Source: an uncultured Eubacteriales bacterium (lineage in GTDB: Bacteria > Bacillota > Clostridia > Christensenellales > Aristaeellaceae). From it: DNA of 64,000 nucleotides. Position numbers and translations under genes: made by a program. Below the pieces are notes generated by a model, which worked only from the letters and a program-made list of their open reading frames with translations, had not been told where the DNA came from and did not search any database. Shown piece after piece: positions 1-64,000 of the stretch. Numbering within the stretch: the first letter of the stretch is position 1; every line of letters begins with the position of its first letter. Location of the stretch: the NCBI GenBank assembly GCA_902781095.1, contig CACZHW010000012.1, forward strand, positions 1 through 64,000, read 5' to 3'.

Positions 1-88
1 TTCCCCGGGAAGGGAATGATTCCGCGTTCTTCCTTTTCTGTATCGTTTTCAAGGATCGTGCCGGCGGTTTCCCGCTGACAGCTTTGCT

Positions 89-117
89 AGTTTACTACGC
101 CTCCACCGCTTTGTCAA
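89..117 (-). promoter_or_regulatory. SigA-type promoter reading left out of the window
   Basis: On the minus strand TTGACA (112-117) is separated by 17 bp from TAAACT (89-94). The transcript would run left past base 1. The roughly 90 bases downstream contain no ORF and include a CTTGAAAAC-like stretch reminiscent of leaders upstream of stable RNA operons. That reading is inference, because no mature RNA lies inside the window. Confidence 0.45.
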
Positions 118-158
118 CACTTATTTTAAAATAATTTCAATTATTTGTAATCAACCTT

Positions 159-1046
159 TTACTTCGCGAAAGGAATATATTCCCCTTTCTTAAACATCTC
201 CGCAATGACGTTATAGCGCGGGTGTTCGCGCCAGCCGCCAGCCGTGGAATAATGCTCCCAGTCGATGTACGTATCCGGCAGTTTCCTTCTCAGTTCTTCC
301 ACCACGTCATCCGTCAGGTGCGAACGTCCGGGGCCGTACAGGCTGCTGCTGTAAATCCACAGGCGCTCGAGCCCTTTCATGCCCTGCAGCGGCGACCAGT
401 CCGAGACGCTGTTGAACGCGATGTTGAGATCCAGCAACCGGTCCAGCCCCATAAGCGGCGTCAGGTCTTCGATCCGGTTTTTGAAGACCTCCGCGTACTC
501 GAGATCGTGAAGCGCAGAGAGCGGCGTGATGTCCGTCACCTCGTTGATCGCGATGATGAGCACCCGCAGGTTGGGCAGCTCGTATAGGAAATCCAGGTCC
601 GTCACCTTATTGTGCCCGATGTCCAGCGCCAGCAGCCGTTTGCAATACCGGAGAATCCTGAAATCCGCACTCGAGTGGCGGGGCGAACGCTTGTTATGGA
701 GGGTCGAAAAGGCCGTGGCGTCCGTACGGATCAGGTGATCGTGATCCTTGCACGGAATCCGGAGCGTCCATCCGAATTCAATCTGCGGGAATTGCCCGGC
801 CAGCGCGTCCGCCTGTTTGCCCGTGATGGGCGTGGCGAACATATCCACCTTCTCCATCTGCGGCATCGTCTCAAGAAAGGCCGTCAGTTCCTCCAGATGC
901 CTCACCCGCTTCGTCCCGAAATCAAGCGTCCGGGCGTCATCCGGCACGGCGATGCCCTGAATCGTCGCCGCCCTGCCGGCCGCCCAAAGGCAGAGGAAAA
1001 CCGTGAAGACCGCAAAAGTTCTCCTCAGATTCGGCGAGTTCCTCAT
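159..1046 (-). CDS. Secreted leucine-rich repeat protein
   Basis: A 295-residue protein with an N-terminal signal peptide (basic RNSPNLRR, then a hydrophobic stretch to about residue 26). Residues about 130-215 carry SDS22/internalin-like leucine-rich repeats, with units such as LLALDIGHNKVTDLDFL, LRVLIIAINEVTDITPL and LLDLNIAFNSVSDWSPL. These form a short solenoid that usually serves protein binding outside the cell. The ATG overlaps the stop of the upstream membrane gene (ATGA, 1043-1046), so it is the last gene of a coupled three-gene operon. No catalytic domain is seen, and the ligand cannot be inferred. Confidence 0.8.
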   Translation of the reverse strand: MRNSPNLRRTFAVFTVFLCLWAAGRAATIQGIAVPDDARTLDFGTKRVRHLEELTAFLETMPQMEKVDMFATPITGKQADALAGQFPQIEFGWTLRIPCKDHDHLIRTDATAFSTLHNKRSPRHSSADFRILRYCKRLLALDIGHNKVTDLDFLYELPNLRVLIIAINEVTDITPLSALHDLEYAEVFKNRIEDLTPLMGLDRLLDLNIAFNSVSDWSPLQGMKGLERLWIYSSSLYGPGRSHLTDDVVEELRRKLPDTYIDWEHYSTAGGWREHPRYNVIAEMFKKGEYIPFAK

Positions 1047-1963
1047 TGCGTTGCCCCTCCGTTCTTCTTCGCCCGAAGGGCGGTTTCGCCCATCGCCGCC
1101 GAAAGCGCCGCCGCCAGCAGATGGCAGGTACCCGGCACTGCGGACGCTATCCTGTCAAACCCCTGATCCGAGCGGGCGAACGCTTCCGCAATCAGATAAG
1201 GCTTGTCCATCGCAAACTGCAGCGCGCCCTGCGCCAGTCCCATCGCAAGCAGGGCGGCAAAGCTTCCCCATGCCGCCGGCATCTGCCGCCTGTCCCTTCC
1301 CGGTACCGCCGCGCAGAGCAGGACCAGCAGGCAGACCACCTGCTCCGTGCGGACAAAGCCGATCATCGGCGCCGCCGTCAGGAGGTTCTCAAAGAAAATC
1401 TGCCACGCGGCCAGCCTGCAGACCGCCCGGCGGAGCGCCGGCTGCCCCCTCTTCACGCGTACAGCCGCCGCAGCGCAGCATACCGCCGCAGCGGCGGCTT
1501 CCAGCGTGCAGACAGCCAGACACGGGTCGCCGTATCCGTCCGCCGCAATCAGCGGAAAGAGGGCCACGGGGCCCGCTTCCCATACCGGGCCCAGCCCTGC
1601 CGGCGGCTGCCGCAGTTCGGCAAGGCGCAGCAGCGCAATCATCGCACAGCCCAGCGGCGTCAGGCGCTCCGTCATCGTTCTCCCGCCCGCGAAGCGCACA
1701 CCGAGCACGAATCCTGCACATCCCGCGGCGAAGGAGCATTCCTCCGCTCGGAAACGGAACCAGCCCAAAGCCGCCGAAACCGATCCCATCCGTGCGGAAA
1801 GCACGGCAAACCCGGTCACCACGGAAGCTGCAGCCGCCATCGCAAGGCCGCACAGCATCGCCGCAGCGATGAGCCTGCGTTCCCCTGCCGGAGCCCGGAA
1901 AACCGCTGTCGCGACGCCAATCAGCCCGACCAGCGGAAAGATCAGCAGGCTTTCCGTCATCAC
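1043..1963 (-). CDS. Polytopic membrane protein, function unknown
   Basis: A 306-residue, Ala/Leu/Gly-rich protein with about seven or eight hydrophobic segments. The middle (about residues 105-160, containing LLRLAEL and a stretch around FPLIAADGYGD) weakly recalls the Lgt prolipoprotein diacylglyceryl transferase fold, but the Lgt signature is not evident, so that is only a suggestion. It overlaps its upstream and downstream neighbours by 4 nt each (ATGA at 1960-1963 and 1043-1046). It is therefore co-translated with a secreted phosphodiester glycosidase and a secreted LRR protein, suggesting a cell-envelope role. Confidence 0.65.
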   Translation of the reverse strand: MMTESLLIFPLVGLIGVATAVFRAPAGERRLIAAAMLCGLAMAAAASVVTGFAVLSARMGSVSAALGWFRFRAEECSFAAGCAGFVLGVRFAGGRTMTERLTPLGCAMIALLRLAELRQPPAGLGPVWEAGPVALFPLIAADGYGDPCLAVCTLEAAAAAVCCAAAAVRVKRGQPALRRAVCRLAAWQIFFENLLTAAPMIGFVRTEQVVCLLVLLCAAVPGRDRRQMPAAWGSFAALLAMGLAQGALQFAMDKPYLIAEAFARSDQGFDRIASAVPGTCHLLAAALSAAMGETALRAKKNGGATQ

Positions 1964-2820
1964 TGCGCCCCTTTCTGCACGGCGGACGCGAAATAGACGA
2001 TGTCGCTGATCTTCCTGGAGGTCTGGGAGCGGTCGTTGAGTTTCTTTCCGTGGAAATACAGCATCGCCGAGTCCCCGCCGTCCAGATTGTAGGCCGTCAC
2101 TGCGCCCTCCTGCGCCGCCAGCTGCGCAAATTGCGTAATCGTCATCCCCTTGGAGCCGCGGAAATGGCCCGCGCAGCAGATGAGCTTATAATGGAGCGGC
2201 CCCAGCTGCGCGATGCAGACGCGCTGCCGCCCTTCCGTCGGCGCGATGCCCGTGACGTGGAACTCTTCGATCGCCTTTCCATCCTCCACGAGGATGGGCC
2301 CGAAGGAGAGCGCGTTCGCAATCCGCTTTCCGTTCACCGTCCCATCGATGCTGTTCTTCTTTGCGTCATGTACCGTATGGAAGTCGCCGTCTTCGTCAAT
2401 GAGCAGGATATCCCGTTTTCCGACCAGCGTGTCGGCGATCAGTTCCCCCTGACGCAAAACGTATTTTGAACCGGTATGCGAATAGAAATCCCCGTTGACG
2501 GCCACCACGGCCCCGGCGTTTTTGGCGATTCGCATCCCGTCCGCGTTGGACATCGACTGAAACCCGTTGGCGGCCGCCGTGCGCAGCTGCGTTGCGTGCC
2601 CGATCACAACGTCCGCGACCCAGTACTGGCAGTCAAACGCCCTGCCCTCCTCAATCCGCACGGAGATAGTGGAATCCTCGTAGGCCGTATCCTTCGTAAA
2701 GCCCGACTCCCGCGGCAGGCTGCCCGGCGAAAAATCCAACGGCAGCACAGCCGGTTCGGCCGCGCACCCTACGCTCACCAGCAGGTTTATAAAAAGCACA
2801 AGAGCCGCCGCTTTTTTCAT
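1960..2820 (-). CDS. Phosphodiester glycosidase family (NAGPA domain) secreted protein
   Basis: A 286-residue protein. The ATG at 2820 is preferred over a GTG at 2826 because GGAGG sits 9 nt upstream of it. It has a signal peptide with a possible lipobox (SVGCA, near residue 19). The NAGPA domain is recognised by the AVNGDFYSH motif, the SFGPILVEDGK segment and the C-terminal YNLDGGDSAMLYFHGK block. Relatives hydrolyse phosphodiester-linked sugars, as in the mammalian mannose-6-phosphate uncovering enzyme; bacterial members act on exopolysaccharide or wall glycans. It is first gene of the operon with the membrane and LRR proteins. Confidence 0.88.
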   Translation of the reverse strand: MKKAAALVLFINLLVSVGCAAEPAVLPLDFSPGSLPRESGFTKDTAYEDSTISVRIEEGRAFDCQYWVADVVIGHATQLRTAAANGFQSMSNADGMRIAKNAGAVVAVNGDFYSHTGSKYVLRQGELIADTLVGKRDILLIDEDGDFHTVHDAKKNSIDGTVNGKRIANALSFGPILVEDGKAIEEFHVTGIAPTEGRQRVCIAQLGPLHYKLICCAGHFRGSKGMTITQFAQLAAQEGAVTAYNLDGGDSAMLYFHGKKLNDRSQTSRKISDIVYFASAVQKGAQ

Positions 2821-2867
2821 ACTCACAAACCTCCGCCGAGTTGCACATCCGTTCCATCATATAAGAA

Positions 2868-2889
2868 GACATGCCGTTTTCGGCATGTC
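2868..2889 (-). terminator. Hairpin downstream of rarA
   Basis: A perfect inverted repeat GACATGCCG/CGGCATGTC (2868-2876 and 2881-2889) has a four-base loop. On the minus strand it is followed by TTCTTAT, a weak U tract, so it is a plausible terminator of the recO-cobB-rarA operon. Confidence 0.5.
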
Positions 2890-2933
2890 GGAAAGTATAC
2901 CTGAATTGCATAACCAATACAATCCTTTTCGGT

Positions 2934-4271
2934 TCATTCGTGCTCTTTTTGTGCGCGCTGCCTGCTTTTCCATTCTTTGATTTCCGCAAGCCTCCTGGCG
3001 AAGCGGTCTTCCAGCCCCTGCGTCGTCGGCTTATAGTACTCCCGTCCCTCCAGGCTGTCCGGCAGGCACCGCATGTCGCTCAGCTTCTCCTTTGTGTCGT
3101 GGGCGTACACATACCCCTTTCCGTAGCCCAAATCGCCCATCAGCTTTGTCGGCGCGTTGCGGATGTGCAGCGGCACCGGTTCCGCCAGCATGCGGACCGC
3201 GTCTTCTCTGGCCGCCATATACGCGGTTTCCATCGCGTTGCTCCTGGGCGCCAGGGAAAGGTAGACGACCGCTTGGGTCAGATGTACGTTGCATTCCGGC
3301 ATGCCGAGAAAATGGCAGGCCTGGTAGCAGGCGACGCACAACTCCAGCGCGCGCGGGTCTGCCAGGCCAACGTCCTCGCTGGCGAAGCGAACCAGACGCC
3401 TGGCGATGTAAAGCGGATCCTCGCCAGCCTCCAGCATCCTGGCCAGCCAGTACACCGCCGCGTCCGGGTCCGAATTGCGCATGGATTTGTGCAGCGCGGA
3501 AATGAGGTTGTAGTGTTCCTCCCCGTCCCTGTCGTACAGCAGGCTTCTTCTGCCCAGGCACTGCTCCAGCGTCCCGGCCGTCACCCGAAGACCGCCCTCC
3601 GGGGTCGCCTCGCCGTTCAGCACCGCCATCTCCAGCGTCCCCAGTGCCATCCGGGCATCCCCGTTGGCAAAGACGGCCAGCGCCTTCAGTTCGTCCTCCC
3701 CGACGTCGACCTTCTGACCGCCGAAGCCGCGTGGATCCGACAGCGCCCGCCGGAGCAGCACAACCAGGTCCTCCGTCTCCAGTGCCCGCAGCACAAAGAC
3801 CTTGCAGCGGGAGAGGAGCGCGCTGTTGACTTCGAAGGACGGGTTCTCCGTCGTCGCGCCGATCAGCAGGATGCTGCCCTTCTCCACGAAGGGCAGAAAA
3901 GCGTCCTGCTGTGCTTTGTTGAAACGGTGGATTTCGTCCACGAAAACGATCGTCCGCTCGCCGAAGCGCCGGCCCTCCTCCGCCTGCCGCATGACCTCCC
4001 GGATTTCCCGTATGCCGCTGTTCACAGCCGAGAAATCGATGAACCGTGCCCGCGTCCGTCCGGCGATGATCCGCGCCAGCGTCGTCTTCCCCACCCCGGG
4101 CGGCCCCCAGAAGATCATCGAGGAGATCCTGTCCTCGTCGATCAGGCGGCGAAGGATGCAGCCTTCGCCCAGCAGGTGCTTCTGCCCCGCGAATTCCTCC
4201 AGCGTCCTCGGGCGCATCCTGGCAGCCAGCGGCTGGCTCTCCTCCCGCTCAAACAACGTTGCCTGTTCCAT
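2934..4271 (-). CDS. rarA: Replication-associated recombination protein A (AAA+ ATPase RarA/MgsA)
   Basis: A 445-residue protein of full family length. It shows Walker A (GPPGVGKTT, about residues 57-65), Walker B (IVFVDEIHRFNK), sensor-1 (LIGATTENPSFEVN) and the MgsA C-terminal half with KYALRxS-like and YARRLVRFASEDVGLADP blocks. RarA acts at stalled replication forks with SSB and the clamp loader. It is the last gene of the operon recO-cobB-rarA, 34 nt after the sirtuin gene. The start has GGAGG only 3-4 nt upstream, but the N-terminus aligns with the family. Confidence 0.97.
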   Translation of the reverse strand: MEQATLFEREESQPLAARMRPRTLEEFAGQKHLLGEGCILRRLIDEDRISSMIFWGPPGVGKTTLARIIAGRTRARFIDFSAVNSGIREIREVMRQAEEGRRFGERTIVFVDEIHRFNKAQQDAFLPFVEKGSILLIGATTENPSFEVNSALLSRCKVFVLRALETEDLVVLLRRALSDPRGFGGQKVDVGEDELKALAVFANGDARMALGTLEMAVLNGEATPEGGLRVTAGTLEQCLGRRSLLYDRDGEEHYNLISALHKSMRNSDPDAAVYWLARMLEAGEDPLYIARRLVRFASEDVGLADPRALELCVACYQACHFLGMPECNVHLTQAVVYLSLAPRSNAMETAYMAAREDAVRMLAEPVPLHIRNAPTKLMGDLGYGKGYVYAHDTKEKLSDMRCLPDSLEGREYYKPTTQGLEDRFARRLAEIKEWKSRQRAQKEHE

Positions 4272-4305
4272 ATTCCTCCGTGTCTCATCCTTTGATGACC
4301 ATCGA

Positions 4306-5028
4306 TTACAATCTTGAGAAGACGTCCCCCAGCTTTTCGTGGAGGGCGAGGTCCGCGATGCCGTCCCTCGGCGTCGGCGTCTTGTTGATGAGGACCAGCC
4401 GGCTGCCCCGGTATTCGTCCAGGAACGCCGCTGCCGGGTACACCGTGAGAGAAGTCCCGGCCACGATGAGCACGTCCGCCCTTCGGATCGCGTCCACCGC
4501 GCCCTGAACGACCGCGCCGTCCAGCCCTTCCTCGTAAAGGACGACGTCCGGCTTGACGCGGCCGCCGCAGACCGGGCACTTCGGAATGTCTCCCAGTTTC
4601 AGGAAGGCCGTGAGGTCGTACCCTGCGCCGCACTTCTGGCAGAAGCTGCGGTGCACGCTGCCGTGGAGCTCGTAGACGCGGCGGCTGCCGGCCATCTGGT
4701 GCAGTCCGTCGATGTTCTGCGTGACGACCGCCAGCAGTCTGCCTTCCTGCTCCCACTGGGCCAGCTTCCGGTGGCAAATGTTGGGCCGGGCCTGCGGAAA
4801 CAGCATCCGCTCCCTGTAGAAGCGGTAGAAAATCTCCGGGCAGCGCTCGTAAAAGCTGTGGGAGATGATCGTCTCCGGCGGGTAATCGTACTGCTGGTTG
4901 TACAGCCCGTCCGGGCTTCTGAAGTCCGGTATGCCGCTTTCCGTCGAGACGCCCGCACCGCCGAAGAAGACGATCCGCTTTGCCTCCCGCAGCCATTCCT
5001 GAAGTTTTTCAAGCTTCTGTTCGTCCAT
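4306..5028 (-). CDS. cobB: NAD-dependent protein deacylase, Sir2 family
   Basis: A 240-residue sirtuin. It shows the NAD-binding GAGVSTESGIPDFRS motif (about residues 24-38), VTQNIDGLHQMAGS, the catalytic histidine in ELHGSV, and a zinc ribbon with CQKCG and CPVCGG. It also has the GTSLTVYPAA segment. It removes acyl groups from lysines in the cytoplasm using NAD+. It lies between recO and rarA with a good SD (AAAGGAGG), 12 nt after recO. No truncation is seen. Confidence 0.95.
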   Translation of the reverse strand: MDEQKLEKLQEWLREAKRIVFFGGAGVSTESGIPDFRSPDGLYNQQYDYPPETIISHSFYERCPEIFYRFYRERMLFPQARPNICHRKLAQWEQEGRLLAVVTQNIDGLHQMAGSRRVYELHGSVHRSFCQKCGAGYDLTAFLKLGDIPKCPVCGGRVKPDVVLYEEGLDGAVVQGAVDAIRRADVLIVAGTSLTVYPAAAFLDEYRGSRLVLINKTPTPRDGIADLALHEKLGDVFSRL

Positions 5029-5040
5029 GGTCTGCCTCCT

Positions 5041-5769
5041 TTACAGCATCCTGCCCGTCCTGGGCTGAACGTCCAGCCTGCTCTCCGCAAGCGCACGCAG
5101 GCCGCCGAAAACCCTGTCCGTACACTCCGCCGGTTCCTCCAGCGAGTCCAGCCCCCGCCGCATGATCCCCTGCAGGTACCAAAGCTCCGTGCCGGTCAGG
5201 GGTTCCGCCTCCGGCGGCATGCAGGCAGTGCAGAGAACGCCGCCCGCTTCCTGCGAGAGGAATCCCGCCGCCTTCTGCCCGGGGTCCAGCGGGCGGCCGC
5301 ATCGCTGGCATCGCCCCACGGACGGGCGGAAGCCCATCAGGGATACGATGCCCATGAGGAAGACCGCCGTCACGCGCCGCGGCTGCGCGTCCCCGTACGC
5401 CAGGTGGGCAAGGCTCCGCAGCAGCAGCAAAAAGAGCCGCTCGTTTTCCTGCTCCGGCTGAACAGCCCCAAGACACAATTCCAGCAGATAAGTGCCGTGG
5501 GCAAGCCTGTCCCAGTCCTCCCGCAGCGGATAGAAGGAGTCCTGCAGGGAGCAGGCCTCCACCGCCAGCCGGTCACCCCGCTGCCAGAGCACAAACTCCC
5601 CGCTGGCAAAGGTTTCGCTGGCCGCCAGCAGCGGGCTGTTCTGCTTGCGGCATCCCCGGCACAGCGCGTCCATCCGGCCCATCGTCGGCGAGAAGAGGGT
5701 CAGCATCCGGTCGTTCTCCCGGTAATCCGCGTAGCGCAATACGATGGCGTTGGTTTTAATCCGCGGCAA
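5041..5769 (-). CDS. recO: DNA repair protein RecO
   Basis: A 242-residue protein with an N-terminal OB fold (IKTNAIVLRYADYRENDRMLTLF) and a C-terminal helical region holding a zinc site (CQRCGRPLD ... CTACM). RecO anneals SSB-coated DNA and loads RecA with RecR. I place the start at TTG 5769, where AGGAGGGG lies just upstream; the frame is open further to 5856, but that extra segment looks non-coding and spans a TATAAT box. It is first gene of an operon with cobB and rarA, grouping fork repair with a sirtuin. Confidence 0.93.
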   Translation of the reverse strand: MPRIKTNAIVLRYADYRENDRMLTLFSPTMGRMDALCRGCRKQNSPLLAASETFASGEFVLWQRGDRLAVEACSLQDSFYPLREDWDRLAHGTYLLELCLGAVQPEQENERLFLLLLRSLAHLAYGDAQPRRVTAVFLMGIVSLMGFRPSVGRCQRCGRPLDPGQKAAGFLSQEAGGVLCTACMPPEAEPLTGTELWYLQGIMRRGLDSLEEPAECTDRVFGGLRALAESRLDVQPRTGRML

Positions 5770-5802
5770 AGCGCCCCCTCCTTTCGCCGGTTGTGTTCTT
5801 TT

Positions 5803-5833
5803 ATTATAGCATAGTGCGAAGGCCTTTGCATAA
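5803..5833 (-). promoter_or_regulatory. Probable promoter of the recO-cobB-rarA operon
   Basis: An extended -10 box TGCTATAAT is present on the minus strand (TATAAT at 5803-5808), with a poor TTATGC at the -35 position (5828-5833, 19-bp spacing). It lies 34 bp upstream of the recO TTG start. Confidence 0.5.
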
Positions 5834-5849
5834 AATGTTTGCGCCGGTA

Positions 5850-5878
5850 TTGACAAATCCGGAATTCTGCGGTAAACT
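5850..5878 (+). promoter_or_regulatory. Promoter of the SPFH/RHH operon
   Basis: TTGACA (5850-5855), a 17-bp spacer and TAAACT (5873-5878) precede the SPFH gene by about 45 bp. It is divergent from the recO promoter. Confidence 0.7.
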
Positions 5879-5922
5879 CAGTTTGATATTAAAATGATAT
5901 CATCTTGAAAGGAGAAACCGTC

Positions 5923-6921
5923 ATGAAAGAAACCGTCCTGACCGGCAGAAAGAACGGTCTTGCCGTTCTCATCGGGCTGATTCTGCTCTACGTCATCGCC
6001 ATCCCCGCCTGTATCCTCGGCATCGCCGTAGCGCCGCCTCTGTTCGTCCTGTGCCTGATCGTGATGTGCACGGCGTGGATCCTTTTCCTCGGGCTCAAGG
6101 TCCTCGGGCCGCAGGAGGCGCTCGTGCTCACGCTCTTCGGCAAGTACGTCGGCACGCTGAAGGGCGAAGGGTTCTACTTCGTCAATCCCTTCTGTGTCGC
6201 CGTCAACCCGGCCCGGGCCACCCAACTCAACCAGAGCGGGGACGTGACGACGATACAGCCCGTGCCCGCCGTTTCAAAGGAGGGCAGCATCAACCTCCCG
6301 ATGCTGAGCAAGAAAATCTCCCTCAAGGTGATGACGCTCAACAACAACCGGCAGAAGATCAACGACTGTCTCGGCAACCCCGTGGAGATCGGCATCGCCG
6401 TCACCTGGCGCATCGTCGACACCGCGAAGGCCGTTTTCAACGTCGACAACTATAAGGAATTCCTCTCCCTGCAGTGCGATACGGCGCTGCGCAACATCGT
6501 GCGCCTCTATCCTTACGATATGGCGCCCAACATCGACACCACCGGCGACGGCGTGGCGGACGACGGCAGCCTGCGCGGCTCCAGCGAGGTCGTCGCCTCC
6601 CGGATCCGCTGCGAGATTCAGGACCGCGTCGCCCAGGCCGGCATCGAGATCATCGAGGCGCGCATCACCTACCTCGCCTATGCGCCGGAGATCGCGGCCG
6701 TCATGCTCCAGCGCCAGCAGGCTTCCGCCATCATCGATGCCCGGAAGATGATCGTGGACGGAGCGGTCGGCATGGTGGAGATGGCGCTGGAGCGGCTCTC
6801 TCAAAACCAGGTCGTCACGCTGGACGAGGAGCGGAAAGCCGCCATGGTCTCCAACCTGCTCGTCGTGCTCTGCGGCAACCACGACGCGCAGCCGGTCGTC
6901 AACTCCGGCAGCCTGTACTGA
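5923..6921 (+). CDS. SPFH/Band 7 domain membrane protein
   Basis: A 332-residue protein starting at ATG 5923 behind AAAGGAG. Two adjacent hydrophobic segments (about residues 12-58) anchor the N-terminus. The SPFH domain follows (GFYFVNPFC, then [21 protein letters not shown]) and the end is helical ([25 protein letters not shown]), like the flotillin/prohibitin superfamily. Such proteins build membrane-bound oligomeric scaffolds. It is followed 3 nt later by a small ribbon-helix-helix gene, a pairing that recurs in Bacillota, though the joint function is not established. Confidence 0.92.
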
Positions 6922-6924
6922 GCC

Positions 6925-7128
6925 ATGGACGACAAGCAGAAAAAGCAGGTTCCCCTGCGCCTCTCCCCCAAGCTGTACGCAGCCATTGCCGCCTGGGCCG
7001 AGGACGACTTCCGCTCCGTCAACGGGCAGATTGAGTACCTGCTCTCCGAATGCGTACGGCAGCGGAAGAAAAACGGCAAGTATGTGGGCGAGGAAATCGA
7101 CGTTCCCCCGGAGTTGGACCTCCGATAG
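6925..7128 (+). CDS. Small Arc-like ribbon-helix-helix protein
   Basis: A 67-residue protein three bases after the SPFH stop. The N-terminal half has the RHH pattern: a strand VPLRLSPKLYAAI, then AEDDFRSVNGQIEYLLSECV, typical of Arc/MetJ-like DNA-binding dimers. It is probably translated by coupling with the SPFH gene. It may regulate that gene or act with the SPFH scaffold. No toxin gene is adjacent, so a toxin-antitoxin role is not supported. Confidence 0.75.
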   Translation: MDDKQKKQVPLRLSPKLYAAIAAWAEDDFRSVNGQIEYLLSECVRQRKKNGKYVGEEIDVPPELDLR

Positions 7129-7132
7129 AGTC

Positions 7133-7165
7133 CGGCCGCGGCAGAGTGCCGCGGCCGTTTTCTTT
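7133..7165 (+). terminator. Rho-independent terminator after the SPFH/RHH operon
   Basis: A GC-rich stem CGGCCGCGGC/GCCGCGGCCG (7133-7142, 7148-7157) with a five-base loop is followed by TTTTCTTTT. Confidence 0.88.
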
Positions 7166-7184
7166 TGCTTCTGCCCGGCGCCGG

Positions 7185-8702
7185 TCAGCTTTCCGCCGCC
7201 GGCTTTCCGGTGCGCTTCCTGCCTGGAACGATCGCCCGCTGCGGGCAGACGAGCACGCACAGGTGGCAGCCCACGCAGCGTCCCGCGTCCAGCACGGGGC
7301 GCCTGGCAGCGTCCAGGCGGATCGCCTGGTGGCCGCCGTCCCCGCAGGAGAGCGCGCACCGTCCGCAGCCGATGCACTTTTCGCGGAGGAAGCGCGGGTA
7401 GACGACGGTATCGCGCTCCAGCGCGTCCGTCGTGGCGTCGACGGAATCCAGCCCCAGGCCGACCGCCTCCGAGACGCTCGCAAAGCCCTTTTCCGTAAGG
7501 TAGAGGTTGAGGCCGTCCTTCAGGTCGTCGATGATCCGGTAGCCGTACTGCATCACCGCCGTCGTCACCTGCACGGTCTCCCCGCCCAGCAGGATGTACT
7601 CCAGCGCGTCCCGCCAGGTTTCCACCCCGCCGATGGCCGAGAGGTGCATGCCCGACAGGCGGGGATTCTTCGCCAGCTCCGCGATAAAGCGCAGTGCGAT
7701 CGGCTTCACCGCCTGCCCGCTGTAGCCGCCGACGGCCGAATTCCCATGCACCGCCGGGGAAGAAACGTAGCTGTGCAGGTTGACCCCGACGATGCTCTTG
7801 ATGGTATTGATGGCGGAGATGCCGTCCGCCCCGCCGCGCCGGGCCGCTTCCGCCGCCGGACTCATCGCCGCGACGTTGGGCGTCAGCTTGGCCAGGACGG
7901 GTATGGAACAGGCCCTCTTCGCAGACGCCGTATACCGTTCCACCAGCTCCGGCACCTCGCCGATGGCGGAACCCATTCCGCCTTCCGCCATGTTGGGGCA
8001 GGAGAAATTGAGTTCCAAGGCGTCCGCGCCGTTCTCCTCGCACAGCGTGGCGAGCGTCCCCCATTCCGCTTCGTCCCTGCCCATGATAGAGGCGATGACG
8101 GCCTTTCCGGGATATTCCTTCTTGAGGCGGCGGAAAATCGCCATGTTTTCCGCGACGCTGTGATCGGAAAGCTGCTCTATGTTTTTAAAGCCGATGATGC
8201 CCCCGTCGCTCCCCCGGATCGCGGAAAAGCGCGGCGAGGCCTCGTGGATGTCCAGCGTACAGACGGTTTTGAAGCAAACGCCCGCCCAGCCGGCCCGAAA
8301 AGCCCGGGCGCACATCTCGTACGTGCTGCCGACCACGGAGGAGGACAGCAGGAAGGGATTCTCCAGCGGGATGCCGCACAGCTCGCATTTCAGCCGGTTT
8401 TCTTCCAGCGGGCGCAGCGTCTCCGTCACCGGCCTCACCTCGCCTGCGAGGCGCTTTACCAGGCTGCGGACCGGCACCGCGCCGGGTCGGACGCAGGAGT
8501 GCTCGCAGGGCGCGTCGCAGGAGACACACGGAACCTCGCCCGGCAGCCTTCCGGCCGCGCACTGCTCGTTGTCAAACCAGATGCTGCGCAGAAGTTCCGC
8601 CGGGCGCAGGCCTGCCCGGCAGGCCGCGTCGCAGGGTGCCCCGTCGCACAGCGCGCAGTGGATCATGTCCCGCCTCGTAATCAGCGGTTGTGTTCCGATC
8701 AT
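7185..8702 (-). CDS. preA: Dihydropyrimidine dehydrogenase-type flavoprotein (PreA-like) with N-terminal Cys-rich domain
   Basis: A 505-residue protein. Residues 1-75 hold many cysteines (CALCDGAPCDAAC, CVSCDAPCEHSC), an N-terminal iron-sulfur-like segment. The central FMN-binding barrel resembles DHOD/PreA (CGIPLENPFLLSSSVVG, ALELNFSCPN, VLAKLTPNV, SAIGGVETW). The C-terminus holds two 4Fe-4S motifs (CIGCGRCALSC and CVGCHLCVLVCP). PreA with PreT reduces uracil/thymine with NADH. It stands alone here with its own promoter; a PreT-like gene lies at 61045-62346. The substrate is inferred from the family only. Confidence 0.88.
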   Translation of the reverse strand: MIGTQPLITRRDMIHCALCDGAPCDAACRAGLRPAELLRSIWFDNEQCAAGRLPGEVPCVSCDAPCEHSCVRPGAVPVRSLVKRLAGEVRPVTETLRPLEENRLKCELCGIPLENPFLLSSSVVGSTYEMCARAFRAGWAGVCFKTVCTLDIHEASPRFSAIRGSDGGIIGFKNIEQLSDHSVAENMAIFRRLKKEYPGKAVIASIMGRDEAEWGTLATLCEENGADALELNFSCPNMAEGGMGSAIGEVPELVERYTASAKRACSIPVLAKLTPNVAAMSPAAEAARRGGADGISAINTIKSIVGVNLHSYVSSPAVHGNSAVGGYSGQAVKPIALRFIAELAKNPRLSGMHLSAIGGVETWRDALEYILLGGETVQVTTAVMQYGYRIIDDLKDGLNLYLTEKGFASVSEAVGLGLDSVDATTDALERDTVVYPRFLREKCIGCGRCALSCGDGGHQAIRLDAARRPVLDAGRCVGCHLCVLVCPQRAIVPGRKRTGKPAAES

Positions 8703-8755
8703 GTTGCCGCCTCCCTTTCGTCTGCCCGTCTGCCGTCCTTTGCTTTTCCGCTTGT

Positions 8756-8785
8756 ATTATAACAACGTGCGGAATAAACCGTCAA
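8756..8785 (-). promoter_or_regulatory. Promoter of the preA-like gene
   Basis: On the minus strand TTGACG (8780-8785), an 18-bp spacer and the extended -10 TGTTATAAT (TATAAT at 8756-8761) lie about 55 bp upstream of the ATG. Confidence 0.75.
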
Positions 8786-8852
8786 TGGGGCTCTTCTGTG
8801 TAAACTGACGGTGTCTTTCGCTTCCACCCGGCAGATTCGACAAGAGAAAGGC

Positions 8853-8881
8853 TTCCTTCTGCACATTTTTTGTGCTATAAT
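8853..8881 (+). promoter_or_regulatory. Extended -10 promoter of the 5'-nucleotidase gene
   Basis: TGCTATAAT (TATAAT at 8876-8881) with a weak TTCCTT (8853-8858) at 17-bp spacing sits about 50 bp upstream of the TTG start. Confidence 0.65.
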
Positions 8882-8932
8882 AGCCATGGTCAATTTGTCC
8901 AAACCAAACGACGCAACTGGAGGGATGTTAAG

Positions 8933-10633
8933 TTGAAAAGGATTCTCGCACTGATCCTGGCCGCGCTGTTCACGCTGACCCTGTGCCCGGCCATGGCGGA
9001 TTACACCGACGAAGACTATGCCGCAGAAGCTGCCGTCATCCCGACGAGCCTCGAAGGCAAAACCGTGATCCTGCACTCCAACGACGTGCACGGCAATCTG
9101 GCGGGCTACGCCACCATCGCCTCGATGAAGAAGATCTATGAAGGGCTCGGCGCCGAGGTCATCCTGGTGGACGCCGGTGACTTCAGCCAGGGCACGCCCT
9201 ACGTCAGCGCGTACAAGGGCGCAAGCGCGGTAGAAATGATGAACGCCGCCGGCTACGACGTCGTCACCCTGGGCAACCATGAATTCGACTTCGGCTACGC
9301 ACAGCTGATGGAGAACCTGAAGGCCGCCCAGTTCAAGACCATCTGCGCAGACGTCTATCTGGACGAGACAGGCGAGCCCATCCTCGACGCCGCAACACTC
9401 GTGACGACGAAGAGCGGCCTCAAGATCGGCTTCTTCGGCATGGAGACGCCGGAGACCGCCACAAAGGTCAATCCGAGCCTCATCACTGAGGTCAGCTTCG
9501 CCACCTTCGGCGACCTCTACAAGAGCGCACAGAGCGCGATCGATTTCCTGAAGGCACAGGAAGCCGACCTGGTCATCGGCCTCGTGCACCTGGGCGTCGA
9601 CGAGGAGTCCAAGCCCAACGGCTACCGCTCCATTGACCTTTACGAGAACACGACCGGCATCGATTTCCTGATCGACGGCCACAGCCACACCGTGATGACC
9701 GGCGGCGAGCACGGCGAACCCATCCAGTCCACCGGCACGAAGTTTTCCCACATCGGCGTCATCGTAATCGACAACGAGACCAAAGCCATCGTAAACAACT
9801 ACCTCGTCGATACGGCCGGCATCACCCCCGACGAAGCCGTCGCCGCCAAGGCCCAGACGTTCATCGACGAAGTGGACGCCAAGTACGGCGCCGTCTTCGC
9901 CAAGACCGAAGTGCTGCTCAACGGCGAGCGCGACCCCGGCAACCGTACCGAGGAAACCAACCTGGGCGACCTCATCACGGACGCCATGGTCTGGTACGTC
10001 ACCAAGGAGAGCGGCACCGAGCAGGATGAGCCGCACGAGATCGTCGGCGTCACCAACGGCGGCGGTATCCGCGCGACGATCCAGCCCGGCGACATCACAA
10101 TGAAGGACATCAACACCGTGCTGCCCTTCGGCAACACCGTCGCGGTCGTCTACGTGACGGGCGCCGAGCTCCTGGAAGCGCTGGAAGCCTCCACCTTCTC
10201 CACGCCGGAGGCCATCGGCGGCTATCCGCAGACCAGCGGCATCGTCTGGACGCTGGACACCACCAAGCCCTTCGACCAGGGCGCGCTCTATCAGCTCAAC
10301 GGCAAGGACACCACCTACTACGGCCCCGCCTCCATCCAGCGCGTCACCATCGAGAGCATCAACGGCAAGCCCTTCGATCCCGAGGCGGTTTACGCTGTGG
10401 TGACCAACAACTTCTGCGCGGTGGGCGGCGATACCTACAACGTGTTCGGCCGCGCTTACGCAGCGGGCACCACCTTCGACACGGGCATCCCGATGGACGA
10501 GGCCGTGATGGCGTACATCACCGAGGTGCTGGGCGGCGACATCACCGCCGAGCAGTACGGCGAGCCCTCCGGCCGCGAAACCCAGATCCGCGAAGAGGTG
10601 ACGGAAGAAGCCGCCGAGGCCCCCGCCGCCTGA
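8933..10633 (+). CDS. Secreted bifunctional metallophosphatase/5'-nucleotidase
   Basis: A 566-residue protein. The TTG at 8933 is chosen because GGAGGG precedes it by about 10 nt and the signal peptide (LKRILALILAALFTLTLCPAMA) begins there. Metal-ligand motifs of the calcineurin-like phosphatase domain are visible: SNDVHGN, DAGDFSQG, GNHEFDFGY, DGHSHT. The C-terminal substrate-specificity domain has TNLGDLITDAM, NGGGIRA and LPFGNTV. It hydrolyses extracellular nucleotides to nucleosides and phosphate at the cell surface. The length matches the family; no wall anchor is seen. Confidence 0.94.
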   Translation: MKRILALILAALFTLTLCPAMADYTDEDYAAEAAVIPTSLEGKTVILHSNDVHGNLAGYATIASMKKIYEGLGAEVILVDAGDFSQGTPYVSAYKGASAVEMMNAAGYDVVTLGNHEFDFGYAQLMENLKAAQFKTICADVYLDETGEPILDAATLVTTKSGLKIGFFGMETPETATKVNPSLITEVSFATFGDLYKSAQSAIDFLKAQEADLVIGLVHLGVDEESKPNGYRSIDLYENTTGIDFLIDGHSHTVMTGGEHGEPIQSTGTKFSHIGVIVIDNETKAIVNNYLVDTAGITPDEAVAAKAQTFIDEVDAKYGAVFAKTEVLLNGERDPGNRTEETNLGDLITDAMVWYVTKESGTEQDEPHEIVGVTNGGGIRATIQPGDITMKDINTVLPFGNTVAVVYVTGAELLEALEASTFSTPEAIGGYPQTSGIVWTLDTTKPFDQGALYQLNGKDTTYYGPASIQRVTIESINGKPFDPEAVYAVVTNNFCAVGGDTYNVFGRAYAAGTTFDTGIPMDEAVMAYITEVLGGDITAEQYGEPSGRETQIREEVTEEAAEAPAA

Positions 10634-10656
10634 CAAGACCCGTTTGTATCCGCAAA

Positions 10657-10686
10657 GCCCCTGCCGCAAGGCAGGGGTTTTCTTTC
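10657..10686 (+). terminator. Rho-independent terminator after the 5'-nucleotidase gene
   Basis: CCCCTGCC-GCAA-GGCAGGGG (10658-10677) is followed by TTTTCTTT. The GCAA loop and stem core are nearly the same as in the terminator at 12397-12424. Confidence 0.92.
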
Positions 10687-10859
10687 GCGCATACCCCTGT
10701 CTCGAGCAGTCGCTCCCCTTCGATTGTTCCGCCGCCCCCGAAGCAGTTGAAGCTTTCCATGCGTATAATATAATCAATAACGATATACAATCCGTCGCCG
10801 AACCGCCCGCGTCAAGCGAAAACAGCCTGCCCTGCAATGCAAAAGGAGTGTGCCGCCCC

Positions 10860-12382
10860 ATGGCTGCCAGGCGCGTCAATCCCCTTCGTTCCGACAACAT
10901 CGCCGCGATGTACTCATCGACCGCGATCGCGATGATTTTCACCTCGCTGACCGGCGTCATCGCCGTTTTGATCGACGGAATCATCGCCAGCCGCTTTCTG
11001 GGCTCCGACGTTTACTCGGGCATCGCGCTGCTGAGGCCCTTCACCAGCGTGGTCATGCTGCTGGCCAGTTTTCTCTCGACCGGCTGCAGCTTCGTCTGTT
11101 CGCACCAGGTCGGCATGGGCGAGACCCGGAAAGCCAACGAGGCCTTCAACCTGACCTCCGCCATCGGGCTGCTGTTCGCCGGGCTTCTCATCCTCGTCGC
11201 CGTCTCGGTTCCGGATACGGTTCTCCGGCTGTGCGGCGTGTCCCTGACCAAGTATCCCGAGCTGAATCCCCATATGTACGGCTACCTGCGCGGCTATATG
11301 ATCGGCCTTCCAGCCTTTCTGCTGGTCGAGGTTTTCGGTCCCGTGCTGGTGATGGACAACGGCAAAAAGCTCTTCTCCTTCTCCTCCGCCGTGCTCTGCA
11401 CTGCTGATATCCTCGGAGACCTGCTGAACACCCTCGTCTTCCACGGCGGTGCGTTCGGAATGGGGCTGGCCACCTCCTTCGGTTACATTCTGCAGCTTCT
11501 GGTGCTGCTCGTTCACTTCACAAAGCCCAACCACTTCTTCCGGCTGTCGCCGAAACTCATCCGTCTCGATCCGCTCCGGGAAATCATCCGCGGCGGCTCG
11601 CCGAGCTTCGTCAAGCGTGCCGCCCGCTGGTCGGGATTTATACGACGGACGCGGATGTCCTGAACCTGGCCGTCTTCAGCATCCGCTGGATGGCCGCAGG
11701 CCTCGTTTTCGACACCGTCAGCGCGCTGCTGCAGCACTCTCTGCAGGGCATCAAGAGTCTGAAGCTGCTCAATGTCCTTTGCCTTGGGGAGCGCTTTGCC
11801 GTCCCGGTCGCCACCGCATTCGTACTCGGCAGGTTCTACGGCACGAAGGGCATTCTGGCCTCGGCCGGCATTTCCAAGTTTGTCCTGATTCTGCTTCTGT
11901 TTCTCTATGTCTGTTTCCGCCGGAAGGGTCTGCCCAGGCGCTGGGAGGACGTGATGTTCCTGCCGGAAAGCTTTGGCGGCGAGGAGTCCGACAACCTTTA
12001 TGCCGTCATCCGCACGCCGGAGGATGCCATCCGTGAGAGCAGCCGCGCCCACAGCTTCTGTCTCCAGCATGGCGCGGATCCGAAGAAAGCGCACTTCATG
12101 GCCCTGTGCGTGGAGGAGATGACCGTCAATATCCTCGACCACGCGCAGAAGGTCGGCCGGGATGCTGTCTGCGCGGATTTCCGGCTCTTCGTCTCCCAGG
12201 GCCGGATCTGCTTCAGCCTGCGGGACCTCAGCGACCAGTTCGACCCCACCGCCTTTTACAGGCTGCACCTGTCAGACGGTCCACAGGAGCACCTCGGCAT
12301 CCGCATGGTGACCAAAATGGCGAAGGAAATCCGCTACTTCAGCGCCTTCAACAGCAACAATCTGATCATCTATATCGACTGA
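10860..12382 (+). pseudogene. MATE-family transporter fused to a C-terminal HATPase domain, broken by an internal deletion/frameshift
   Basis: The start is ATG 10860 behind AAAAGGAG. Frame 3 encodes the N-terminal MATE half (TAIAMIFTSLTGVIAVLIDG, about 253 codons) to about 11620 and then drifts into nonsense (RWSGFIRRTRMS, stop 11663). Near 11624 the coding frame moves to frame 2 (PLVGIYTTDADVLNLAVF), continues through the last membrane helices, and ends in an anti-sigma-like HATPase domain with an N-box (EEMTVNILDHA) and LGIRMVTKMA. The transporter part totals only about 370 residues; MATE proteins have about 450, so about 80 codons seem missing at the junction. Either the gene is dead or the assembly collapsed there. 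Confidence 0.8.
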
Positions 12383-12396
12383 ACAGCCCGATTCAC

Positions 12397-12424
12397 AAAG
12401 CGCCTGCCGCAAGGCAGGCGCTTT
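12397..12424 (+). terminator. Bidirectional hairpin terminator
   Basis: AAAGCGCCTGCC-GCAA-GGCAGGCGCTTT is a perfect 12-bp stem. It is symmetric, so it can serve both the MATE gene and the convergent gene at 12478-12903. Confidence 0.85.
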
Positions 12425-12433
12425 AAACAGGCT

Positions 12434-12480
12434 GCACCCCCTGTTCTCCGGCGAGAGCAGGGGGTGCTTGTTTCTTTTTA
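12434..12480 (+). terminator. Second rho-independent terminator
   Basis: GCACCCCCTG/CAGGGGGTGC (12434-12443, 12458-12467) is followed by TTGTTTCTTTTT. It backs up the preceding hairpin on the plus strand. Confidence 0.85.
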
Positions 12481-12903
12481 TTTCGAGTTGCTTTTTTTGA
12501 AGAAGCCGAGGACCTTGTCCAAGAAGGACACGCTGTGCTTTATGAAGGAGCTGGTCCACTCGTTGTAGACTTCCCTCTCCGCCGATATCAGATAATCGCG
12601 GTAATCCAGCGAATCCGGATCGGCTCCCTTTTTGAGGACGATCAGCTTTTTTTCCTTCAGCTGTGCGACACAGGTCTCGAGGACGCTCTTGTCGATGCCT
12701 CTGATTTCCATGTGCGTGTTCGAGATCACTTCCATGAGGTAAATGTAGTATCTGTGCGGATCGGATTCGAAGAAACGGTCCGGCACATAGACAGGAACCG
12801 TATCGTCGGGGATGTTGTCCGCATCAATGCCCATCTCCTGGCAGATCGTTTTAACCTCGTCTTCCGACATCTCCCATACGCGGGAAGCCTGTGTCCTGTT
12901 CAT
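12478..12903 (-). CDS. Hypothetical soluble protein
   Basis: A 141-residue protein starting at ATG 12903 (SD AAGGGAG). It is acidic and mostly helical with no membrane segment. Recognisable stretches are MSEDEVKTICQEMGIDADNIPDD near the start and a lysine-rich end (FLDKVLGFFKKSNSK). I do not recognise the family. It is last in a minus-strand run that begins with the SpoIID-like gene, and the convergent terminators at 12397-12480 close the run. Confidence 0.65.
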   Translation of the reverse strand: MNRTQASRVWEMSEDEVKTICQEMGIDADNIPDDTVPVYVPDRFFESDPHRYYIYLMEVISNTHMEIRGIDKSVLETCVAQLKEKKLIVLKKGADPDSLDYRDYLISAEREVYNEWTSSFIKHSVSFLDKVLGFFKKSNSK

Positions 12904-12958
12904 CTTCTCTCCCTTTCTGTCGCTTCTCCCTGAAATCTGATGCCTTACGCCAATCATA

Positions 12959-13510
12959 TCACGAAGCGGCTGTCATCGTCAATCGGGCTGCAAGGACGCA
13001 GCCTGCCTCGTGCAGGCCGCTCCGGTCGTGTTCCCGCAGCATGACCGCTGCCGGCGCGCGCAGCCGTTCCGCCTCCGGCCATCCCGTCCGCCCGGGGTCG
13101 GGCAGGCGCAGCGCCTCCAGCAGAAGGCTTGACCCCCGCCGGCTCCACTCCCCCTCCGAAGCCGCGCTGCGCATGAGACGCAGCGCAAACGAGACCGCTT
13201 CCGCAAGCGCGCCGTCGCCACCCGGCATCCTGAGAGCCCGGGCCGGCTCCTCTGCCCGGCGTGCTATCTCGCGCAGGCGGGCGGCATCGGGGGAAAGCCA
13301 CAAAAGGCCCCATTCGTTCCTGCCTTCAAAGCCCGCCTTTTGAAGCGCACAAAGCGCCGAAACCCGGTCGCCTTCTCCGGCCCGGCGCAGCGCGTCGGTG
13401 ACCAGCAGCGCCTCGCCCGGCGCCGCAATGCGCACGAAGCCGCGCAGCCCGCAGCCCAGCAGGATTCCGCGCGCCTCGTCCCGCAGGCAGGCCGCGCTCA
13501 GAGCCGCCAT
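12959..13510 (-). CDS. Hypothetical Arg/Ala-rich protein
   Basis: A 183-residue protein. The ATG at 13510 lies inside the end of the DUF1934 gene (13-nt overlap), which argues for translational coupling. The composition is dominated by Ala, Arg, Leu and Glu. It reads as mainly helical (LREIARRAEEPARALRMPGG, EAVSFALRLMRSAASEGE), with no recognisable catalytic motif and no signal peptide. I do not recognise it. The coupled position and the lack of a better frame support that it is coding. Confidence 0.55.
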   Translation of the reverse strand: MAALSAACLRDEARGILLGCGLRGFVRIAAPGEALLVTDALRRAGEGDRVSALCALQKAGFEGRNEWGLLWLSPDAARLREIARRAEEPARALRMPGGDGALAEAVSFALRLMRSAASEGEWSRRGSSLLLEALRLPDPGRTGWPEAERLRAPAAVMLREHDRSGLHEAGCVLAARLTMTAAS

Positions 13511-13929
13511 TGCAGCTGCATCCTCGCGGAGTTGGAAAGCGCGCCGTTTACGTAAAGATCGTACTCCAGCAGGAGTTCTCCCCGTCCGTCCGCTTCCGAC
13601 CATTCAAGCCCCCGGCTCTCCACTGCCATGTCCAGCGCGCCGTAAGGTGTCGTGTATTCGCCGTCCAGCCTTCTGCCCGGCGAAAAGCGCAGGCGGCCGC
13701 AGGTCTCCCCGCGGCGCACCATCTCGGCCTCCGCTCCGCGCAGCGTCAGCTCGATGTCGTCGTGCTGGCCTTCCCGCGTCTCCTCCCAGAGCAGCCGCCG
13801 CTCCCCCGCCGCGCCGTCCACGACGCTGCAGTACCCGGCGTGCTTCTCTTCATAGCTGTCGCCGTCCGGCGTCGTAAAGCTTGTCACGACACGCAGCCGG
13901 CCCTTTCTCCCCAGCGGCTTGCTGTCCAC
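13498..13929 (-). CDS. DUF1934 family (YwiB-like) beta-barrel protein
   Basis: A 143-residue protein. The GTG at 13929 is favoured because GGAGG lies 7 nt upstream; a GTG at 13935 touches the SD. The sequence has the alternating beta pattern of the DUF1934/YwiB calycin-like family, with a conserved LEWSEADGRGELLLEYDLYVNG end and RRGETCGRLRFSPGRRLDGEYTTPYG middle. The biochemical role is unknown. It is sandwiched between a polytopic membrane gene and a coupled unknown gene. Confidence 0.82.
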   Translation of the reverse strand: MDSKPLGRKGRLRVVTSFTTPDGDSYEEKHAGYCSVVDGAAGERRLLWEETREGQHDDIELTLRGAEAEMVRRGETCGRLRFSPGRRLDGEYTTPYGALDMAVESRGLEWSEADGRGELLLEYDLYVNGALSNSARMQLQWRL

Positions 13930-13948
13930 TTTCACCCCTCCGTCTCTT

Positions 13949-15400
13949 TCAATTGCTGCCGATCTCTTTGCCGCCGCATCCGGGCACGAGCCCCGGCAGC
14001 ATCAGCCCGGCGAGCAGCACCAGGCCGGAAGTCAGCGCCGGCCGCACCAGTGTCTCCCCGGTGACGGGATAGCAGCAGCCAGCTGCCGTCGCAAACAGCA
14101 GCAGGCAAGCGGGCAGCCGCAGGCCGGGCTCCGACAGGATCCCCACGATGCACAGGCAGTCAGTTGCCAGCCAGAGCGCCATGGATCCGCCCGGCACCAT
14201 CCACAGGGCGCACGCACTGACGAAGAGCCAGAGGCGCAGCCCCGCCAGTTTCTTCCGCGCCCAGGCGCAGGCACCCGCGTAACCCGCGAGCCCGGTCAGT
14301 GCGATCCCCCGCATCAGCGCGAGGAAATGCTGCTGCGTGTAGAAGGGCGACGCCAGCGTCTCGGCGTCCAGCTCCGGCACGCGGCGCAGCAGGAAGAATT
14401 CCGGCATCTCCTCCATCGCAGCGCGCGGGAACAGCGCCGAAAGATTGGGCGAGCCGGAAGCATAGGGCGGCGCCTCCAGCAGCGCGCCCAGCGGGCTTGC
14501 CAGCGCCTGTGCGGCCGGCATTCCCAGAAGGGCGGCCGGCACCTGGCAGGCAAACGCGATGCCGAGCGCCAAGACAGCGTAGCGGATCGACCGCGCGCGA
14601 CCGTTCGCGGCGAAGGGGATACGCTCACCCCGTTCCCTGCGCAGCGCCGCCCACGGCAGGATCAGCAGCAGGACGCCCGAGAGCGCGCAGGCGAACCCCA
14701 TCAGGGCTGCGCTCTTCCAGTCCTTCCGCGGCGCACTCAGCGCGAAGGCCGCCAGCAGCACCGCCGCCACCTCCGTCTGCGCCGCGCAGGCCGCGCTGAG
14801 GAAGCCCTGGGGCAGAATCAGCAGGAGCAGCAGCGCGGCGTCCGCGCGCGCGGCCTTCATCCCCCTCCGCTCCGCTTCATTCGCTGCCAGCAGGCACAGC
14901 GCCTCCTGGCACAGGATGCACAGCAGCTTGACGGGATACATGTCGTAGACGGGCCCGCGCGTCAGCGCATAGAGCAGCGTCAGCATCGCGGCGGAGCAGC
15001 CCGCGCCGCTGCCCGCGGCAGCCGCAAGCCCGCCCCCGTCCATCGCCCGGATGACGGGCTGAATCTGCTGCTGATAAAAAAGCGTCTTCTGGTTGATGGC
15101 CAAAAGGCCCATGACGAAAGCCAGCGCGAGCAGCCCCTGGCGCAGCAGCAGCCTTCCCGTGCCGCCGCGGTGCCTGAAGGCCGCGGCCCCGAGCAGAAGG
15201 GCCTCCGCTGCGGCGCTCTCCAGCAGGAAGATCAGCCGGTTGTCCCACCCGCCGATGTCGTTGAGGTTGGACAGCGGGCCCGAGGAGACGTTCCAAGCAA
15301 AGGTGAGCGCCGTCAGGGCCAGCGCGGCCAGCAAGCCAACCGGGCGCGGCCGACCGAAAACGCGGCGGGCTGCGACGGCCGCTTTCCGCTTTTCATTCAT
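13949..15400 (-). CDS. Polytopic membrane protein, probable GT-C-like partner of the upstream gene
   Basis: A 483-residue protein with about 11-12 hydrophobic segments. Its ATG (15398-15400) overlaps the stop of the upstream membrane gene by one base (TGATG), so the two are coupled. Both share a layout: after an early helix comes an aromatic/Asp segment (NDIGGWDNRLIF here, ADYDSFLCKWV upstream) and later a PVYDMYPVKLL / PVYDLYSIKLL segment. This suggests an ancient duplication of a GT-C type glycosyltransferase, here probably degenerate. It may work on envelope polyprenyl-linked sugars; that is inference. Confidence 0.65.
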   Translation of the reverse strand: MNEKRKAAVAARRVFGRPRPVGLLAALALTALTFAWNVSSGPLSNLNDIGGWDNRLIFLLESAAAEALLLGAAAFRHRGGTGRLLLRQGLLALAFVMGLLAINQKTLFYQQQIQPVIRAMDGGGLAAAAGSGAGCSAAMLTLLYALTRGPVYDMYPVKLLCILCQEALCLLAANEAERRGMKAARADAALLLLLILPQGFLSAACAAQTEVAAVLLAAFALSAPRKDWKSAALMGFACALSGVLLLILPWAALRRERGERIPFAANGRARSIRYAVLALGIAFACQVPAALLGMPAAQALASPLGALLEAPPYASGSPNLSALFPRAAMEEMPEFFLLRRVPELDAETLASPFYTQQHFLALMRGIALTGLAGYAGACAWARKKLAGLRLWLFVSACALWMVPGGSMALWLATDCLCIVGILSEPGLRLPACLLLFATAAGCCYPVTGETLVRPALTSGLVLLAGLMLPGLVPGCGGKEIGSN

Positions 15401-16818
15401 CACGCCGCACCCCCTTCCGCCGCAAGCCTGCGGTTTTCCCGCATCGCCTGCAGGAGATCGCGCGCCGCCAGGGCGAGCGCGCACAGCATCATCAGCGCCA
15501 ACACGCGCTCATCCACCGGCCGCTGACGCGTCAGGAAGGTCATGTAGCTGCCCAGGGAGGCGCCGACGACCAGCAGCGGCATAAACCGCCTCTCCGGCCG
15601 CTGCGCCGCGTAGAGCAGGGAGAGCATGTCGGCCACGAAGAAGTACCGGTCGTGCATCTTGGGCAGCACGAAGGGCAGAAAGAGGGCGAAGAAGAGCGCG
15701 AGGTTCAGCGTCATCTCCGGGCGAACCTCCTCCCTGTGCCGCAGCCAGTAGCAGACGACGGCCAGCGTCAGCAGCGCCGCGGCGATGAGCGCCGCCTGCT
15801 GCAGCGTCGGGAACAGGTCTTCCGTCAGGTAGCCGTTGGTTCCGTCCCACTCGATGCCCCGGATAAAGCGCATCCACGTGTACTCCTGGCTGGAGGCAAA
15901 CTCCAGCATCGGAAAGAAGACGTAGAGGTTGGGCGCGTTGTACGTCAGCCGGTGGTAGTACTGGCCCATCGACTGGCCGGCGTACACGGACAGCGCGTCC
16001 ATAAAGCCCCTGCCCGCCAGCAGCGCCGGGATCATGGTGAGCAGATAGGCTGCGAAAAACGCCATCGCGTGCTTCGGTTTGAAACGGCCGTCCAGAAGGC
16101 CCATGAGCACCACGGGGAAGACGAAGATCGTCTGCAGTTTAAAGGCGAAGGCAAAAGCCAGCGCCGCCGCGGAGCGCCACGGCCGGCCCTCCATCAGGCA
16201 ATACAGCGAAAGGATCACGGCAAACGCGTAGACCGTGTCGCACTGGCCCCAGCAGGCCCCGTCCAGCAGCACCGTCGGCAGAAGCGGCACGATCAGAAAA
16301 ACCGGGAGCCGCGCCCTGCGCCCCGCCGCGCTGCCCGCCGCGGCCATCATGGCCAGCGCCAGCGCGTAGTCGAAGGCGACGGAAAGCAGCTTGATCGAAT
16401 AGAGGTCGTAAACCGGCAGGCGGGAGATGACCAGCAGCGCGTACTGGTAGAGCAGGTTGTAATCTCCCACGTTCTCCGCCAGTGCGCGTACGCCCGTCTC
16501 CCTGAAATACTGCACCCATTTGCACAGGAAGCTGTCGTAATCCGCCGAGGCGAAATCCAGCATCGACGCGCGCGCGAGCACGGACAGCCCCAGCACCGCC
16601 GCACAGAGCATCATCGTCCTGCCGCCCGGCCTGTCCACGTGCACATAAACCCCGAGCGCCGCGCCGAAGACGGCGGCCATGAAGGCGGAAACCGCCGCCG
16701 CGTCGCCGGGGCCCGCCAGGTGGTTCAGCCTGCCCACAGGCCCTGCCAGAAGCAGGGCAAACAGCAGGAGCGTCATCCCCGCCACCAGCGCCGCGTCCTT
16801 CCATTGCCTCTTTTGCAT
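15400..16818 (-). CDS. GT-C-type membrane glycosyltransferase (mannosyltransferase-like)
   Basis: A 472-residue protein with about 11 membrane helices. The first external loop carries acidic residues (FASADYDSFLCKWVQYF), as in Gpi18/GT87-like polyprenyl-phosphate-sugar transferases. It also has the DGACWGQCDTVYAF motif and a C-terminal PKMHDRYFFVADM segment typical of that family. The expected role is sugar transfer from a lipid-linked donor on the outer face of the membrane. It lies 52 nt after the SpoIID-like gene and is coupled to a second membrane protein. Confidence 0.78.
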   Translation of the reverse strand: MQKRQWKDAALVAGMTLLLFALLLAGPVGRLNHLAGPGDAAAVSAFMAAVFGAALGVYVHVDRPGGRTMMLCAAVLGLSVLARASMLDFASADYDSFLCKWVQYFRETGVRALAENVGDYNLLYQYALLVISRLPVYDLYSIKLLSVAFDYALALAMMAAAGSAAGRRARLPVFLIVPLLPTVLLDGACWGQCDTVYAFAVILSLYCLMEGRPWRSAAALAFAFAFKLQTIFVFPVVLMGLLDGRFKPKHAMAFFAAYLLTMIPALLAGRGFMDALSVYAGQSMGQYYHRLTYNAPNLYVFFPMLEFASSQEYTWMRFIRGIEWDGTNGYLTEDLFPTLQQAALIAAALLTLAVVCYWLRHREEVRPEMTLNLALFFALFLPFVLPKMHDRYFFVADMLSLLYAAQRPERRFMPLLVVGASLGSYMTFLTRQRPVDERVLALMMLCALALAARDLLQAMRENRRLAAEGGAA

Positions 16819-16870
16819 AGTTCCTCCGTGATTTCCAGTTCTTCGTCCTGCCGGAGCCGCTCCGGACCCC

Positions 16871-18544
16871 TCACTGCTCCGCCTTTTCCAGATAGGATAG
16901 CATCACATATCCTTCGGCAGCGTCGGTTTTGACGTGCGCCCACTGTCCGTCCGCCGTCGTCTCCAGCACCGCCAGAAGCTGGTGCGGGTAAAGCCGCAGG
17001 ATGATCTCCGAAGAGAGCGACGGTCCGCCGCGCAGGTTGAGCGTGCTGTCCTCCCCGATCCCTTCCACCGACGCCAGGTAGGCGCCTTTCGGCAGCGGGG
17101 TGGAGACGGGCATCAGCGTGGGGCGCGGCGTCGGCGAGGCGGAGGGCACCGGCGAGGCCGCCAGATAGGGCGGCGGCGTCACGGCCTCTTCCGCCGCGTA
17201 CGCGATGCGCCGCAGCTCCATCCCGGGGTAATAGAACGAAAGGATTTCCGTGAAATTCTTCCCGTGCCGGGCGGCCATCTGCTGCGCGCCCCGCTGGCTC
17301 ATGCCGACCCCGTGGCCGTATCGTCTGGCCTCGATGTAAAAGGCTTCCTTCGTCTCCACCAGCGTGATGAGCTCATTGTCCATCCCGCCGTTCATGCGCA
17401 GCCCCAGCGCCGAGGTCAGCTCCGGAAAGAGAGGGAGCGTCACCGTCAGCTGCCCCTCCAGTTTCTCCCAGTCGCCGTAGGCGTACTGCGGCGTATCCCC
17501 CGCTTCCGCGTCCGTCTCCTTCAGCTCGATCACCTTGCGCGCGGAGCCTTCCGCGGTAAGCGTCAGCTTCGTATACAGGCGGCTCGGCTGCGCATAGCGC
17601 GGCGCCTCCGCCGCCATCGAAATCACCCTCTCCACCCGGAAGGCGTCCGCCCGCGCAGGGTAGCCCTGTCTTTTCAGTTCCCCGGCCGCCGCCTCGGCGA
17701 TCATGCGCTGCAGCGTCCCGTCCAGATCCTTCGCGTCCTTGCGCACCACGGCCCGCCGCACGGCGCTCTCCGGGTTGGCCAGATCGTAGGGGTCGTCGTC
17801 CATCCGGTAGCAGCCGTACTTTTGCTGCAGCTGCCAGAGATGCTCCGGCAGCTCCGTCTGTCCGCCGTTGCTGGCGCTGTACCAGCACTGCGCCAGCTTT
17901 CCGTTCCATATGCCCACGATGCCCGCCGTCTCCGATACGGCGCGGGCCACGTTGGCATAGCTGTCGTCGATGCCGCGGAAGACCTGGTCGTTCGCCGTGT
18001 CCACCACGTCGTAGCGTTTGCTTCTGTCCATGTGGGACAGCGCGTAGGTGCGCGCGCAGACGGCCTGCGCCTTCAGCGCTTCCAGCGGAAAGCTGTCGTT
18101 CATCTCGTAGGCGACGCAGCCGGGCAGGTACGCTTCCAGCGGGACGGACAGGATTGCGCGCAGCGTGTCCTGCTCCACGGTCACCGTGAGATTGCCCGGA
18201 TAGCGGTTGCCGCCCTCCGTAAAGCGCAGGCCCTTTCCGCCGTGCTGGTAAAACGTGACCTCCTGTCCCATGTCCAGGTGCAGGGAGCCGGCAAAGAGGA
18301 CGATGCGCCCCTCCCGCAGCTCCAGGCTGATTCGGCTGTCCTCCGGCAGAAGCAGCCGCGCATCCCCCTGCGCGGTCGTCGGCCCGTCCAGGCGCAGTTC
18401 GGCCATCCGGTCGAGACCCAGCCGCGTCAGCTGCACGCGGATTCTCGGCATCGTCTCCGGCTTTGCGGCGGTCTCCTGCGCAGCGGCGCAGGCCGCCAGG
18501 AGCACCAGCATCAGCGCGAAAAGTGCCATCCCGATTCTTCGCAT
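16871..18544 (-). CDS. SpoIID/LytB-domain wall protein with C-terminal SH3 domain
   Basis: A 557-residue protein. It has a signal peptide (residues about 1-22) and a SpoIID/LytB domain (about 120-440) with GCVAYEMNDSFPLEALKAQA, ARTYALSH, NDQVFRGID and GHGVGMSQRGAQQMA. A Pro/Ser/Thr linker follows (SPVPSASPTPRPTLMPVSTP), then a bacterial SH3-type domain (STLNLRGGPSLSSEIILRL). SpoIID proteins are lytic transglycosylases acting on denuded glycans during engulfment; LytB-like paralogs act in vegetative wall turnover. Given the SH3 domain and glycosyltransferase neighbours, a vegetative or spore-wall role are both possible. Confidence 0.9.
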   Translation of the reverse strand: MRRIGMALFALMLVLLAACAAAQETAAKPETMPRIRVQLTRLGLDRMAELRLDGPTTAQGDARLLLPEDSRISLELREGRIVLFAGSLHLDMGQEVTFYQHGGKGLRFTEGGNRYPGNLTVTVEQDTLRAILSVPLEAYLPGCVAYEMNDSFPLEALKAQAVCARTYALSHMDRSKRYDVVDTANDQVFRGIDDSYANVARAVSETAGIVGIWNGKLAQCWYSASNGGQTELPEHLWQLQQKYGCYRMDDDPYDLANPESAVRRAVVRKDAKDLDGTLQRMIAEAAAGELKRQGYPARADAFRVERVISMAAEAPRYAQPSRLYTKLTLTAEGSARKVIELKETDAEAGDTPQYAYGDWEKLEGQLTVTLPLFPELTSALGLRMNGGMDNELITLVETKEAFYIEARRYGHGVGMSQRGAQQMAARHGKNFTEILSFYYPGMELRRIAYAAEEAVTPPPYLAASPVPSASPTPRPTLMPVSTPLPKGAYLASVEGIGEDSTLNLRGGPSLSSEIILRLYPHQLLAVLETTADGQWAHVKTDAAEGYVMLSYLEKAEQ

Positions 18545-18657
18545 CCTCCGCCCCTCTTTCCATGACAGCTCTCTTTATAGTATAACACGGATCGGATCAA
18601 ACCGGAAGGACTTCCCGCCGCCCAATCTGGCGTGGTCAAAAAGAAAAAAACTGGCCC

Positions 18658-18685
18658 TTTACAGCATGCCAGATTGTCTTATAAT
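18658..18685 (+). promoter_or_regulatory. Promoter of the ECF S-component gene
   Basis: TTTACA (18658-18663), a 16-bp spacer and TATAAT (18680-18685). The 5' UTR would be only about 25 nt, so there is no room for a riboswitch, which many ECF S genes carry. Confidence 0.8.
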
Positions 18686-18716
18686 AGGGTCATCCTCCCG
18701 GAAAGAAGGTTTTGAC

Positions 18717-19289
18717 ATGACCAGCAACCGTCCCGGCGATTCCCGCGTCGCCCGCATCAGCCTCATCGGCATGATGGCCGCGATCGTCTTCGTCGGTAAT
18801 TACCTGCGCATCCCCTTTATGGATACCAAGCTGACCGCAGCCAACGCCCTGTGCGTGCTCTCCGGGCTGCTGTTCGGCCCCGGCGGCGGTTTCCTGGCCG
18901 CCGGCATCGGTTCCTTTCTCTTCGACATCGTAACCGGTTATGGCGCCGAGAGCCTCATCACCTTCGCCAGCAAGGGCGCAATCGGACTGATTGCCGGGCT
19001 CGTCGGCTGCCGCGCGGCGCACGCGGGACAGTACGGCCGAAAAGAAATGGCACACGTCGTATGCGCCGCCGCACTGGGCGCGTTTGCCTACGTCGCGCTC
19101 TACATGCTCAAGACGTTCGTCTTCGGCCTCACGGTCAACGGACTCACCCTGGAGGCTACCGGGCTCAAGATGGCCGCCAAGCTGCCGGGCAGCGTCATCA
19201 ACGCCGTCTTCGCCTCCGTTGCGGGACCCGTGCTCTTCTCCGCGCTGCGCCCGGCGCTGCGCCATGCCGGCCTCTTCGACCTTGGCTGA
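18717..19289 (+). CDS. ECF transporter S component
   Basis: A 190-residue membrane protein starting at ATG 18717. It has the N-terminal S-component pattern (RISLIGMMAAIVFVGNYLRIPF) and the GLLFGPGGGFLAAGIGSFLFDI segment with about six hydrophobic helices. S components bind a vitamin or other micronutrient and dock to a shared EcfAA'T module, which is not encoded in this window. The substrate cannot be named from sequence. Its terminator lies inside the 3' end of the convergent Rsm22 gene. Confidence 0.88.
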   Translation: MTSNRPGDSRVARISLIGMMAAIVFVGNYLRIPFMDTKLTAANALCVLSGLLFGPGGGFLAAGIGSFLFDIVTGYGAESLITFASKGAIGLIAGLVGCRAAHAGQYGRKEMAHVVCAAALGAFAYVALYMLKTFVFGLTVNGLTLEATGLKMAAKLPGSVINAVFASVAGPVLFSALRPALRHAGLFDLG

Positions 19290-19293
19290 AGCG

Positions 19294-20232
19294 CTACAGC
19301 GCGTCCCCCCATTCCGCCTTTCTGGCCCGCTTCCAAAGCGGGTCTTTTTTCGTCACGGCAAGCGTCTGCCTTCCCTGCCCGGTGCAGGCCGCCAGGGCAA
19401 TCCGGCCCTTCTGCACGTCCGGGTGGCGCAGGATTCTCGCCCGGCAGGGAACCGGTTTCTCCCTCGTCAGCGCGAGGAACGCGAATTTCTCGTCTTCGTA
19501 GGGCGCCTCGCCGCCCTTGAGCCGCTTCATCAGCCGCGTACGCTCCACACGGACGGAAAAGTGGCACCAGTCGCCTTCCCCCAGCGGGCAGGCTGTCTCC
19601 CCCGGGCACGGGGCGGCGGTGTACGCACCCTCATCCGTGAGCAGGCGGCGCGCTTCCTGCAGGTTCCTCCAGCCCTGCGGCGTCCCCGGTTCCACCAGCA
19701 GCAGCATCTTCTCCGTGGCGGCCCACAGTTTCAGCACGGCCGCCGGACGGTCCCCAGTCGCCAGTTCGCCCAGCATATACCCTTCGCAGACCAGTTCCGC
19801 CGGCGGGACGACCTGCCTTACGAGATCAAAATCCCGCCACTCGGCCGGGACCCCCTCCAGCGCCGTGATCCGCTCGCCGAGGCCGCGCATCGCGCTTTCC
19901 CTTTCCAAACAGAGCATGCGGGAGGGCTGCAGCGCCGAAAAGGCCGCCAGGGTCAGCGCCCCTGTCCCCGCCCCGCAGTCCGTCACGGTGCCGATTTCGC
20001 AGGGCATACAGGGCAGCGTCAGCTCCAGCGCGCGCTGCGCCGCCGCGAAAGTCGCCGGCATGCGGGCGCAGGCGTAGGAGAGCGCGTCCCCCTCGGTGAC
20101 GGCCAGCCGCCTTCCCTCCCCCGTCCGCGTGCGGTACGCCTCGCTCAGCGCCTTCGCGTCGCGCGCGAGAGCCCCGGCGTCCTCCGCCAGCGCTTCGATC
20201 TGCTGCCGCAGCCGTACGGGCATCCCGGTCAT
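19294..20232 (-). CDS. Rsm22-family methyltransferase-like protein
   Basis: A 312-residue protein. Residues about 85-100 hold a SAM-binding-like glycine motif (VTDCGAGTGALTLAA). The C-terminal half has the family signature with cysteines (PCPGETACPLGEGDWCHFSVRVERTRL split around residues 210-235, then KRLKGGEAPYEDEKFAFLAL), where four Cys are thought to ligate an iron-sulfur cluster. The mitochondrial relative assists small-subunit ribosome assembly. It follows the CapA gene by 48 nt and is probably the fourth gene of that operon. Confidence 0.88.
   Translation of the reverse strand: MTGMPVRLRQQIEALAEDAGALARDAKALSEAYRTRTGEGRRLAVTEGDALSYACARMPATFAAAQRALELTLPCMPCEIGTVTDCGAGTGALTLAAFSALQPSRMLCLERESAMRGLGERITALEGVPAEWRDFDLVRQVVPPAELVCEGYMLGELATGDRPAAVLKLWAATEKMLLLVEPGTPQGWRNLQEARRLLTDEGAYTAAPCPGETACPLGEGDWCHFSVRVERTRLMKRLKGGEAPYEDEKFAFLALTREKPVPCRARILRHPDVQKGRIALAACTGQGRQTLAVTKKDPLWKRARKAEWGDAL
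19326..19350 (+). terminator. Terminator of the ECF S gene inside the convergent coding region
   Basis: CCCGCTT-CCA-AAGCGGG (19326-19342) followed by TCTTTTTT on the plus strand. It lies within the last 20 codons of the Rsm22 gene, so one sequence is both terminator and coding DNA. Confidence 0.85.
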
Positions 20233-20280
20233 GGTCTTTCCTCCTTTGAAAAAGAGGCTGCCGCGGCAGCCCCTTCTGTT

Positions 20281-21471
20281 TCATTGTCCGTACCGGGCGG
20301 CCCATTCCGTCGGGTAGTCCGTAACCGCCGTGACGCCGAGCGACGCGTACTGCTTTTCAAACTTCCCGCCGAGCTCCAGCAGCCTGTCCACGACCTCCCG
20401 CGCGCCTTCAGCATCCTTCGGCGTAGGCTTGAAGTCATTGACCTTCTCCTGGGAGGAGATGGAGCAGGGCACGATCCGGAAGCCTTCACTCCGGACGCTC
20501 CCATCCGGCAGGACGCGGAAGCGCTGCTGGAAGATATAGGTGTCCATATCGTCCGGGCGGAGGTTCCCGGCAAAGGAGAAGTTGCCCAGCGAGTAGCAGA
20601 TGAGCTTGCCGTTGTAAACCTCAATGGGATTCATCCGGTGCGAGTGGTGCCCCAGCACCAGGTCCGCGCCCGCGTCGATCGTCGCGCGCCCGAGCGGCAC
20701 CTGCCGCTCATTGGGCACGTAGTCCTTCTCCTCGCCCCAGTGGTAGGAGACGACGACGATCGCGCAGTCGTGTGCGCGCAGCTCGTCGATATCCGCCGCA
20801 ATGTGGTCGTAGATATAGGCGTAATTGCCGTTGAACGTCTGGTAGGCCAGCATGCCGATGCGCACGCCCGTATCCGTGGTGTAAATGGCCGAACCGAGGT
20901 GGCCGCTGTAGAGGATGCCGGCGCCGTCCAGCGCTGCGCACGTATCCGCGTAGCCTTTCTCTCCGTGATCCATCACGTGGTTGTTCTCCAGCGAAACCGC
21001 CTCCACGGAGGAGCCGGAGAGCACCTGTACGTAGGACGGCGGCGCCGCGAAGCTGTAGGTGTTCTTCGTGGCGCTCTTCGTGTCCGTCAGCGTTCCCTCG
21101 AAGTTCACCAGTGTCAGGTCGTCCGCCTCAAAGATCTCCCGGACGTTGGACAGCGGAAAATCCAGCCCCAGTGGTTCCTGCTCGAGCTGCTTGTCGAAGA
21201 TGTTCTTTCCCTTCTTGCGCCTGTCCCCGCCGATCGTCACGTCGCCCGTCGCGGAGAGGGTCACGATGACCGAGCCGTCTTCCGTAAGGCGCCAGTCCGT
21301 GCCGTCCTCCCGCAGGTTCCAGGTATCCGCCGCCGGCAGCATGTCCGCGGCGGGCGGTTCCTCATCCCCGAACAGCGAAAGGTCCAGCTGTTCCGCAGCC
21401 GCCGCGCCGAAAAGCAGGGCCGCCACAAGGCTCCCTGCCCCCCATAGCTTTAAAAGCCGTTTTACCGTCAT
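20281..21471 (-). CDS. CapA-family secreted metallophosphatase-like protein
   Basis: A 396-residue protein whose ATG at 21471 overlaps the LCP gene stop by 4 nt (ATGA). After a signal peptide, residues about 70-330 form the CapA/PgsA domain: SATGDVTIGG, NFEGTLTD, SLENNHVMDHGEKG, VVSYHWGEEKD, LGHHSHRMNPIEVYNGKL and YSLGNFSF. Relatives take part in capsule or poly-gamma-glutamate biosynthesis or attachment. The next upstream gene is a LytR-CpsA-Psr protein, which attaches glycopolymers to peptidoglycan, so an envelope polymer role is likely. Confidence 0.93.
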   Translation of the reverse strand: MTVKRLLKLWGAGSLVAALLFGAAAAEQLDLSLFGDEEPPAADMLPAADTWNLREDGTDWRLTEDGSVIVTLSATGDVTIGGDRRKKGKNIFDKQLEQEPLGLDFPLSNVREIFEADDLTLVNFEGTLTDTKSATKNTYSFAAPPSYVQVLSGSSVEAVSLENNHVMDHGEKGYADTCAALDGAGILYSGHLGSAIYTTDTGVRIGMLAYQTFNGNYAYIYDHIAADIDELRAHDCAIVVVSYHWGEEKDYVPNERQVPLGRATIDAGADLVLGHHSHRMNPIEVYNGKLICYSLGNFSFAGNLRPDDMDTYIFQQRFRVLPDGSVRSEGFRIVPCSISSQEKVNDFKPTPKDAEGAREVVDRLLELGGKFEKQYASLGVTAVTDYPTEWAARYGQ

Positions 21472-22337
21472 CGGTTCGTCTCCTCCGGGTTGGTATCCAG
21501 CAGCGCGTGAAACCGCTGCCGGTTGGTCCTCCACCGGACGTCCAGCACGGAGCCGTGCCCTTCCAGCGAGGTGTACGAGTAGGTGCCGTCCTGCGGCACG
21601 CGGAATTCCACGAAGTCCGCGCCGGACGCGATGAGCCCGTAGCCGCTCTTCATCGCGCCGAGGATGCCCGGGATGGAGAGGCTCATCTTCATGCCGGAGG
21701 ACACGTCGTTGTAGATGCCCACCAGCTCCAGCAGCGACAGGTCGCGGCACTTGGCCACCAGCTGCGCCACCACCTTGCGCTGGCGCTGCGTGCGGGAGAA
21801 ATCGCCGGAGCCGGACTGCCTGTCCCGCATATACGCAAGGGCGATGCGCCCCGTCATGTGGACGAGGCCCGGCCCCTTGGGCATGTTTTCATCCTTGCCC
21901 AGCAAAATCTTGCGGATCGAGATGTACTCGTTCTCGTCGATGACCAGGTCCACGCCGCCCAGCGCGTCGATGACCGGCTTCACGTGCTCGAAATTCACCA
22001 GCACGCAGCCCTCGATCGCGATGTCCAGCTCCCGCGCAATGCACTCCGACAGCCCCTCGAAGCCGTAGTACTTGTACAGCAGGTTGGCCTTGGTCGGGGT
22101 CCCCCGGGGGCTGGTGATCATGCTGTCCCGCAGGATGGAGGTCATGATGACGCGGTTGTACTGCTCATCCAGCGATAACAGGACGATGGTGTCCGTCCGG
22201 GCGTCGTCCACCACGCTGTCCGCGTAGCCGTCCTCCCCCAGCAGGAGATAGTGACGCACCCGCGTGTTTTCCGCCGCAGCCGCCGCAAAAGCCAGCGTAA
22301 GCAGCGCAAGCAGCAGTGCGCACAGCCGTCTCTTCAT
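21468..22337 (-). CDS. LytR-CpsA-Psr (LCP) family protein
   Basis: A 289-residue protein. The ATG at 22337 overlaps the stop of the EamA gene by one base (TGATG). It has a short signal/anchor (RRLCALLLALLTLAFAAAAA), then the LCP domain: YLLLGEDGYAD, DDARTDTIVLLSLD, ILRDSM, KANLLYKYYGFEGL and YMRDRQSGSGDFSRTQRQR with the expected Arg/Asp residues. LCP enzymes transfer undecaprenyl-linked glycopolymers to peptidoglycan. It is co-translated with CapA. Confidence 0.93.
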   Translation of the reverse strand: MKRRLCALLLALLTLAFAAAAAENTRVRHYLLLGEDGYADSVVDDARTDTIVLLSLDEQYNRVIMTSILRDSMITSPRGTPTKANLLYKYYGFEGLSECIARELDIAIEGCVLVNFEHVKPVIDALGGVDLVIDENEYISIRKILLGKDENMPKGPGLVHMTGRIALAYMRDRQSGSGDFSRTQRQRKVVAQLVAKCRDLSLLELVGIYNDVSSGMKMSLSIPGILGAMKSGYGLIASGADFVEFRVPQDGTYSYTSLEGHGSVLDVRWRTNRQRFHALLDTNPEETNR

Positions 22338-23233
22338 CACCGTCCACCTTCCTTTACGGGTTCTTTGCGGGGATGCACCGTCCCCGTCTCGCAGAGTACA
22401 AGCGCCAGAAAGATAAAAGCGAAGCCCGCGCCCATCGCGGGCGTGATCCGCTCCCCCAGGATGACGACCCCGGAGAGCGCGCCGAAAACCGATTCCATCG
22501 AGAGGATGAGCGCCGCATGCTCCCCCGGCGCCATGCTCTGCCCCAGGTTCTGCAGGCTCATGCCGATGGTGGTCGAGAAGACCGCCAGGTAGCCGATGCC
22601 CAGCACGGCGCCCCTGTCCAGGCGCACAGGCATCCCGCGCTCGAAGGCGAGGTGCCAGAAGAGCGCCGTCAGCGCACAGAAGGCGAACTGGAGAACGATG
22701 AGCGCGTACAGGTCCGTCCGCCGCTGGCAGCGCTCCACCGCGATGATGTGCGCCGCGTAAAACAGCCCGCACACGAGCGTGAGCGCGTCGCCCCTGTTCA
22801 GCCCGTCCTGCTCTCCTCCCAGCGAGAGCAGCGCGATGCCAAGCAGCATCAGGGCCGCCGCCGGCAGCACGCGCGTGCCGAGCCTGCGCCCGAAGAAGAG
22901 CCGCAGCGCCAGCGGCACAAAGAGAACGTAAGTCGTCGTCAGAAACGCGTTCTTGCCCGCCGTGGTCAGCGCGAGGCCCTCCGTCTGGACGAGGTACGCC
23001 ATCGCCAGCAGAAAGCCGACCAACGCGCCCCTGCGGATGTCCGCAGCCTGCAATCCCCGCAGGTGTTTTCTGAAAAGCACCGCTGTGATAAGCGCTGCAA
23101 TCAGGTGGCGGGTCATCACGAGAAGGCCCGGCGGAACGCTGTCCAGCGTGTCCTTGACGACCGCGAACGCCACGCCCCAGATGAGGGTCGTCAGCAGCAG
23201 CAGCCCGTCCGCGATTAAGGTCCGGCGCGTCAT
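22337..23233 (-). CDS. DMT-superfamily transporter (EamA)
   Basis: A 298-residue protein starting at ATG 23233 behind GGAGGTGG. It has ten hydrophobic helices in two EamA repeats. The first begins IADGLLLLTTLIWGVAFAVVK and the second around LFYAAHIIAVERCQ; the second half carries LGIGYLAVFSTTIGMSLQNLGQ. It is a probable exporter of metabolites or amino acids; the substrate is unknown. It is first gene of the EamA-LCP-CapA-Rsm22 run, with a TGTTATAAT box on the minus strand at about 23261-23268. Confidence 0.9.
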   Translation of the reverse strand: MTRRTLIADGLLLLTTLIWGVAFAVVKDTLDSVPPGLLVMTRHLIAALITAVLFRKHLRGLQAADIRRGALVGFLLAMAYLVQTEGLALTTAGKNAFLTTTYVLFVPLALRLFFGRRLGTRVLPAAALMLLGIALLSLGGEQDGLNRGDALTLVCGLFYAAHIIAVERCQRRTDLYALIVLQFAFCALTALFWHLAFERGMPVRLDRGAVLGIGYLAVFSTTIGMSLQNLGQSMAPGEHAALILSMESVFGALSGVVILGERITPAMGAGFAFIFLALVLCETGTVHPRKEPVKEGGR

Positions 23234-23296
23234 TCTCCACCTCCGCCCGATACTCGCCTGATTATAACACACGCAGCCCGTTTAGGAAAGAAAGGC

Positions 23297-23325
23297 TTTA
23301 CAGCTTGGTCAATTTAGTGTATTAT
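23297..23325 (+). promoter_or_regulatory. Promoter of the TelA gene
   Basis: TTTACA (23297-23302), a 17-bp spacer and TATTAT (23320-23325), about 80 bp upstream of the start codon. Confidence 0.72.
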
Positions 23326-23405
23326 CGTATACGGAATATTGTATGCATCCGACGTGAAATGCGATCGGACAGCCAAAAGGCATGATAGCAAAGGAGTGCA
23401 TGGTT

Positions 23406-24728
23406 ATGGACATCAAAATTCCGAACCTGATTCTTCCCGGTGAGGAAGAGGCCAATGAAATCAAAGAAGAAGTAAAGAACGCGACGGAAGACGCCGCCCA
23501 GGCCGTCGCCGAGAAGGCGCAGGACGCGACCGACGCCGCCGTGTCCGCCGTGGAATCCGTTTCCGAGAACGTAAGCGCCGTCGCGGACCGCATCGCCGAG
23601 TCCGTGCAGAGCGTCGCCGCTGCGGTGCAGGAGGCGCCCGAGGCCAAGAAACTGGAAGCCGTGGACGAGGCGGACGACTCCCTGAACTTCAACAACCTCT
23701 CCCCTGAAGAGCAGGCTGCGGTCCTCGCCTTCGTGGAGCGCATCGACATCCATGACAGCGAAACCGTGCTGAAGTACGGCAACGCCGCGCAGGTCAAGAT
23801 TTCCAAGTTCGCCGACCAGATCCTGGAGGACGTAAAGACCAAAGACACCGGCGCCGTATCCGACATGCTGGCCAACCTGGTCACCGAGCTCAAGGGCTTC
23901 GACGTGGACGAGGGCAAGAAGGGCGGCATCCTTTCCGGCCTCAAGAATCTCTTTGACAAGAACAGCGGCAGCCTGACCGCCCTCAAGGCGAAGTTCGAGA
24001 AGGTCGAGACCAACATCACCGGCATCATCGACACCCTCAAGGGCCACCAGAGCCAGCTGATCTCCGACGCGCAGATGCTGGACGGCCTCTACGAGCAGAA
24101 CGAGCAGTTCTATCATGAGCTGACCCTCTACATCATCGCCGGCGAGCTGAAGCTCAAGCACCTGCGCGAGGAGGAGCTCCCGCCGCTGCTGGCCAAGGCG
24201 CAGGAGACCGCCGATCCCGCCGATGCGCAGGTCGCCAACGACTTCGCGCAGCTCATCGACCGCTTTGACAAGCGCGTCTACGACCTCAAGCTGACCCGCA
24301 TGGTCAGCGTGCAGATGGGCCCGCAGATCCGCCTCATGCAGACGAACGACAACGTCCTGGCGGAGCGCATCCAGTCCACCATCGTGAACACCATCCCGCT
24401 GTGGAAGAACCAGATGGTCATCGCGCTGGGCATGGAGCACGCGGAGGAAGCGCTCAAGGCGCAGAAGGCCGTCACCGACATGACCAACGACCTGCTCAAG
24501 AGCAACGCGGAGCGCCTCAAGACCGGCACCATCGAGACCGCCCGCGAGGCCGAGCGCGGCATCATCGACATGGAAACCATCCGCGTCGCCAACACCTCCC
24601 TCATCGAGACCCTCACCGAGGTGCAGAAGATCCAGCGCGAAGGCCAGCAGAAGCGTGCGGAAGCTTCCATCGAGCTGGGCCGCCTGGAGAAGGAACTGCG
24701 CGACAAGGTGCTGGAGATCGTCCAGTAA
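23406..24728 (+). CDS. TelA/KlaA family toxic anion resistance protein
   Basis: A 440-residue cytoplasmic helical protein. The ATG at 23406 (9 nt from GGAG) is preferred to ATG 23400 (3 nt). An acidic, Ala-rich N-terminal segment (residues about 15-85, many AVAEKAQDATDAA-like repeats) precedes the TelA domain: LTALKAKFEKVETN, YEQNEQFYHELTLYIIAGELKL, QMGPQIRLMQTNDNVLAERIQSTI split over about residues 300-325, and WKNQMVIALG. The family was named for tellurite resistance on plasmids; the chromosomal role is probably envelope stress. It is a single-gene unit closed by a strong terminator. Confidence 0.92.
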   Translation: MDIKIPNLILPGEEEANEIKEEVKNATEDAAQAVAEKAQDATDAAVSAVESVSENVSAVADRIAESVQSVAAAVQEAPEAKKLEAVDEADDSLNFNNLSPEEQAAVLAFVERIDIHDSETVLKYGNAAQVKISKFADQILEDVKTKDTGAVSDMLANLVTELKGFDVDEGKKGGILSGLKNLFDKNSGSLTALKAKFEKVETNITGIIDTLKGHQSQLISDAQMLDGLYEQNEQFYHELTLYIIAGELKLKHLREEELPPLLAKAQETADPADAQVANDFAQLIDRFDKRVYDLKLTRMVSVQMGPQIRLMQTNDNVLAERIQSTIVNTIPLWKNQMVIALGMEHAEEALKAQKAVTDMTNDLLKSNAERLKTGTIETAREAERGIIDMETIRVANTSLIETLTEVQKIQREGQQKRAEASIELGRLEKELRDKVLEIVQ

Positions 24729-24754
24729 TCCTCCCCCGTATCCCACATACTCTT

Positions 24755-24792
24755 GCGCCGGTGCGGCGAACGCCGCACCGGCGCTTTTTCTC
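24755..24792 (+). terminator. Strong rho-independent terminator after TelA
   Basis: A 14-bp perfect stem GCGCCGGTGCGGCG/CGCCGCACCGGCGC (24755-24768, 24771-24784) is followed by TTTTTCTCTTT. Confidence 0.95.
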
Positions 24793-24813
24793 TTTCCGCA
24801 AAAAAGCCGCCCC

Positions 24814-25890
24814 TCACAAGGCGGCTTCGTCTTTCATCGTCCGGGTCATCAGCAGCGCAAGGGCGCCGGCAGCCGCTGCGCCCGCAAGTTTGCCCGCCAG
24901 CAGCGCCCCCGCCGTCTCCGGCGAGCAGGCCACGGTAAAGGCGAGATGGGCCGTCAGCGCGGAGGCCGCCGACACGGAAAAAGCGGCGTTCACGATCTGT
25001 GCGCGCGGCTTCATCGATCCCAGCGCCGCAAGCCCCGGCGTTACGTTGATGGTGAGCAGCAGCAGGCCCGTGACCCCGTCGGCACCGATGCCCAGCCGCT
25101 CCCCCGCCAGGGCGAGCGGCCGCCTCAGCAGCCGCAAAAGCAGCCTGGCCGCGGGCAGGCTGCCCAGCAGCGTCACCCCGATGGCACAGACCACCTGCAT
25201 GCTCTCCTCTACGGGCATCAGGCCGGGCAAAAGCCCGATCCCGCTGATGAAGCGGAAGGCGCCGAGCGCCAGCCCCACCGTCGCCAGCAGGCGCAGCAGC
25301 GCGGCAAACGCGCCGAACACGCGGACCGTTGCCTCCGGCGCAAACCGGAGGGCCAGCGTCAGCAGCAGCGCGGGAAGAAGAAGCGGCAGGCTCAGCCGGA
25401 CCGTCCGCACGGCGCCGAGCCCCATCACCAGTCCGCCGGCGATGAGCCCGACGGGCAGCGCGGCCAGCCCGCAGAGGATGCCGCGCGAAAAGGCTTTCCT
25501 GCCCTCTCCCGTCATCATGCCCATCCCCGCCGGGATGGTGAAGCTGAGCGTGCAGCCCATCGTCGCGGTGACGAGGATGCCGAAGAAGCGGGCCGCCTCC
25601 GGGGAATCCGACAGCCTCTCCGCCATCTGCCAGCCGCCCATATCGATGGCCAGGATGCACGAGAGCACCCCCGGGTCGGCCCCGAGGGCGCGGCACAGCG
25701 GCGCCAGCGAGGAAGCCGCCCCGGCGAGCAGCGGCGACAGGCAGAGGATGCCGGCCATGGAGAGCCCCAGCGGGCCCAGCATCCGGAAGGCCTCCTCAAA
25801 CGCCTCCCCCAGTCCGAACCGGTTGCCCAGCATGCGGTCCAGGCCGCCCAGCAGCGCGCTGGCCGCCATCGCAAGCAGCAGAATCCTCAT
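24814..25890 (-). CDS. EutH-family ethanolamine permease-like protein
   Basis: A 358-residue protein with about ten membrane helices. EutH features are visible: GNRFGLGEAFEEAFRMLGPL near residue 22, LGADPGVLSCILAIDMGGWQ, MGCTLSFTIPAGMGMM and NVTPGLAALGSMKPRAQIVN near the end. EutH proteins import ethanolamine. No eut genes are present, and the gene follows a TIGR00300-type enzyme by 3 nt, so the substrate here may be an amino-acid-related compound instead. Start ATG 25890 with a weak SD (GGGGGT). Confidence 0.82.
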   Translation of the reverse strand: MRILLLAMAASALLGGLDRMLGNRFGLGEAFEEAFRMLGPLGLSMAGILCLSPLLAGAASSLAPLCRALGADPGVLSCILAIDMGGWQMAERLSDSPEAARFFGILVTATMGCTLSFTIPAGMGMMTGEGRKAFSRGILCGLAALPVGLIAGGLVMGLGAVRTVRLSLPLLLPALLLTLALRFAPEATVRVFGAFAALLRLLATVGLALGAFRFISGIGLLPGLMPVEESMQVVCAIGVTLLGSLPAARLLLRLLRRPLALAGERLGIGADGVTGLLLLTINVTPGLAALGSMKPRAQIVNAAFSVSAASALTAHLAFTVACSPETAGALLAGKLAGAAAAGALALLMTRTMKDEAAL

Positions 25891-25893
25891 CGG

Positions 25894-26982
25894 TCAGACC
25901 CCCAGACGCTCCGCCACGCGGACGATGAAATCCTGCACGTTGGTGACGATCGCCCGGGAGGACAGGCTTCCCCTGTCGGAGAGCTTTCGCACCGCGAATT
26001 CGGAGACGTCCGCCACGTAAAAGTACACCTGGCGCACCCCTCCGTCCGCCGTCACGCGGTAAGAGGGAACCATGTTGCCCGCCGCGATGGAATGCAGCAT
26101 GGTCGCCATGCAGATGACCGTCGTGGCCCGGCTGATTTCCGCACGCATGGCGTCCTGCGCCGCGTACACGTCAGCGATCACGCCCGGCAGCGGTCCGTCG
26201 TCCCGGATGGACCCGGCCAGGACCAGGGGCACGCCCGCATCGTGGCACGCCCGGACGATGCCGTCTTGGATCCCCTCCCGCTCAAGAAAGGCCGGTATGC
26301 CGCCGCAGGCCCTCACGCGGTTGATCGTCTGCAGGTGGTGGTAGTGGCCGTTCGGCACGTTTTTCTGCGTATACACGTCCTGCCCCAGCGCCGTGCCCAG
26401 ATACGCAGCCTCCAAATCGTGGGTCGCCAGCGCGTTCCCCGCCAGCACGGCGTGCGCGTACCCGCCCCGCACCAGGCGCGCGAACGCGTCCCTTGCGCCC
26501 CTGTCGAAGGCGAAGGCCGGCCCCATCACCCAGACGATGCGGCCGTGCCCGCGCTCGTAGCGCAGCAGGCTGCAGAGCTCGTCGTAGTCGCGGGTAAACG
26601 CCGTCTCCCGGGAACGGCTCTGCCGGAAGGCGAAACGCTCCGCAGCCTCCCCCGGCCCATCAAAGCCGCGGGTGTGCACGAGGATGCCCTCGCTCCCGTC
26701 CTCCGTCCGGCCGCAGATCACCGCGTCCCCCTTCCGGAGGCGGCGGAACTCCGTAACCGCTATATCGTCCCCCGCCAGCACGGGCACGCAATCCATGCGG
26801 CTCTCCCCGGCCAGGCGCCACCTGCCGCCGATTTTAAAGTACTCGGGCCAGATGCTCATGGCGTGGAAGCCCTCCGGCGCCACACCGTCCGCCGGCGCGG
26901 GACAGACTGCCGCATCCGGCGCCGAGCGCAGCGCCGGCGCATCAAAGTCAGGCGCCTGATAGGGCCTCAGTGAAAAATCCAT
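25894..26982 (-). CDS. TIGR00300/LOR-SDH domain protein (archaeal-type ornithine cyclodeaminase-like)
   Basis: A 362-residue protein. Diagnostic segments are VWVMGPAFAFDRGARDAF, HAVLAGNALATHDLEAAYLG, TALGQDVYTQKNVPNGHYHH and the LHTINRVRACGGI-like QTINRVRACGGI stretch, plus MATMLHSIAAGNM near residue 310. This domain forms the NAD-dependent half of plant LOR/SDH-related proteins and of cyanobacterial/archaeal enzymes that convert ornithine to proline. It sits between an aminotransferase and a EutH-like permease, suggesting basic amino acid catabolism; the exact reaction is inferred. Confidence 0.85.
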   Translation of the reverse strand: MDFSLRPYQAPDFDAPALRSAPDAAVCPAPADGVAPEGFHAMSIWPEYFKIGGRWRLAGESRMDCVPVLAGDDIAVTEFRRLRKGDAVICGRTEDGSEGILVHTRGFDGPGEAAERFAFRQSRSRETAFTRDYDELCSLLRYERGHGRIVWVMGPAFAFDRGARDAFARLVRGGYAHAVLAGNALATHDLEAAYLGTALGQDVYTQKNVPNGHYHHLQTINRVRACGGIPAFLEREGIQDGIVRACHDAGVPLVLAGSIRDDGPLPGVIADVYAAQDAMRAEISRATTVICMATMLHSIAAGNMVPSYRVTADGGVRQVYFYVADVSEFAVRKLSDRGSLSSRAIVTNVQDFIVRVAERLGV

Positions 26983-27004
26983 CCGTCTTCCCTCCCGGCT
27001 GCCG

Positions 27005-28174
27005 TCACGCTTTTTTCAGGATGCCGCTCTCGTCAATCGCGCGCACCGCTTTTTTCAGTTCCTCCGGCGGCAGCACCAGCGCGAAGCGGACGTACCCCTC
27101 CCCCAGCGGCCCGAAGCCGGAGCCCGGCGTGCACACGACGCCCGCGCGCTCCATCAGCGCCAGGCAGAATTCCGCGCTCGTCGCGTACCCGTCCGGGATC
27201 TTCGTGTAGACGAACATGCTGCCCGCATTTCTCGGCGTCTCCCAGCCGATCGAAGACAGGCCGTCGCACAGTGCGTTGCGCCGCGCCTCGTAGTCGTCGC
27301 GCTGGCGCAGCACGGGCTCCCGGGGCTCCCGCAGCGCGGCGACCGCAGCCTTCTGCAGCGGCAGGAACATGCCGAAATCGATCTGGCTGCGCAGCTTGCG
27401 GAAGGCCGCGACGACGTCCCTGCGGCCGATGAGGAAGCTGATGCGCGCGCCCGTCAGGTTGAAGCTCTTGGAGAGGCTGAAAAACTCGCAGCCCACCTCC
27501 GCCGCCCCCTCGTAGGATAGGAAGGAGCCGCCCTCCAGGCCGTCGTAGAGGATGTCGCTGTACGCGTTGTCGTGCAGGATCAGGATGTCCCAGTGCTTCG
27601 CAAAGTCGATGATCTCCCTGTAGACCTCCGGCGTGCCGACGCTGCCCATGGGGTTGGACGGCAGGGAGACGACCATGTACTTCGCCCTGCGGGCAACCTC
27701 CTCCGGGATGTCGGAAACCCGCGGCAGAAAGCCTGTCTCCGCCGTCATCGGGTAGTACCAGGGCTCCGCGCCCGCCATCATCGCCCCCGCGATGAAAACC
27801 GGATAGCACGGGGAGGGCAGCAGCACGGTGTCCCCCTCGTCGCACAGGACCAGGCCGATGTGTCCGATGCCCTCCTGCGAGCCGTAGCAGGAGGCGACCT
27901 GGTCCGGCGTGATCGCAACGCCGAACCGCCGCGCGTAATAAGCGCACACGGCCTCCAGCAGTTCGTCCGTATCCCGCAGCGCGTACTTCCAGTTGTCCGG
28001 GTCCATCGCTGCCTCCGCCAGGGCCTTCCGCACCGCCAGCGGCGGCACAAAATCCGGCGTGCCGATGCTGAGGTTGTACAGCTTTTTTCCCTCGCGCTCC
28101 AGCGCGCGCTTGCGCTCGTCCAGCGCAAGGAAAACCTCGTCCCCGAAGCGCTGCATCCGTCTGCTGAATTCCAT
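27005..28174 (-). CDS. Class I/II PLP-dependent aminotransferase (DapL-like)
   Basis: A 389-residue protein. The N-terminus has YNLSIGTPDFVPP, the cofactor site has GSQEGIGHIGLVLCDEGD and SLPSNPMG, the PLP lysine is in SLSKSFNLTGARISF (about residue 233), and a late GEGYVRFALV block supplies the substrate-binding arginine. Overall it resembles LL-diaminopimelate/aspartate-type aminotransferases. It opens an operon with the TIGR00300 enzyme (22 nt) and the EutH-like permease, so a catabolic amino-acid role is as likely as lysine biosynthesis. Confidence 0.88.
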   Translation of the reverse strand: MEFSRRMQRFGDEVFLALDERKRALEREGKKLYNLSIGTPDFVPPLAVRKALAEAAMDPDNWKYALRDTDELLEAVCAYYARRFGVAITPDQVASCYGSQEGIGHIGLVLCDEGDTVLLPSPCYPVFIAGAMMAGAEPWYYPMTAETGFLPRVSDIPEEVARRAKYMVVSLPSNPMGSVGTPEVYREIIDFAKHWDILILHDNAYSDILYDGLEGGSFLSYEGAAEVGCEFFSLSKSFNLTGARISFLIGRRDVVAAFRKLRSQIDFGMFLPLQKAAVAALREPREPVLRQRDDYEARRNALCDGLSSIGWETPRNAGSMFVYTKIPDGYATSAEFCLALMERAGVVCTPGSGFGPLGEGYVRFALVLPPEELKKAVRAIDESGILKKA

Positions 28175-28203
28175 ATCGATCCCTCCACCGTAAGATATCG
28201 CCT

Positions 28204-28212
28204 ATTATAGCA
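28204..28212 (-). promoter_or_regulatory. Extended -10 element of the aminotransferase operon
   Basis: TGCTATAAT on the minus strand (TATAAT at 28204-28209), about 30 bp upstream of the start codon. No good -35 is visible. The same TGCTATAAT form occurs upstream of recO, smpB and the 5'-nucleotidase. Confidence 0.5.
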
Positions 28213-28262
28213 GAACACGCCCTCCGCGAAAAGCTTTTTCCCCGTTCCGGCGCCTCCGCGGC

Positions 28263-28291
28263 TTGACAAGCGTTCCCGCGCGCTGTATCTT
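28263..28291 (+). promoter_or_regulatory. Promoter of the RpiB/LacAB gene
   Basis: A perfect TTGACA (28263-28268), a 17-bp spacer and TATCTT (28286-28291). Confidence 0.75.
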
Positions 28292-28344
28292 AGGGAACAG
28301 CGGTTTATTCCGCCCGACAGCGATTCATTTAAGGAGGAACATCC

Positions 28345-28983
28345 ATGCGTATTGCACTCATCAACGAGAACAGCCAGGCTGCCAAGAACGCGCAGATCGA
28401 GAACGCGCTGAAGACCGTCGTGGAGCCAATGGGCCACACCGTGGACAACTACGGCATGTACGGCACCGAAGGCGAGCCCAGCCTCACCTACGTTCAGAAC
28501 GGCATCCTCGCCGCCATCCTGCTCAACTCCGGCGCGGCCGATTACGTCGTCACCGGCTGCGGCACCGGCGAAGGCGCCATGCTGGCCCTGAACAGCTTCC
28601 CGGGCGTCATCTGCGGCCACGTGGTCGATCCGTCCGACGGCTTCATGTTCGCCCAGATCAACGACGGCAACGCCGTGGCGATGCCCTTTGCCAAGGGCTA
28701 CGGCTGGGGCGGCGACCTCAACCTGCAGTATGTCTTCGAGAAGCTCTTCGGCTTTGGCAGCGGCAACGGCTACCCGGCGGACCGCGTCGTGCCCGAGCAG
28801 CGCAACAAGAAGATCCTGGACGCTGTCCGTCTCAACAACTTCAAGGATCTGATCACCTGCCTCAAGGGCCTGGATCCCGATCTCGTGCGCGGCGCCGTCG
28901 CCGGCCCCCGCTTTGCGGAGCTCTTCTTCGCAAACGCCAAGGACCAGGCGATCATCGATTACGTGAAGTCCGTCCTCGGCTGA
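28345..28983 (+). CDS. RpiB/LacA/LacB family sugar-phosphate isomerase
   Basis: A 212-residue protein with AAGGAGG 6 nt upstream of ATG. It has the family N-terminus (MRIALINENSQAAKN), DYVVTGCGTGEGAMLALNS with the catalytic-site cysteine (about residue 72), and a C-terminal extension of about 60 residues beyond canonical RpiB (about 150). The larger RpiB/LacAB members of Clostridia have this length. It is expected to interconvert an aldose and ketose phosphate (ribose-5-phosphate type); the substrate is not determined by sequence. A monocistronic unit with its own promoter and terminator. Confidence 0.88.
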   Translation: MRIALINENSQAAKNAQIENALKTVVEPMGHTVDNYGMYGTEGEPSLTYVQNGILAAILLNSGAADYVVTGCGTGEGAMLALNSFPGVICGHVVDPSDGFMFAQINDGNAVAMPFAKGYGWGGDLNLQYVFEKLFGFGSGNGYPADRVVPEQRNKKILDAVRLNNFKDLITCLKGLDPDLVRGAVAGPRFAELFFANAKDQAIIDYVKSVLG

Positions 28984-29001
28984 TTTTCACCCGCATAACA
29001 A

Positions 29002-29055
29002 AGAATCCCGCCTCCGGCGCAGCCTGCGCCGGGGCGGGATTCTCTCTTTTTGTTT
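29002..29055 (+). terminator. Rho-independent terminator between convergent genes
   Basis: A long stem AGAATCCCGCC / GGCGGGATTCT (29002-29012, 29033-29043) with inner CCGGCGCA/TGCGCCGG is followed by CTCTTTTTGTTT. It serves the RpiB/LacAB gene and abuts the glgA stop. Confidence 0.92.
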
Positions 29056-30526
29056 ACGGTTTCAGTTCGAGATAGAGGTCGCGGTACTGCGATGCGGACT
29101 GGTCCCAGGAGACGTCCTTGTCCATGTCGCGCTGCACCATCTCGTCCCAGCACCAGCGGTTGGTGAAGTACAGCGTCTTCGCGCGGTTCACCGCGTCCAG
29201 CAGCAGCCCCGCATCATAGCGGTCGAAGGTGAAGCCGTTGCCGTCGTTCGTATAGTGGTTGTACGGCTGCACCGTGTCCTTGAGGCCGCCGGTCTCGCGC
29301 ACGATCGGCACCGTGCCGTAGCGCATGGCGATCAGCTGCGTCAGGCCGCAGGGCTCAAACAGGGAGGGCACCAGCAGCGCGTCCGCGCCGGCATAGATCC
29401 GGTGCGCCCGGCCCTCGTCGTACATGATGTTGGAGCAGACGCTGCCGCGGTACGCGTCCTCGTAATAGCGGAAGGCGTTCTCGTAGTGCTCGTCGCCCGT
29501 CCCCAGCACGACCACCTGCGTATGTCCGTCCATCAGCTCCGGCAGGATGGCGTTGACCAGGTCCAGCCCCTTCTGATCCGTCAGGCGGGAGATGAGGCCG
29601 ATGACGAAGACGTGGTCGTCCTGCCAGAGGCCCAGCTCCTGCTGCAGCGCGCGCTTGTTCTGGCGCTTGCGGTCCAGCACGTTGGTGATGTCGTACTGCA
29701 CCGCCAGCCTGCCGTCCGTCCAGGTGTTCCAGATGTCGCAGTCGATGCCGTTGACGATGCCGCGCAGCTTGCCGGAGTGATAGCGCAGGTGCGCGTCCAG
29801 ATTCTCGCCGTAGAAGGGCGTCTGGATCTCGCCCGCGTAGGTATGGCTCACCGTCGTGATCCGGTCCGCGTAATCAAGGCCGCCCTTGAGCATGTTGGCG
29901 TCCTCGTACCCCTGCTTGAGCGCGTCCTTGTTGAAGACGTAGTCCGGCAGGTTGGTCCAGTACTGGATCGTGGGGATGTTGTAGACGCCCTGGAAGCGCA
30001 GGTTGTGGATCGTGAGCACGGTCTTGGCATCGCCCACCGGCGTGCCCGCGAACATCGTGCGCAGGAAGACCGGCACCAGCGCCGCCTGCCAGTCGTGGCA
30101 GTGGATCACGTCCGGCACCCAGTTCATGTAATTGAGGGCCGCCAGCGCAGCCTTGGAGAAGAAGCAGAACTTCGGGATGTCGTCCACCAGATTGGTGTAC
30201 GGATTTCCGGAGGAGAAGAACTCCTCGTTGTCGATGAAGTCGTAGACGACGCCGTCCCACACGTACTCCATGATGCCCACGTAGAAGGAGCGTCCGTCCT
30301 GGCACAGATCCATATGGAACTCGCCGCGGTAGATCATCTTCTCCTGGTACTTCCACGGGATGCACCGGTAGCGCGGCAGGATGACCTTGACGTCGCAGTT
30401 CTGCCTGGCCAGCGCGCGGGGCAGCGCGTACATCACGTCCCCCAACCCGCCGGTCTTTACAAAAGGATAACACTCCGATCCGATGAACGCGACGCTGCGC
30501 CTCGGCCGGGGATCAAAATCAGCCAT
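29054..30526 (-). CDS. glgA: Glycogen synthase (ADP-glucose type)
   Basis: A 490-residue GT5 enzyme starting at ATG 30526 (AAAGGAG, 7-nt spacer). It has the ADP-glucose-binding KTGGLGDV motif (about residues 25-32), DVIHCHDWQAALVP, TIHNLRFQG, VIGLISRLTDQKGLDL and SLFEPCGLTQLIAMRYGT. It elongates alpha-1,4-glucan in the cytoplasm. The upstream GH13 gene is in the same direction, but glgA has its own promoter. The other glg genes (glgC, glgB) are not in the window. Confidence 0.96.
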   Translation of the reverse strand: MADFDPRPRRSVAFIGSECYPFVKTGGLGDVMYALPRALARQNCDVKVILPRYRCIPWKYQEKMIYRGEFHMDLCQDGRSFYVGIMEYVWDGVVYDFIDNEEFFSSGNPYTNLVDDIPKFCFFSKAALAALNYMNWVPDVIHCHDWQAALVPVFLRTMFAGTPVGDAKTVLTIHNLRFQGVYNIPTIQYWTNLPDYVFNKDALKQGYEDANMLKGGLDYADRITTVSHTYAGEIQTPFYGENLDAHLRYHSGKLRGIVNGIDCDIWNTWTDGRLAVQYDITNVLDRKRQNKRALQQELGLWQDDHVFVIGLISRLTDQKGLDLVNAILPELMDGHTQVVVLGTGDEHYENAFRYYEDAYRGSVCSNIMYDEGRAHRIYAGADALLVPSLFEPCGLTQLIAMRYGTVPIVRETGGLKDTVQPYNHYTNDGNGFTFDRYDAGLLLDAVNRAKTLYFTNRWCWDEMVQRDMDKDVSWDQSASQYRDLYLELKP

Positions 30527-30622
30527 ATCGATTCTCCTTTGAGTTCTTGTCATCTGTTAAAAAGGGCCCGTGACAAGGATGCGCTCTTTGTTCAACATAT
30601 GGAGCCATCCTGTCGTTTGCAT

Positions 30623-30650
30623 AGTATAGCCAGGTCTCTCGGGATGTCAA
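30623..30650 (-). promoter_or_regulatory. Promoter of glgA
   Basis: On the minus strand TTGACA (30645-30650), a 16-bp spacer and TATACT (30623-30628), about 95 bp upstream of the glgA start. Confidence 0.82.
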
Positions 30651-30711
30651 TATGCCGAATAATCAAGCTTCATCCCTGTGGAATTTAACTATCTCCATTA
30701 TGTATTCTCTG

Positions 30712-32286
30712 TTACCTGAAACTCCTGACCCAATTCAGCAGAGAATTCTTGTATACATTCTCCAAAACCTCGCGTTTCATCCGGTCCGTCACCGGCCCGT
30801 TGGCGGCGAGCTTCGCGAGGATCTCACCCTGCAGTTCCTCAATGTCCATCTCCTCGTAGGGCTTTCCTTCCGCGCGCCGGGGCTGCCCGCGGTGTTCAGC
30901 CTGCTCTTCCGGGGTGGGCGCCTCGGGCTTCCATTCCGCCTGCACCGGCTCGTACGCCGCGCTCCGCTCCCCTTCCGGGATCCAGATCTCGCCGCCGTTG
31001 CCCGGTATCCTCAGGTGGATCCGTCCGCCCCACTCGAGGGCGCGCTCCCCGCTCAGCGCGCCCCTGTATGCGCTGGAGGCAGGCAGGTCGAAGGACGCCT
31101 CCGCGCCGCCGTTGTTCACCGTGACGAGCACGTCGCCCCTGGCGAAGGCGTACTGCGTGTTCGTCAGCAGCAGTTCGCGGTAGTCACCGTAAGAGAGCGC
31201 CTTCTCTCCCCCGCGGATGCGCCCCAGCGCGCGGATCAGCGAGAGGCACGGATTGTCCCCCGCCGTCAGTTCCGCAAGGTTCAGGTACGGCCGCAGCGGC
31301 GCGTCGCTCCAGCGTTCCTTGCGGCCCTGGATGCCGAACTCCGACCCGTAGTAGACAGAGGGAACCCCGGGCAGCGTGTAGAGCAGAACGTGCAGCGGGC
31401 GGTAATGGGCCGGCTCCCGCAGCCTGGAGGCGATGCGCTCCACGTCGTGGTTGTCTGCAAAGTTATAAAGCCGCGCACCGCGCGTGAGGCCCATGTCCTG
31501 CTGCCGGCGGACGGTATGGGCGATTTCGAAGTAGTTATGGTCGTTGTGCGCGCTGTAGAGCGCCTTGTGCAGGTGGTAGTTGGTCACGGCGTTCAGCGTT
31601 TCCGCGTTTGCCCAACGCTGGTAATCCCCGTGGATGACCTCGCCCATCAGGTAGAAGTCCTCCTTCACCTCCCGCGCCGCATGCCGCAGCGCCCGCATGA
31701 AATCGAAGTCCAGCACGTCCGCCGCGTCCAGCCTCAGGCCGTCGATGTCGAACGCCTCACGCCAGAAACGGACCGTATCCAGCAGATAATCCCGGACTTC
31801 GGGATTGCGCAGGTTCAGCTTGGCCAGCAGGTCGTATCCTCCCCAGTTCGTGTAGGAGAAGCCGTCGCCGAATTCGTTGTTGCCCGCAAAATTCACGTCG
31901 CAGTACCAGTCGCGGTAGCGGCTGCGCTCACGGTTTTCGCGCAGATCCCGGAAGGCGAAGAAATCCCTGCCGGTATGGTTGAAGACCGCGTCCAGGATCA
32001 CGCGGAGGCCGGCCTCGTGGCACTGCCGGACGAACGCCGCGAGATCCTCGTTCGTCCCCAGGCGGGAATCCAGCCTGCGGTAGTCCGTCGTCTCGTACCC
32101 GTGGCCGACGGATTCAAACAGCGGGCCGATGTAAAGCGCCGTGCAGCCGAGGCTTTTGATATGCCCGATCCACGGTTCCAGCGACCTCAGGCGGTGAACT
32201 GGCTCGCCGTACGGGTTTTCATGCGGCGCGCCGGTGAGCCCCAGCGGATAGATATGATAAAATACGGCTTCCTCAAACCAGGCCAT
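30712..32286 (-). CDS. GH13 alpha-amylase family enzyme with extra C-terminal tail
   Basis: A 524-residue protein. The ATG at 32286 is preferred to ATG 32292, which touches the SD. The GH13 conserved regions are visible: DAVFNHTG, DGLRLDAADV with the nucleophile Asp, MGEVIHGDY with the acid/base Glu, and NFADNHDVER. No signal peptide, so it is cytoplasmic; it is similar to cyclomaltodextrinase/neopullulanase-type enzymes that act on maltodextrins or glycogen. After the beta-sandwich there is a Pro/Glu-rich linker and a helical tail (MDIEELQGEILAKLAANG to the end) not usual for the family. Confidence 0.92.
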   Translation of the reverse strand: MAWFEEAVFYHIYPLGLTGAPHENPYGEPVHRLRSLEPWIGHIKSLGCTALYIGPLFESVGHGYETTDYRRLDSRLGTNEDLAAFVRQCHEAGLRVILDAVFNHTGRDFFAFRDLRENRERSRYRDWYCDVNFAGNNEFGDGFSYTNWGGYDLLAKLNLRNPEVRDYLLDTVRFWREAFDIDGLRLDAADVLDFDFMRALRHAAREVKEDFYLMGEVIHGDYQRWANAETLNAVTNYHLHKALYSAHNDHNYFEIAHTVRRQQDMGLTRGARLYNFADNHDVERIASRLREPAHYRPLHVLLYTLPGVPSVYYGSEFGIQGRKERWSDAPLRPYLNLAELTAGDNPCLSLIRALGRIRGGEKALSYGDYRELLLTNTQYAFARGDVLVTVNNGGAEASFDLPASSAYRGALSGERALEWGGRIHLRIPGNGGEIWIPEGERSAAYEPVQAEWKPEAPTPEEQAEHRGQPRRAEGKPYEEMDIEELQGEILAKLAANGPVTDRMKREVLENVYKNSLLNWVRSFR

Positions 32287-32384
32287 GTGCATCCTTCCTT
32301 TCAGGCGCAGCCCTCTGCGCGTCTTTTCTATTTTACTCCTTTCCGTGCCAAAAGTCAGTCCCCGTTTCCCAACCGCCACCCGCC

Positions 32385-32414
32385 TTGCAATCCCTCCCGC
32401 GGTTATGCTATAAT
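32385..32414 (+). promoter_or_regulatory. Promoter of smpB (and probably ssrA)
   Basis: TTGCAA (32385-32390), an 18-bp spacer and the extended -10 TGCTATAAT (TATAAT at 32409-32414), about 30 bp upstream of smpB. Confidence 0.75.
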
Positions 32415-32443
32415 CATGTCCGGCCGAGAAAGGGGGAATCCGG

Positions 32444-32917
32444 ATGGCACGCGCAAAGGGAATCAAGCCGATGGCCAGCAACCGCAAGGCCTTCCACGAC
32501 TATTTCGTGGAGGAGCGCTACGAGTGCGGTATGGCGCTGCACGGCACGGAAGTCAAGAGCATGCGCCAGGGCCGGATGAACCTGAAGGAGAGCTACGCCG
32601 TCGTAAAGGACGGGGAAATCCTGGTGCTGGGGATGCATATCTCCCCCTACGAGCAGGGCAACATCTTCAACACCGATCCGCTCCGCCCCAAAAAGCTGCT
32701 GCTGCACAAAAACGAAATCCGCAAGCTTCATCAGCAGGTCGGCCGCATGGGCTACGCGCTCATTCCCCTGCAGGTGTATCTGAAGGACGGCCGTTTCAAG
32801 CTGGAGCTCGGTCTGTGCAAGGGCAAAAAGCTCCACGACAAGCGCGACGACATCGCCGCAAGGGATGCCCAGCGGGACATCCAGCGTGCGCTGCGCACGA
32901 AAAACCGCAGCGAATGA
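32444..32917 (+). CDS. smpB: SsrA-binding protein SmpB
   Basis: A 157-residue protein of standard length. It shows NRKAFHDYFVEERYECGM, LHGTEVKSMRQGRMNLKESY, SPYEQGN and a C-terminal tail rich in Lys/Arg (GKKLHDKRDDIAARDAQRD). It binds the tRNA-like domain of tmRNA and mimics the codon-anticodon stem during trans-translation. The partner RNA gene ssrA starts 5 nt after the stop, so both are likely transcribed together. Confidence 0.98.
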   Translation: MARAKGIKPMASNRKAFHDYFVEERYECGMALHGTEVKSMRQGRMNLKESYAVVKDGEILVLGMHISPYEQGNIFNTDPLRPKKLLLHKNEIRKLHQQVGRMGYALIPLQVYLKDGRFKLELGLCKGKKLHDKRDDIAARDAQRDIQRALRTKNRSE

Positions 32918-32922
32918 TTCAG

Positions 32923-33270
32923 GGGGGTGTACTGGTTTCGACGGGATCGCAGGTGGTCGGGTAAGCGAGCCGCAGCCCCGGGCTGCGTTAAAACCGGGAA
33001 ATAAAATTGAACTGACAATAGCGAATACGCTTTCGCGGCCTAATCAGGCTGCGCGTCGGCCCGGGGTTCCCGCTGCCCCGGTCACCGGCGTCAATTCAGC
33101 GGGCCATGTTCCTGCCTAAGCTTTGCGGCTTGAACACATTATGAAGCTACCGAATCCCTGAGCCTGTCCACGGGCGCCCGGACGAGGGAATTCTAAATCA
33201 TGGACTGCGCTCGGAGAAAGCCCGGCTGTCACTTTTTCGGACAGGGGTTCGATTCCCCTCACCTCCACCA
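32923..33270 (+). ncRNA. ssrA: Transfer-messenger RNA (tmRNA)
   Basis: A 348-nt one-piece tmRNA. The 5' end GGGGGTG (32923-32929) pairs with CACCTCC just before the encoded CCA (33268-33270); ACTGGTTTCGACGGGAT and the T-arm GGTTCGATTCC are present. The tag frame reads GAC AAT AGC GAA TAC GCT TTC GCG GCC TAA (33014-33043), giving DNSEYAFAA, or TDNSEYAFAA if the resume codon is the preceding ACT. The 3' end is the left border of a 22-kb accessory region; tmRNA genes are classic integration sites. Confidence 0.97.
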
Positions 33271-33273
33271 CCC

Positions 33274-33315
33274 AACCACCCTAATCTTGATACGAGGTTA
33301 GGGTGGTTACTTTTT
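33274..33315 (+). terminator. Terminator of smpB-ssrA
   Basis: AACCACCCTAA/TTAGGGTGGTT (33274-33284, 33298-33308) followed by ACTTTTT. Confidence 0.92.
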
Positions 33316-33320
33316 CCCTG

Positions 33321-33345
33321 GAAAGCCCGAAAACACGGGCTTTTC
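33321..33345 (+). terminator. Second hairpin after ssrA
   Basis: GAAAGCCCG/CGGGCTTTTC with a six-base AAAACA loop. On the minus strand the stem is followed by CAGGGAAAAAG, so it can act mainly on the plus strand as a backup terminator. Confidence 0.5.
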
Positions 33346-33354
33346 AAGACTCTT

Positions 33355-33600
33355 CCCGTAGGACTATCGGTATGGGTTTCGGCCTTTCGCAGGCCGATTT
33401 GTTTATTTTGGGGGCTTATAGGGCTACGGGAACACCTTTCCCCGTAGGCTTATGACCATTCCCGTAGCCCTATAAGGCTCTCCCGTAGGCTTATACCCTG
33501 TTCCCGTAGTCTTATAATGCTTTCCCGTAGGCTTATGCCTCATTCCCGTAGTCCTATAAGGTTCTCCCGTAGGCTTATGCCCCTATTCCCGTAGTTCAAT
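33355..33600. repeat. Helically phased iteron array, about 21-bp period (CCCGTAG repeats)
   Basis: Eight direct copies of CCCGTAG plus about 6 bp start at 33441, 33461, 33482, 33503, 33524, 33545, 33566 and 33588 (steps 20-22, mostly 21). They alternate between CCCGTAGGCTTAT and CCCGTAGYCYTATA-like versions, so the higher-order unit is about 42 bp. A ninth copy is at 33355 and an inverted copy (GGGGCTTATAGGGCTACGGGAA) at 33411-33432. The gene-free interval 33346-33650 holds only this array. A period of two helical turns places all copies on one DNA face. Confidence 0.93.
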
Positions 33601-33650
33601 AAAAAATGAGCGGTCAGCCCGCCCACAAAAAGAATCACGGTCAGGTGATC

Positions 33651-34682
33651 TCATTCAAGCTCTCTCCTCCAATCCATCCCAATCGGAATGGGTGGAAGCC
33701 AACGGATGATGGGCTTCCTGTCCGGAAACTTTGCGCTCCTGGGGCCAACCCAGAAGGTATGCCAATGCGCCGCCCGCACATGAGGCCGCGGACTGGAGTG
33801 AGCTCCCTGCACAGAAGCCATTTCCTTCTCAGCAGTGCGCTCATGGTTTTTGTAATTCCGGATAGCGTTGGAGACACGGACACCGACGTCCCACACCTGA
33901 GGCTCTTTGGGGCTTCTCACTCCGCCGCTGATCGTCCGCCGCTTCTGCGGATGCTCGATCTGCGGCATATCCGGTTCTTCGCTGCACAGATACAGGAGAA
34001 GCTGGAGCATGGAGGAAAATGTCTTTTTATATTCGTCCCGGCTGCCGACATACCGGGAACTGTCATTCGGAGGCATAAACAGATTGTCGGTTGCGTCCAC
34101 CCTGTCCATAGCGTCAGAAATCGTGCCTTCGCCCAGCGGCAGCGCGATCATTTTCGGTATATGTATTTCATCTGAGAAAATCGCGAACTGCAGGTCTATG
34201 CCTTTGCTGAACAGATTGTAATCCAGATGCGCGATAAAGCCGGTAATCGGATGACGCTCATAGGTCATGCCCGGAGTTTCCACAAAAACCGCCCACTCGG
34301 GAAGATGATACAGGCAGTCCGTGGGAATGTTGCCTGACAATGGCTGGCTGATCAGCGCATCGTAAATCTCGGGGGCGAAACGATAGACTCCTTTGCTGGC
34401 GCGCCAGGTGTAAAGCGTTCCTATGGTCATCATCTCTTCCATGTGCGTCAGGTAAAATGCCTCCCCATACTTGTGCGTAAGCACCAGAAAGGGAAACAGC
34501 GTGGGCATATAGCACCAGTCAGGAACGCTTCTGAGCAGTTCCATCCCGCCGGTATCCCTTCGGATGAATCCTTCCGGATGTTCGTAGCCCTTCCGGATGT
34601 CTGTCCAAAGGTTCGGGTACTGGCGGTTCAAATACCTGATCCAGCGGTCAGGGGCGTAATTAGAAAGTTCCTTTTTAGGCAC
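33651..34682 (-). CDS. AcrVA2-family anti-CRISPR homolog
   Basis: A 343-residue protein starting at GTG 34682, 7 nt behind AAAGGAGG; the ATG at 34700 would put the SD inside the gene. From memory of the Moraxella AcrVA2 protein I match, in order, a LYTWRASKGVYRFAPEIYDA segment, a HLPEWAVFVETPG segment, YLCSEEPDM, KEPQVWDVGVRVSNAIRNY and the C-terminal RPHVRAAHWHTFWVG followed by a charged WLPP end. AcrVA2 lowers Cas12a expression during its translation. No Cas gene is in the window. A weak TTGCTA-17-GATAGA promoter lies at 34715-34743 on the minus strand. Confidence 0.85.
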   Translation of the reverse strand: MPKKELSNYAPDRWIRYLNRQYPNLWTDIRKGYEHPEGFIRRDTGGMELLRSVPDWCYMPTLFPFLVLTHKYGEAFYLTHMEEMMTIGTLYTWRASKGVYRFAPEIYDALISQPLSGNIPTDCLYHLPEWAVFVETPGMTYERHPITGFIAHLDYNLFSKGIDLQFAIFSDEIHIPKMIALPLGEGTISDAMDRVDATDNLFMPPNDSSRYVGSRDEYKKTFSSMLQLLLYLCSEEPDMPQIEHPQKRRTISGGVRSPKEPQVWDVGVRVSNAIRNYKNHERTAEKEMASVQGAHSSPRPHVRAAHWHTFWVGPRSAKFPDRKPIIRWLPPIPIGMDWRRELE

Positions 34683-34805
34683 GGCACTGCCTCCTTTCAT
34701 TTGGTCAGCACGTATCTATCACTCTGAAGGCTGGAAATAGCAAGTCCCGTTTGTGAATGTATTTTCTTTTGATAAATGCCCCCTGGTTTGCTTCGTACCG
34801 GGCTG

Positions 34806-34840
34806 AAAAGAAAAGCCGCCTGTTTATCGGACAGGGCGGC
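34806..34840 (-). terminator. Terminator of the recombinase-Fic operon
   Basis: On the minus strand GCCGCCCTGT/ACAGGCGGC (34815-34823, 34831-34840; one bulged base) is followed by TTTTCTTTTC. Confidence 0.85.
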
Positions 34841-34881
34841 GGACGCGAAACCGTGGGCTGACAGCGGCCAGCGGAGGGGAA

Positions 34882-37521
34882 TCAACCCGCTGCCGCCGCC
34901 ATCGGGATCGGAGCGGACGGCTGAAAAGCTGCCGCCTCTGTTTTCCTTTCCGCTTTGGTTTTTCTTGCGAAACATTCCGGGAAGGTTTCCGGCGTTACGA
35001 GCAGCGAGTAGACGTTTGCCTGCCCGTTTTTGCCCTTCTGCGCAACGATCTCTCTTTCGGCAAAATTGTTCAGATTGAAGTATGCTGAAGAGGTCTGCTG
35101 ACCCATGGCTTCGGCGCAGTCCTCGACTGTGAATTCTTCCTCTGCGAATATCCCGTAAAGCTTGGACAGATACAGCTTTTGTGAAGGTGTCAGGTCGTTT
35201 GCCCGCACTCCCTTGAGAATACTGCTGCAAATCCGGTAACGGCACTGTCCGGAACTGGTGCCGGTTGTTTTCCTGACAAGTCCGATGTTAAGGGCCCGGC
35301 GGATGTCGTTCCCATAAGTCCAGCTTGACGAACCGAAGCGCTTACCCCATTCTGCCGCAGTAAACGTTTCGGCTTTTTTGTCAATCAGGCCTTGCAGGAA
35401 CTGTCCGATCCGCTGATCCCTGTCTGAATCGCTTTCACGCATCTCCTTCAGTTTCTTCACTATTTCATCCGACGGAACTTCGGAAGACTGTTCGTCCATG
35501 CCCTTGAAGGCATAAACGGCGGTCCTTTTGTCGTTGGAGATGTTGACTGTCAGTCCTCTCGAAAGCATCAGATCGCAGGAATCGTTGCTTCTTTCCTTTG
35601 GAAGGCCCGATAGGTCCTTCCATTCCTGACGCGAAAAGCTGAGTATTCCTTTTTCAACGCAGTCCCGGATGGTTTCAGCGGTCTTTCGATGCATCTCTGA
35701 GAAACTGCTTTCCATCCGTTTTATTTCTTTCCAGAAATCAGGTTCGTTTGCCTGGGCGGGAGAGTGTTCCTGTACCGGGGATGCTTCGGTTTTTGCCTGA
35801 AGTCCGGCAAGCGGGATGTGAAATACCGTAGGCTTTACGTGAGGGGTTTTATTCAGGACTATTCTTCTCCGCACCAGAGAATCGCACATGTTTTTTGCCT
35901 GAATGGGCGTCAGGCCGGCGTGCTCGATCAAATCCCTTGTGGTAAAGGAGCCTTTTCCGCTCTCCACCAGTTTCCGGATGAATTGCCCCGCCCTTTGTTT
36001 ATATGGTTTGTCACTTTTTTCATAGCCGGTGATTCTGTTCCAGAACCGCTGTTCTTCCGGCGGACTCTTATCGTTTTCCTCCTGGTGTGTTTCTTCTTCC
36101 GGACCTTCTTCCTCTTCATTCGGCTGCTGCCCCGCAGATGATTCCAGGGCGTAACGGAATGAATAAGTCATGACCGTTCCGCTCTTATCCCTGTCAAGGA
36201 AACCTTTCTGGAAGATATACCTGCACTCCTGATCCGCGTCCTTGCGTTCCAAATTCATCTTTTCCGCCCATTGGGTAACCGTAAAGGTTCGGTAGCCCAA
36301 TTCGATCATCTTACGGATCTTTATGGGATATGTTCTTGTCCTGGGCGTCGGTGAATGCTTCAGTTTATCGACTGCGGTGAGAAAATCAGGCAGCGGCATG
36401 ATCTCTATCGGCGGGGAAACAGGATATTTCTTCTCTCCTGGTGCGGGGTCTTCATCCTGCTGTTGCTCTTCGGTTTCCTGCACCGTTATGGTTTCCTGCG
36501 TTGCCTCATTGGATACTGTTCTCGCAAGCGGTTCCCTGGCCAGTTCACGCTCGCGTTCAAGCGTCTGCATCTCCCTCCGGAGAAGGCGTTCTTTTCTCGC
36601 GTCTACGGCGCGCACAAGCAGTTCGATGTAATACTCTATGAAATAGGTCATGTCCCCGCCGTTTTCCGCGCGTATGATCTCCCGCATGCTTTTGTAATAC
36701 CGGTAGCTTTCCTTTGCAATGATGGCGGAAATGGAAATGTCACGGAAGAAGTCGTATCCGCAACGCAGAAGGACGGCGGAGGACATCATCCGTGACAATC
36801 GTTCGTTTCCTTCGGGGAATGGCCGCGCGACCAGAAGATAAGCCTGGGCGACGGCCGCCTTGATCAGCGGGTGGACATTGGGTTCGCCAAGGAAAGCGGT
36901 ATACTGCCGCATCCTGTCAGGGAGAGCGTGAGCCGGCGGGACATCGTATGATTCATCGTTCATGGCGGCAATGGGATGACTGTCAGCCTGCCTGTATCCT
37001 TCCGCGCACCCGTCCATTTCCTCCGTCAGAATGAAGACAAGGTTTCTGATGAAGCTCTCATCCAGCGGACGGTATAAAGTGGCCGTCATTTCCGCCCAGG
37101 CGTGCCTGTTGTTCCAGATCATCTGCTCCTGGATATTCTCGGGCTCCGTTCCGCGCTGAAGGAAATCCATTGCTTCCTGCAGGGGCATCTGGGCGCCTTC
37201 CACAAAGCTGGTGAAGAACATTTCCTCCGTCATCGCGCTTGTCATCTGCGCCAGGTATGGGTCGAAGCCTTCTTCCTGAGAAAACGCCTCCTCGCACAGC
37301 CTTTCGCTTGCGGCAATCATCCGGTCCGTCAGTACGTACCAGTAAGGCAGTCCCATGGCGTTATACAGCGGCAGTACAACAGCGGAAGCCTTGCGTCGGT
37401 TCAGCAGTTCAGGCCAGAACGAATCGATGGAGTAACTGAGGGGAAGCTTGAAAAGCACCTCCCGGCGGGAAAGATAGTGCGCCTGGAAATAGGCAAGCAG
37501 TTTATCCTTATCCATTGCCAT
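34882..37521 (-). CDS. Fic-like protein with degenerate active site and five C-terminal winged-helix-like repeats
   Basis: An 879-residue protein. Residues 104-109 (TSFVEG) match the Fic inhibitory motif [ST]xxxE[GN]. The Fic core is at 217-260, but the active-site motif HPFx[DE]GNGR reads RPFPEGNER (233-241): the catalytic His is Arg and the second Gly is Glu. A charged linker (about 305-395) leads to five related segments of about 60 residues (about 398-456, 508-568, 612-672, 701-765, 777-842), each with an FT/FS-x-x-[DE]W-like helix start and a GLV/GFL end, looking like winged helices. AMPylation is unlikely; a DNA-binding scaffold is plausible. Confidence 0.82.
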   Translation of the reverse strand: MAMDKDKLLAYFQAHYLSRREVLFKLPLSYSIDSFWPELLNRRKASAVVLPLYNAMGLPYWYVLTDRMIAASERLCEEAFSQEEGFDPYLAQMTSAMTEEMFFTSFVEGAQMPLQEAMDFLQRGTEPENIQEQMIWNNRHAWAEMTATLYRPLDESFIRNLVFILTEEMDGCAEGYRQADSHPIAAMNDESYDVPPAHALPDRMRQYTAFLGEPNVHPLIKAAVAQAYLLVARPFPEGNERLSRMMSSAVLLRCGYDFFRDISISAIIAKESYRYYKSMREIIRAENGGDMTYFIEYYIELLVRAVDARKERLLRREMQTLERERELAREPLARTVSNEATQETITVQETEEQQQDEDPAPGEKKYPVSPPIEIMPLPDFLTAVDKLKHSPTPRTRTYPIKIRKMIELGYRTFTVTQWAEKMNLERKDADQECRYIFQKGFLDRDKSGTVMTYSFRYALESSAGQQPNEEEEGPEEETHQEENDKSPPEEQRFWNRITGYEKSDKPYKQRAGQFIRKLVESGKGSFTTRDLIEHAGLTPIQAKNMCDSLVRRRIVLNKTPHVKPTVFHIPLAGLQAKTEASPVQEHSPAQANEPDFWKEIKRMESSFSEMHRKTAETIRDCVEKGILSFSRQEWKDLSGLPKERSNDSCDLMLSRGLTVNISNDKRTAVYAFKGMDEQSSEVPSDEIVKKLKEMRESDSDRDQRIGQFLQGLIDKKAETFTAAEWGKRFGSSSWTYGNDIRRALNIGLVRKTTGTSSGQCRYRICSSILKGVRANDLTPSQKLYLSKLYGIFAEEEFTVEDCAEAMGQQTSSAYFNLNNFAEREIVAQKGKNGQANVYSLLVTPETFPECFARKTKAERKTEAAAFQPSAPIPMAAAAG

Positions 37522-37533
37522 CCGTCATCCTCC

Positions 37534-37935
37534 TCAGTTCGGTCGTCCCTCGATGCCGTCCAATGGTATTTGAAGCTGGGCGGGCTGTGCCGAACGCAGG
37601 TCAAATACGATAGCGTTGTGCGAGGGAATATAATTTCCGTATATCACGCGAGGCTTTTCGTCCGTCCACCCGGTCAACCTCCTGATCCGCCTGAGCAGGG
37701 AATGGCCGCTCATTTCAAACTGCTGCATAGGAACAGGCGGGATCACGACCGCTTCTCTGTCGTCTACGGTACAGGCCTGAAGGAGGAGCATCTTCCTGTC
37801 TTCGTTGATCAGCATCTGCACCTGGCGCGGATGTTCAAGGGCTTCCAGGATTGCCTTGCTGACGAGAATACTGTCTTCCTCAAGGCAGAGCGTAAGCATA
37901 AGGGGTTCTGATCCCGCATATGAAATATCCGTCAT
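37534..37935 (-). CDS. Island protein with a short version of the recombinase C-terminal domain
   Basis: A 133-residue protein with 12-nt and 7-nt gaps to its neighbours. It follows the pattern seen in the next two genes and in the recombinase C-terminus: a strand with VQMLINEDRKMLLLQ, a helix LLRRIRRLTGW, then a YIPSHNAIVFDLRSAQPAQL end. Cysteine/Arg positions in the middle differ, so it is the most divergent copy. No known function. The shared domain suggests it partners the recombinase or its DNA complex. Confidence 0.65.
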   Translation of the reverse strand: MTDISYAGSEPLMLTLCLEEDSILVSKAILEALEHPRQVQMLINEDRKMLLLQACTVDDREAVVIPPVPMQQFEMSGHSLLRRIRRLTGWTDEKPRVIYGNYIPSHNAIVFDLRSAQPAQLQIPLDGIEGRPN

Positions 37936-37942
37936 CCGTTCA

Positions 37943-38365
37943 TCATCCTTTCCTTCCGCGGCATTCCGCCGGAGTGATCAGGGTATAAGACTTCAACTGC
38001 GCTTCGGACAGAATCATTTCCGCATCTGTGAGATCAAAGAGCCATCCCTCGGCATCCGGCAGATAATCTGTCGTTTTCATCATCCTGTTCTGCCGCTGAT
38101 CCCAGCGCATCATACCGAAGATTTTGTGCAGGAAAGCCCCGCTCCCTTTAATGACCGTCCTGCCGGGAACGGATCCGGAGGGAACGGCAAGCGCCGCTCC
38201 CAGATCCTTTTTCCCGCACGGCTTTACGATCATCATCTTCCTCTCCGGATGAACCGCCATCTGCACATAACCTGCCGGTATGCCGTCGAGTACGACGCTC
38301 CTGTCGTCTACTGAAAAAGTCATGGACAGGGGTGCGCTCTGCCGAACCTCCGCGAAGGTCCTCAT
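37943..38365 (-). CDS. Island protein with recombinase-associated domain
   Basis: A 140-residue protein whose ATG overlaps the stop of the 286-residue gene by 4 nt (38362-38365). The domain is visible as YVQMAVHPERKMMIVKPCGK, then FLHKIFGMMRWDQR and YLPDAEGWLFDLTDAEMIL. These line up with YVQVLVNPTAEKLVIRPCEE, LYEMMGW and YVFDLTSTEIYL of the upstream gene. Function unknown; the conserved RPC/KPC and GW segments mark the family. Confidence 0.7.
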   Translation of the reverse strand: MRTFAEVRQSAPLSMTFSVDDRSVVLDGIPAGYVQMAVHPERKMMIVKPCGKKDLGAALAVPSGSVPGRTVIKGSGAFLHKIFGMMRWDQRQNRMMKTTDYLPDAEGWLFDLTDAEMILSEAQLKSYTLITPAECRGRKG

Positions 38366-39222
38366 ACCTTTGTCACCTCCCCGGTTTCCTGATCTATCAT
38401 TTCCATTGGCATCTGCTGACCCTCCGGTTTCTGCCCGACGTCGGCGAAGTCGTATCCGTCCATCAGGTTAATCTGCATGGATGTCCGGTGTTCCTGAACG
38501 GGAATGCCGAAGGAATCCCGCCAGTCCGCTGGGTATACCGCTGTGCTTCTCTTGGCTTTTGCCGTCGGATTGTCAGGATCTTTGACGGAAGGAAGATAAA
38601 TCTCCGTGCTGGTAAGATCGAATACGTACAACTGCTCGCCCTGGTAACTGATCCTGGTTCCCTGAAGCTTATAGCGGTAGAGCGCTTCCCAGCCCATCAT
38701 CTCATACAGCTTTGCGGTGAACAGGCCGCATGTGATCTGCCGGCTCTTCCGCTTGTCGTCTTTGGCGATGCACCACCGGATCGCGTCCCTTGCGCCTTCC
38801 TCGCAGGGGCGGATGACCAGTTTTTCGGCGGTAGGATTAACAAGCACCTGCACGTAAACCACCTGCTCCAGCTTCGATATGCAGGCGTTGTTGAAAATGA
38901 TGCTGTTTCCACGGATCGTGAGCGTTGGATCAAACTTGTGCGAGAAGAATTCTCTGCGTACCACCTGGTAGCCCTCAAAGGAAAAACCGGCTTCGATGGC
39001 GATCCGCTGCGCTTCCTCGCGTTCTTCCTTACTCAGCGGTTTAAACCCGCCCTGGGTGAGTACCTGGGCATCCTTATCCAGCACACCGGCGGGAGAGTAC
39101 TGCTGAGGATAAGTACGCTGCGGATAGGCCGGATAGCCTGTCTGCGGCATTCCCGCAACCGGCCGGGGATACTGCGGTGAAGCCTGGGCGTTGTAGGGGT
39201 ACTCGGTTTTCCGTTCATCCAT
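38362..39222 (-). CDS. Island protein with Pro/Tyr/Gln-rich N-terminus and recombinase-associated domain
   Basis: A 286-residue protein (SD AAAGGAG). Residues 5-50 are a low-complexity Pro/Tyr/Gln region (QTGYPAYPQRTYPQQYSP). Residues about 80-210 hold the shared domain: EGYQVVRREFFSHKFDPTLT, YVQVLVNPTAEKLVIRPCEE, DAIRW, LYEMMGW, LYVFDLTSTEIYLP. The recombinase C-terminus has the same order (EGFQVVSGSLFNHAYEATVS, YVEVLFNPVERMLAVRPSDE, NAIRW, LYEALGW, LFFDLDN). A sticky N-terminus plus this domain suggests a structural role in a nucleoprotein complex; that is inference. Confidence 0.72.
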   Translation of the reverse strand: MDERKTEYPYNAQASPQYPRPVAGMPQTGYPAYPQRTYPQQYSPAGVLDKDAQVLTQGGFKPLSKEEREEAQRIAIEAGFSFEGYQVVRREFFSHKFDPTLTIRGNSIIFNNACISKLEQVVYVQVLVNPTAEKLVIRPCEEGARDAIRWCIAKDDKRKSRQITCGLFTAKLYEMMGWEALYRYKLQGTRISYQGEQLYVFDLTSTEIYLPSVKDPDNPTAKAKRSTAVYPADWRDSFGIPVQEHRTSMQINLMDGYDFADVGQKPEGQQMPMEMIDQETGEVTKV

Positions 39223-39254
39223 TTTCTGTCACTCCTTTTGCTTGTTTTCCTGCT

Positions 39255-39617
39255 TTAATCGCCGTCCCATACGCCGTCGGGTCTCATTTTCGCCATTGCG
39301 ATCAGTTGAAACAGCGGCCGTTTCGCGTTGCCTTCGGTCGCTTTCCAGTAGTCCTGGTCTACATCGTCTCCCAAAGCGGCAGCGGCCTTCTCCAGAACAG
39401 GGATGCTTTCCGCGCCTGTCATGCCGTAGATGGTCCGGATGCCTTTTTCCCCGAACACATCGTCTCTGTAATAGAAATCGCTGTAGTTGTAGGTCACATT
39501 CAGCCAAAGCTCCTTTGTGCCTCCCAACTTGTATGTGCCTCCTGTCATAAAGTGCGGCTCGTCTACCTCCAGGGTTTCCTTCGTAACCGGGTCGCGCAGG
39601 CTGATGTCATAGCTCAT
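39255..39617 (-). CDS. Hypothetical island protein
   Basis: A 120-residue acidic protein (GGAGG, 8-nt spacer). It begins YDISLRDPVTKETLEVDEPH and has a Tyr/Asn-rich strand (LWLNVTYNYSDFYYRDD). A helical second half reads ESIPVLEKAAAALGDDVDQD. The early hairpin resembles small proteins common in Bacillota mobile elements, but I cannot name the family. It sits between the 248-residue unknown and the recombinase-domain genes in one operon. Confidence 0.7.
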   Translation of the reverse strand: MSYDISLRDPVTKETLEVDEPHFMTGGTYKLGGTKELWLNVTYNYSDFYYRDDVFGEKGIRTIYGMTGAESIPVLEKAAAALGDDVDQDYWKATEGNAKRPLFQLIAMAKMRPDGVWDGD

Positions 39618-39662
39618 TTCTTTTACCTCCCGGATCTGTTTTGCTGATTGCGCGGACGAAGC

Positions 39663-40409
39663 CTATTGCTCTTTGCCGTCTTTTTTCTTCCAAAGCTTTC
39701 CTACCAGAAGAGCGTCCAGCCTTCCGCATATTTCAGGCGCGCACTCAGCAAGTACCGCGTCCTGCCCGAGGGAAAGCTTTCCGTAGAAATCGCGCATGAA
39801 TTCTTCGCTGAAGGCTCCGTACACCATTCTGCTGGACTCATCGTGCAGATGGCATTCGCACCTGTATATGTAGCCGAGCCAGTAGGCGTATTCGTAATCG
39901 TCCGCCAGCTTTTTAACGTCCGTTTCCGAATCCAGGATTACAGGACTGGCGCGGGCCTGAGGGTCACTTTCTTCTGTCTCTTCCTCGTTCAGCGCTTTGA
40001 CGATCGCCATGTTCGGGTTTTCTCCTGTTCCGACGCCGCTGACAATTTCGTTCAGCCACATGACCGTATCCACGATAACGGAAGGGGACTTCAGCAGTAC
40101 GGGCATCCTCAGGTAGTTGGATATATCGTCTTCCTCCATGCCGCCGGCGCAGGAGAAGCTGTAGTCGATGACCCCCGCAAGCTGGCTGTTCATGAACACC
40201 GGTGCAAACTCGCTCATGGCAAGGCCCCTGTCTACCGCCGCCATGAAAATGCTTCCCTGCATGTCGCAGTAGGCAAGATCGCGTTCGGTGAATTCACGCT
40301 CAATCTTCTCCACGTCGGGGTTTATCGGGGATTCCCGCGCCATCTTCATCAACCGCTTCACGTTTCGGGAAAGCGGTCTGCTCCGCGCGGGGTTCTTGGC
40401 ACTGATCAT
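39663..40409 (-). CDS. Hypothetical island protein coupled to the recombinase
   Basis: A 248-residue protein whose start overlaps the recombinase stop by 4 nt (40406-40409). It is acidic and mostly helical. A basic N-terminus (KNPARSRPLSRNVKRLMKMA) is followed by a body with a DYEYAYWLGYIYRCECHLHD segment near residue 185. No catalytic motif is recognised. The tight coupling suggests dosage-linked action with the recombinase. Confidence 0.68.
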   Translation of the reverse strand: MISAKNPARSRPLSRNVKRLMKMARESPINPDVEKIEREFTERDLAYCDMQGSIFMAAVDRGLAMSEFAPVFMNSQLAGVIDYSFSCAGGMEEDDISNYLRMPVLLKSPSVIVDTVMWLNEIVSGVGTGENPNMAIVKALNEEETEESDPQARASPVILDSETDVKKLADDYEYAYWLGYIYRCECHLHDESSRMVYGAFSEEFMRDFYGKLSLGQDAVLAECAPEICGRLDALLVGKLWKKKDGKEQ

Positions 40410-42652
40410 TCCGGGCCTCCTTCCTCGTTTTCATCGTCGTCTTCCGCCGCGTCCATCGCGTCCAGCATGATTTCCTGGAGCGCTTCGATCTCGCTGTAGT
40501 CAACACGGTGATCGCCGCCCAGAACACGCGCTTCCGTCATGACCTCCCATTCTCCGTCGTCGTCAATCGCCGTCAGCCGGAATTCGCTGTTGTGCTCGAA
40601 GGCCGGGGTGCCGTAGTTCCGCTTTTCATATTCCGCGATTTCCTTCAGCTTCTGTTCCATCGCTTCCGTGTCCTCGATGGGCTGCGGTTCGTCGTCCGCT
40701 CCGAAGAATATTCCTTTGGTTTCTTCGGATTCCATCCGCCGTCCGGTTTCCTGCCCCGGCGCGTTCTCTTCTCCCGCTGTGCGCTTGCAAAGTTCCCTGC
40801 CGATGAAATTGTCCAGGTCGAAGAACAGGATGGTTTCACCGTCTCTTCGGCGCACGATTGCGGGTGAGCGGTATGCGTACCCTTCATCCCACCCAAGCGC
40901 TTCATACAGTATGGAACAGAACGCTTTTGCGCTGACGTTTGCGCCTTTGCCTTTCTTATCCGTCCAGCGGATTGCGTTCCGGTTGCTTTCGTCGCTCGGG
41001 CGGACGGCAAGCATCCTTTCGACCGGGTTGAACAGCACCTCGACATACTGCTGCCGGGAGATGGTGATTTTACCGTCTGATTCTGATGACGTATCCAGGC
41101 GGGAAACGCATGTGGTGCTGAAAGCCATCTGCCTGGGGCTGAAGGAGACGGTCGCTTCATACGCGTGATTGAACAGGCTTCCGCTGACCACCTGAAATCC
41201 TTCGCGGATCTTCGGAGCGTTTTCCTTTGATTCGCTCTCTTCCTGGCTGCCCTCGATCTGCGCTTTGATTTTCTGCTCCGCGCTGGAAAGCGTCCTGGCG
41301 ATGCGCTGGACTCCGTTGTCGTCTGTCATTCCGACAAGACGTCTGCCGCCCTCCGGCAGATGCTCGTTCTCCAGGTCTGTTTCCATTTCACCCTCGGCAA
41401 GCCCCATGGCGATGCTGCTGACGCGGTAGTATTCCGCGGCGTCGTATCCTGCCCAGGCCTTGTTCACGGAAATGTATCCGGTCAGCGCGCCGTGGTCGAT
41501 GACCATCATGGGGAGGTAACCGCCTGTATGCCTGTACCTGTGGCTGTTCAGTATCCGCTGCGCCGCGTTCCACTGCGCTCTGGTGATGATCGCCGGATGA
41601 TGACCCGGCTGGTAATACTTGTTCTTCTTGCCGTTGTTCCGCTTGGACTTATGGTCGTGGAAATCAGGCGTCCATGTTTTCCTGGCCAGTACGTCTCCGC
41701 AGTAGCGTTCATTCCGCAGGACGCTGTACACCGCGGCTTCCGTCCAATGCGTGCTGTGCCGTCCGCACACCTTCCACAGCCCGGTTTCCCTGCGCAGGTC
41801 GTTCAGCGTTTTCGCGATCTCCGCCGTGGAACTCCCGTTCAGCAGCATGTAATACATGAGCCGGACGGTATTCGCTTCATCCTCGTTGATGACAAGCACC
41901 TTTTTATGACTCCCGTGCCCGTCCGGTATCTCGACCCTGTCGTATCCCAGCAGCGCGGGGGTAATGAAACGGCCGCGACTGAAGCGCCATTCGATGGACA
42001 ACTGCGACGCCTCGCTCTTCATATGGCTTTCTTCCTCGGCCACCATGGCCAGGACGAAGAGGATGATGTTGCTGGTGGCGTCCAGGGTGTTTAGGTGCTC
42101 CTGCTCGAAGAATACGGGAATGGGCGGATCGTGCTTGTCCTTCAGTTCACGCACCCACCCGATGCAGTCCAGCAGGTTTCTCGCGAAGCGGCTCACCGAC
42201 TTGGTGATGATCATGTCGATCTTGCCGTCCATGGCGTCTTTCATCATGAGTTTGAAGGCCGGCCGGTGATCCGTGTTCGTTCCGGAGAATCCGTCGTCCA
42301 CGTAGGTGCCGGCGTAGCGCCATTTGGGATTGGCTTTGATCATGTCCCGGTAATTCCGCTTCTGGAGTTCGATGGACCACAGCTGATCCACGTCTTCCGT
42401 GGAGACACGGCAGTAGGCGGCGACCCTCAGGATACGGTCTTCCTGGGCGGCCTGCGCGGCGGTGGGGATCTTGTGGATGCCCTCGCCGGTATAGGTGCTG
42501 ACCTCGGCGCGCAGGGCTTCCTTCGCCCTCGCGCGTTCGGTCATGAACCCATTTCCCGGCGGACGCTCAGCGGGTTTTCCCCGCGCCTCCCGCGCCTTTT
42601 GCCTGGCCCTTTCCTCGGCCATCGGACGTACGTCTTTCAAGGGTTGCTTCAC
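40406..42652 (-). CDS. Large serine recombinase with extra C-terminal domain
   Basis: A 748-residue protein. The resolvase catalytic domain spans about residues 74-215: YCRVSTED with Ser84 as nucleophile, YVDDGFSGTN, SRFARN with the catalytic arginines, and EEESHMKSEAS. The recombinase domain follows (LLGYDRV, ALYYMLLNGSS-like YYMLLNGSS, YSVLRNERYCGD). A classic zinc-ribbon CxxC pair is not evident; instead residues about 486-620 carry a domain shared with three downstream genes. The start is GTG 42652, though GGAG sits only 1-2 nt upstream; TTG 42640 is an alternative. It probably moves the island. Confidence 0.9.
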   Translation of the reverse strand: MKQPLKDVRPMAEERARQKAREARGKPAERPPGNGFMTERARAKEALRAEVSTYTGEGIHKIPTAAQAAQEDRILRVAAYCRVSTEDVDQLWSIELQKRNYRDMIKANPKWRYAGTYVDDGFSGTNTDHRPAFKLMMKDAMDGKIDMIITKSVSRFARNLLDCIGWVRELKDKHDPPIPVFFEQEHLNTLDATSNIILFVLAMVAEEESHMKSEASQLSIEWRFSRGRFITPALLGYDRVEIPDGHGSHKKVLVINEDEANTVRLMYYMLLNGSSTAEIAKTLNDLRRETGLWKVCGRHSTHWTEAAVYSVLRNERYCGDVLARKTWTPDFHDHKSKRNNGKKNKYYQPGHHPAIITRAQWNAAQRILNSHRYRHTGGYLPMMVIDHGALTGYISVNKAWAGYDAAEYYRVSSIAMGLAEGEMETDLENEHLPEGGRRLVGMTDDNGVQRIARTLSSAEQKIKAQIEGSQEESESKENAPKIREGFQVVSGSLFNHAYEATVSFSPRQMAFSTTCVSRLDTSSESDGKITISRQQYVEVLFNPVERMLAVRPSDESNRNAIRWTDKKGKGANVSAKAFCSILYEALGWDEGYAYRSPAIVRRRDGETILFFDLDNFIGRELCKRTAGEENAPGQETGRRMESEETKGIFFGADDEPQPIEDTEAMEQKLKEIAEYEKRNYGTPAFEHNSEFRLTAIDDDGEWEVMTEARVLGGDHRVDYSEIEALQEIMLDAMDAAEDDDENEEGGPE

Positions 42653-42693
42653 TCCTTCGTTCTGGTTTTCCGGTCAAAAACCGGCGTACTACG

Positions 42694-42740
42694 TATATAG
42701 CCATACAGTTAGAGGACAAAGCAACGTCCGTACGGTCGCA
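42694..42740 (-). promoter_or_regulatory. Promoter/operator of the recombinase operon (site copy 1)
   Basis: The 19-bp block CAACGTCCGTACGGTCGCA (42722-42740) overlaps a -35-like TTGCTT (42719-42724, minus) with TATATA at 42694-42699. The core CCGTACGG is palindromic. An almost identical block lies upstream of the HAD-phosphoesterase operon at 47535-47553. Confidence 0.65.
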
Positions 42741-42750
42741 TATCCAGGCT

Positions 42751-43020
42751 TTATTTTTCAGTGAACACACCCAGTTCCTCAAACTCCGCCCCGAAAGTGA
42801 TCTCATACGGGTCGATGCCCAGCACCGCGCACACTGCAAGTCCTATCTTCATACTTGCATTTCGGAAAGGCCTTTCGCCGTTTTCGAGGCGCTGATACTG
42901 CCTGATGTTTATGCCGATGATCGTGGCCACCTTCTGCTGGGAATATCCCATCCGGAGGCGCGCTTCCGTGATCATTTTCGCTTCATACCCCGTACGTTCG
43001 TTGATCTTTCTTCCGGCCAT
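42751..43020 (-). CDS. XRE-family HTH transcriptional regulator
   Basis: An 89-residue protein with ATG 43020 behind AAAGGAGG. The helix-turn-helix is clear: ARLRMGYSQQKVATIIGI then NIRQYQRLENGERPFRNAS (about residues 22-58). It is oriented towards the recombinase, with a TTGACT-17-CTGTAT promoter at about 43050-43080. It is the best candidate to bind the CCGTACGG-type site upstream of the recombinase and HAD operons, as an element-encoded repressor; that link is inference. Confidence 0.88.
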   Translation of the reverse strand: MAGRKINERTGYEAKMITEARLRMGYSQQKVATIIGINIRQYQRLENGERPFRNASMKIGLAVCAVLGIDPYEITFGAEFEELGVFTEK

Positions 43021-43121
43021 CCCGCCGCCTCCTTTCTCAAGGGTAGGTGGCATACAGCCATAGGTTCGGAAGGAAGTCAACGCCTGTGCTCAAGAGTTAT
43101 CCTAAAGTTAAGAAACAAAAG

Positions 43122-43146
43122 AAAAAAGCGGGGTTCAATCCCCGCT
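43122..43146 (-). terminator. Terminator of the phosphoesterase/macrodomain operon
   Basis: On the minus strand AGCGGGG-ATTGAA-CCCCGCT is followed by TTTTTTC (stem 43127-43133 and 43140-43146). Confidence 0.88.
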
Positions 43147-43164
43147 GAAAGAATGAATATCCTT

Positions 43165-44016
43165 TTACTCTGCCATAAGAGTCTTGCTGAACGCATCGTA
43201 GTTTGCGGTTTCCGTGGGCCGGCAGTATACCGCGAATTCTACATGTCTGAACCAGCCTGCGTATTCTTCCAAGGCTGTCCTGAACGCCTCTGCAACAGCG
43301 TCCGGATCGTTCATGAACGCTCCGCAGCCGAATGCGCCGAGAATCAGCATGTCCGCTTTGTTTGCTGCGGCGACATGCAGGATGTGCTTCGCGCGCTTGA
43401 CATGCAGATCATACTGCTCCGAAAAACTGAGAGACACTGCCGCTCCGCTGGCGGGATTATGCACGTTCCCGGGTTCCGGGCGGAGGTTAGGAGCGGCACA
43501 ACTGATCACGTCCACTGTGACCCAGTCTTCCTGCTTCATGCGCTGGGGGAAGGTTTCGTCTGTTTTGCAGATTACGATCCCCGACGAATAAATGCAGGCG
43601 TCGGTATTCAGGTTATTGTGCGCGGCACGGTTTGGATCGTAGTATTTCTGCCACAGCCACCGCCGGTCAAGCGTCGGGTAAAGAGTAGAGCACCGGCACA
43701 GGCTTTCTTCCTGTGCGCTGCTGCCTGTTTTCACTCCGCCGCCGGGACGTGTCGCCGAAGCGAAATTCAGCACGGCGATCCTGTCTTCCGGGTGAGCGGA
43801 ATGCCACTCCATTGCCGCTTCAAACGTCTTATGCTTCGTTACGCTTACACTGCCTTCGCGATCCGGCGCTCCCTCCAGAGCGGGATATTCATCGACGGCA
43901 TACAGTTTCGTACCGTCTCGGCTGGCTGCCACTGAAGATGCCAGCGCGGGATCTTCCGTATAGAACTTCTGTGTATCCTCAAAAACCTCAATCAGCCGTT
44001 GGCGTCGGTCGTACAT
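43165..44016 (-). CDS. TIGR02452 family protein (bacterial PARG/macrodomain type)
   Basis: A 283-residue protein. The signature is around residues 85-110: NFASATRPGGGVKTGSSAQEESLCR (the GGGV loop and QEE catalytic pair of bacterial poly(ADP-ribose) glycohydrolases), followed by STLYPTL and later ADMLILGAFGCGAFMNDPDAVA, which binds ADP-ribose in macrodomains. It is expected to remove ADP-ribose from proteins or nucleic acids. Last gene of a coupled operon, overlapping the metallophosphoesterase gene by 25 nt. Confidence 0.9.
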   Translation of the reverse strand: MYDRRQRLIEVFEDTQKFYTEDPALASSVAASRDGTKLYAVDEYPALEGAPDREGSVSVTKHKTFEAAMEWHSAHPEDRIAVLNFASATRPGGGVKTGSSAQEESLCRCSTLYPTLDRRWLWQKYYDPNRAAHNNLNTDACIYSSGIVICKTDETFPQRMKQEDWVTVDVISCAAPNLRPEPGNVHNPASGAAVSLSFSEQYDLHVKRAKHILHVAAANKADMLILGAFGCGAFMNDPDAVAEAFRTALEEYAGWFRHVEFAVYCRPTETANYDAFSKTLMAE

Positions 44017-44558
44017 GCGTGTTCCTCCTTAAAACGCCGGTTGTTTTCAATCAGTTCATCCAGAGTGACAGGCGCGAAGCCGTTGATATCCACGCCCGCG
44101 TTGAGCATCTGATCCCGGGCGGCGATGAGCGGCCAGTAATCCGCACCGGTGTTGTTATGGATGTGGCCGTAAATCATATACCCGCCTCTGCTCATACCCG
44201 GCCAGGACATCATGGGATAATGGCACAGTGTGGCCGAGCGTCCGCTGTCTGTGACAAAGAGCATGGGCGATACGCTTTCAAACCACGCGCCTAGATCCGC
44301 CTTCTTCATCCAGTACCTGTCATGGTTGCCGATGACAAGGTGCTTTTTGCCCTTCAGCGCCGACAGGTATACTTCCGCCGGTTTCTTTGCGCGGAAGAGA
44401 AAGTCGCCCACGATATAAACTGTGTCGTTTCGATGCACCTTGGCATTCCAGTTTTTGATCAGCGCCGTGTCCATTTCATCCGCGTCAGCAAAAGGGCGGC
44501 CGCAGTGCCGGATGACGTTGGCATGACCAAGATGCAGGTCAGAGGTGTACCAGATCAA
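43992..44558 (-). CDS. Metallophosphoesterase (calcineurin-like)
   Basis: A 188-residue protein with TTG start at 44558 (SD AGGTGA). Metal-ligand motifs are in the canonical order: TSDLHLGH, VYIVGDFLF, VIGNHDRY, CHYPMMSW and YGHIHNN. It resembles phage and plasmid single-domain phosphoesterases that act on nucleotides or cyclic phosphates. It is the second phosphoesterase of this operon and is unlike the one at 45754-46449, so they probably act on different bonds. Confidence 0.92.
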   Translation of the reverse strand: MIWYTSDLHLGHANVIRHCGRPFADADEMDTALIKNWNAKVHRNDTVYIVGDFLFRAKKPAEVYLSALKGKKHLVIGNHDRYWMKKADLGAWFESVSPMLFVTDSGRSATLCHYPMMSWPGMSRGGYMIYGHIHNNTGADYWPLIAARDQMLNAGVDINGFAPVTLDELIENNRRFKEEHACTTDANG

Positions 44559-44570
44559 TCACATCACCTC

Positions 44571-45185
44571 TCAGCTTTCGAGAATCAGCACACGCACATC
44601 CCGCAGGCCGATGGCAGAGTCTTCGTCCTCCCACGCAAGGTTGCGGTTGAAGGCCTGTACACGGGCGGAAACGGCCTGATAAAACTCCCGAAGAATACTG
44701 CGGCTGCCGTAAGGCGGGGTGTATTCATAATACTGATAGGCCTTCTTCGCTTCCGTATCCAGTTCCTGATACTCTTCCACGGAAAGCATATGATCTTCGT
44801 TCAGGGAATCCTCCTCCGGGTGGCTCAGTTGTCTTCCGATCTCCTGCCGGGGGAAGAAGCCGCAATACTCGGGTATGCTGAAATCTACCTTCTCAAACCA
44901 TTTGCCGTCAATCACATACCAACTGCGCCATCTGGGGTTTTCCGTGCCGGCAAGCACGCCGTCATCACCGGTGCATTCCTTCTTCACCGCGTCGGACAGA
45001 TCTCCCGGCGGGGCCATCAGGTACTGCCAGTCGCAGTCCCACTCCAGCGCCTGTTTTACAAGGCTCTGGCCTGTGACGCAGGGGACGATCCGGAGCCGGC
45101 CCTTTACATCCTGCTGAAAGAAATCAATACACTGCCACTGACCGTTTACCTTTGCTTCAGTATAGCCGTCAAGCCATACGCTCAT
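44571..45185 (-). CDS. Hypothetical protein of the phosphoesterase operon
   Basis: A 204-residue acidic protein rich in Trp, Tyr and Glu. It starts MSVWLDGYTEAKVNGQWQCI, a form seen in small phage-encoded proteins, and has KYYEYTPPYG-like YQYYEYTPPYG near residue 150. No catalytic signature. It overlaps the GrpB gene by 4 nt (45182-45185) and precedes a phosphoesterase by 12 nt, so it is co-expressed with nucleotide-acting enzymes. Confidence 0.72.
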   Translation of the reverse strand: MSVWLDGYTEAKVNGQWQCIDFFQQDVKGRLRIVPCVTGQSLVKQALEWDCDWQYLMAPPGDLSDAVKKECTGDDGVLAGTENPRWRSWYVIDGKWFEKVDFSIPEYCGFFPRQEIGRQLSHPEEDSLNEDHMLSVEEYQELDTEAKKAYQYYEYTPPYGSRSILREFYQAVSARVQAFNRNLAWEDEDSAIGLRDVRVLILES

Positions 45186-45742
45186 TTCTGTTCACTTCCT
45201 TTGCGTTCCGAAAAGGCCTGCCTGTATCCCGCCAGCACACCTTCGATAAAGAATCCCTTGACCGTCCGGTACATGTCCCGGTCGTCCGGGAAGATACCTT
45301 CCAGCATATGCTTTGTATACCTGTACCTGGCGCGCAGCAGTTCACTGTCCAGAAGCAGTCTCTGAAACAGCAGCTGATCCTGCGCGACAGGATTGTCCTC
45401 ATAGCACAGATGCGCATAGAAGGTCTTGCCGGGCTCTCTGCCGCTGGACAGGAAATACCGTCCCGGTTTGCCGCACTCTCCAAGATTGCGGTAACCGATG
45501 CGTTCCAGTTTGGGGATGCATGATTCCAGCGGCACGCTTTTGTCCGGGCAGACCAGAATGTCGATGATGGGCTTGGCAGGCATCCCTTCAATGGACGTGG
45601 AGCCGACATGCCTGACAGCAACGCTTCCGCCGTCATCAATGAGCGCGCCGATGATGCACTGCTTTTCCAGGTGAAATTCGTGCTGCCATTCGGAATCCCA
45701 GGGGGCGAGCCACACTTCGTTGTGAATATCCTTTTTCTCCAT
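45182..45742 (-). CDS. GrpB family nucleotidyltransferase-fold protein
   Basis: A 186-residue protein. ATG 45742 is preferred (GAGGAG upstream). GrpB/UPF0157 markers: EVWLAPWDSEWQHEF, the nucleotidyltransferase signature VRHVGSTSIEGMPAKPIID, and HLCYEDNPVAQDQLLFQRLL. The GS...DxD pattern suggests nucleotidyl transfer, but activity of the family is poorly known. It lies between the second phosphoesterase and an unknown gene in a run of overlapping genes. Confidence 0.88.
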   Translation of the reverse strand: MEKKDIHNEVWLAPWDSEWQHEFHLEKQCIIGALIDDGGSVAVRHVGSTSIEGMPAKPIIDILVCPDKSVPLESCIPKLERIGYRNLGECGKPGRYFLSSGREPGKTFYAHLCYEDNPVAQDQLLFQRLLLDSELLRARYRYTKHMLEGIFPDDRDMYRTVKGFFIEGVLAGYRQAFSERKGSEQK

Positions 45743-45753
45743 GCCGTTACTCC

Positions 45754-46449
45754 TCACACCTTGAATTCCCGGATAGACTCAAACAGCAGCGTCAGCCTGT
45801 CAATATCCTTTTCCGTATGATAGTGCCCGGCGTACCAGTGCTTATAGGTCAGTCTGTCTTCAATAGAATCCAGCCAGGTTTCCGTGCTTTTATCCACCTT
45901 GCTCTGATCGATCTGGGGAAGGAACACTTCAACCGGCTCGTATTTCAGGGGAACTGTATGGGTCAGGACGGCATCGACTTTCCAGTTCTCGTAATCAAGG
46001 ACTTTTTCGATTCCCTTTTTCATTTCGGGCGTCGGCTGCTCGTCCGCCCACCAATTCCAGCCGTTTGCCAGACGGTAGTATTTGTCCACGCTGTACGCGC
46101 CACCGATAACGATCGTCTTCTGCCCGTCCATATCAAACACTTCGCCGTCAACGGCGAACAGCAGATTGGGATATTCGTCCTCGACGAATACCATGCCGCC
46201 GTTCCATTTCTTCAGACGGTATGTAGGGATCGTGCCCGGGCGCATTTCGTGGTTTCCGTGAATGGAGAATATGGTGATGGGCATTTCAGCCATACGCTTT
46301 TTTGCGCGTTGATCCCGCTTGCCGCCGTAGTAATTGAACCCGGCGTCACCGAGGATGATCATGACGTCGTCTTTTGACGGGTGAAACCTGTCGCAGAACC
46401 GCTCGATGCGGGAAAAGTCTCCATGCGTGTCTCCGGTTATATAAATCAT
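45754..46449 (-). CDS. Metallophosphoesterase
   Basis: A 231-residue protein. Metal-binding motifs: ITGDTHGDF, MIILGDAGFNYYGG, IFSIHGNHEMRPG, LTHTVP and YAGHYHTEKD. The GDTHGD/GNHE set and the WWADEQPT segment match stand-alone phage-type phosphoesterases. The start at 46449 (GAAGGAG) overlaps the upstream gene by 4 nt. It is distinct from the 188-residue enzyme downstream. Confidence 0.92.
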   Translation of the reverse strand: MIYITGDTHGDFSRIERFCDRFHPSKDDVMIILGDAGFNYYGGKRDQRAKKRMAEMPITIFSIHGNHEMRPGTIPTYRLKKWNGGMVFVEDEYPNLLFAVDGEVFDMDGQKTIVIGGAYSVDKYYRLANGWNWWADEQPTPEMKKGIEKVLDYENWKVDAVLTHTVPLKYEPVEVFLPQIDQSKVDKSTETWLDSIEDRLTYKHWYAGHYHTEKDIDRLTLLFESIREFKV

Positions 46450-46742
46450 TTCTTCTCTCCTTCAAGATGGGCTTTTGCCCAGCTTTCGGCGCGGTCAGGA
46501 TCGCTTACGCACCAGTAGAGGAAAAGGATCAGCGTTTCTTCCAGTGTCCAGCCAATGGCTGACATCACCGCTTCCGCTTTTACTTTCAGCACCTCGTCCA
46601 ATTCGACGGAGATGGTTTCCGTCGCGCACTCAATGCTGCGCCTGACGTTTTCATGGACGGACATGAGTTCCGCATCCTCAGGGCATTTGAAGAAGTCCGG
46701 TTCTTTCCGCCCTGCCACATAGTTAAATATCTTCTGCTCCAT
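46446..46742 (-). CDS. Small RHH/RelB-like protein
   Basis: A 98-residue acidic protein. The second half (VELDEVLKVKAEAVMSAIGW followed by TLEETLILFLYWCV) resembles the RelB/DinJ antitoxin pattern of strand plus two helices. No toxin of the RelE type is adjacent. The upstream gene overlaps by 20 nt (46723-46742). It may be a regulator of the operon or an orphan antitoxin. Confidence 0.62.
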   Translation of the reverse strand: MEQKIFNYVAGRKEPDFFKCPEDAELMSVHENVRRSIECATETISVELDEVLKVKAEAVMSAIGWTLEETLILFLYWCVSDPDRAESWAKAHLEGEKK

Positions 46743-47016
46743 TCTGTTTTATCCTCCTGGCGGCCCTGCGCTTTTCCCGGTATTCTCTGCTGATCCGTTC
46801 CACTTCGGCGATCTCCGCCTCGTAATTGCCTGACAGGCAGGCGTAAGTCTCAATTGACGTCAGCGCGCAGACACGCTTGCCCCTCCGGGTAAAGAACGCG
46901 ATATGACCGGGCGTTTCGACGAAAGCCCAAACCGCTGACGGCTTTCTGCGGAATGCGGTAACGGTGAAGTCTTTTTCCTCGATCAGGAAGTCGAGCTTCC
47001 CTGGCATGTGATCCAT
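46723..47016 (-). CDS. Hypothetical small protein of the phosphoesterase operon
   Basis: A 97-residue protein (GGAGG, 7-nt spacer). It has beta strands KLDFLIEEKDFTVTAF and VWAFVETPGHIAFFTRRGKR, then a basic helix (EVERISREYREKRRAARRIK). It overlaps both neighbours (33 nt with HAD, 20 nt with the RHH gene). I do not recognise the fold. Confidence 0.6.
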   Translation of the reverse strand: MDHMPGKLDFLIEEKDFTVTAFRRKPSAVWAFVETPGHIAFFTRRGKRVCALTSIETYACLSGNYEAEIAEVERISREYREKRRAARRIKQNGAEDI

Positions 47017-47474
47017 GGGTGTGCCTCCAGCCCGTTAAGTATTTCTATACACCGGTCAGCTTCCTTCTCAGTCAGACCGGTGTCAAATTCTGTTTGAACG
47101 AGATGGTCCATATGACCAGTCATATCGTTGTCATCGTCCAGAATCACATACTGCCATTCGCCCGGATTACGGTTGAACCATGCTGTGATATCATTTCCTC
47201 GTTCACCGCCGACATAGGGGGTCTTATCATACGGTTCTATCCCATATTTCGTGAGCCATTCCAGCAGACGCTGGTACGATGTGGGAATTTGTCGCCAGGC
47301 AGAGGAAACCACAATATACGCACCGGTATAAGCAACGATACGCTTTAACTGTTCCAGGGACGGCTCGTACAGAAGATCGTCCCTGTAGGTGCGTACACCC
47401 CGCTCATACATTCTGGTAGCCCATGAGCCATTGTTAAGGACACCGTCCACATCAAGAAAAATGACTTTGTTCAT
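46983..47474 (-). CDS. HAD-family phosphatase of the RNA-repair (HAD_SAK) type
   Basis: A 163-residue protein; ATG 47474. HAD motifs: FLDVDGVLNN (nucleophile Asp), IVVSSAWRQ (motif II Ser), and YVILDDDNDM (motif IV). The TPYVGGERGNDITAWF and TEFDTGLTEKEAD stretches match the HAD domain found in Swiss-army-knife RNA repair proteins and related phage phosphatases. It opens the coupled operon and would act on phosphorylated nucleic acid ends or nucleotides. Confidence 0.88.
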   Translation of the reverse strand: MNKVIFLDVDGVLNNGSWATRMYERGVRTYRDDLLYEPSLEQLKRIVAYTGAYIVVSSAWRQIPTSYQRLLEWLTKYGIEPYDKTPYVGGERGNDITAWFNRNPGEWQYVILDDDNDMTGHMDHLVQTEFDTGLTEKEADRCIEILNGLEAHPWITCQGSSTS

Positions 47475-47508
47475 TCTTGCCCCCATGGCCATAAGTCCGG
47501 CCAAATAT

Positions 47509-47553
47509 ATATTCTCATAGTACGCAATGCCTTTCAACGTCCGTCCGGTCGCA
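47509..47553 (-). promoter_or_regulatory. Promoter/operator of the HAD-phosphoesterase operon (site copy 2)
   Basis: CAACGTCCGTCCGGTCGCA (47535-47553) is 18/19 identical to the block at 42722-42740. It overlaps a TTGAAA -35 (47532-47537, minus) with GAATAT at 47509-47514 (17 bp). The transcript would start about 30 bp upstream of the HAD gene. Confidence 0.7.
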
Positions 47554-47612
47554 AATATGAAATTTTTCCAAAGAGATCTAAGCCGGAGTTTGTTGTTATA
47601 AAAGAGTGAATG

Positions 47613-47640
47613 AAAAAAGGCACCCCAACATAGGGCGCCC
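47613..47640 (-). terminator. Terminator of the HTH gene at 47645
   Basis: On the minus strand GGCGCCC/GGGTGCC (47633-47639, 47619-47625; one G-U pair) followed by TTTTTTC. Confidence 0.8.
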
Positions 47641-47644
47641 GGTG

Positions 47645-48115
47645 TCAAGCAGACAATTTGAGCGGTTTCCCACCGTATGATGTAAGGCTTTCCTGGACAT
47701 CGTCCACTGAGCACTTAAACATCGTATGGGTAATACGAGCAAGTTCCCGGTTTCTTCGTGTTCCTGTCAGACTAATCCCTGCTGCCTTTAGCAGTTCTGT
47801 AGAAAGCCACGGAGGCAGATGCATGGCAATACACATAGCAACAATCTTTTCCGGGTTATATGAAGTTTCCTTTCCCAACCGCTTGTACCGGTCTACGGTG
47901 GAAGGTGAAATGTGAGCATTCTCAGCAAGTTGTTCAATGGTTATATGCGACAGTTTCATCACATAAGACAGCGCCTTTGGGAAAGCGCCCGGCATGTTGT
48001 CAAGGAGCATTTCTGCCTTTTCAAAACGTTGGGCATCGGTTAATTTCCGCAAAGGATCGATAAAGTCATAGTAATCCGCAGTAGAAATCCGAACAGTTTC
48101 AACATATTGATCCAT
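47645..48115 (-). CDS. HTH domain protein, island regulator
   Basis: A 156-residue protein (GGGAGG, 6-nt spacer). The HTH is around residues 55-85: MKLSHITIEQLAENAHISPSTVDRYKRLG. It is followed by CIAMHLPPWLSTELLKAAGI, which is seen in XRE-type regulators that pair with metallopeptidases, although no ImmA gene is adjacent. The ATG overlaps the upstream gene by 17 nt. Confidence 0.8.
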   Translation of the reverse strand: MDQYVETVRISTADYYDFIDPLRKLTDAQRFEKAEMLLDNMPGAFPKALSYVMKLSHITIEQLAENAHISPSTVDRYKRLGKETSYNPEKIVAMCIAMHLPPWLSTELLKAAGISLTGTRRNRELARITHTMFKCSVDDVQESLTSYGGKPLKLSA

Positions 48116-48521
48116 TCGTTGTCCTCCCGCGAATCAGAATGCCTCTGGCACTTTGATCCGTAGGGGGAACAGGCATGGTCAGGTTCATTGGGTCATATGA
48201 TCTTCCGGCAGTGCTTCTGCTGGCGTTCCGGATGCGATTCATCCAGAGGCGATGCAGTAATGACCCGACCACTTCATTTTTCATTCTTTGCAGTTCCCGG
48301 TTTCTTTGCCGCTGTGCCTCCAACACAGCAATCTCCTGCAGGATCTGCTGATACTCATTATCAGTGGGCGGAATATCATCCGCAAACCCAAGTAAGGCGG
48401 CCAGTCTTTTGCTAATTCGATCACTTTCCCGTTTAAGGTATTCCTTTGATATTGCATCAATGATCTGGGAATCAATCGAGCAAGACATATCGCAGCACCC
48501 TATGAAGAGTGCGAAGTGCAT
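48099..48521 (-). CDS. Hypothetical protein coupled to the HTH regulator
   Basis: A 140-residue protein; ATG 48521 has AAAGGAGG 10 nt upstream. An internal ATG at 48488 is an alternative. The middle is a coiled-coil-like helix (NEYQQILQEIAVLEAQRQRNRELQRMKNEVV, split around residues 55-85). A basic, Arg-rich tail follows. I do not recognise it; it is probably a partner of the HTH protein. Confidence 0.6.
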   Translation of the reverse strand: MHFALFIGCCDMSCSIDSQIIDAISKEYLKRESDRISKRLAALLGFADDIPPTDNEYQQILQEIAVLEAQRQRNRELQRMKNEVVGSLLHRLWMNRIRNASRSTAGRSYDPMNLTMPVPPTDQSARGILIRGRTTNGSIC

Positions 48522-48572
48522 GTGCTCTTTGCCTCCTTTATGATGATAGTATTTGATCTACAGTTTCCATTC

Positions 48573-50021
48573 TTAGGATAAAAAGTATGTATCAATTTCT
48601 CCAACCGTATGCAATATTTTGCTATCGCTTACACCTGCTTCTTTCGCGAGTAGAATAGATGCCCAGAAAGATTTATTTACATCTGAATTGAATGCGAGTT
48701 CGCAGATGCCGTTATAATAAGTGACATACGCCAGGAGATCGTTAATTGTTTTTTGCAAGTCTGACTTTAAAGAATTAGTATATACTGTCAATTCTGAATT
48801 CATCTCTTCAACTAAAGCTTCTTCCTTCTTTTCAGCATATCTAATACAAATACCATAAAGTGTTTCACCGATAATATTTCCAATAACTGCCCCTAGAATT
48901 GGGATTGGAATGATCATTTGCCCAAAGTAAGAAGACAAGGTACTAATGGCAATATCAAGACACATTATTTCTGAGTTTATCAAGAAGGTGTCTTCGGCAA
49001 TAGCGCCTCTTTCATATGCATTCAACTGAGAAACAACACCAATTGCCGCCGTAGTGTATGCAGATGCAAGATTCGCCGATGTATTAGTAAAATTGGTCAA
49101 TAGATATACGCTAGTGCCACGTATGCCGCCCTTAATTATACCAAATCCGGTTTCTTTTGCGATCTCTATCCAGTCATTCTCATCAAACTCGTATAGGTGC
49201 TTTCCGGAACGGAGCTTTTTGAATACACATATGCAAAAGCAAAGACCGCCTTCAACTGCTGCAGATGTTCCTGCCACTTTGGCCCCTTCTTTTAGCGAAG
49301 GAGCAGTTTTTCGATACGCTTCCTGACGCTGTTCCTGATCCTTTTTATCAAGCAATTGTTTTTCATTATCAATAGCTGCATTAACTTCGTTCTGCTGTAC
49401 TTGATTATAGTCAGCAACAGACGGTGCTAAATCAGAGGAGACCGACAACCCTGTATCCTTTTCAAATTCATTTATTGCTTGCAGTTGAGACCATTCCGAA
49501 TTACTCAAAGATGAGGGTTTGTTTTTTGAACGATAAATAATTTCTTGCATTTCTTCCCATTGATCCTTGGGGATATCATAGCTTCCACCGTTTGACACAA
49601 AATCCGGATAGGTTTCAGAATGCTTCTTTACTGCTCGAAGTGTGTTTTTTATTCCGTTGCAGAACTTTGACTGTATTTGTTCGCCGTTCCTTAGATAGTC
49701 CTCTGGTGCGGTTCTTCCAACGCCGTCAAATGAATACTCTTTTTCTAAACCCAGAATTGCATTTCTCGCATTAGAGATGTTAACCTGGTAATGCTCGGCT
49801 ATTTCACCGTGCTTAGTCAATTCGCTCCCGAGAATATGCTCTGGATCAGCAATAAAGCTTTTAAGTTCATTTAGTTCTGCTAAGGCATTCTCCAAATTCA
49901 AATCTTGTTTAAACAGTCTTGAACACAGGTCATATAACCGAAGCTGATTCTTATAGTCGATCCACGCTGCTGTAGCCTTGTCGACAGTACTTCTTGAGGC
50001 TCTGCTTACAGATTCGGCCAT
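48573..50021 (-). CDS. Putative membrane-active protein of a two-gene accessory module
   Basis: A 482-residue AT-rich gene. The first 250 residues are a helical/coiled-coil region; a second part (about 250-420) has Gly/Ala-rich amphipathic and hydrophobic stretches (FGIIKGGIRGTSVYLLTNFT, then TAAIGVVSQL, then MIIPIPILGAVIGNIIGETL), a glycine-zipper-like pattern seen in pore-type proteins. The ATG overlaps the stop of the upstream gene by one base (TAATG). I do not recognise the family. The position beside defence-like genes suggests an effector. Confidence 0.7.
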   Translation of the reverse strand: MAESVSRASRSTVDKATAAWIDYKNQLRLYDLCSRLFKQDLNLENALAELNELKSFIADPEHILGSELTKHGEIAEHYQVNISNARNAILGLEKEYSFDGVGRTAPEDYLRNGEQIQSKFCNGIKNTLRAVKKHSETYPDFVSNGGSYDIPKDQWEEMQEIIYRSKNKPSSLSNSEWSQLQAINEFEKDTGLSVSSDLAPSVADYNQVQQNEVNAAIDNEKQLLDKKDQEQRQEAYRKTAPSLKEGAKVAGTSAAVEGGLCFCICVFKKLRSGKHLYEFDENDWIEIAKETGFGIIKGGIRGTSVYLLTNFTNTSANLASAYTTAAIGVVSQLNAYERGAIAEDTFLINSEIMCLDIAISTLSSYFGQMIIPIPILGAVIGNIIGETLYGICIRYAEKKEEALVEEMNSELTVYTNSLKSDLQKTINDLLAYVTYYNGICELAFNSDVNKSFWASILLAKEAGVSDSKILHTVGEIDTYFLS

Positions 50022-50719
50022 TATTGCTCCTCCTCAGAATAAGTTATTGCTTTGCTAATAGCCTCTGATAACGTAAGTGTCTTGTTTACTATACTCCCAA
50101 GGAATTTTCTAATTTGGATGTCTAAAGACCTATAATCGCAGTTTCTATACAAACCGAGACGATCAACTTCAGAGTTTAAACCATTATATAATGTTTCAAT
50201 CATGCTGGTTTTTGCATCGATCTGTGCTATATATTTTGATAATTCAGTCTCTTTCTTCCTTATCTCTTGAGTTACTTTAAATGCTTCATTGGCGATTTTT
50301 GTATTCGTAGCCTTAATCTTCAAAACTGATAATGCAGTATGAAAGGCAACGATTGCCCAACCAAACCAATGGTCAAAACGTTCTCCAGAACCTATATATA
50401 CCCAACCTCGACCTGCTCCTTTTAGAAGATCACCAGTGGCATCTAAGTATCCTTCAAATGCCTGATCTTTATATTCTTCAGTTTTTTTATATGTCGAAAT
50501 ATTGCTTGTAACGGTAAAGATGTCAGTTCGCATTTCCTTTGGTGAATTGCAAATTGAATTAATTAGATCACAAATATGATTAATTAGATCTATTGACGCT
50601 TCCTGGCAATTGCGAAGCTTATCTGAAGAAGATTTCAACTGAGGCAATAAATTGTTGAATGACGATAATGCTTTTTCATAGTTCGCAAGCGCTTCTTTCT
50701 TAAGGTCATTGTTAAGCAT
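50021..50719 (-). CDS. Partner protein of the two-gene module
   Basis: A 232-residue AT-rich gene (SD TTGGAGGG). Helical throughout, with an N-terminal coiled-coil (YEKALSSFNNLLPQLKSSSD), a central hydrophobic stretch (HWFGWAIVAFHTALSVLKI) and a second helical part (VTQEIRKKETELSKYIAQ). The central segment could be one membrane pass. It is co-translated with the 482-residue protein. No family recognised; it may sense or gate the partner. Confidence 0.68.
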   Translation of the reverse strand: MLNNDLKKEALANYEKALSSFNNLLPQLKSSSDKLRNCQEASIDLINHICDLINSICNSPKEMRTDIFTVTSNISTYKKTEEYKDQAFEGYLDATGDLLKGAGRGWVYIGSGERFDHWFGWAIVAFHTALSVLKIKATNTKIANEAFKVTQEIRKKETELSKYIAQIDAKTSMIETLYNGLNSEVDRLGLYRNCDYRSLDIQIRKFLGSIVNKTLTLSEAISKAITYSEEEQ

Positions 50720-50758
50720 TGTAGCATCCCTCCAAAGGATCCATCATAGACATTATAT

Positions 50759-50789
50759 GCCCTACTGGGGAGCGTATATCCAGTAGGGC
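50759..50789 (-). terminator. Hairpin between the DUF2130 gene and the two-gene module
   Basis: A perfect 10-bp stem GCCCTACTGG/CCAGTAGGGC (50759-50768, 50780-50789), with no long U tract. On the minus strand it runs into TATAAT (50752-50757), a probable -10 of the next operon. The stem can therefore act as terminator and mark that promoter. Confidence 0.6.
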
Positions 50790-50810
50790 ATTATTAAAAT
50801 GCATTTTATG

Positions 50811-52226
50811 TCAAGAAATTTGGATTCCCGCTTCTTCGAATTTGTCTCGCATGGTGGGATTGCCTTTTGTAAGCTTTTTTATAGATAAGTCCTGAGCTTT
50901 ATCATTTGCCAAGCGCAATTGGTTTTCAGATTTCGTAAGGGAGTCCTTTATTTTTTCTAAATGCTTGATTGTTTCATCGATCTCATCAATAGCTTTAGAG
51001 AAATGCTGACTTGCCAATTGATAATTCCTTCCAAACTTATCTTTGAAATCAATCATTGCCTGCTCGAATTGACGGACATCCAGGTTTTGTTGTTGTGCAA
51101 TAGCAAGTTCGCGTCTTGTCTGTATATTTGATAGAGCTGCATTGCGTAATAATGAAATTAGAGGAATAAAGAACTGCGGACGAACAACATACATTTTTTC
51201 ATACTGGTGCGCCATAACAATACCTGTATTGTAGTACTCGTTGTCCGGTTCCAGCATCGTGACTAAAACTGCATATTCACAGTTCTTCTTTTTACGATCC
51301 TTATCCAATTTATCAAGAAAATCTTCGTTCTTGTGCTTTTTTTCTGTAGCATCAGCCTCATTCTTCATTTCAAACATTATTGAAAGAAGGGGGATACCAT
51401 CTTCCGATTCTTCACGATAGATGAAATCGCCTTTGGTACCCTCAATGACTTCGTTGTCTTTCTCAAAGTATGCATGAGGGAAAGCCATCATTCGTACCTG
51501 GTTGAAGGAGATCAGACAATGCTGCTCAAGGCTTTCCCCAATCATTTTGGTTGATTGTTTTAATTTAAAATCACGGTATTGCTCGACTTCGGCTTCCAAG
51601 CGTGCAACCTCAGTTTTATGTGCCTCACGCAGCCCTTGTTCTCTGATTTCAGCAGCTTGCTGTTCTTGAATAATCTTCCCACGCAATTCAGTAATCTCAG
51701 TATCTTTTTCATGAACAGCGTTTGAAATAGCAAGCTGTTTATCGGTCTCTGCTGCTTTTGCCTGTTCCTTAAGCAGCAAAATCTCTTGATCCTTAGAGGC
51801 TAAATCATGTTGCCGTAGCGTTTCTGCTTGAGCAAGAGCTGCCTCTTTCTGTGCTGAAAAGGCGCTTTGTTGTTGTTCCAATCGCTGCTTTTCCTGATCA
51901 ATTTGGCCTTGCAAACGTATTATTTCTGCATTCTTCTCCTGAATTGCAGACTCAACTGCGTGCTGTCTGGCCTCTTCAGCATTCTTTGCCTGCTCCTTTA
52001 GTCTAAGGATTTCCTGATCCTTTTCCGCTAAATCCTGTTGATGCTGAGCTTTAGCTTCTGTTAATGCTTCACGTTGAAGTGCTTCGAGCTCACGATGTAG
52101 TGCTTCTGTACGATCACGAACCTCTTTATCAAACTCTACGGTGCGAACTTGAGCAGAAATCGCGGCATAACCTGCTTCATCCACTTGGAACACTTCACCA
52201 CAATGGGGACATTTAATCTCGTTCAT
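50811..52226 (-). CDS. DUF2130 protein (nuclease-like domain with long coiled coil)
   Basis: A 471-residue protein. Residues 1-13 hold a CPHCG zinc-like start. Residues about 35-225 are coiled coil with a clear internal duplication: [20 protein letters not shown] and [20 protein letters not shown] begin two copies of about 60 residues. The DUF2130 core (about 230-370) has a PD-(D/E)xK-like pattern (GDFIYREE, then [11 protein letters not shown]). The family resembles restriction-type nucleases. It is separate from the downstream pair by a hairpin, and is followed upstream by the TOPRIM gene at 14 nt. Confidence 0.88.
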
Positions 52227-52240
52227 GCCGTTCTCCTTCT

Positions 52241-53014
52241 TTAGCCGTTGATCATTGTCAGCAACTTCTCAAATAGCAAGTTGATGTTTGAAAATCTTCG
52301 GAGAGAATTATAACCTTGACGGATATATGCCCATGATTCCTCATATGTTCTCCCATGAGCAACATCCTGATCGTTTATAAAGAACTTCGCAGCTAACATG
52401 GCATCACCATCAAATTGGGAATAGAATTGAGCCGCTTTATCGCACTTTTCGCGTCCTGTAGGTATATTTGTTTCCCGGTGGAGAAAGGTGTCTAAGTTGC
52501 ATGACATGTAATAAACAGAATAAGGAACGGTTTTCGTTTTTACTTTGATCTCTTTTCGAGAACAAAGGTAATCGATATTTGCGCGTTTTCTTAAATTCCG
52601 ATTCCTAATACCCTGTACATTGTTCGCTTCTATTCTGTCTGCATAATACATCACAGGATGCTCTTCACTTAGGGGCTCCGATGGAAATACAACATTTTCA
52701 TCTGGTATATAAGCGCCGTCAAGATCAACTATCTGTATGATCTCGGTCACGTCCTTTGGGTAAATGTTTTCCTTATCCAAAAGAGGCCCGACAACAAGTT
52801 TATGCATCAGCATCTCAATTTTCTCCGGAGTGACTCCGTTTCGAGATGTTATATCTCCACCTACAACCCCATCTTCTTCCATCTGGCAAAAGAAGACCTC
52901 AGCATTTTCGTCTATTTTTTCATAGAGTTCACTCATAATAGTCCACAAAGCGTTTCTCTCTGATAAACCTTCGACTAAAAACAGAACGATTTGCTTCTTA
53001 GGCCTCTTTCCCAT
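52241..53014 (-). CDS. TOPRIM-like protein of an ATPase/TOPRIM defence pair
   Basis: A 257-residue protein; ATG 53014 lies inside the end of the ATPase gene (17-nt overlap). The N-terminus has the TOPRIM glutamate motif ([14 protein letters not shown]) and a later DxD ([14 protein letters not shown]), the ligands of the nuclease metal. The rest ([28 protein letters not shown]) is not a match I can name, although RloB/AbiLii and DUF4435 (AriB) proteins have a similar layout. With an ABC-type ATPase as partner, a phage-defence nuclease role is likely. Confidence 0.8.
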
Positions 53015-54461
53015 TTCCAACCCCCGCTTTCCGAAGAGCATCTACAATCTTGTACCGTTTGGTACGATTATATATTTCTTCGTCTTGTTCATGCATCAGG
53101 ATTTCACGGAAATACACATTTCGGAGATTATTTGTTTTCCCGATGCTCTTCAAGTGGATATACCGGTTATCAGGGTTGGTTGTAGTGAAATAAAGGTACT
53201 TTTTATCTATTACTTCCAGGGGACGAAGATTATGAGATGTAAAGATAAATTGCCCTTTTCCAGATTCTTCTATAGTCTGTAATATCTCTCCAAGAAGGTA
53301 TTCAAAAATACCAGCGTCAAATTCATCAATGGCAACGGTGCAGGATTGATCATTATAAACAGCAATGATCAAAGCAAGAATTGAAATTATTTTTCTGATG
53401 CCATCAGATTCGGAACGAAGAGGAAGTTCCACTCCATCGCGAGATGCGACCATCTCGACGATTCGACCCTCTTTGCCATCTTTCATTAATGTAGGAGAAA
53501 GAGATTTTAACCCTATAGAGAGTTCGGGAACAAGTTGAGTTAGAACAGAATTGATGTTTTCGAATTGCTCATTGATTTCATTAAAGAGTTCTGTAGGAAT
53601 AGTTGTTGGTCCTTTTGCATTTAACGGAAGCGTTCCATTTCTTGTATACAAAGGCATGCCAACATTTAAACGGATAAGACCGGAGGATTTTGTATTTACA
53701 ACAAAGAAATAAAACACACTAAAATAATGCAATTCAAGAATCAATTGATAGTACTCAGAATATAATCCTGTACTACTTATCAGTTTAACTGTATCCTTCA
53801 TAAAGACAAATGAACGCGAACGTTCATAGGCTAGTTGCTTGTTCACCTCAAGTTGTACAGGCAGTTTCTTATCAGTGCCAATGATTTGCTCCATTTTTTG
53901 TTTGGAACTAAAAGGCATGTCAGCACGAGAAGTATCAATAAACGGCTTCATCGTTTTCTTTTCGCCATCAATATCGCCCGCAACCCTTAGAATCTCATTG
54001 AATACATGAATTGCCATTCCGTTGGAAATCGGTTCGTCATCATCATCGTCATCGTCGGTTGACTCGTATTTTACTGTCTCATTCTGCTTTACTTGTTCTG
54101 CTGAAATGCAGAACGAATACTCGACCTTTCTAATCCGACCATCTGGGTATTGAAGATCGAACGTGAATGTCAAGCGGGAATAGTCTGCATTTCTTGCAAT
54201 ACATTCTGCATAAACGCTAGGCAATTTGCCTCCAGACATGAGAATTCGAAGAATGGCAAGTGCTTCAATAATTGCGGTTTTGCCAGAACCATTTTGCCCA
54301 TATATTCCCATAATGTCTGACTTAGTACCATAAGGAACAAATTCTTTTCCGCAATTAAAAACTAGTTCGCCATGGCGAACACTTTTGAAGTTTTCTAGAA
54401 TCATCTTTTGAATACGGACAGTCGGAAGATTATCCGCATGATCTTTAGTCATGAATGGCAT
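52998..54461 (-). CDS. AAA/ABC-type ATPase of a defence pair
   Basis: A 487-residue protein; ATG 54461 with GAGGAGG. It has ILENFKSVRHGELVF, Walker A IYGQNGSGKTAIIEAL (about residue 55), an SESDGIRKI signature-like segment, Walker B VAIDEFDAGI and a FTSHNLRPL H-loop. It belongs with RecF/OLD-like ATPases such as AbiLi/RloA and AriA. An acidic insert (DDDDDDD near residue 140) is unusual. It is coupled to the TOPRIM gene, forming a sensor-effector pair. Confidence 0.88.
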   Translation of the reverse strand: MPFMTKDHADNLPTVRIQKMILENFKSVRHGELVFNCGKEFVPYGTKSDIMGIYGQNGSGKTAIIEALAILRILMSGGKLPSVYAECIARNADYSRLTFTFDLQYPDGRIRKVEYSFCISAEQVKQNETVKYESTDDDDDDDEPISNGMAIHVFNEILRVAGDIDGEKKTMKPFIDTSRADMPFSSKQKMEQIIGTDKKLPVQLEVNKQLAYERSRSFVFMKDTVKLISSTGLYSEYYQLILELHYFSVFYFFVVNTKSSGLIRLNVGMPLYTRNGTLPLNAKGPTTIPTELFNEINEQFENINSVLTQLVPELSIGLKSLSPTLMKDGKEGRIVEMVASRDGVELPLRSESDGIRKIISILALIIAVYNDQSCTVAIDEFDAGIFEYLLGEILQTIEESGKGQFIFTSHNLRPLEVIDKKYLYFTTTNPDNRYIHLKSIGKTNNLRNVYFREILMHEQDEEIYNRTKRYKIVDALRKAGVGNGKEA

Positions 54462-54648
54462 CGTTGATTCCTCCTCACCAGATTTAGCCAACGAATATAT
54501 AGTAACACTCATTTATCAATTTGTAAATATGAACTTTGAGAAATTGAATAAAAAATTCAAAATCTGCAAGTTCGTGTTAATTCGACCTATTTCGCGTTTC
54601 AATTTGTGGAATAAACAGGGGAGAATAAATATGTATGGTCTTTTAAGA

Positions 54649-54824
54649 GGTAACCGGTGCGACCAAACGGTCTTAAATCCATGATGTTACCAGGATCTTT
54701 CTTTTACGTTACCCTCGGCCTCAACCTTGTTACCATTCGTCTTTGACCTGTTACCATGTCTGGAATCATGTTACCGCCCAAAATGAAAATGTTACCAGCC
54801 GCCGAAAAAGTAACAACTGGTAAC
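54649..54824. repeat. Second phased array, about 21-bp period (GTTACC repeats)
   Basis: GTTACC occurs at 54686, 54708, 54729, 54750, 54770 and 54791 (steps 22, 21, 21, 20, 21). Inverted copies flank the set: GGTAACC at 54649-54655 and GGTAAC at 54819-54824. Between repeats the sequence is variable. The array lies in the divergent interval between the ATPase/TOPRIM operon and the acetyltransferase. The gene-free stretch 54462-55083 holds this array and a terminator-like hairpin (54856-54909). Confidence 0.88.
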
Positions 54825-54855
54825 ATCGTATCAAAATTCACGTTCCTTGCCAAAG

Positions 54856-54909
54856 AGTCCTTACTCGAACGCTTGCCTGAAAAGCAAGGCTTCGGGCGAG
54901 GACTTTTTT
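54856..54909 (+). terminator. Terminator-like hairpin in the leader of the acetyltransferase gene
   Basis: AGTCCT/AGGACT (54856-54861, 54899-54904) with an inner CTTGC/GCAAG stem is followed by TTTTTT. It lies about 175 bp upstream of the acetyltransferase start and may act as an attenuator or close an upstream transcript. Confidence 0.65.
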
Positions 54910-55083
54910 CATTGCTTTGTCAAAACGTCGTTTTCCTTAATTGTTTTATTACACCCGTAGTATCCAGGGAAATTGGATGCATTGAGCAACGCGAAAAGTC
55001 TGTCGGTCAGGCTGCTTTCCCGCTGTTGATTTCAGGCAGTATTCCCCATATAATAACGCTGAGAATAACGGAGGGATAACTTT

Positions 55084-55734
55084 ATGAAAAATGGAATTAG
55101 TCCAAATCCCAATACGGTACATCCCATTCCGGGCTATGACAAAGAAATCTATGTGAAGCCGACCATTAAGAATTCCAATATCATCGTCGGAGATTTTACT
55201 TATATCGCTGATTCAGAATTTGAGAGCCATGTAACTCATCAGTATGAGTGGAACGGTGACAAGTTGATTATTGGCAAGTTCTGTCAGATTGCTGCTGGCG
55301 TCGAGTTTGTCATGAACGGCGCAAACCACCAGATGAATGCCGTATCAACCTTCCCGTTCTATACGCTGGAAGGCTGGGATATGGAACCTCCGGCAGCTTC
55401 CGACATGCCGCTCAAAGGCGATACCGTTATCGGCAACGATGTGTGGATCGGGCAGAATGCCGTCATTTTGCCCGGTGTTCACATCGGCGACGGCGCGATT
55501 ATCGGCGCAAACAGCATGGTTGGAAGCGACGTATCACCCTATACGATTGTTGCAGGAAATCCCGCCACGGAAATTCGTAAACGCTTTGATGATGAGTTGA
55601 TACAGCTTCTGCTGGATTTCAAGTGGTGGAATAAAAGCGTTGAGGAAATCAATCAACTGATTCCGCTGCTCACTTGCGGCAACCTTGAAAAAGTGAAGGC
55701 CGAGATCTCAGAACGAGTACATAAAAAAGTTTGA
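55084..55734 (+). CDS. Xenobiotic acetyltransferase of the Vat/CatB type
   Basis: A 216-residue AT-rich gene, GGAGGG 8 nt upstream. Left-handed beta-helix (hexapeptide) markers: YEWNGDKLIIGKFCQIAAGV, FVMNGANHQMN with the catalytic His, DTVIGNDVWIGQNAVILPGV and AGNPATEIRKRF. The pattern is the XAT class, which acetylates streptogramin A (Vat) or chloramphenicol (CatB); which of the two cannot be told here. It is oriented opposite to the rest of the island. Confidence 0.9.
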   Translation: MKNGISPNPNTVHPIPGYDKEIYVKPTIKNSNIIVGDFTYIADSEFESHVTHQYEWNGDKLIIGKFCQIAAGVEFVMNGANHQMNAVSTFPFYTLEGWDMEPPAASDMPLKGDTVIGNDVWIGQNAVILPGVHIGDGAIIGANSMVGSDVSPYTIVAGNPATEIRKRFDDELIQLLLDFKWWNKSVEEINQLIPLLTCGNLEKVKAEISERVHKKV

Positions 55735-55768
55735 CTAAAGTACCGATAGGTCCACCATTTTAAAGAAT

Positions 55769-55800
55769 CCGGCAATGATTGAAATTGCCGGGTTTTTCTT
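55769..55800 (+). terminator. Terminator of the acetyltransferase gene
   Basis: CCGGCAAT/ATTGCCGG (55769-55776, 55784-55791) followed by GTTTTTCTTT. Confidence 0.9.
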
Positions 55801-55920
55801 TATTCATCCTGCTTTTCGTCCGTGCCGCCGCGGGCTTCTTACACATTCGCAGCGTTCTTGTCCATGATGGCATGATCGTCGTTTTTGTACCGGAACAGCT
55901 CGGACTGGATGATAATCATC

Positions 55921-55949
55921 TTGCGCTTAAATGACTTGCGTGATATGAT
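55921..55949 (+). promoter_or_regulatory. Possible promoter of the MFS gene
   Basis: TTGCGC (55921-55926), a 17-bp spacer and TATGAT (55944-55949), about 45 bp upstream of the start codon. The rest of 55801-55995 shows no other clear feature. Confidence 0.4.
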
Positions 55950-55995
55950 TCCATACCTGAAGCAAAACAACGCGGTAAGAGGAGACGATCAAACC

Positions 55996-57206
55996 ATGAT
56001 GAAGCGGCTGAGCGCGGTATTCCGGCCCGAATCCAGATTCAGGGCCTTTCTCCTGTCTGTCATCACCGTCGGGCTGTCCTACGGGCTGTACAAGGGCGTC
56101 ATCGACAACTATCTGGCGGAAGTCGTGGGCATGTCCGGCTTCGACAAGGGCGTCTCCGAGTTTTTCCGGGAACTGCCGGGGCTGCTGCTGGTGTTCATCC
56201 TGGCTGTCCTCTACACCTTCTCCGCGGAGCGCATCTACAGGCTCGGCGCGGTCTTTATGCTCGCCGGCATGGCCGCGCAGGCCGTCGTGCCCGCAACTCG
56301 CGTGCTGGTCATCCTGTGCATCTTCGTCTATTCCCTCGGCGACCACATGCAGCTGGGCATGCGCAACACGCTCTCGCTGCAGTATGCCCGCCCGGGGCGC
56401 GGCGGCGAGGCGCTGGGCCTGCAGCACGCAGCGCAGCAAATCGGCACGCTGGCCGGCTACCTCGTGATCATCGCGGCGTTTTTCTTCGTCAGGAACGCCT
56501 CCTGGCTTTACCGCACGGCCTTCGCCGTCAGCGCGTGCATCATCGGCCTCAGCTTCATCGCCAGCCTGCGCATGACGGGCGAGAGCGCCGCGGACGAAAA
56601 TAAACGCCGTTTCTACTTCCGCAGGAAATACACCAAGTATTACATGCTGGAAGTGTTTTACGGCGCGCGCAAGCAGGTTTTCTTCACCTTCGGCCCCTAT
56701 GTGCTCGTCCTGTTCTACGGCGCGAACGCCATGATCATCAGCGCGCTGTTCGCCCTGTCGGCGGTGTGCAGCTTCCTCGCCTCGCCGCTGGTGGGCAAGA
56801 TCATAGACCGGTTCGGCTACAAGATCGTCATGATCTCGGACACGCTGATTCTCGTGATCGTCTGCTTCTTCTACGGTTTCGCCCATCACTCTTTCCGAGG
56901 GACGTGGCCTTCGTCGTGTGCTGCGTGAACTACATCCTGGATTCCGTAATTTCCCTGGCCTCCATGGCCTCCAACGTCTATGTGCAGGACATCTCGGACA
57001 GCCCGGAGGAGGTGCGTGCGACGATCTCCACCGGCGTGTCCGTCAACCACCTCGTCACGATCCTCATCGCGCTCTTCGGCGGCTGGATCTGGGAAGCGCT
57101 GGGCATCGAAACGCTGTTCGTCCTCTCCGCCGTGCTGGGCCTGTGCAACAGCGCCTACGCAGCGACCATCAAGGTGGACAGGAAAGCGCGCAGGGGCGCC
57201 GCGTAA
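55996..57206 (+). pseudogene. MFS transporter with a single-base frameshift
   Basis: The start is ATG 55996 (AGAGGAG). Frame 1 encodes an MFS protein (SRFRAFLLSVITVGLSYGLYK, then FGPYVLVLFYGANAMI, IIDRFGYKIVMI) to about 56888, then reads into FRGTWPSSCAA and stop. The downstream coding frame (PRDVAFVVCCVNYILD ... DRKARRGAA, ends 57206) is frame 3. A one-base loss in CATCACTCTTTCCG (one C fewer than an expected CACCTCTTTCCG) explains it. The full protein would be about 400 residues. It is either a recent mutation or a sequencing error. Confidence 0.85.
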
Positions 57207-57233
57207 GCCCGGAATGCCGGCCCGTGTGCCGGC

Positions 57234-58103
57234 TCATTCCGCCTGTTCCCGATTGACCAGCCAGGTTCCTGCGATCATCAGTGCCAGGGCGATAAAGAAG
57301 AGAGGCCCCGGTATCTCGCGGAAGACGGCGAAGGACAGCAGCACGCCGATGAACGGCGCGACCGCGTAATAGGCGCTGGTTCTCGCCGCGCCGAGGTCGC
57401 GCTGCGCATAGACGTAGAAGTAGATGCTCAGCCCGTAAGCCACAACCCCCAGCAGCAGGATCTTCAGGATGTCGCCCTGTGCCGGCAGCGGTTCGCCGGT
57501 GACCAGCCCGATGAGGACCGAGCCGATGCCCGAGCCGAATCCCTTGATGACCACGATTTCCAGCGGGTCGCCTTTAGACAGGCAGCGGGTGCAGTTGTTC
57601 TCCAACCCCCAGCAGACGCAGGCCGCCAGTACGAACAGCGAGCCGACGGAAAACTGAAAGCTGCCGGCATCCTCCACGGAGAGCAGAATGCTGGACAGGG
57701 TGATGAGCCCGATGGCGGTCCACAGGCGTCTGCCGATCCTCTCCCCGAAGACCAGCAGCGCGATGAGAGAGGTCGCGACGATCTCGAAGTTGTTGAGCAG
57801 GGAAGCGTTCGCCGCAGTGGTGCGGGTCAGGCCGATCATCAGGAAGATGGGCGCGGCGATGTCCAGCGCGACCATGCCTACCGTGTAAGGCAGGTCCTTC
57901 TTCGTCAGGCGCATCTCCCGCCCGCCGTGCCCTGTTTTACTGCGGACAAGCCCCATTGCGGCCATACCGAGGCCGGCGCCGAGGTAAAGAAAGCCGGCCA
58001 TCATCGTGGGCGGCACGTTTTGCAGCAGCAGCTTGGAAACGGGCGCGTTCAGCGCGTACAGCGCGGCGGCGAGGATGGCGAACAGCGCGGACCGGTGAAA
58101 CAT
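57234..58103 (-). CDS. DMT-superfamily transporter (EamA)
   Basis: A 289-residue membrane protein with about ten helices in two EamA repeats (ALYALNAPVSKLLLQNVPPTM; VCWGLENNCTRCLSKGDPL). It is different from the EamA gene at 22337-23233. A probable metabolite exporter; no substrate can be named. It is convergent with the MFS gene, with a weak hairpin between (57211-57240). GAGGAAG precedes the ATG. Confidence 0.9.
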   Translation of the reverse strand: MFHRSALFAILAAALYALNAPVSKLLLQNVPPTMMAGFLYLGAGLGMAAMGLVRSKTGHGGREMRLTKKDLPYTVGMVALDIAAPIFLMIGLTRTTAANASLLNNFEIVATSLIALLVFGERIGRRLWTAIGLITLSSILLSVEDAGSFQFSVGSLFVLAACVCWGLENNCTRCLSKGDPLEIVVIKGFGSGIGSVLIGLVTGEPLPAQGDILKILLLGVVAYGLSIYFYVYAQRDLGAARTSAYYAVAPFIGVLLSFAVFREIPGPLFFIALALMIAGTWLVNREQAE

Positions 58104-58179
58104 CGTACTTCCTCTCTTTATGTCATTTCTGCTGCAGCGTCTGGCCGGCGCTGAACGGTTCCGGGCGGCAGAACGCGCC

Positions 58180-58857
58180 TCAGCTCCCGCTCGGGATCAG
58201 CCTGGCGATGATCGCGGCGAGGTTCGAAATCGGCATCGTCTGCAGCACCACGCGGCCGGGGCCTGTCAGCAGCGTATTGAAGAGGCCTTCGCCGCCCAAC
58301 ACCACGTTCTTGACGCCGTGGACCTGCTGAACCTCCATCTGCACCGTGGCGTCCATCATCGCCAGGTAGCCGGTGTCGATCACGATCTGCTCGCCTGCCG
58401 CCAGCTCATACTCGACCGCCGAGCCGTCGATCTCCAGAAAGACGGTGCCGCTGCCGGAGACGCGCTGCATGATGAAGCCCTCGCCGCCGAACAGCCCGCC
58501 GCTGATCTTCTTCTGAAAATGAATGCTCCGCTCCACGCCTTCCGAGGAAGCCAGAAACGCCTTCTTCTGGCAGATGATCGGCGTGGACGGCGTGATTTCG
58601 TAGGCGCGGATCGAACCGGGGAACGAGGATGCGAACGCGATCATCCCCGGGCCGCCCTTTGCGGTATAGCGGTTCTGCATCAGGGTTTCGCCGGAGACCA
58701 TGCGGCTGAACATCTTCCCCAGCCCGCCGCCGCTGGTCTGCATCTCCATGTTCGGGGACATCCAGCTCATCGCGCCGGATTCGCAGACGACCGTCTCGCC
58801 GCTGTCCACCTCGCAGATGACGACCGGCAAAGATTCGCCCTTGATCTGATACTTCAT
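58180..58857 (-). CDS. TIGR00266/AIM24 family protein
   Basis: A 225-residue protein; ATG 58857 behind GAGGAGG (the track start at 58884 has no SD). It has VVICEVDSGETVVCESGAM, MQTSGGGLGKMFSRMVSGE, FASSFPGSIRAYEI, SGGLFGGEGFIMQRVSG and a late VVLGGEGLFNTLL. The fold is a repeated beta-helix-like trimer of unknown function, found widely in bacteria. A single-gene unit. Confidence 0.9.
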   Translation of the reverse strand: MKYQIKGESLPVVICEVDSGETVVCESGAMSWMSPNMEMQTSGGGLGKMFSRMVSGETLMQNRYTAKGGPGMIAFASSFPGSIRAYEITPSTPIICQKKAFLASSEGVERSIHFQKKISGGLFGGEGFIMQRVSGSGTVFLEIDGSAVEYELAAGEQIVIDTGYLAMMDATVQMEVQQVHGVKNVVLGGEGLFNTLLTGPGRVVLQTMPISNLAAIIARLIPSGS

Positions 58858-58911
58858 ACATAACCTCCTCATTCTTTCTGCCAAACAGAGCCGCTTGAGC
58901 CTGCTTCGCCT

Positions 58912-59274
58912 TTACATCCCCCGGAGTGCGTTGTTCTGGCTGAGCAGATAAACGCAGTACTGATTCATGCTGATGCCTTCGCGTTTCGACTGCTGGACCA
59001 GCTGCCGATGAAGCGAACGCGGCAGCCGAAGCTTGAACTGCCCGGAATACTGATCAACCGTATCCGGCTCCGGAATGGCAAGCCCTGAATCCATTGCTGC
59101 AAGCATCCACTCGCGTTTTGCGTCCTCTGCATTCCGGTAGGCGTCCTCAATGCTCTTTCCAACCGTCAGACACCCCGGAAGATCCGGATAGGACACTGCA
59201 AAACCGCCTTCGTCATGATCGGGCGTCAATTCGATCCGATAGGGAAGCTTCATGTATTCTTCAATCGTTTTCAT
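58912..59274 (-). CDS. hicB: HicB-family antitoxin
   Basis: A 120-residue protein. The N-terminal HicB fold has YRIELTPDHDEGGFAVSYPDLPGCLTVG and SIEDAYRNAEDAKREWML. The C-terminus has an RHH domain (QFKLRLPRSLHRQLVQQS, then EGISMNQYCVYLLS) for operator binding. It overlaps the hicA end by 14 nt. It neutralises HicA and represses the operon. Confidence 0.92.
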   Translation of the reverse strand: MKTIEEYMKLPYRIELTPDHDEGGFAVSYPDLPGCLTVGKSIEDAYRNAEDAKREWMLAAMDSGLAIPEPDTVDQYSGQFKLRLPRSLHRQLVQQSKREGISMNQYCVYLLSQNNALRGM

Positions 59275-59515
59275 GATTCTTCATCTCGCTTTCCACGACT
59301 TCTCTGACCATCTCGACATACGCCTTTTTGATCGGCTCATGCCTGGGTATCGTAATCGGCATACAGCCGGGTTTGCGAAAAGTATAATGGCTGCCGCCCC
59401 CTTTGGGCTGTTTCATCTCATATCCGTATTCTTCAAGAACCCGGCACAGTTCGGTAAACCGCAAATCGTTGCTGAGTGCCAAAATGCGCGCCAGCAGCTT
59501 ATCCCATGAAGACAA
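59261..59515 (-). CDS. hicA: HicA-family mRNA interferase toxin
   Basis: An 84-residue protein with TTG start at 59515. It has TELCRVLEEYGYEMKQPKGG, then GSHYTFRKPG with the catalytic His, and ITIPRHEPIKKAYVEMVREV. HicA is a dsRBD-like ribonuclease that cleaves mRNA. The order hicA-hicB is the classic one. It lies next to the dinB-type gene. Confidence 0.9.
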   Translation of the reverse strand: MSSWDKLLARILALSNDLRFTELCRVLEEYGYEMKQPKGGGSHYTFRKPGCMPITIPRHEPIKKAYVEMVREVVESEMKNHEND

Positions 59516-59583
59516 GAATCCTCACCCCTCCGGCATTATAGCATGGTGTCACCAGTGGTGTCAATTGTGTTTGCTGCAGCGGA

Positions 59584-59612
59584 TTGACAAAGCCATCCGC
59601 TTTGATGATAAT
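59584..59612 (+). promoter_or_regulatory. Promoter of the DNA polymerase IV gene
   Basis: A perfect TTGACA (59584-59589), a 17-bp spacer and GATAAT (59607-59612), about 70 bp upstream of the GTG start. No LexA (SOS) box is obvious in this interval. Confidence 0.8.
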
Positions 59613-59679
59613 CTTTCCTATACAAAACCGGCCGTGCACAGGAAAGACAGCGCCTGGCCGGATGAAGGAGGCGCGGCGC

Positions 59680-60894
59680 GTGAACGCCATCATCATCCAC
59701 GTGGATATGGACGCCTTCTATGCCTCCGTCGAAATGCGGGACGATCCGCAGCTGCGCGGCAAGCCGCTCATCATCGGCGCCCTGCCGCACGAGCGCGGCG
59801 TCGTGGCGACCTGCAGCTACGAAGCGCGCAAATTCGGCGTTCACTCGGCCATGAACATCAAGGAGGCGTACCGCCTCTGTCCGAACGGCATCTACAGGCA
59901 CCCGGACTTTGAAAAGTACCGCGCGGTTTCCCGCCAGCTGCATGAAATCTGGGACGCGTACGCCTCCGCCTCGGAGACCATCGCGCTGGACGAGGCGTAT
60001 CTGGATGTGACGGCGACCGCCGGCAGCTGGGAAAACGCCTGTTTATTCGCACGCGCCATCAAGCGACGGACGCGGGAAGAGCTGCAGCTCACCTGTTCGG
60101 TCGGCGTGGCCTACTCCAAGGCCGCCGCCAAGACGGCCAGCGAGGAGAAGAAGCCGGACGGCTATTTCGAAATCCGCACGCCGCAGGACTTTGTCGCGCT
60201 CATCGCCGACAGGGACGTGGGCGTGCTCTACACCGTCGGCAAAAGGACCGCCGAAAAGCTGCACCGCGCCGGCATCCGGACCGTCCGAAACATACAGGAG
60301 CGGCCGGAGGAAGTAGTCCGCCTGCTGGGCCGGCAGGGCGAGTGGATTGCCCGCATAGCCGCAGGACAGGACGACCGCAGGGTCACCGCCTACAGGCCGG
60401 AGGACGCGAAATCCATCTCCCGGGAGCTGACCTTCCAGGAGGACGTCGGGGACTACGCGTTTTTAAAAGAAGTCCTGCTGCTCCTCTCGCTCAGCGTCGA
60501 GCGCAGGGCGGCGCGGGTCGGGCTCCACGGCGAAGGCGTCACGCTGAAGGTGACCTACGGGGATATGAAGAGCCTCACCCGCTCCCGCCTCATCCCCGCC
60601 ACGCGCTCCGCCGCCGTCATCTGGCAGGAGTCCTCACTGCTGCTGGACTCGCTCCCGTCAAAGCCCGTCCGGCTGATCGGCGCGGGCATCCACCGCCTCT
60701 CCGGTGAAAACAGGCGGCAGCTGCGCTTTGACGACTATCTGCCTGAGGTGGCCGCCGGTCAGGAGCGGCTCCTGCACTCCGCGCTGGAAGACCTCCGCCG
60801 GCATTACGGGCTGGACTTTGCCGCCAATCTGGACAGGATTTTCCGCGGGGAGACGCTCTACCGCACCGTTGAGTACATGCGCAGGCACCGGTAG
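59680..60894 (+). CDS. dinB: DNA polymerase IV (Y family)
   Basis: A 404-residue protein; GTG 59680 has AAGGAGG 8 nt upstream. Polymerase motifs: IIHVDMDAFYASVEMRDDP (first metal Asp), GVVATCSYEARKFGVHSAM, TIALDEAYLDVT with the catalytic D and E, SVGVAYSKAAAKTASEEKKP, and a late RRAARVGLHGEGV little-finger segment. It performs error-prone translesion synthesis. No clamp-binding motif is obvious at the C-terminus (it ends YRTVEYMRRHR). Confidence 0.95.
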   Translation: MNAIIIHVDMDAFYASVEMRDDPQLRGKPLIIGALPHERGVVATCSYEARKFGVHSAMNIKEAYRLCPNGIYRHPDFEKYRAVSRQLHEIWDAYASASETIALDEAYLDVTATAGSWENACLFARAIKRRTREELQLTCSVGVAYSKAAAKTASEEKKPDGYFEIRTPQDFVALIADRDVGVLYTVGKRTAEKLHRAGIRTVRNIQERPEEVVRLLGRQGEWIARIAAGQDDRRVTAYRPEDAKSISRELTFQEDVGDYAFLKEVLLLLSLSVERRAARVGLHGEGVTLKVTYGDMKSLTRSRLIPATRSAAVIWQESSLLLDSLPSKPVRLIGAGIHRLSGENRRQLRFDDYLPEVAAGQERLLHSALEDLRRHYGLDFAANLDRIFRGETLYRTVEYMRRHR

Positions 60895-60925
60895 CGGCCG
60901 GATTCCGGCATACGGAAATCGGCCG

Positions 60926-60954
60926 TTTACTTTTGGTGCGTTTCAGCATACAAT
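60926..60954 (+). promoter_or_regulatory. Promoter of the PreT-like gene
   Basis: TTTACT (60926-60931), a 17-bp spacer and TACAAT (60949-60954), about 90 bp upstream of the ATG. Confidence 0.65.
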
Positions 60955-61044
60955 GAGCAGAGAGACCGGGCGTTTGCCTTTTTGGCAGGCCGCTTGGCCT
61001 CTGTAAAAAACGGCCGCGCGGCCGAAGGAAAGGAATTTGATCAG

Positions 61045-62346
61045 ATGGCGCTGCACGTCATGGAGGAGGCCAACCGCTGCCTGGGCTGCAAAAAGCCCCG
61101 CTGTCAGGAGGGCTGCCCCATTCATACCAATATCCCGGAGGTCATCCGCCTGCTCAAAGCCGGCAAGCTGAACGAAGCGGGCTGGATGCTCTTTGAAAAC
61201 AACCCGCTGACCACCGTCTGCGCCCTCGTCTGCAACCACGAGCAGCAGTGCGAGGGCCACTGCGTCCGGGGCATCAAGGACGTCCCGGTCCACTTCTCCG
61301 TCATCGAGAGCTACATCTCCTCCACCTACGCCAACCAGATGGTGCACGGCCCCGCGCCCTCCAACGGCCGCAAGGCCGCGGTCATCGGCGCAGGCCCGGC
61401 CGGCATCACCATCGCGATCATCCTTGCCCGCTACGGCTACAAGATGACCATCTTCGACAGCCGCGACAAGATCGGCGGCGTGCTGCGCTACGGCATCCCG
61501 GACTTCCGCCTGCCCGATTCCGTGCTGGACGACATGGCTTACCGGCATCTGGAACTGAAGGGCATCCAGTTCCGGCCCAACACCTACATCGGCAGCGCCA
61601 TCACCATCGACGACCTCTTCCGCGACGGGTATCAGAGCATCTTCGTCGGCGCGGGCCTGTGGAAGCCCCGCAAGCTGAACATCCGCGGCGAGAGCCTGGG
61701 CAACGTCACCTACGCGATCAACTACCTGGCCAGCCCCGGCGCCTTCCGCCTGGGCGAGCGCATCATCATCATCGGCACGGGCAACAGCGCCATGGACTGC
61801 GCCAGGACGGCGATCCGCCACGGCGCGCGGTACGTCAGCTGCGTCAACCTGACCGACACGCTGACCGCCAGCCAGTACGAGAGCAGCTACGCCAGGCTGG
61901 AAGGCGTCGACTTCATCTACAACAAGTGCACGATGGAAATCCGGGAGGACGGCGTCATCCTGGCCGACAGCCGGGTCGGCGAAGACGGAAGGATTTCGCC
62001 CGTCCCCGGCACGGAAAAGCTCTACCCCTGCACCGGCGTCATCGTCGCCGTCAGCCAGGGCGCGGAGAGCAACATCGTCACCACCACGAGGGACATCGAC
62101 ACCAGCAAGAGCGGCCTGCTCACCGTGGACGCGGACGGCCACACCAGCCGTCCCGGCGTCTTCGCCGCAGGGGACGCGACCAGCGGCGCGCGTACAGTGG
62201 TCGAGGCCGTCGCCAACAGCAAGCGCGTCGCCGAGGCGATGCACGCCTATATGCAGACCCTGCCGATGCCGGTGACCACCGACTACCCGGATGTGCCGAC
62301 CGTCGAACACATCGACGCCACGGTCCAGGCGGAACAGGTCCTGTAA
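61045..62346 (+). CDS. preT: NAD(P)-dependent oxidoreductase, PreT/GltD type
   Basis: A 433-residue protein; ATG 61045 follows AAAGGAA (a TTG at 60982 is an unlikely start). The N-terminal iron-sulfur domain has EANRCLGCKKPRCQEGCP and CNHEQQCEGHC. The FAD part has VIGAGPAGITIAIIL, and the NAD part VLRYGIPDFRLP, IIGTGNSAMDCARTA and GVFAAGDATSGARTV. It matches the NADH-dependent partner of PreA in pyrimidine reduction. The PreA-type gene is at 7185-8702. A FNT channel gene follows after 36 nt. Confidence 0.9.
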   Translation: MALHVMEEANRCLGCKKPRCQEGCPIHTNIPEVIRLLKAGKLNEAGWMLFENNPLTTVCALVCNHEQQCEGHCVRGIKDVPVHFSVIESYISSTYANQMVHGPAPSNGRKAAVIGAGPAGITIAIILARYGYKMTIFDSRDKIGGVLRYGIPDFRLPDSVLDDMAYRHLELKGIQFRPNTYIGSAITIDDLFRDGYQSIFVGAGLWKPRKLNIRGESLGNVTYAINYLASPGAFRLGERIIIIGTGNSAMDCARTAIRHGARYVSCVNLTDTLTASQYESSYARLEGVDFIYNKCTMEIREDGVILADSRVGEDGRISPVPGTEKLYPCTGVIVAVSQGAESNIVTTTRDIDTSKSGLLTVDADGHTSRPGVFAAGDATSGARTVVEAVANSKRVAEAMHAYMQTLPMPVTTDYPDVPTVEHIDATVQAEQVL

Positions 62347-62382
62347 GCCGAAGAATCCGATTTCCGAAAGGGGGAAATCCGT

Positions 62383-63039
62383 ATGTCCAACCCCAGCAGC
62401 CTGCGTCCCGCCTCCGCCCGGCGGGCCATCGCGGCCGGCATGCTCATCACCATGGGCTGTGCCGTCCGTTTGGCCGTCGGCGGGCTGCCCGGCGTCTTCC
62501 TCTTCGCCGCCGGGCTCTACTTCGTCATGATGAACGGCGCGCAGCTCTTTACCGGCGTCGCTGCCGAGTTCAACATGACGCCCGTCACCAAGTGCGTCAT
62601 CCTGCTTTGCAACCTGCTCGGTTCCTTTCTCACGGCCGCAGCCATCGCCTCCTTTTCCCCCGCCGTGCGGGAGGCTGCGTCCCAGCTCATGGCGGGCACG
62701 CACTTCGGGCTTTCCACCTGCGTCTCCGCCGTCTTCTGCGGCATCTGCATGTGGCTGGCGACCCGGCGCGTCGGCGGCGCGCCTCAGCCGCTCAGCATCG
62801 TCTTCGGCGTCACGGTCTTCATCCTCAGCGGCTATACGCACTCCATCGCGCTGGCCGGCTACGTCGGCCTGGCCGCACCGGACGGCTTTGCCGCCTTCTG
62901 GGGCTACACGCTGTCCCGCCTGCCGTGGCTGCTGCTGTGCGCGCTGTGCAATATGGCCGGCAGCTATCTGGCCTTCTTCCTGCTGGGCGACCTGGACGGC
63001 CTGCGCCTTTCGGACCTGCTGACCGGGAAGCGCGGCTGA
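62383..63039 (+). CDS. Formate/nitrite transporter (FNT) family channel
   Basis: A 218-residue protein with six membrane segments (GGGGG SD). FNT-like features: MNGAQLFTGVAAEFNMTPVTK after the second helix, an internal CVSAVFCGICMWLATRR and FGVTVFILSGYTHSIALAGY. Relatives transport formate, nitrite, lactate or hydrosulfide. It is shorter than the usual 260-280, starting close to the first helix. It is probably co-transcribed with the PreT-like gene. Confidence 0.85.
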   Translation: MSNPSSLRPASARRAIAAGMLITMGCAVRLAVGGLPGVFLFAAGLYFVMMNGAQLFTGVAAEFNMTPVTKCVILLCNLLGSFLTAAAIASFSPAVREAASQLMAGTHFGLSTCVSAVFCGICMWLATRRVGGAPQPLSIVFGVTVFILSGYTHSIALAGYVGLAAPDGFAAFWGYTLSRLPWLLLCALCNMAGSYLAFFLLGDLDGLRLSDLLTGKRG

Positions 63040-63073
63040 CGGGCCCTGCCAACAGCCTGAAACACTGCATTTC

Positions 63074-63120
63074 AAAGCCCTCCGCGGCCGGTCCGCGGAG
63101 GGCTTTCTTGTTTCCTTTTT
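63074..63120 (+). terminator. Bidirectional terminator between convergent genes
   Basis: A 14-bp stem AAAGCCCTCCGCGG/CCGCGGAGGGCTTT (63074-63087, 63093-63106) with a five-base loop is followed by CTTGTTTCCTTTTT. It also closes the amidohydrolase gene from the other strand. Confidence 0.92.
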
Positions 63121-63131
63121 GTGTCAGCGGG

Positions 63132-64000
63132 TCAGGCGCCGAAGTAAAGCCTGTCGGCGTTTTCACGGAGGATCATCCGCCGGGTGGCCGCGTCCAGTCC
63201 GGAGGCGTCCCGCACAAAGCCGATCAGGTGGTCGTAGGTGTCCTCCTTGAGCGTGGTCGGCAGATCGGAGCCGAACATCAGCCTGTCCGCGCCTGCGATC
63301 TCCGCCGCACGCAGGACGAAGCGCTGCGCCGTCTCATAGGGATACTCCTCCGGGCGCACGTTGTGCGGCAGCGCGGCCAGATCGAACCAGACGTTGGGCA
63401 GCGTAAGCCGCGCGAGCCCCGCCTTCATCGCCTCCTCCGCATCCCGGTCGGGTGCAAGCAGGTGGCAGATCACGAACCGCAGGCCGGGATGGTGCAGGAT
63501 TGCGCGCCGCAGCGCCTCCACCTGGAAACTCGCCGTGCCGGGCCTTCCGATATCCAGGACGCAGATGAGGCCGTGCTCCTGTGCATAGCGGTATTCCGCC
63601 TCCATCATCTCCCCGTCAAGCGGGAAGGCCCCGTGGTTGCACATGAGGCCGCTGCCCGTGCTCAGCTCGAATTTGACGACGGAAATCCCCAGTTCCTCGA
63701 ACAGGTGGCGGCGGATGTCCTCCTTCATGCGGGAAAACGGATCATACGAAGCCGCGGCTTTGAAGCGGTCCGGATACTTCCGCTGGGCTTCGAACGAATA
63801 GAGGTTCTGAAAGCCCAGGTAGTTGCCCTGCAGCAGGACGGCCTTCTCCACGCCGTTTTCGTCCATCAGGGCCAGCACGTCCTCCGGCGTGACCCGCCCC
63901 GTCGCGAACCGCTGCGGCAGCAGCCGGAAGGTCCTTCCCGTCGCGTACCGTGCAAACCCGCCGCCGGTAAAGCGCAGCTCGCCCTCCGCGCCGATGCCGG
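63132..64000 (-). CDS. Amidohydrolase family protein, 5' end cut by the window
   Basis: The frame is open to base 64000, so at least 289 residues are present and the start lies outside. It has the PF04909-type pattern: a VEKAVLLQG strand, YPDRFKAAASYDP, VVKFELSTG, CVLDIGRPG, FVICHLLAPDRD with a metal-binding His, and DRLMFGSDLPTTLKEDTY with the catalytic Asp. Family members are zinc hydrolases or decarboxylases. The substrate is unknown. The C-terminus ends normally at 63132, next to the terminator. Confidence 0.88.
   Translation of the reverse strand, partial: GIGAEGELRFTGGGFARYATGRTFRLLPQRFATGRVTPEDVLALMDENGVEKAVLLQGNYLGFQNLYSFEAQRKYPDRFKAAASYDPFSRMKEDIRRHLFEELGISVVKFELSTGSGLMCNHGAFPLDGEMMEAEYRYAQEHGLICVLDIGRPGTASFQVEALRRAILHHPGLRFVICHLLAPDRDAEEAMKAGLARLTLPNVWFDLAALPHNVRPEEYPYETAQRFVLRAAEIAGADRLMFGSDLPTTLKEDTYDHLIGFVRDASGLDAATRRMILRENADRLYFGA

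Follow-up and report, generated by a model that had tools for sequence, protein, structure and literature searches.

The window analyzed here, a stretch of 64,000 nucleotides from a contig of an uncultured Eubacteriales bacterium, carries on its minus strand (33651..34682) a gene of the AcrVA2/FinQ superfamily (phrog_6160), which encodes a protein of 343 residues from a GTG start, as the first-pass annotation of this DNA had delineated it. The longest frame begins at an in-frame ATG at 34700 and would yield 349 residues, but the GTG at 34682 is the better start, because a Shine-Dalgarno sequence read from the DNA (AAAGGAGG; 34690..34697, minus strand) lies 7 nucleotides before it and because relatives begin at the equivalent residue (MARKELSPY in the homolog L002). 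The 3' end of the gene is truncated (33651..33660, minus strand): homology to the relatives L002, L016 and L019 ends at 33657, the frame closes as RRELE* at the island edge, and the last ~10 residues of the closest intact relatives (PTNIHMVLES in L002) are missing. AcrVA2 itself (L006) likewise ends before this tail, and thus the loss need not abolish function; a functional 343-residue protein is plausible. Just past the stop codon there is a terminator-like hairpin (33606..33626, minus strand), which is a consensus match only.

The interval from the island edge to ssrA contains a tandem array (33441..33602, with units from 33353 and no assigned strand), which comprises 3.9 copies with a period of 42 bp. 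Its sub-unit of ~21 bp is close to TTCCCGTAGGCTTAT and has 9 matches in the window, all of them within 33353-33602. The ssrA gene (tmRNA; 32923..33270, plus strand) is a host gene that flanks the island and specifies the tag DNSEYAFAA, as in congeners. ARAGORN gives a 32-residue tag for this tmRNA, which we regard as a misreading by the software: in the frame at 33014 the tag is DNSEYAFAA*, identical to that of two congeners. On its other side the gene adjoins a Fic-domain (SoFic-like) protein of 879 residues (34882..37521, minus strand), and the same adjacency is seen in L002 and L016. The module further includes a large serine recombinase of the phage integrase family phrog_95 (40406..42652, minus strand), which is common to L002 and L017, an HTH regulator of the Cro/CI type (42751..43080, minus strand) and several unnamed ORFs; the first-pass annotation was correct in placing both ssrA and a recombinase near the gene. 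In L017 the gene lies on the opposite side of the recombinase.

In L002 the same module adjoins Hsp20, endolysin, holin and tail genes on a phage contig, indicating that the nearest known carriers are phages, and the three nearest copies (L002, L003 and L004) all adjoin phage lysis and tail genes. A plasmid ancestor, which the first-pass annotation had suggested, is not shown by these nearest copies with their holin, endolysin and tail gene neighbors. No phage structural genes were recognized among the annotated ORFs of the island in the window, nor was a relaxase, T4SS or other transfer gene recognized among its annotated genes, and a search for the TraG/VirD4 coupling protein gave no match in the own genome, an assembly that is ~90% complete and holds an island whose right boundary is placed only approximately. 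When an empty site was sought for that right end, the sequence past ssrA differed in every congener examined, and long direct repeats at the island flanks were not found; G+C content places the right end at ~54.5-55.8 kb. Between 43165 and 47714 there are a microbial PARG-like protein, a calcineurin-like phosphoesterase and a 'Swiss Army Knife' RNA-repair-type HAD domain. The stretch 48573-54512 is a low-G+C (~39%) cargo with the PDC-M09A/B candidate defence pair, a DUF2130 protein, and an AAA ATPase (AbiLi/AriA-like) that overlaps a 266-residue ORF with no Pfam match. The right part of the island carries defence-like cargo.

A search with the window protein as a single sequence against all PDB sequences (phmmer) recovered AcrVA2 (7ci1/7ci2) with E=1.4e-12, with the second-best match at E=1. 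The protein also matches phrog_6160, a family that carries no assigned function, over residues 56-342 (2.9e-50), and no family was found for it in Pfam, NCBIfam or PADLOC. A weak match to fructose-bisphosphatase (NCBIfam, E=0.05) was dismissed as chance. An AlphaFold model, generated from 106 homologs with no templates, reached a pLDDT of 88.8 and a pTM of 0.89. In a Foldseek search of the PDB with this model the AcrVA2 chains ranked first (3.2e-15), with all other matches at E of 0.7 or above, and VIA-align superimposed it on 7ci1 with a Z of 23.3 at 3.0 A over 270 residues. We are accordingly confident in predicting an AcrVA2 fold for the window protein; given that three rows of the model alignment belong to the AcrVA2 clade, the fold match supplements the sequence match and cannot replace it. 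Beyond AcrVA2 all structural matches had Z <3, and no catalytic or RNA-binding fold was recognized among them, which is not proof of absence. These results confirm the window gene as a real, distant relative of AcrVA2, in agreement with the homology claimed in the first-pass annotation; the single-sequence search brought up AcrVA2, and no better match to an unrelated family was seen.

The C-terminal block that the first-pass annotation had likened to AcrVA2 is RPHVRAAHWHTFWVG (residues 299-313; 33744..33788, minus strand), which aligns with RPHIRRGHWHGYWQG of AcrVA2 and contains the RxHxRxxHWH...G signature. The loci of our large alignment were fetched by means of this C-terminal motif, and hence we distrusted the conservation of the motif in that alignment alone and rechecked it on 18 diverse members that had been fetched otherwise. 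W93, P128, G148, H301, R303, H306 and G313 are invariant in these 18 sequences, and all seven are present in the window protein, which is consistent with an effector part common to the family. At position 304 the window protein has an alanine, while arginine occupies this position in 94% of the 106-sequence set.

The family is widely distributed on mobile elements. In tblastn searches the window protein matched 61 phage records and 736 plasmid records (310 from Escherichia, 189 from Acinetobacter and 147 from Salmonella), 613 of the latter being typed as conjugative, and motif-guided scans yielded at least 106 confirmed loci in genomes and at least 106 in viral contigs. Integrases and recombinases are the commonest neighbors across the family, and no operon partner beyond these is widely common. 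In a plasmid of Thioflavicoccus mobilis (L009:967-7020) BREX genes (brxL and one with a pglZ domain) plus a small hypothetical gene are followed directly by a family member, and the whole looks like a single operon. Genes annotated as finQ were among the plasmid matches of the window protein (E=9e-21), and FinQ, when used alone as a query against the PDB, in turn recovered AcrVA2 at E=3.4e-16 (phmmer). By this sequence comparison AcrVA2 and FinQ are homologous. A literature search of mainly open-access journal papers retrieved no paper that names FinQ together with anti-CRISPR. The FinQ of the E. coli IncI-gamma/K1 plasmid NZ_CP139841.1 (L005:5803-6891) is annotated with ~260 residues, which is ~100 residues short of the conserved frame.

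In a tree of 133 members, the deep branches of which are weakly supported so that the order of clades is not read from it, we noted three separate groupings, each with an SH-aLRT support of 100 and a long stem: a Moraxellaceae AcrVA2 clade of 5 rows (stem of 2.05 changes per column), a clade of FinQ with Pantoea L072 (2.25 changes per column), and a clade comprising the window protein, L002 and L017 (1.99 changes per column). The window protein falls outside both of the former, and none of the three is nested within another. Given that the AcrVA2 and FinQ lineages hit different targets, the target of the window clade cannot be deduced from homology alone. The designation 'AcrVA2 homolog' does not entail an anti-Cas12a function, as the large family also includes FinQ, and the anti-Cas12a role implied by the first-pass annotation is not supported: FinQ is no more distant from AcrVA2 (E=3.4e-16) than the window protein, which itself stands outside the Moraxella/Acinetobacter AcrVA2 clade.

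AcrVA2 is described as reading the nascent LSKT-containing N-terminus of Cas12a, which results in the loss of Cas12a mRNA (PMC13131331), and FinQ brings about the loss of transcripts of the F tra operon, an effect attributed to termination at several sites (PMC8744291); going by these papers, each of the two characterized members depletes the mRNA of a single selected system. We propose, with about even confidence, that the window protein is a mobile-element silencer that would deplete the mRNA of a particular gene of a rival or of the host by a general mechanism like that of AcrVA2. The gene would be accessory cargo of the serine-recombinase mobile module adjoining ssrA, and its product would recognize a short peptide within target proteins of one particular class during their synthesis; recognition would lead to loss of the mRNA, and the competing or defending system would not be produced. 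Both the retention of a mechanism acting through nascent peptide and mRNA and the type of target are inferred; the target is probably not Cas12a and more likely belongs to another mobile element, as in the case of FinQ, or to a defence system that these hosts possess. Against an AcrVA2-like mechanism it may be held that FinQ was described as a transcription terminator and not as an mRNA-decay factor, and that the window copy is shorter by ~10 C-terminal residues and unlike most members at position 304. The low identity to both AcrVA2 and FinQ (~20-25%) also leaves room for a change in the biochemical mechanism.

More specific readings of the gene were considered alongside this proposal. One, which we regard as possible though rather unlikely, is that a phage-borne accessory gene would confer superinfection immunity or assist host takeover by silencing an early gene of a rival phage or a host defence, for example a type I-E Cas protein. 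It draws on the phage lysis and tail genes beside the three nearest copies, on the defence-like character of the neighboring Fic protein and the downstream cargo, and on the CRISPR-Cas content of the host: the own genome has a Cas1, surrounded by cas3, cse1, cse2, cas7, cas5, cas6 and repeats, in a type I-E locus followed by a repeat array (G000:C22:28800-38400, L201), the type being read from the protein sequences, with a profile match run for Cas1 only. A FinQ-like fertility inhibitor, which would silence the transfer genes of co-resident conjugative elements, appears unlikely. The homology to FinQ, the location of FinQ inside the IncI transfer region and the dominance of conjugative plasmids among the family members in the plasmid collection would all fit such a role; nevertheless, TraG/VirD4 was not found in the own genome, the annotated genes of the island include no recognized relaxase or T4SS gene, the window protein and FinQ fall into different clades, and many members reside on phages.

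The distribution of cas12a bears on the reading that the first-pass annotation had favored. It had correctly stated that Cas12a is absent from the window, and a search for cas12a in the genome and its relatives, which it had suggested, gave no match in the own genome and none above the family cut-off in the 297 genomes of the order (own genome included), the host encoding the type I-E system instead. In a sample of 391 genomes of the class one has cas12a and three have a family member, with no overlap between them, and among 40 genomes carrying the family cas12a was found in a single one, that of Moraxella lacunata (1153 bits). Recovery of the latter, a positive control, shows that the search works, and positive controls gave matches in both the carrier-genome and the class searches. 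An anti-Cas12a gene would be useless in this host and of little use in the order, and the notion that the island had met type V-A immunity is not supported by these counts. A true anti-CRISPR of the AcrVA2 type could still act by silencing Cas12a once the element reaches a recipient with cas12a outside the order: sequence and fold are homologous to AcrVA2, elements can bear counter-defence genes that serve in hosts they do not currently occupy, and AcrVA2 is reported to target diverse Cas12a orthologs (PMC13131331). We nonetheless consider this quite improbable, as the window clade is separate from that of AcrVA2, 39 of the 40 carriers are without cas12a, the order sample has no cas12a above the cut-off, cas12a never accompanies a family member in the class sample, and FinQ, of the same family, has another target.

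In comparison with L002, its nearest full-length relative, the window gene shows a dN of 0.147 and a dS of 1.07 (dN/dS ~0.14) and is under purifying selection. The pair is mosaic, with a dS of 0.50 in residues 207-343 and near 2 or above in the first 206, and this jump between the halves speaks for an intragenic recombination event close to residue 207. Copies truncated at the 5' end, with intact 3' ends and differing breakpoints, were detected in MAGs of gut Clostridia; these remnants begin at residues ~138 (L018), ~209 (L019), ~270 (L066) and ~294 (L081). The break in L019 is near the site where the window gene and L002 show an abrupt jump in identity. That the window copy is itself a non-working, decaying remnant, shortened as the island was trimmed back to its ssrA side, would account for the missing last ~10 residues beyond 33657 and would have parallels in these relatives, but is hard to credit for a frame that is open over 343 codons, keeps every family-invariant residue and has a low dN/dS, the more so as AcrVA2 itself ends before the lost tail.

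A wider form of the preferred reading, that of a silencer of one specific mRNA, can be offered tentatively, at somewhat less than even confidence: AcrVA2 and FinQ would be two arms of one family of nascent-peptide mRNA silencers, the 'termination' ascribed to FinQ would be translation-dependent mRNA loss, and the window clade would be a third arm. In this context we observed that TrbB of the F plasmid (trbB, L198:16873-17418) starts with MSLTKSLLFTLL, which resembles the Cas12a cue LSKTVRFEL / LTKTLRFSL. An L[ST]K[ST] core was tried as a common motif of the N-termini of F Tra proteins and rejected, as its single occurrence is a chance-level result (13-15% of shuffles). The longer pattern L[ST]K[ST]xxFxL, which matches TrbB, was seen in 0.02-0.04% of shuffles, but the pattern had been extended after TrbB was seen. 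Because of this post hoc extension, and because the N-terminus of TrbB looks like a signal peptide, we retain the match only as a weak lead.

The analysis adds a member to a known superfamily, and the homology between AcrVA2 and FinQ was its unexpected result. AcrVA2 has been reported as the first bacterial protein known to destroy an mRNA through recognition of the emerging translation product, while the shutdown of F-plasmid transfer transcripts by FinQ, a decades-old observation, follows an unexplained route. Their homology, in a family spread over phages and plasmids of many phyla, suggests that nascent-peptide silencing may be a general weapon between elements rather than one specific to CRISPR. 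It also makes the mechanism of FinQ directly testable, and FinQ in E. coli K-12 would be a much easier system for resolving it. Caution is advisable in labelling such genes 'AcrVA2' by homology, a label that one gene of a Shewanella phage already bears.

Among the known systems, AcrVA2 (Moraxella bovoculi, 7ci1/7ci2, with homologs in M. lacunata and the Mcat phages) shares with the window protein the full-length fold, a homologous sequence, the invariant residues and carriage on mobile elements. The window protein differs from it in being only ~24% identical to the Mcat5 homolog, in forming a separate clade on a long branch, in having RAAHWH where AcrVA2 has RRGHWH, in its extended N-terminal region, and in residing in a host and an order without cas12a. 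FinQ, the fertility inhibitor of F from IncI plasmids, belongs to the same superfamily and has the same C-terminal signature and tail; it shows 23% identity to the window protein, lies in a clade of its own and sits among the conjugation genes of a conjugative plasmid, whereas the window gene is part of a recombinase/Fic module with no recognized transfer genes. A further member, ORF43 of the Shewanella phage vB_SbaS_Y11, was named AcrVA2 by homology (PMC10846135); it comes from a phage of Gammaproteobacteria, and the same paper points to a type I-E, and not a type V-A, system in a Shewanella genome (PMC10846135).

Follow-up and report, generated by a model that had tools for sequence, protein, structure and literature searches.

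The window, a stretch of 64,000 nucleotides from an uncultured Eubacteriales bacterium, carries on its minus strand a gene for a Fic-like protein, which we refer to as FicL. It is preceded by genes for five proteins (A to E) and a large serine recombinase (LSR-X), and followed by the gene for protein F, a repeat array and a tmRNA:

32923-33270: tmRNA
33354-33600: 21-bp array, between the tmRNA and gene F
33651..34700, minus strand: protein F, homologue of the anti-CRISPR protein AcrVA2
34882..37521, minus strand: FicL, 879 aa with an ATG start; predicted pseudoenzyme related to Fic, five winged-helix modules
37534..37935, minus strand: protein E, directly upstream of FicL and resembling part of C; a conserved neighbour
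37943..38365, minus strand: protein D, weakly similar to C (comparison of loci)
38362..39222, minus strand: protein C, bearing domain X of the recombinase C-terminus (32% over 133 columns, E 7e-22)
39255..39617, minus strand: protein B, 78% identical in locus L041
39663..40409, minus strand: protein A, conserved in the FicL-type operon (comparison of loci)
40406..42652, minus strand: LSR-X, with Resolvase and Recombinase domains, no zinc ribbon, and C-terminal domain X (domain search)

The Fic fold of FicL is indicated by both sequence and structural comparisons. The Pfam Fic model matches above the Pfam cut-off (3.9e-7), the PADLOC SoFic model gives 1.4e-27, and, among solved chains, the closest in sequence are Fic proteins (best 5.4e-9). 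A first AlphaFold2 model, built from six sequences, had a poor Fic domain and was replaced by one using 14 aligned sequences, in which the mean pLDDT is 75.8 and that of the Fic domain is about 80-93 over most of residues 1-330. The top structural matches of this model are Fic proteins, including FICD, SoFic and 4rgl (Z 24-28), with 4rgl aligning to residues 51-457, corresponding to the Fic domain plus the first winged-helix module, with a Z of 28. Foldseek comparison with viral models gave weak or partial matches only. The elements of the domain are:

36514..37521, minus strand: Fic domain, residues 1-336, conserved
36799..36825, minus strand: RPFPEGNER, the altered Fic motif, with an invariant pattern in the family
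37195..37212, minus strand: TSFVEG, the inhibitory-helix motif

An earlier note on this DNA had described a Fic domain lacking the catalytic histidine, with RPFPEGNER replacing HPFxxGNGR and an inhibitory motif TSFVEG retained, and this description is supported throughout. The altered motif occupies residues 233-241 (nt 36825-36799), and departs from HxFx(D/E)GN(G/K)R in having Arg for the His and Glu for the second Gly in all 13 family proteins. The other ATP-site residues (E/D237, G238, N239, R241 and R244) are kept in 13/13, as is the inhibitory motif (S/T)xxxE(G/N), which takes the form T[SG]xxEG and is at residues 104-109 in the window (nt 37212-37195), an N-terminal placement that is presumably that of a class II Fic protein. 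The residues that are kept (D/E, GN, two Arg and the inhibitory Glu) are those that hold ATP and the inhibitory helix in Fic proteins. Because only the His and the second Gly are gone, we infer that FicL is a nucleotide-binding pseudoenzyme, and with no general base it would not be expected to AMPylate. The domain is acidic, with a net charge of -11 to -23.

The remainder of the protein is composed of winged-helix modules, designated M1 to M5:

36148..36390, minus strand: M1, residues 378-458, corresponding to the one winged helix that ordinary Fic proteins have
35806..36048, minus strand: M2, residues 492-572, closest to M3; extra relative to four-module relatives
35497..35739, minus strand: M3, residues 595-675 (pairwise scores, structural match, profile)
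35218..35472, minus strand: M4, residues 684-768 (pairwise scores, structural match, profile)
34978..35202, minus strand: M5, residues 774-848, acidic, with a conserved P[ED]CF tail after it

Five repeats of about 60 residues had been proposed from inspection of the translation, and all five are recovered. In pairwise comparisons scored as z against 500 shuffles, four pairs among M1-M4 are 5 to 13.5 standard deviations above the shuffles (M2-M3, 13.5; M1-M3, 9.2; M2-M4, 6.3; M3-M4, 5.3), M1-M2 and M1-M4 score 4.6 and 3.9, and M5 is weakly similar to every other module (-0.1 to 3.4). A family profile, seeded with M1-M4 of the window and iterated, recovers all five modules including M5 (E 2e-17 to 1e-27), with one marginal match (E 0.21) in 15 shuffled proteins. 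Structure prediction, which the earlier note had suggested as a check, gives a winged-helix fold for each module by AlphaFold2 and by structural matches, with a helix-helix-strand-helix-helix topology, one or two C-terminal strands, and a pLDDT of about 78-89 in most blocks; the core is about 60-65 residues and the module-to-module spacing about 80-115. In the first model the C-terminal winged helices of Fic proteins were matched (7cb8 on M3, 8cil on M4 and SoFic 3eqx on M1, with Z of 8.2-9.3), as were SelB and TFIIE, and since such scores are common for small winged helices they support the fold and not the function.

The number of modules varies within the family. By profile there are five in the window, L083, L084 and L088, four in L040, L041, L042, L043, L072, L074, L075 and L081, and three in the truncated L039, so that complete members have four or five where a SoFic-like protein has a single C-terminal winged helix. 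The profile also finds one module each in the ordinary Fic proteins of L003 and L068, which its iteration may have absorbed. M1 resembles the single winged helix of an ordinary Fic protein in genome G002 (z 9.1), and together with the shared profile this points to a Fic protein with a single winged helix as the most likely ancestor of FicL, the further modules being duplicates of that helix. The modules are close to neutral (net charge of M1 -5 to +6, and of M5 -6 to +2), as are the predicted recognition helices of the window (-1 to +1), which is unusual for proteins that bind DNA strongly and weakens the case for DNA binding; winged helices can also bind RNA, as the SelB match illustrates, or proteins.

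FicL is a monophyletic family and not a decaying one-off. Members were collected by scanning with three queries, namely an alignment of the window protein and that of G001, protein C, and the motif; the two-protein alignment found no FicL in the virus scan, and the motif pattern gave 10 stretches in virus sequences, nine of the FicL family and one chance frame (L090). RPFP[DE]GNERLxR and T[SG]xxEG are present in all 13 distinct proteins that cover the motifs, at Fic-domain identities down to 41-42%, and these proteins form 10 groups below 90% identity in the Fic domain. The count of 13 leaves out copies (L073, with 19,196 bp identical to L072; L082, whose protein is that of L081; L002, identical to L043), contigs shared with L074, L075, L073 and L072 (L085, L086, L087 and L089, respectively), and loci with the N-terminal part only (L044, L060 and L071). 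Among the 29 loci listed as Fic matches, 26 have His at the motif, two have no readable motif, one reads PPMLDGNQR, and none has Arg. A tree of 37 Fic domains, whose 26 ordinary rows were selected because they have His and which includes some long branches, places the 11 FicL rows in one clade (100/99) joined (100/97) to L003, L068 and L091, all ordinary HPxxDGNGR proteins.

The family is rare, and is found among 396 genomes of the order only in the window's own genome and G200 (a match in G185 is an ordinary Fic protein), and within the genus also in G001. No close relatives from plasmids or deposited phages are among the matches listed, the best of which are 23-30% identical to the query over roughly a quarter to a third of its length and carry the name Fic family protein wherever they are annotated. 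Fic-domain dN/dS is 0.035-0.097 in nine pairs, indicating strong purifying selection, which argues that the domain is in use without its histidine and is not a relic; with the invariant motif, this rules out a decayed pseudogene. Between lineages of the window group the Fic domains are 72-85% identical, as compared to 29-43% for the modules.

The position of FicL within its operon is also conserved. Protein E is directly upstream of FicL in 14 of the 15 dereplicated loci with upstream DNA (the window, L039, L041, L042, L043, L044, L060, L071, L072, L074, L075, L081, L083, L084 and L088; L040 starts at FicL and is outside the count). In the exception, L088, proteins A-E are missing and the recombinase gene immediately precedes FicL. 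FicL is present in 11 of 12 LSR-X loci that have protein A, the exception being L069, and in none of 12 recombinase-C loci without A (L061-L067 and L076-L080, of which L061 ends just past C). The Pfam model Zn_ribbon_recom is absent from all five LSR-X proteins searched (window, L072, L074, L081 and L062) and present in all three other recombinases from FicL loci. Protein C occurs in 10 of the 396 genomes and has no PDB match; protein A has none better than E 0.056.

Sister operons lack Fic altogether. In L062 and L066 the slot after E is occupied by a 319-aa protein and a DUF6551 protein, which read by eye as ParB-like, although Pfam names only DUF6551; their fold differs from that of Fic and they have no sequence relation to it. 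An excerpt of PMC12704722 describes phage ParB-fold/DUF6551 fusions that bind CTP or ATP. These Fic-less operons carry the same kind of LSR-X, and FicL is thus not universally needed by it. The sister operon type is present in deposited gut phages, where 21 records match C; two of the sister-type records were examined and are Ca. Heliusvirales, with recombinase genes on the other strand named integrase or DNA invertase.

The FicL operon belongs to tailed phages and their remnants. Among nine virus records with FicL (L071, L072, L074, L075, L081, L082, L083, L084 and L088), a portal gene is present in four (L072, L082, L083 and L084) and a terminase gene in three (L072, L083 and L084), while those without either may be fragments; tail genes are near FicL in L072 and L041. 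L039 appears, by reading of the flanking frames, to be inserted in a comM-like gene. No structural gene or second recombinase was recognised near FicL among the window proteins scanned, and the window copy is therefore read as a phage remnant or satellite.

Two sister phages provide an instance of module exchange. L074 and L075 share about 90% identity over 7.4 kb, and a two-breakpoint fit to their FicL genes places a block at codons 344-550, corresponding to modules 1 and 2, with 60.1% nucleotide identity as compared to 93.3% and 94.1% in the two flanking parts and 93.5% outside the block as a whole (delta lnL 164.3, versus at most 8.4 in 20 shuffles). A milder case is seen among L083, L084 and L088, where identity in 20-column blocks is mostly 75-95% for module 1 and falls to 15-55% for module 2 of L084. 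Recombinational exchange of modules on a fixed scaffold, in the manner of HsdS, is thus seen in one clear pair, with a milder difference in module 2 in the other case, and this fits modules that choose a target.

The proximity of FicL to a 21-bp repeat array had led to the suggestion that its modules read the repeats, with five modules for five phased sites. The array exists, with eight TCCCGTAGNNNTAT sites in the window and none in 100 shuffles, although its end is 1.28 kb from the FicL stop codon and another gene intervenes. A second array at 54685-54825, 17 kb from FicL, is also real (five forward and one inverted TGTTACC, in steps of mostly 20-21 bp), but the two arrays are unlike in sequence and share no motif. 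The second might conceivably mark the end of an IS21-type element, but Mu-transpos_C_2 had no match in this genome and no istA-like gene was recognised beside the array. Arrays of the TCCCGTAGNNNTAT type occur in one of 29 genomes of the genus and at one of 24 tmRNA loci, ruling out a general feature of tmRNA loci. No array was found near the operon in 12 other FicL loci scanned (L039, L041, L044, L060, L072, L074, L075, L081, L082, L083, L084 and L088, with L081 and L082 being the same operon), whereas the only comparable array lies next to the tmRNA of L069 and is of another kind (TCAAACGATAG type); this locus encodes LSR-X and A, with no FicL within the stretch fetched. The arrays are thus not tied to FicL and, if they go with anything, accompany insertion beside the tmRNA. 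The majority of relatives carry four modules, and exact sites in the window array number eight rather than five. It is therefore very improbable that FicL binds these arrays, in a centromere-like or terminal role for instance, even though both are real and phased at roughly 21 bp; the dead Fic domain and tandem winged-helix modules of the earlier note stand, and the neighbouring array as their target does not. In L039 and L044 there is a short-repeat cluster, in each case kilobases from FicL.

What FicL does is considered here in the light of its neighbours. The interpretation we tentatively favour, while holding it short of probable, is that FicL is a target-recognition subunit for the recombinase of its operon. 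Ordinary phage integrases recognise DNA through a zinc-ribbon domain, and LSR-X, which has lost it, would be the most likely client. FicL would then be a Fic-derived pseudoenzyme of temperate tailed phages, in which the Fic domain, retaining the residues that hold a nucleotide and lacking the general base for AMPylation, probably works as a clamp, or as a platform for assembly, that depends on a nucleotide, and the four or five winged-helix modules are exchangeable readers of the target, putatively DNA. It would supply target choice to LSR-X in trans through a physical partnership, with A, C and E as linkers, as HsdS does for a type I restriction enzyme. The fuller form of this proposal, a split serine recombinase with a zinc-ribbon-less catalytic subunit and a dead Fic protein that sets the target under nucleotide control, such that phages retarget by exchanging modules, we regard as unlikely as a whole. 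Searches for a binding site of FicL found none.

The main rival to the recombinase-subunit interpretation is that FicL regulates transcription, either of the phage's early operon or of the anti-CRISPR gene, with modules that bind operators, a nucleotide pocket that senses the state of the host, and module swaps that reflect heteroimmunity. The winged-helix fold does resemble many repressors, and repressor-type genes are among the neighbours of these operons: in L074 a gene of XRE type points away from the operon, and two phages with sister operons have a gene annotated as a transcriptional repressor just ahead of them. An AcrVA2 homologue is near FicL in five dereplicated loci (window, L039, L040, L072 and L081). 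However, FicL lies deep in the operon and not beside the promoter, E rather than the anti-CRISPR gene is its fixed neighbour, no common operator was recognised, and the L074 and L075 sequences upstream of the recombinase diverge, by our reading, no more than expected of intergenic DNA. We consider a regulatory role rather unlikely.

Less probable still is that the modules bind protein or RNA. FicL would then serve as a scaffold, or would inhibit a host defence protein or a host Fic enzyme in the manner of a dominant-negative form or an antitoxin, and an arms race would have diversified its modules. The near-neutral modules, the acidic Fic domain, the mostly acidic M5, the structural matches to TFIIE and to the RNA-binding winged helices of SelB, and the anti-CRISPR homologue as a neighbour are all compatible with such a role, but inhibitors are usually small and not bound to a recombinase operon, and the order of E and FicL is near invariant down to 42% Fic identity. 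A different chemistry for the Fic domain seems improbable: arginine is a poor general base, and retention of the inhibitory Glu motif points to a closed site, even though the remaining motif residues are all kept. The His-to-Arg and Gly-to-Glu domain would, in that case, be comparable to AvrB, which has the fold and binds ADP, and to a Doc clade with Gln for His that is thought possibly active (excerpt of PMC4454073). That AvrB lacks the motif is stated in an excerpt of PMC2686095.

Several known systems are close to FicL or to its operon. SoFic-type proteins (SoFic 3eqx/3zcn, 4rgl, 8cil and 7cb8) share with FicL the Fic fold, the (S/T)xxxE(G/N) motif and a winged helix immediately after the Fic domain, but FicL has Arg for His and Glu for the second Gly, four or five winged helices rather than one, and a fixed place in a phage recombinase operon. 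HsdS of type I restriction systems combines a conserved scaffold and exchangeable recognition modules with a catalytic partner that has no recognition domain of its own; the analogy is functional and no homology is claimed, as the FicL modules are winged helices and the proposed partner is a serine recombinase. LSR-X shares the Resolvase and Recombinase domains with large serine recombinases (phage integrases and Ccr), but unlike them has no zinc ribbon and ends in a domain common to small proteins of its operon. Doc clade D2 is similarly a retained Fido clade without the catalytic His, although it is single-domain with QxFx(D/E)(G/V)NKR, as compared to RPFP(D/E)GNER plus tandem winged helices in FicL, and section 6 of PMC4454073, from which this description comes, describes no Arg clade. 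The excerpt of PMC2686095 reports an altered motif in AvrB and winged-helix fusions to Fic. Among the open-access papers listed, none was recognised that deals with a Fic clade in which Arg replaces His, tandem winged helices on a Fic protein, or a serine recombinase next to a Fic gene.

A Fic clade with fixed loss of the catalytic histidine under strong selection offers a test of what the Fic fold does without catalysis. If the zinc-ribbon-less recombinase is its partner, phages would have a modular means of retargeting serine recombination, which would be of interest for integrase engineering. The L074 and L075 pair constitutes a natural module-swap experiment, and whatever the modules read should change along with them.

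The operon adds a type of recombinase and, in protein F, an AcrVA2 homologue in a new context. A profile of four F proteins matches AcrVA2 (7ci1, E 5.3e-14), with homology over the conserved core at profile positions 92-319, and protein F also matches phrog_6160 (2.9e-50). According to an excerpt of PMC13131331, AcrVA2 recognises the nascent peptide, leading to loss of Cas12a mRNA. Cas12a gave no match in the 29 genomes of the genus, and the control genomes were equally silent. In the five loci where an F homologue is near FicL, its position differs.

The two short-repeat arrays that the earlier note proposed as targets of FicL, the phage-type Fic-like pseudoenzyme with tandem winged-helix modules (34882-37521, minus strand), differ from one another in sequence. 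Among 29 genomes of the genus, the TCCCGTAGNNNTAT array (33354-33600) was found in only one, the window's own, and the spaced TGTTACC pair pattern of the second array is unique to 54685-54825 within that same genome. The first array has 21-bp phasing and sits between the tmRNA gene and the element; the second contains five forward copies of TGTTACC and one inverted copy, in steps of mostly 20–21 bp.

For the tmRNA itself (32923-33270, plus strand), ARAGORN calls a 32-residue tag, and a reading by eye of another frame of the printed sequence gives an ordinary tag ending in YAFAA. A genome from a different family carries an array of roughly six sites resembling TCAAACGATAG next to its tmRNA (L069:8304-8515), and a pair consisting of the large serine recombinase LSR-X and protein A is inserted there.

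In LSR-X (40406-42652, minus strand) and its relatives, the zinc ribbon is replaced by a C-terminal domain common to small operon proteins. Relatives of protein C, encoded in the FicL operon, were found in 21 deposited phage records.

The cargo is a cluster for defence or repair:

43165-54512, genes for PARG, GrpB, a metallophosphoesterase, a HAD RNA-repair protein, PDC-M09B and an AbiLi-like ATPase

Gene F (33651-34700, minus strand) encodes a homologue of the anti-CRISPR protein AcrVA2 (E 5.3e-14), and is kept in several FicL phage loci, with its position varying between them. At L039:3509-11971, a comM-like gene appears by eye to harbour a FicL remnant, whose reading frame, on the same kind of reading, continues into an apparent TatD-type tail.

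Follow-up and report, generated by a model that had tools for sequence, protein, structure and literature searches.

A mobile eight-gene operon combining a bacterial-type PARG with putative RNA-end-healing phosphatases

Bacterial PARGs, including the one encoded in the DRB0098-DRB0100 operon of Deinococcus radiodurans, strip ADP-ribose from the 2'-OH of RNA and shield cells from an RNA-targeting ADP-ribosyltransferase, or ART (PMC11833690). This operon is composed of an RNA ligase family protein, a TIGR02452 PARG and an HD-phosphatase/polynucleotide kinase, and a link between PARG and RNA repair was proposed earlier in the literature (PMC1997131, PMC11833690). Phages carry RNA-repair sets built from “Swiss Army Knife” (SAK)-type HAD enzymes, calcineurin-like phosphatases, RlaP and Rnl ligases (PMC7824862, PMC9503650), and SAK HAD, calcineurin-like and Macro enzymes have been predicted as RNA-repair components (PMC7824862). 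In addition, host systems that join an ADP-ribosylglycohydrolase (ARG) to phosphatases in the absence of an ART have been predicted (PMC9503650, section 3.8), just over 42% of those published showing the Nudix/WYL feature (PMC9503650). The locus described here bears on the role of the many bacterial PARGs.

The locus lies in a window of 64,000 nucleotides (the whole stretch of DNA analysed) from an uncultured, gut-type Eubacteriales bacterium. An earlier note, made from the sequence alone, had placed a tight operon of eight genes (here g1 to g8) on the minus strand from 47474 to 43165. All eight ORFs were found at these positions, with successive junction gaps of -34, -20, -4, -4, -4, +12 and -25 nt, which establishes the operon anatomy at the sequence level. 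The terminator of the note corresponds to an intrinsic-terminator-like hairpin directly after g8 (43127..43146, minus strand; 7 pairs, 6 of them G-C, then TTTTTC), and a second such hairpin upstream of g1 (47618..47640, minus strand; 10 pairs, 6 G-C, then TTTTTC) insulates the operon. The single promoter also claimed was not recovered, the promoter scan having returned no site upstream of g1; a TTGAAA-like element is readable by eye in that region. Family calls made against curated profile cut-offs confirmed the proposed enzymes, that is, a HAD phosphatase, two unlike metallophosphoesterases (MPEs), a GrpB protein and a TIGR02452 PARG. Profile searches of the eight proteins detected no Nudix enzyme, no ligase family and no P-loop kinase family, and no ART match was obtained among them or in the scanned neighbour genes. 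A genome-wide search of the source MAG (89.6% complete), confined to the PF09414 ligase, was likewise negative.

The PARG is the product of g8 (43165..44016, minus strand). It scores 127.8 bits against PF10021 (cut-off 23.5, E=5.7e-37) and 167.2 bits against TIGR02452 (cut-off 50), and its signature GGG-X7-QEE (residues 92-104) fits the bacterial-type pattern GGG-X6-8-QEE, with G92-G94, Q102, E103 and E104 invariant in 12 aligned sequences. It matches the D. radiodurans PARG 5zda with E=1.4e-30 and is about 36 to 39% identical to the PARG of DRB0098-DRB0100; ADP-ribosylhydrolase activity is known only from homologues (PMC11833690). At the other end of the operon, g1 (46983..47474, minus strand) encodes a HAD_SAK_2 phosphatase of 163 aa, a SAK RNA-repair HAD (PF18143, 97.5 bits, cut-off 27.5, E=1.1e-27), in which the alignment shows the HAD motifs DxD (D8 and D10, within DVDG), S58 and DD (113-114) to be kept.

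The two MPEs are of different kinds. MPE1 (g4; 45754..46449, minus strand) is a calcineurin-like metallophosphoesterase (PF00149, 54.3 bits, E=3e-14) with complete metal-ligand motifs, D7, H9, D35, N66, H164, H209 and H211 being invariant in the alignment. Its model (pLDDT 87.7) matches Dbr1 chains best (Z about 13.6 to 14.4, rmsd 3.4-4.4, 189-206 residues aligned), but aq_1956 (Z 13.5) ties with them to within 1 Z unit, and MPPED2 and GpdQ (both 13.0) and PptH score only slightly lower. As a group, Dbr1 and the phosphodiesterases MPPED2, GpdQ and Rv0805 are the best matches (Z 12.4 to 14.4), at 13 to 18% identity and with Dbr1 being far longer. MPE2 (g7; 43992..44558, minus strand, TTG start) is aq_1665-like (PF00149, 26.4 bits), matches phrog_547 with E=1.2e-48 and the solved structure 1xm7, and its catalytic set is invariant in the alignment. 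The catalytic motifs of the HAD, both MPEs and the PARG are thus intact, as judged from their sequences.

The GrpB family member g5 (45182..45757, minus strand; PF04229, 113 bits, cut-off 25.5, E=1.8e-32) is nucleotidyltransferase-like and reads KPIIDILV where relatives have KPIVDVLV, meaning that the second acidic residue of Dh[DE]h is missing and the canonical pair incomplete. The earlier note had listed three small unknowns, which holds for g6 in that it has no family, while g2 and g3 are weakly antitoxin-like below cut-off: g2 (97 aa; 46723..47016, minus strand) resembles Phd/YefM antitoxins (PF02604, E=0.008) and g3 (98 aa; 46446..46742, minus strand) RelB/DinJ (NF008412, E=0.009). Searches of solved structures gave no convincing relative for g2 and no relative for g3. 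The near-orphan g6 (204 aa; 44571..45185, minus strand) was not matched when viral contigs, phages and plasmids were searched, and 200 same-family genomes gave a single partial match, of 32 residues at a contig end; its homologue set could not be assembled, and its single-sequence structure model reached a pLDDT of 35.

The co-occurrence elsewhere that the note had put forward as a check was found at the level of pairs, members of the set clustering far above chance, but not for the full set, which was absent from every other genome searched, g6 being practically unique. Because the eight-gene set is not conserved, it does not represent a fixed system. The 200 same-family genomes were traced for six genes (g1 and g4-g8, with g5 sought only in the 22 PARG-bearing genomes). 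In them, PARG, HAD, MPE1, MPE2 and an RNA ligase (PF21189/PF09414) formed 11 pairs at most 10 kb apart, spread over six loci, where random placement with per-genome counts kept would give 0.29; six of these 11 pairs come from one cluster (G168), and the HAD was never closely paired with PARG, MPE1 or MPE2. At several loci the RNA ligase is a direct neighbour. In L034 its coding region shares ~4 nt with that of the PARG, and in L071 a HAD with 72% identity to g1 lies directly downstream of the ligase, ~30 nt apart. In L064 the ligase is followed by an MPE2-domain protein, the gene order in L058 is ligase-MPE-MPE-MPE2-like, and in L091 Pnkp and Hen1 stand beside the same ligase family. Outside the phylum, two Curtobacterium plasmids carry a HAD gene no more than two or three genes away from the RNA ligase (HAD_SAK_2 checked on one). 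MPE1 relatives also adjoin other members of the set, namely a PARG (62% and 65%, respectively) in L031, with RlaP nearby on the opposite strand, and MPE2 (81% and 79%) in L048. In genomes other than this one, members of the set are found near RNA ligases more often than chance would predict.

Among 381 genomes of the class, the PARG survey returned three close loci only, none beside repair genes when the neighbours were read, and more distant PARGs occupy unrelated contexts. MPE1 relatives are frequently solitary and chromosomal, and both MPEs and GrpB are also found alone or in unrelated places. No annotated RNA ligase lies near the closest phage relatives of MPE1 (an Oscillospirales phage) and of the HAD (RB16), and relatives of g8, g6 and g4 were absent from the viral contigs when these were scanned by sequence pattern.

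The operon is part of a mobile island. The next gene downstream (42751..43080, minus strand; HTH_3, E=1e-7) encodes an Xre-type HTH regulator, of which a 43% relative stands beside the same recombinase in L035. It is followed by a large serine recombinase of 748 aa (40406..42652, minus strand; Resolvase E=1.3e-27, Recombinase E=1.9e-20), with relatives of 67% in L035 and 51% in L071. The rest of the module (34882..40409, minus strand) comprises accessory genes at 39663-40409, 38362-39222 and 37534-37935 and a Fic gene at 34882-37521. L071 keeps this order (after the recombinase, 49%, 60% and 54%, then Fic with 50%) and L035 does so partly. The loci thus share a serine-recombinase module, found in two other genera and both times next to members of the gene set: GrpB and PARG are the cargo in L035, RNA ligase and HAD in L071. 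A search for direct repeats that would mark integration ends found none connecting the island's right side with the tmRNA region. Further defence-like genes are present on the island.

The explanation that we favour, with a probability of roughly 0.55, is that the operon is mobile, interchangeable cargo providing RNA-end healing and de-ADP-ribosylation without a ligase of its own. The earlier note had suggested RNA-end repair or reversal of ADP-ribosylation, which is supported in part: relatives of HAD, MPE2 and PARG adjoin RNA ligases, but the eight-gene set is not conserved. Since its relatives elsewhere adjoin RNA-repair ligases, the operon most likely cleans RNA ends that a toxin or an immune attack has damaged or left blocked by ADP-ribose. 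In the proposed pathway, cellular RNA would be harmed by an RNase or an RNA-modifying ART, which could belong to a defence system, come from a competing bacterium or arrive with an incoming element. The MPEs would act first, opening cyclic or odd phosphodiester ends, and the 2'/3' phosphates left by them would be taken off by the SAK-type HAD. The PARG would free the 2'-OH or phosphate ends of RNA from ADP-ribose, or clear ADP-ribose by-products, with GrpB and g6 as possible helpers. The last step would fall to a ligase made elsewhere, or the cleaned fragments would decay. The beneficiary could be the host or the element, corresponding to defence or counter-defence. More tentatively, a whole serine-recombinase element family of rumen/gut-type Bacillota may carry swappable cassettes in which PARG, SAK HAD and Dbr1-like MPEs jointly reverse RNA ADP-ribosylation and cleavage, making up a mobile system of immunity or counter-immunity in which a ligase is optional.

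Several observations speak against the favoured explanation: the exact set is known from one locus, the MAG yielded no PF09414 ligase, a single cluster supplies six of the 11 pairs, the HAD lacks close pairs with the PARG and the MPEs in the 200 genomes, more distant PARGs and many MPE1 relatives stand in other contexts, GrpB is without the full Dh[DE]h pair, and the Dbr1 match is nearly tied with other enzymes. Alternatively, the island could simply be a place where small enzymes land after lateral transfer, co-transcribed by chance and each with its own substrate. This would fit the non-conserved set, the solitary MPE1, GrpB and PARG relatives of many genomes and the presence of GNAT, ASCH and further unrelated genes among the related cargo of L035 and L002. 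Such accretion seems rather unlikely in view of the specific clustering (11 pairs against 0.29), the repeated direct adjacency of one RNA-ligase family and the HAD-ligase neighbours on Actinomycetota plasmids. Those ligase neighbours, together with the SAK HAD, indicate RNA as the substrate and make it less probable still that the PARG, phosphatases and MPEs form an anti-defence kit of the element that breaks down, in place of RNA, soluble ADP-ribose derivatives or cyclic nucleotide signals of host immune systems. Clearance of this kind would agree with the phage Macro-type and calcineurin-like enzymes predicted to act against NAD-/nucleotide-based immunity (PMC9503650, PMC7824862), with the predicted ART-less ARG-phosphatase host systems, with the likeness of the MPE1 model to MPPED2, GpdQ and Rv0805 and with the other defence-like genes on the island, the lack of a Nudix enzyme among the eight proteins counting against it. 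Finally, orphan g2 and g3 might act as antitoxins against incoming RNases or regulate their own operon, leaving the enzymes to mend residual damage. The weak antitoxin profile matches, and Phd-like and ParE-like proteins read by eye near GrpB-PARG in L033, hint at this; with both matches under the curated cut-offs, no paired toxin gene and no support from solved structures, it is improbable.

Compared with described systems, the operon stands apart from each. PADLOC models gave nothing convincing for a known anti-phage defence system, the one marginal match being g7 to PDC-S10 (E=8e-4), and a DarTG-like toxin-antitoxin was rejected as no partner ART occurs in the operon or the scanned neighbours. 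With the ART-less ARG-phosphatase systems it shares an ADP-ribose-removing enzyme, phosphatases (here the HAD and two MPEs), the missing ART partner and variable cargo. It differs in having a macro-fold PARG instead of an ARG (DraG-like) fold, and in lacking a Nudix enzyme, recognised chaperone-family genes and a WYL regulator, the flanking regulators examined being plain HTH proteins. The phage RNA-repair sets have phosphatase families in common with it, and a ligase-HAD pair appears in the same recombinase-element family (L071); unlike them, the window set is ligase-free, sits in a serine-recombinase island and uses a bacterial-type PARG in place of KptA/2H/Macro or sirtuin.

The closest parallel is DRB0098-DRB0100. 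The operon falls outside that type because the ligase and the polynucleotide kinase are missing, the PARG being present; its further genes code for a SAK HAD, two MPEs, GrpB and small proteins. In both cases a TIGR02452 PARG is co-transcribed with nucleic-acid end-processing enzymes, and the Deinococcus operon is plasmid-borne near an integrase and transposases; its PARG reverses RNA 2'-OH ADP-ribosylation (PMC11833690). By analogy, the best reading is that the present operon works in a similar way. The locus and its relatives connect a close clade of PARGs with genes for RNA ligases and RNA-end healing in Bacillota, beyond Deinococcus. They offer the PARG concrete candidate partners (SAK HAD, Dbr1-like MPE1 and aq_1665-like MPE2), and point to a family of recombinase elements that seem to carry interchangeable RNA-damage responses as cargo.

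The operon consists of eight ORFs on the minus strand (g1 to g8, 47474 to 43165), whose successive junction gaps are -34, -20, -4, -4, -4, +12 and -25 nt. Most junctions are thus overlaps, in agreement with the tight arrangement described in the earlier note, and this spacing is as expected of a single co-transcribed, translationally coupled unit. A single promoter had also been claimed, for which the promoter scan gave no confirmation; the claimed terminator has a counterpart in a terminator-like hairpin detected by sequence scan downstream of the operon (43146-43127), with a second hairpin of this type upstream (47640-47618).

Searches with Pfam and NCBIfam profiles assigned g1 to HAD_SAK_2, g4 and g7 to metallophosphoesterases (MPE1 and MPE2, respectively), g5 to GrpB and g8 to TIGR02452/PARG, while g2 and g3 gave antitoxin-family matches below cut-off only and g6 had no family match. 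Sequence alignments showed intact catalytic DxD and DD motifs in the HAD protein, intact metal ligands in both metallophosphoesterases and an intact GGG-X7-QEE signature in PARG. The GrpB motif, KPIIDILV, lacks the second acidic residue of canonical Pol-beta nucleotidyltransferases, which makes a polymerase-like activity of this protein doubtful. MPE1 was modelled from 12 sequences of the window and the loci (pLDDT 87.7), and the top fold match of the model was Dbr1, a phosphodiesterase that debranches RNA lariats (Z 13.6 to 14.4; 189 to 206 residues aligned at an rmsd of 3.4 to 4.4 A), closely followed by aq_1956 (Z 13.5), MPPED2, GpdQ and PptH (Z 13.0), and Rv0805 (Z 12.4), with Mre11-type nucleases reaching Z 11.4 at most. 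This ranking points to a phosphodiesterase rather than a protein phosphatase, without singling out a substrate. MPE2 is similar to aq_1665 (structure 1xm7).

The conserved co-occurrence that the earlier note proposed to look for was found for partial gene sets. In a set of 200 same-family genomes, each queried for PARG, HAD_SAK_2, MPE1, MPE2 and the PF21189 RNA-ligase OB domain, 11 pairs lay within 10 kb at six loci (window left out), against 0.29 expected from random gene placement within the genomes that hold them. The pairs are non-independent, one locus (G168) contributing 6 of the 11, but even when counted by locus, six against 0.29 remains a strong excess. At 4 of the 9 ligase loci in these genomes an operon-enzyme relative is directly adjacent. 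PARG overlaps the RNA ligase by ~4 nt at L034, where relatives of MPE1 and MPE2 lie no more than 8 kb away; the ligase is followed by HAD at L071, by an MPE2-domain protein at L064 and, directly, by three consecutive metallophosphoesterase genes at L058 (816-2727). Other loci carry an MPE1-PARG pair with RlaP ~2.4 kb off on the opposite strand (L031), an MPE1-MPE2 pair (L048), or PARG preceded by an ASCH-domain gene and followed after ~1 kb by RtcB (L002). Pnkp and Hen1 form an established RNA-repair pair, and at L091 (2-5437) a PF21189 RNA-ligase copy adjoins Hen1 and a complete Pnkp with its ligase domain, so that this repair locus holds a pair of ligases. Beyond the class, a HAD gene lies at a distance of two or three genes from a PF21189 RNA ligase on two Curtobacterium plasmids (HAD_SAK_2 confirmed on the first), and a Collinsella plasmid (L099) carries an MPE2-MPE1-MPE1-like trio similar to that of L058. 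Against clustering stand the PARGs of other families (38-47% identity), which occur in unrelated contexts, and the MPE1 relatives, which are often solitary.

The island bearing the operon adjoins the tmRNA gene (32923-33270), just downstream of which lie 21-nt tandem repeats (33457-33582; core TTCCCGTAG..CTTATA). Base composition shifts on both sides, GC being ~0.51-0.58 at 33-47 kb and 0.36-0.48 at 47-56 kb, compared to mostly 0.58-0.65 in the outside chromosome; a search for direct repeats marking the island ends found none. Directly downstream of the operon follow an HTH gene, a large serine recombinase, accessory genes and finally a Fic protein (34882-37521; 879 aa, Fic domain N-terminal; PADLOC SoFic, E=1.4e-27). 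Two other genera also carry this recombinase module: at L035 (recombinase 67% to the window's) it adjoins GrpB, GNAT and PARG, and at L071 (recombinase 51%, with a 50% relative of the N-terminal part of Fic) an RNA ligase and HAD. A module accessory gene was present in 2 of 26 genomes, those of L035 and L071 only, the 26 having been picked for carrying operon-gene or ligase relatives, not for adjacency. By tblastn, two accessory proteins (38362-39222 and 37943-38365) and the recombinase C-terminal region have a repeated domain in common (26 to 35% identity), suggesting an internally duplicated element-specific domain. Upstream of the operon, past two small genes, the low-GC stretch holds a pair matching the predicted defence candidate PDC-M09A/B (48573-50719; PADLOC, E down to 1.6e-156), then a DUF2130 protein, a 266-aa protein and an AbiLi-like AAA ATPase (50811-54512; E=1.2e-27 for the ATPase), possibly another defence system.

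For phages, it has been predicted that SAK-type HADs and calcineurin-like enzymes strip phosphates off cleaved RNA and that ADP-ribose by-products are handled by Macro enzymes (PMC7824862 section 3.4.9; PMC9503650); a link between PARG and RNA repair had been proposed earlier (PMC1997131). Given these published roles, cleaning of RNA ends is the most likely function of the window operon, with the metallophosphoesterases and HAD presumably dealing with phosphates and PARG with ADP-ribose. Sealing, if any, would have to be supplied by a ligase from elsewhere; the operon has none, and no PF09414 ligase was found in the MAG (89.6% complete). The operon may benefit the host, as immunity, or the mobile element, as counter-immunity.

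The individual operon proteins are members of known families. In the literature searched, nothing described this set of proteins together or its transfer by a family of recombinase elements whose RNA-repair cargo varies; a NAR 2016 paper on SAK RNA repair, a key work lying outside that literature, may already do so. The operon is predicted to work like the Deinococcus radiodurans operon DRB0098-DRB0100, but falls outside that set because it lacks both the ligase and the kinase. It also resembles the predicted ART-less ARG-phosphatase systems, from which it differs in being devoid of a Nudix or WYL regulator and in having a macro-type PARG.
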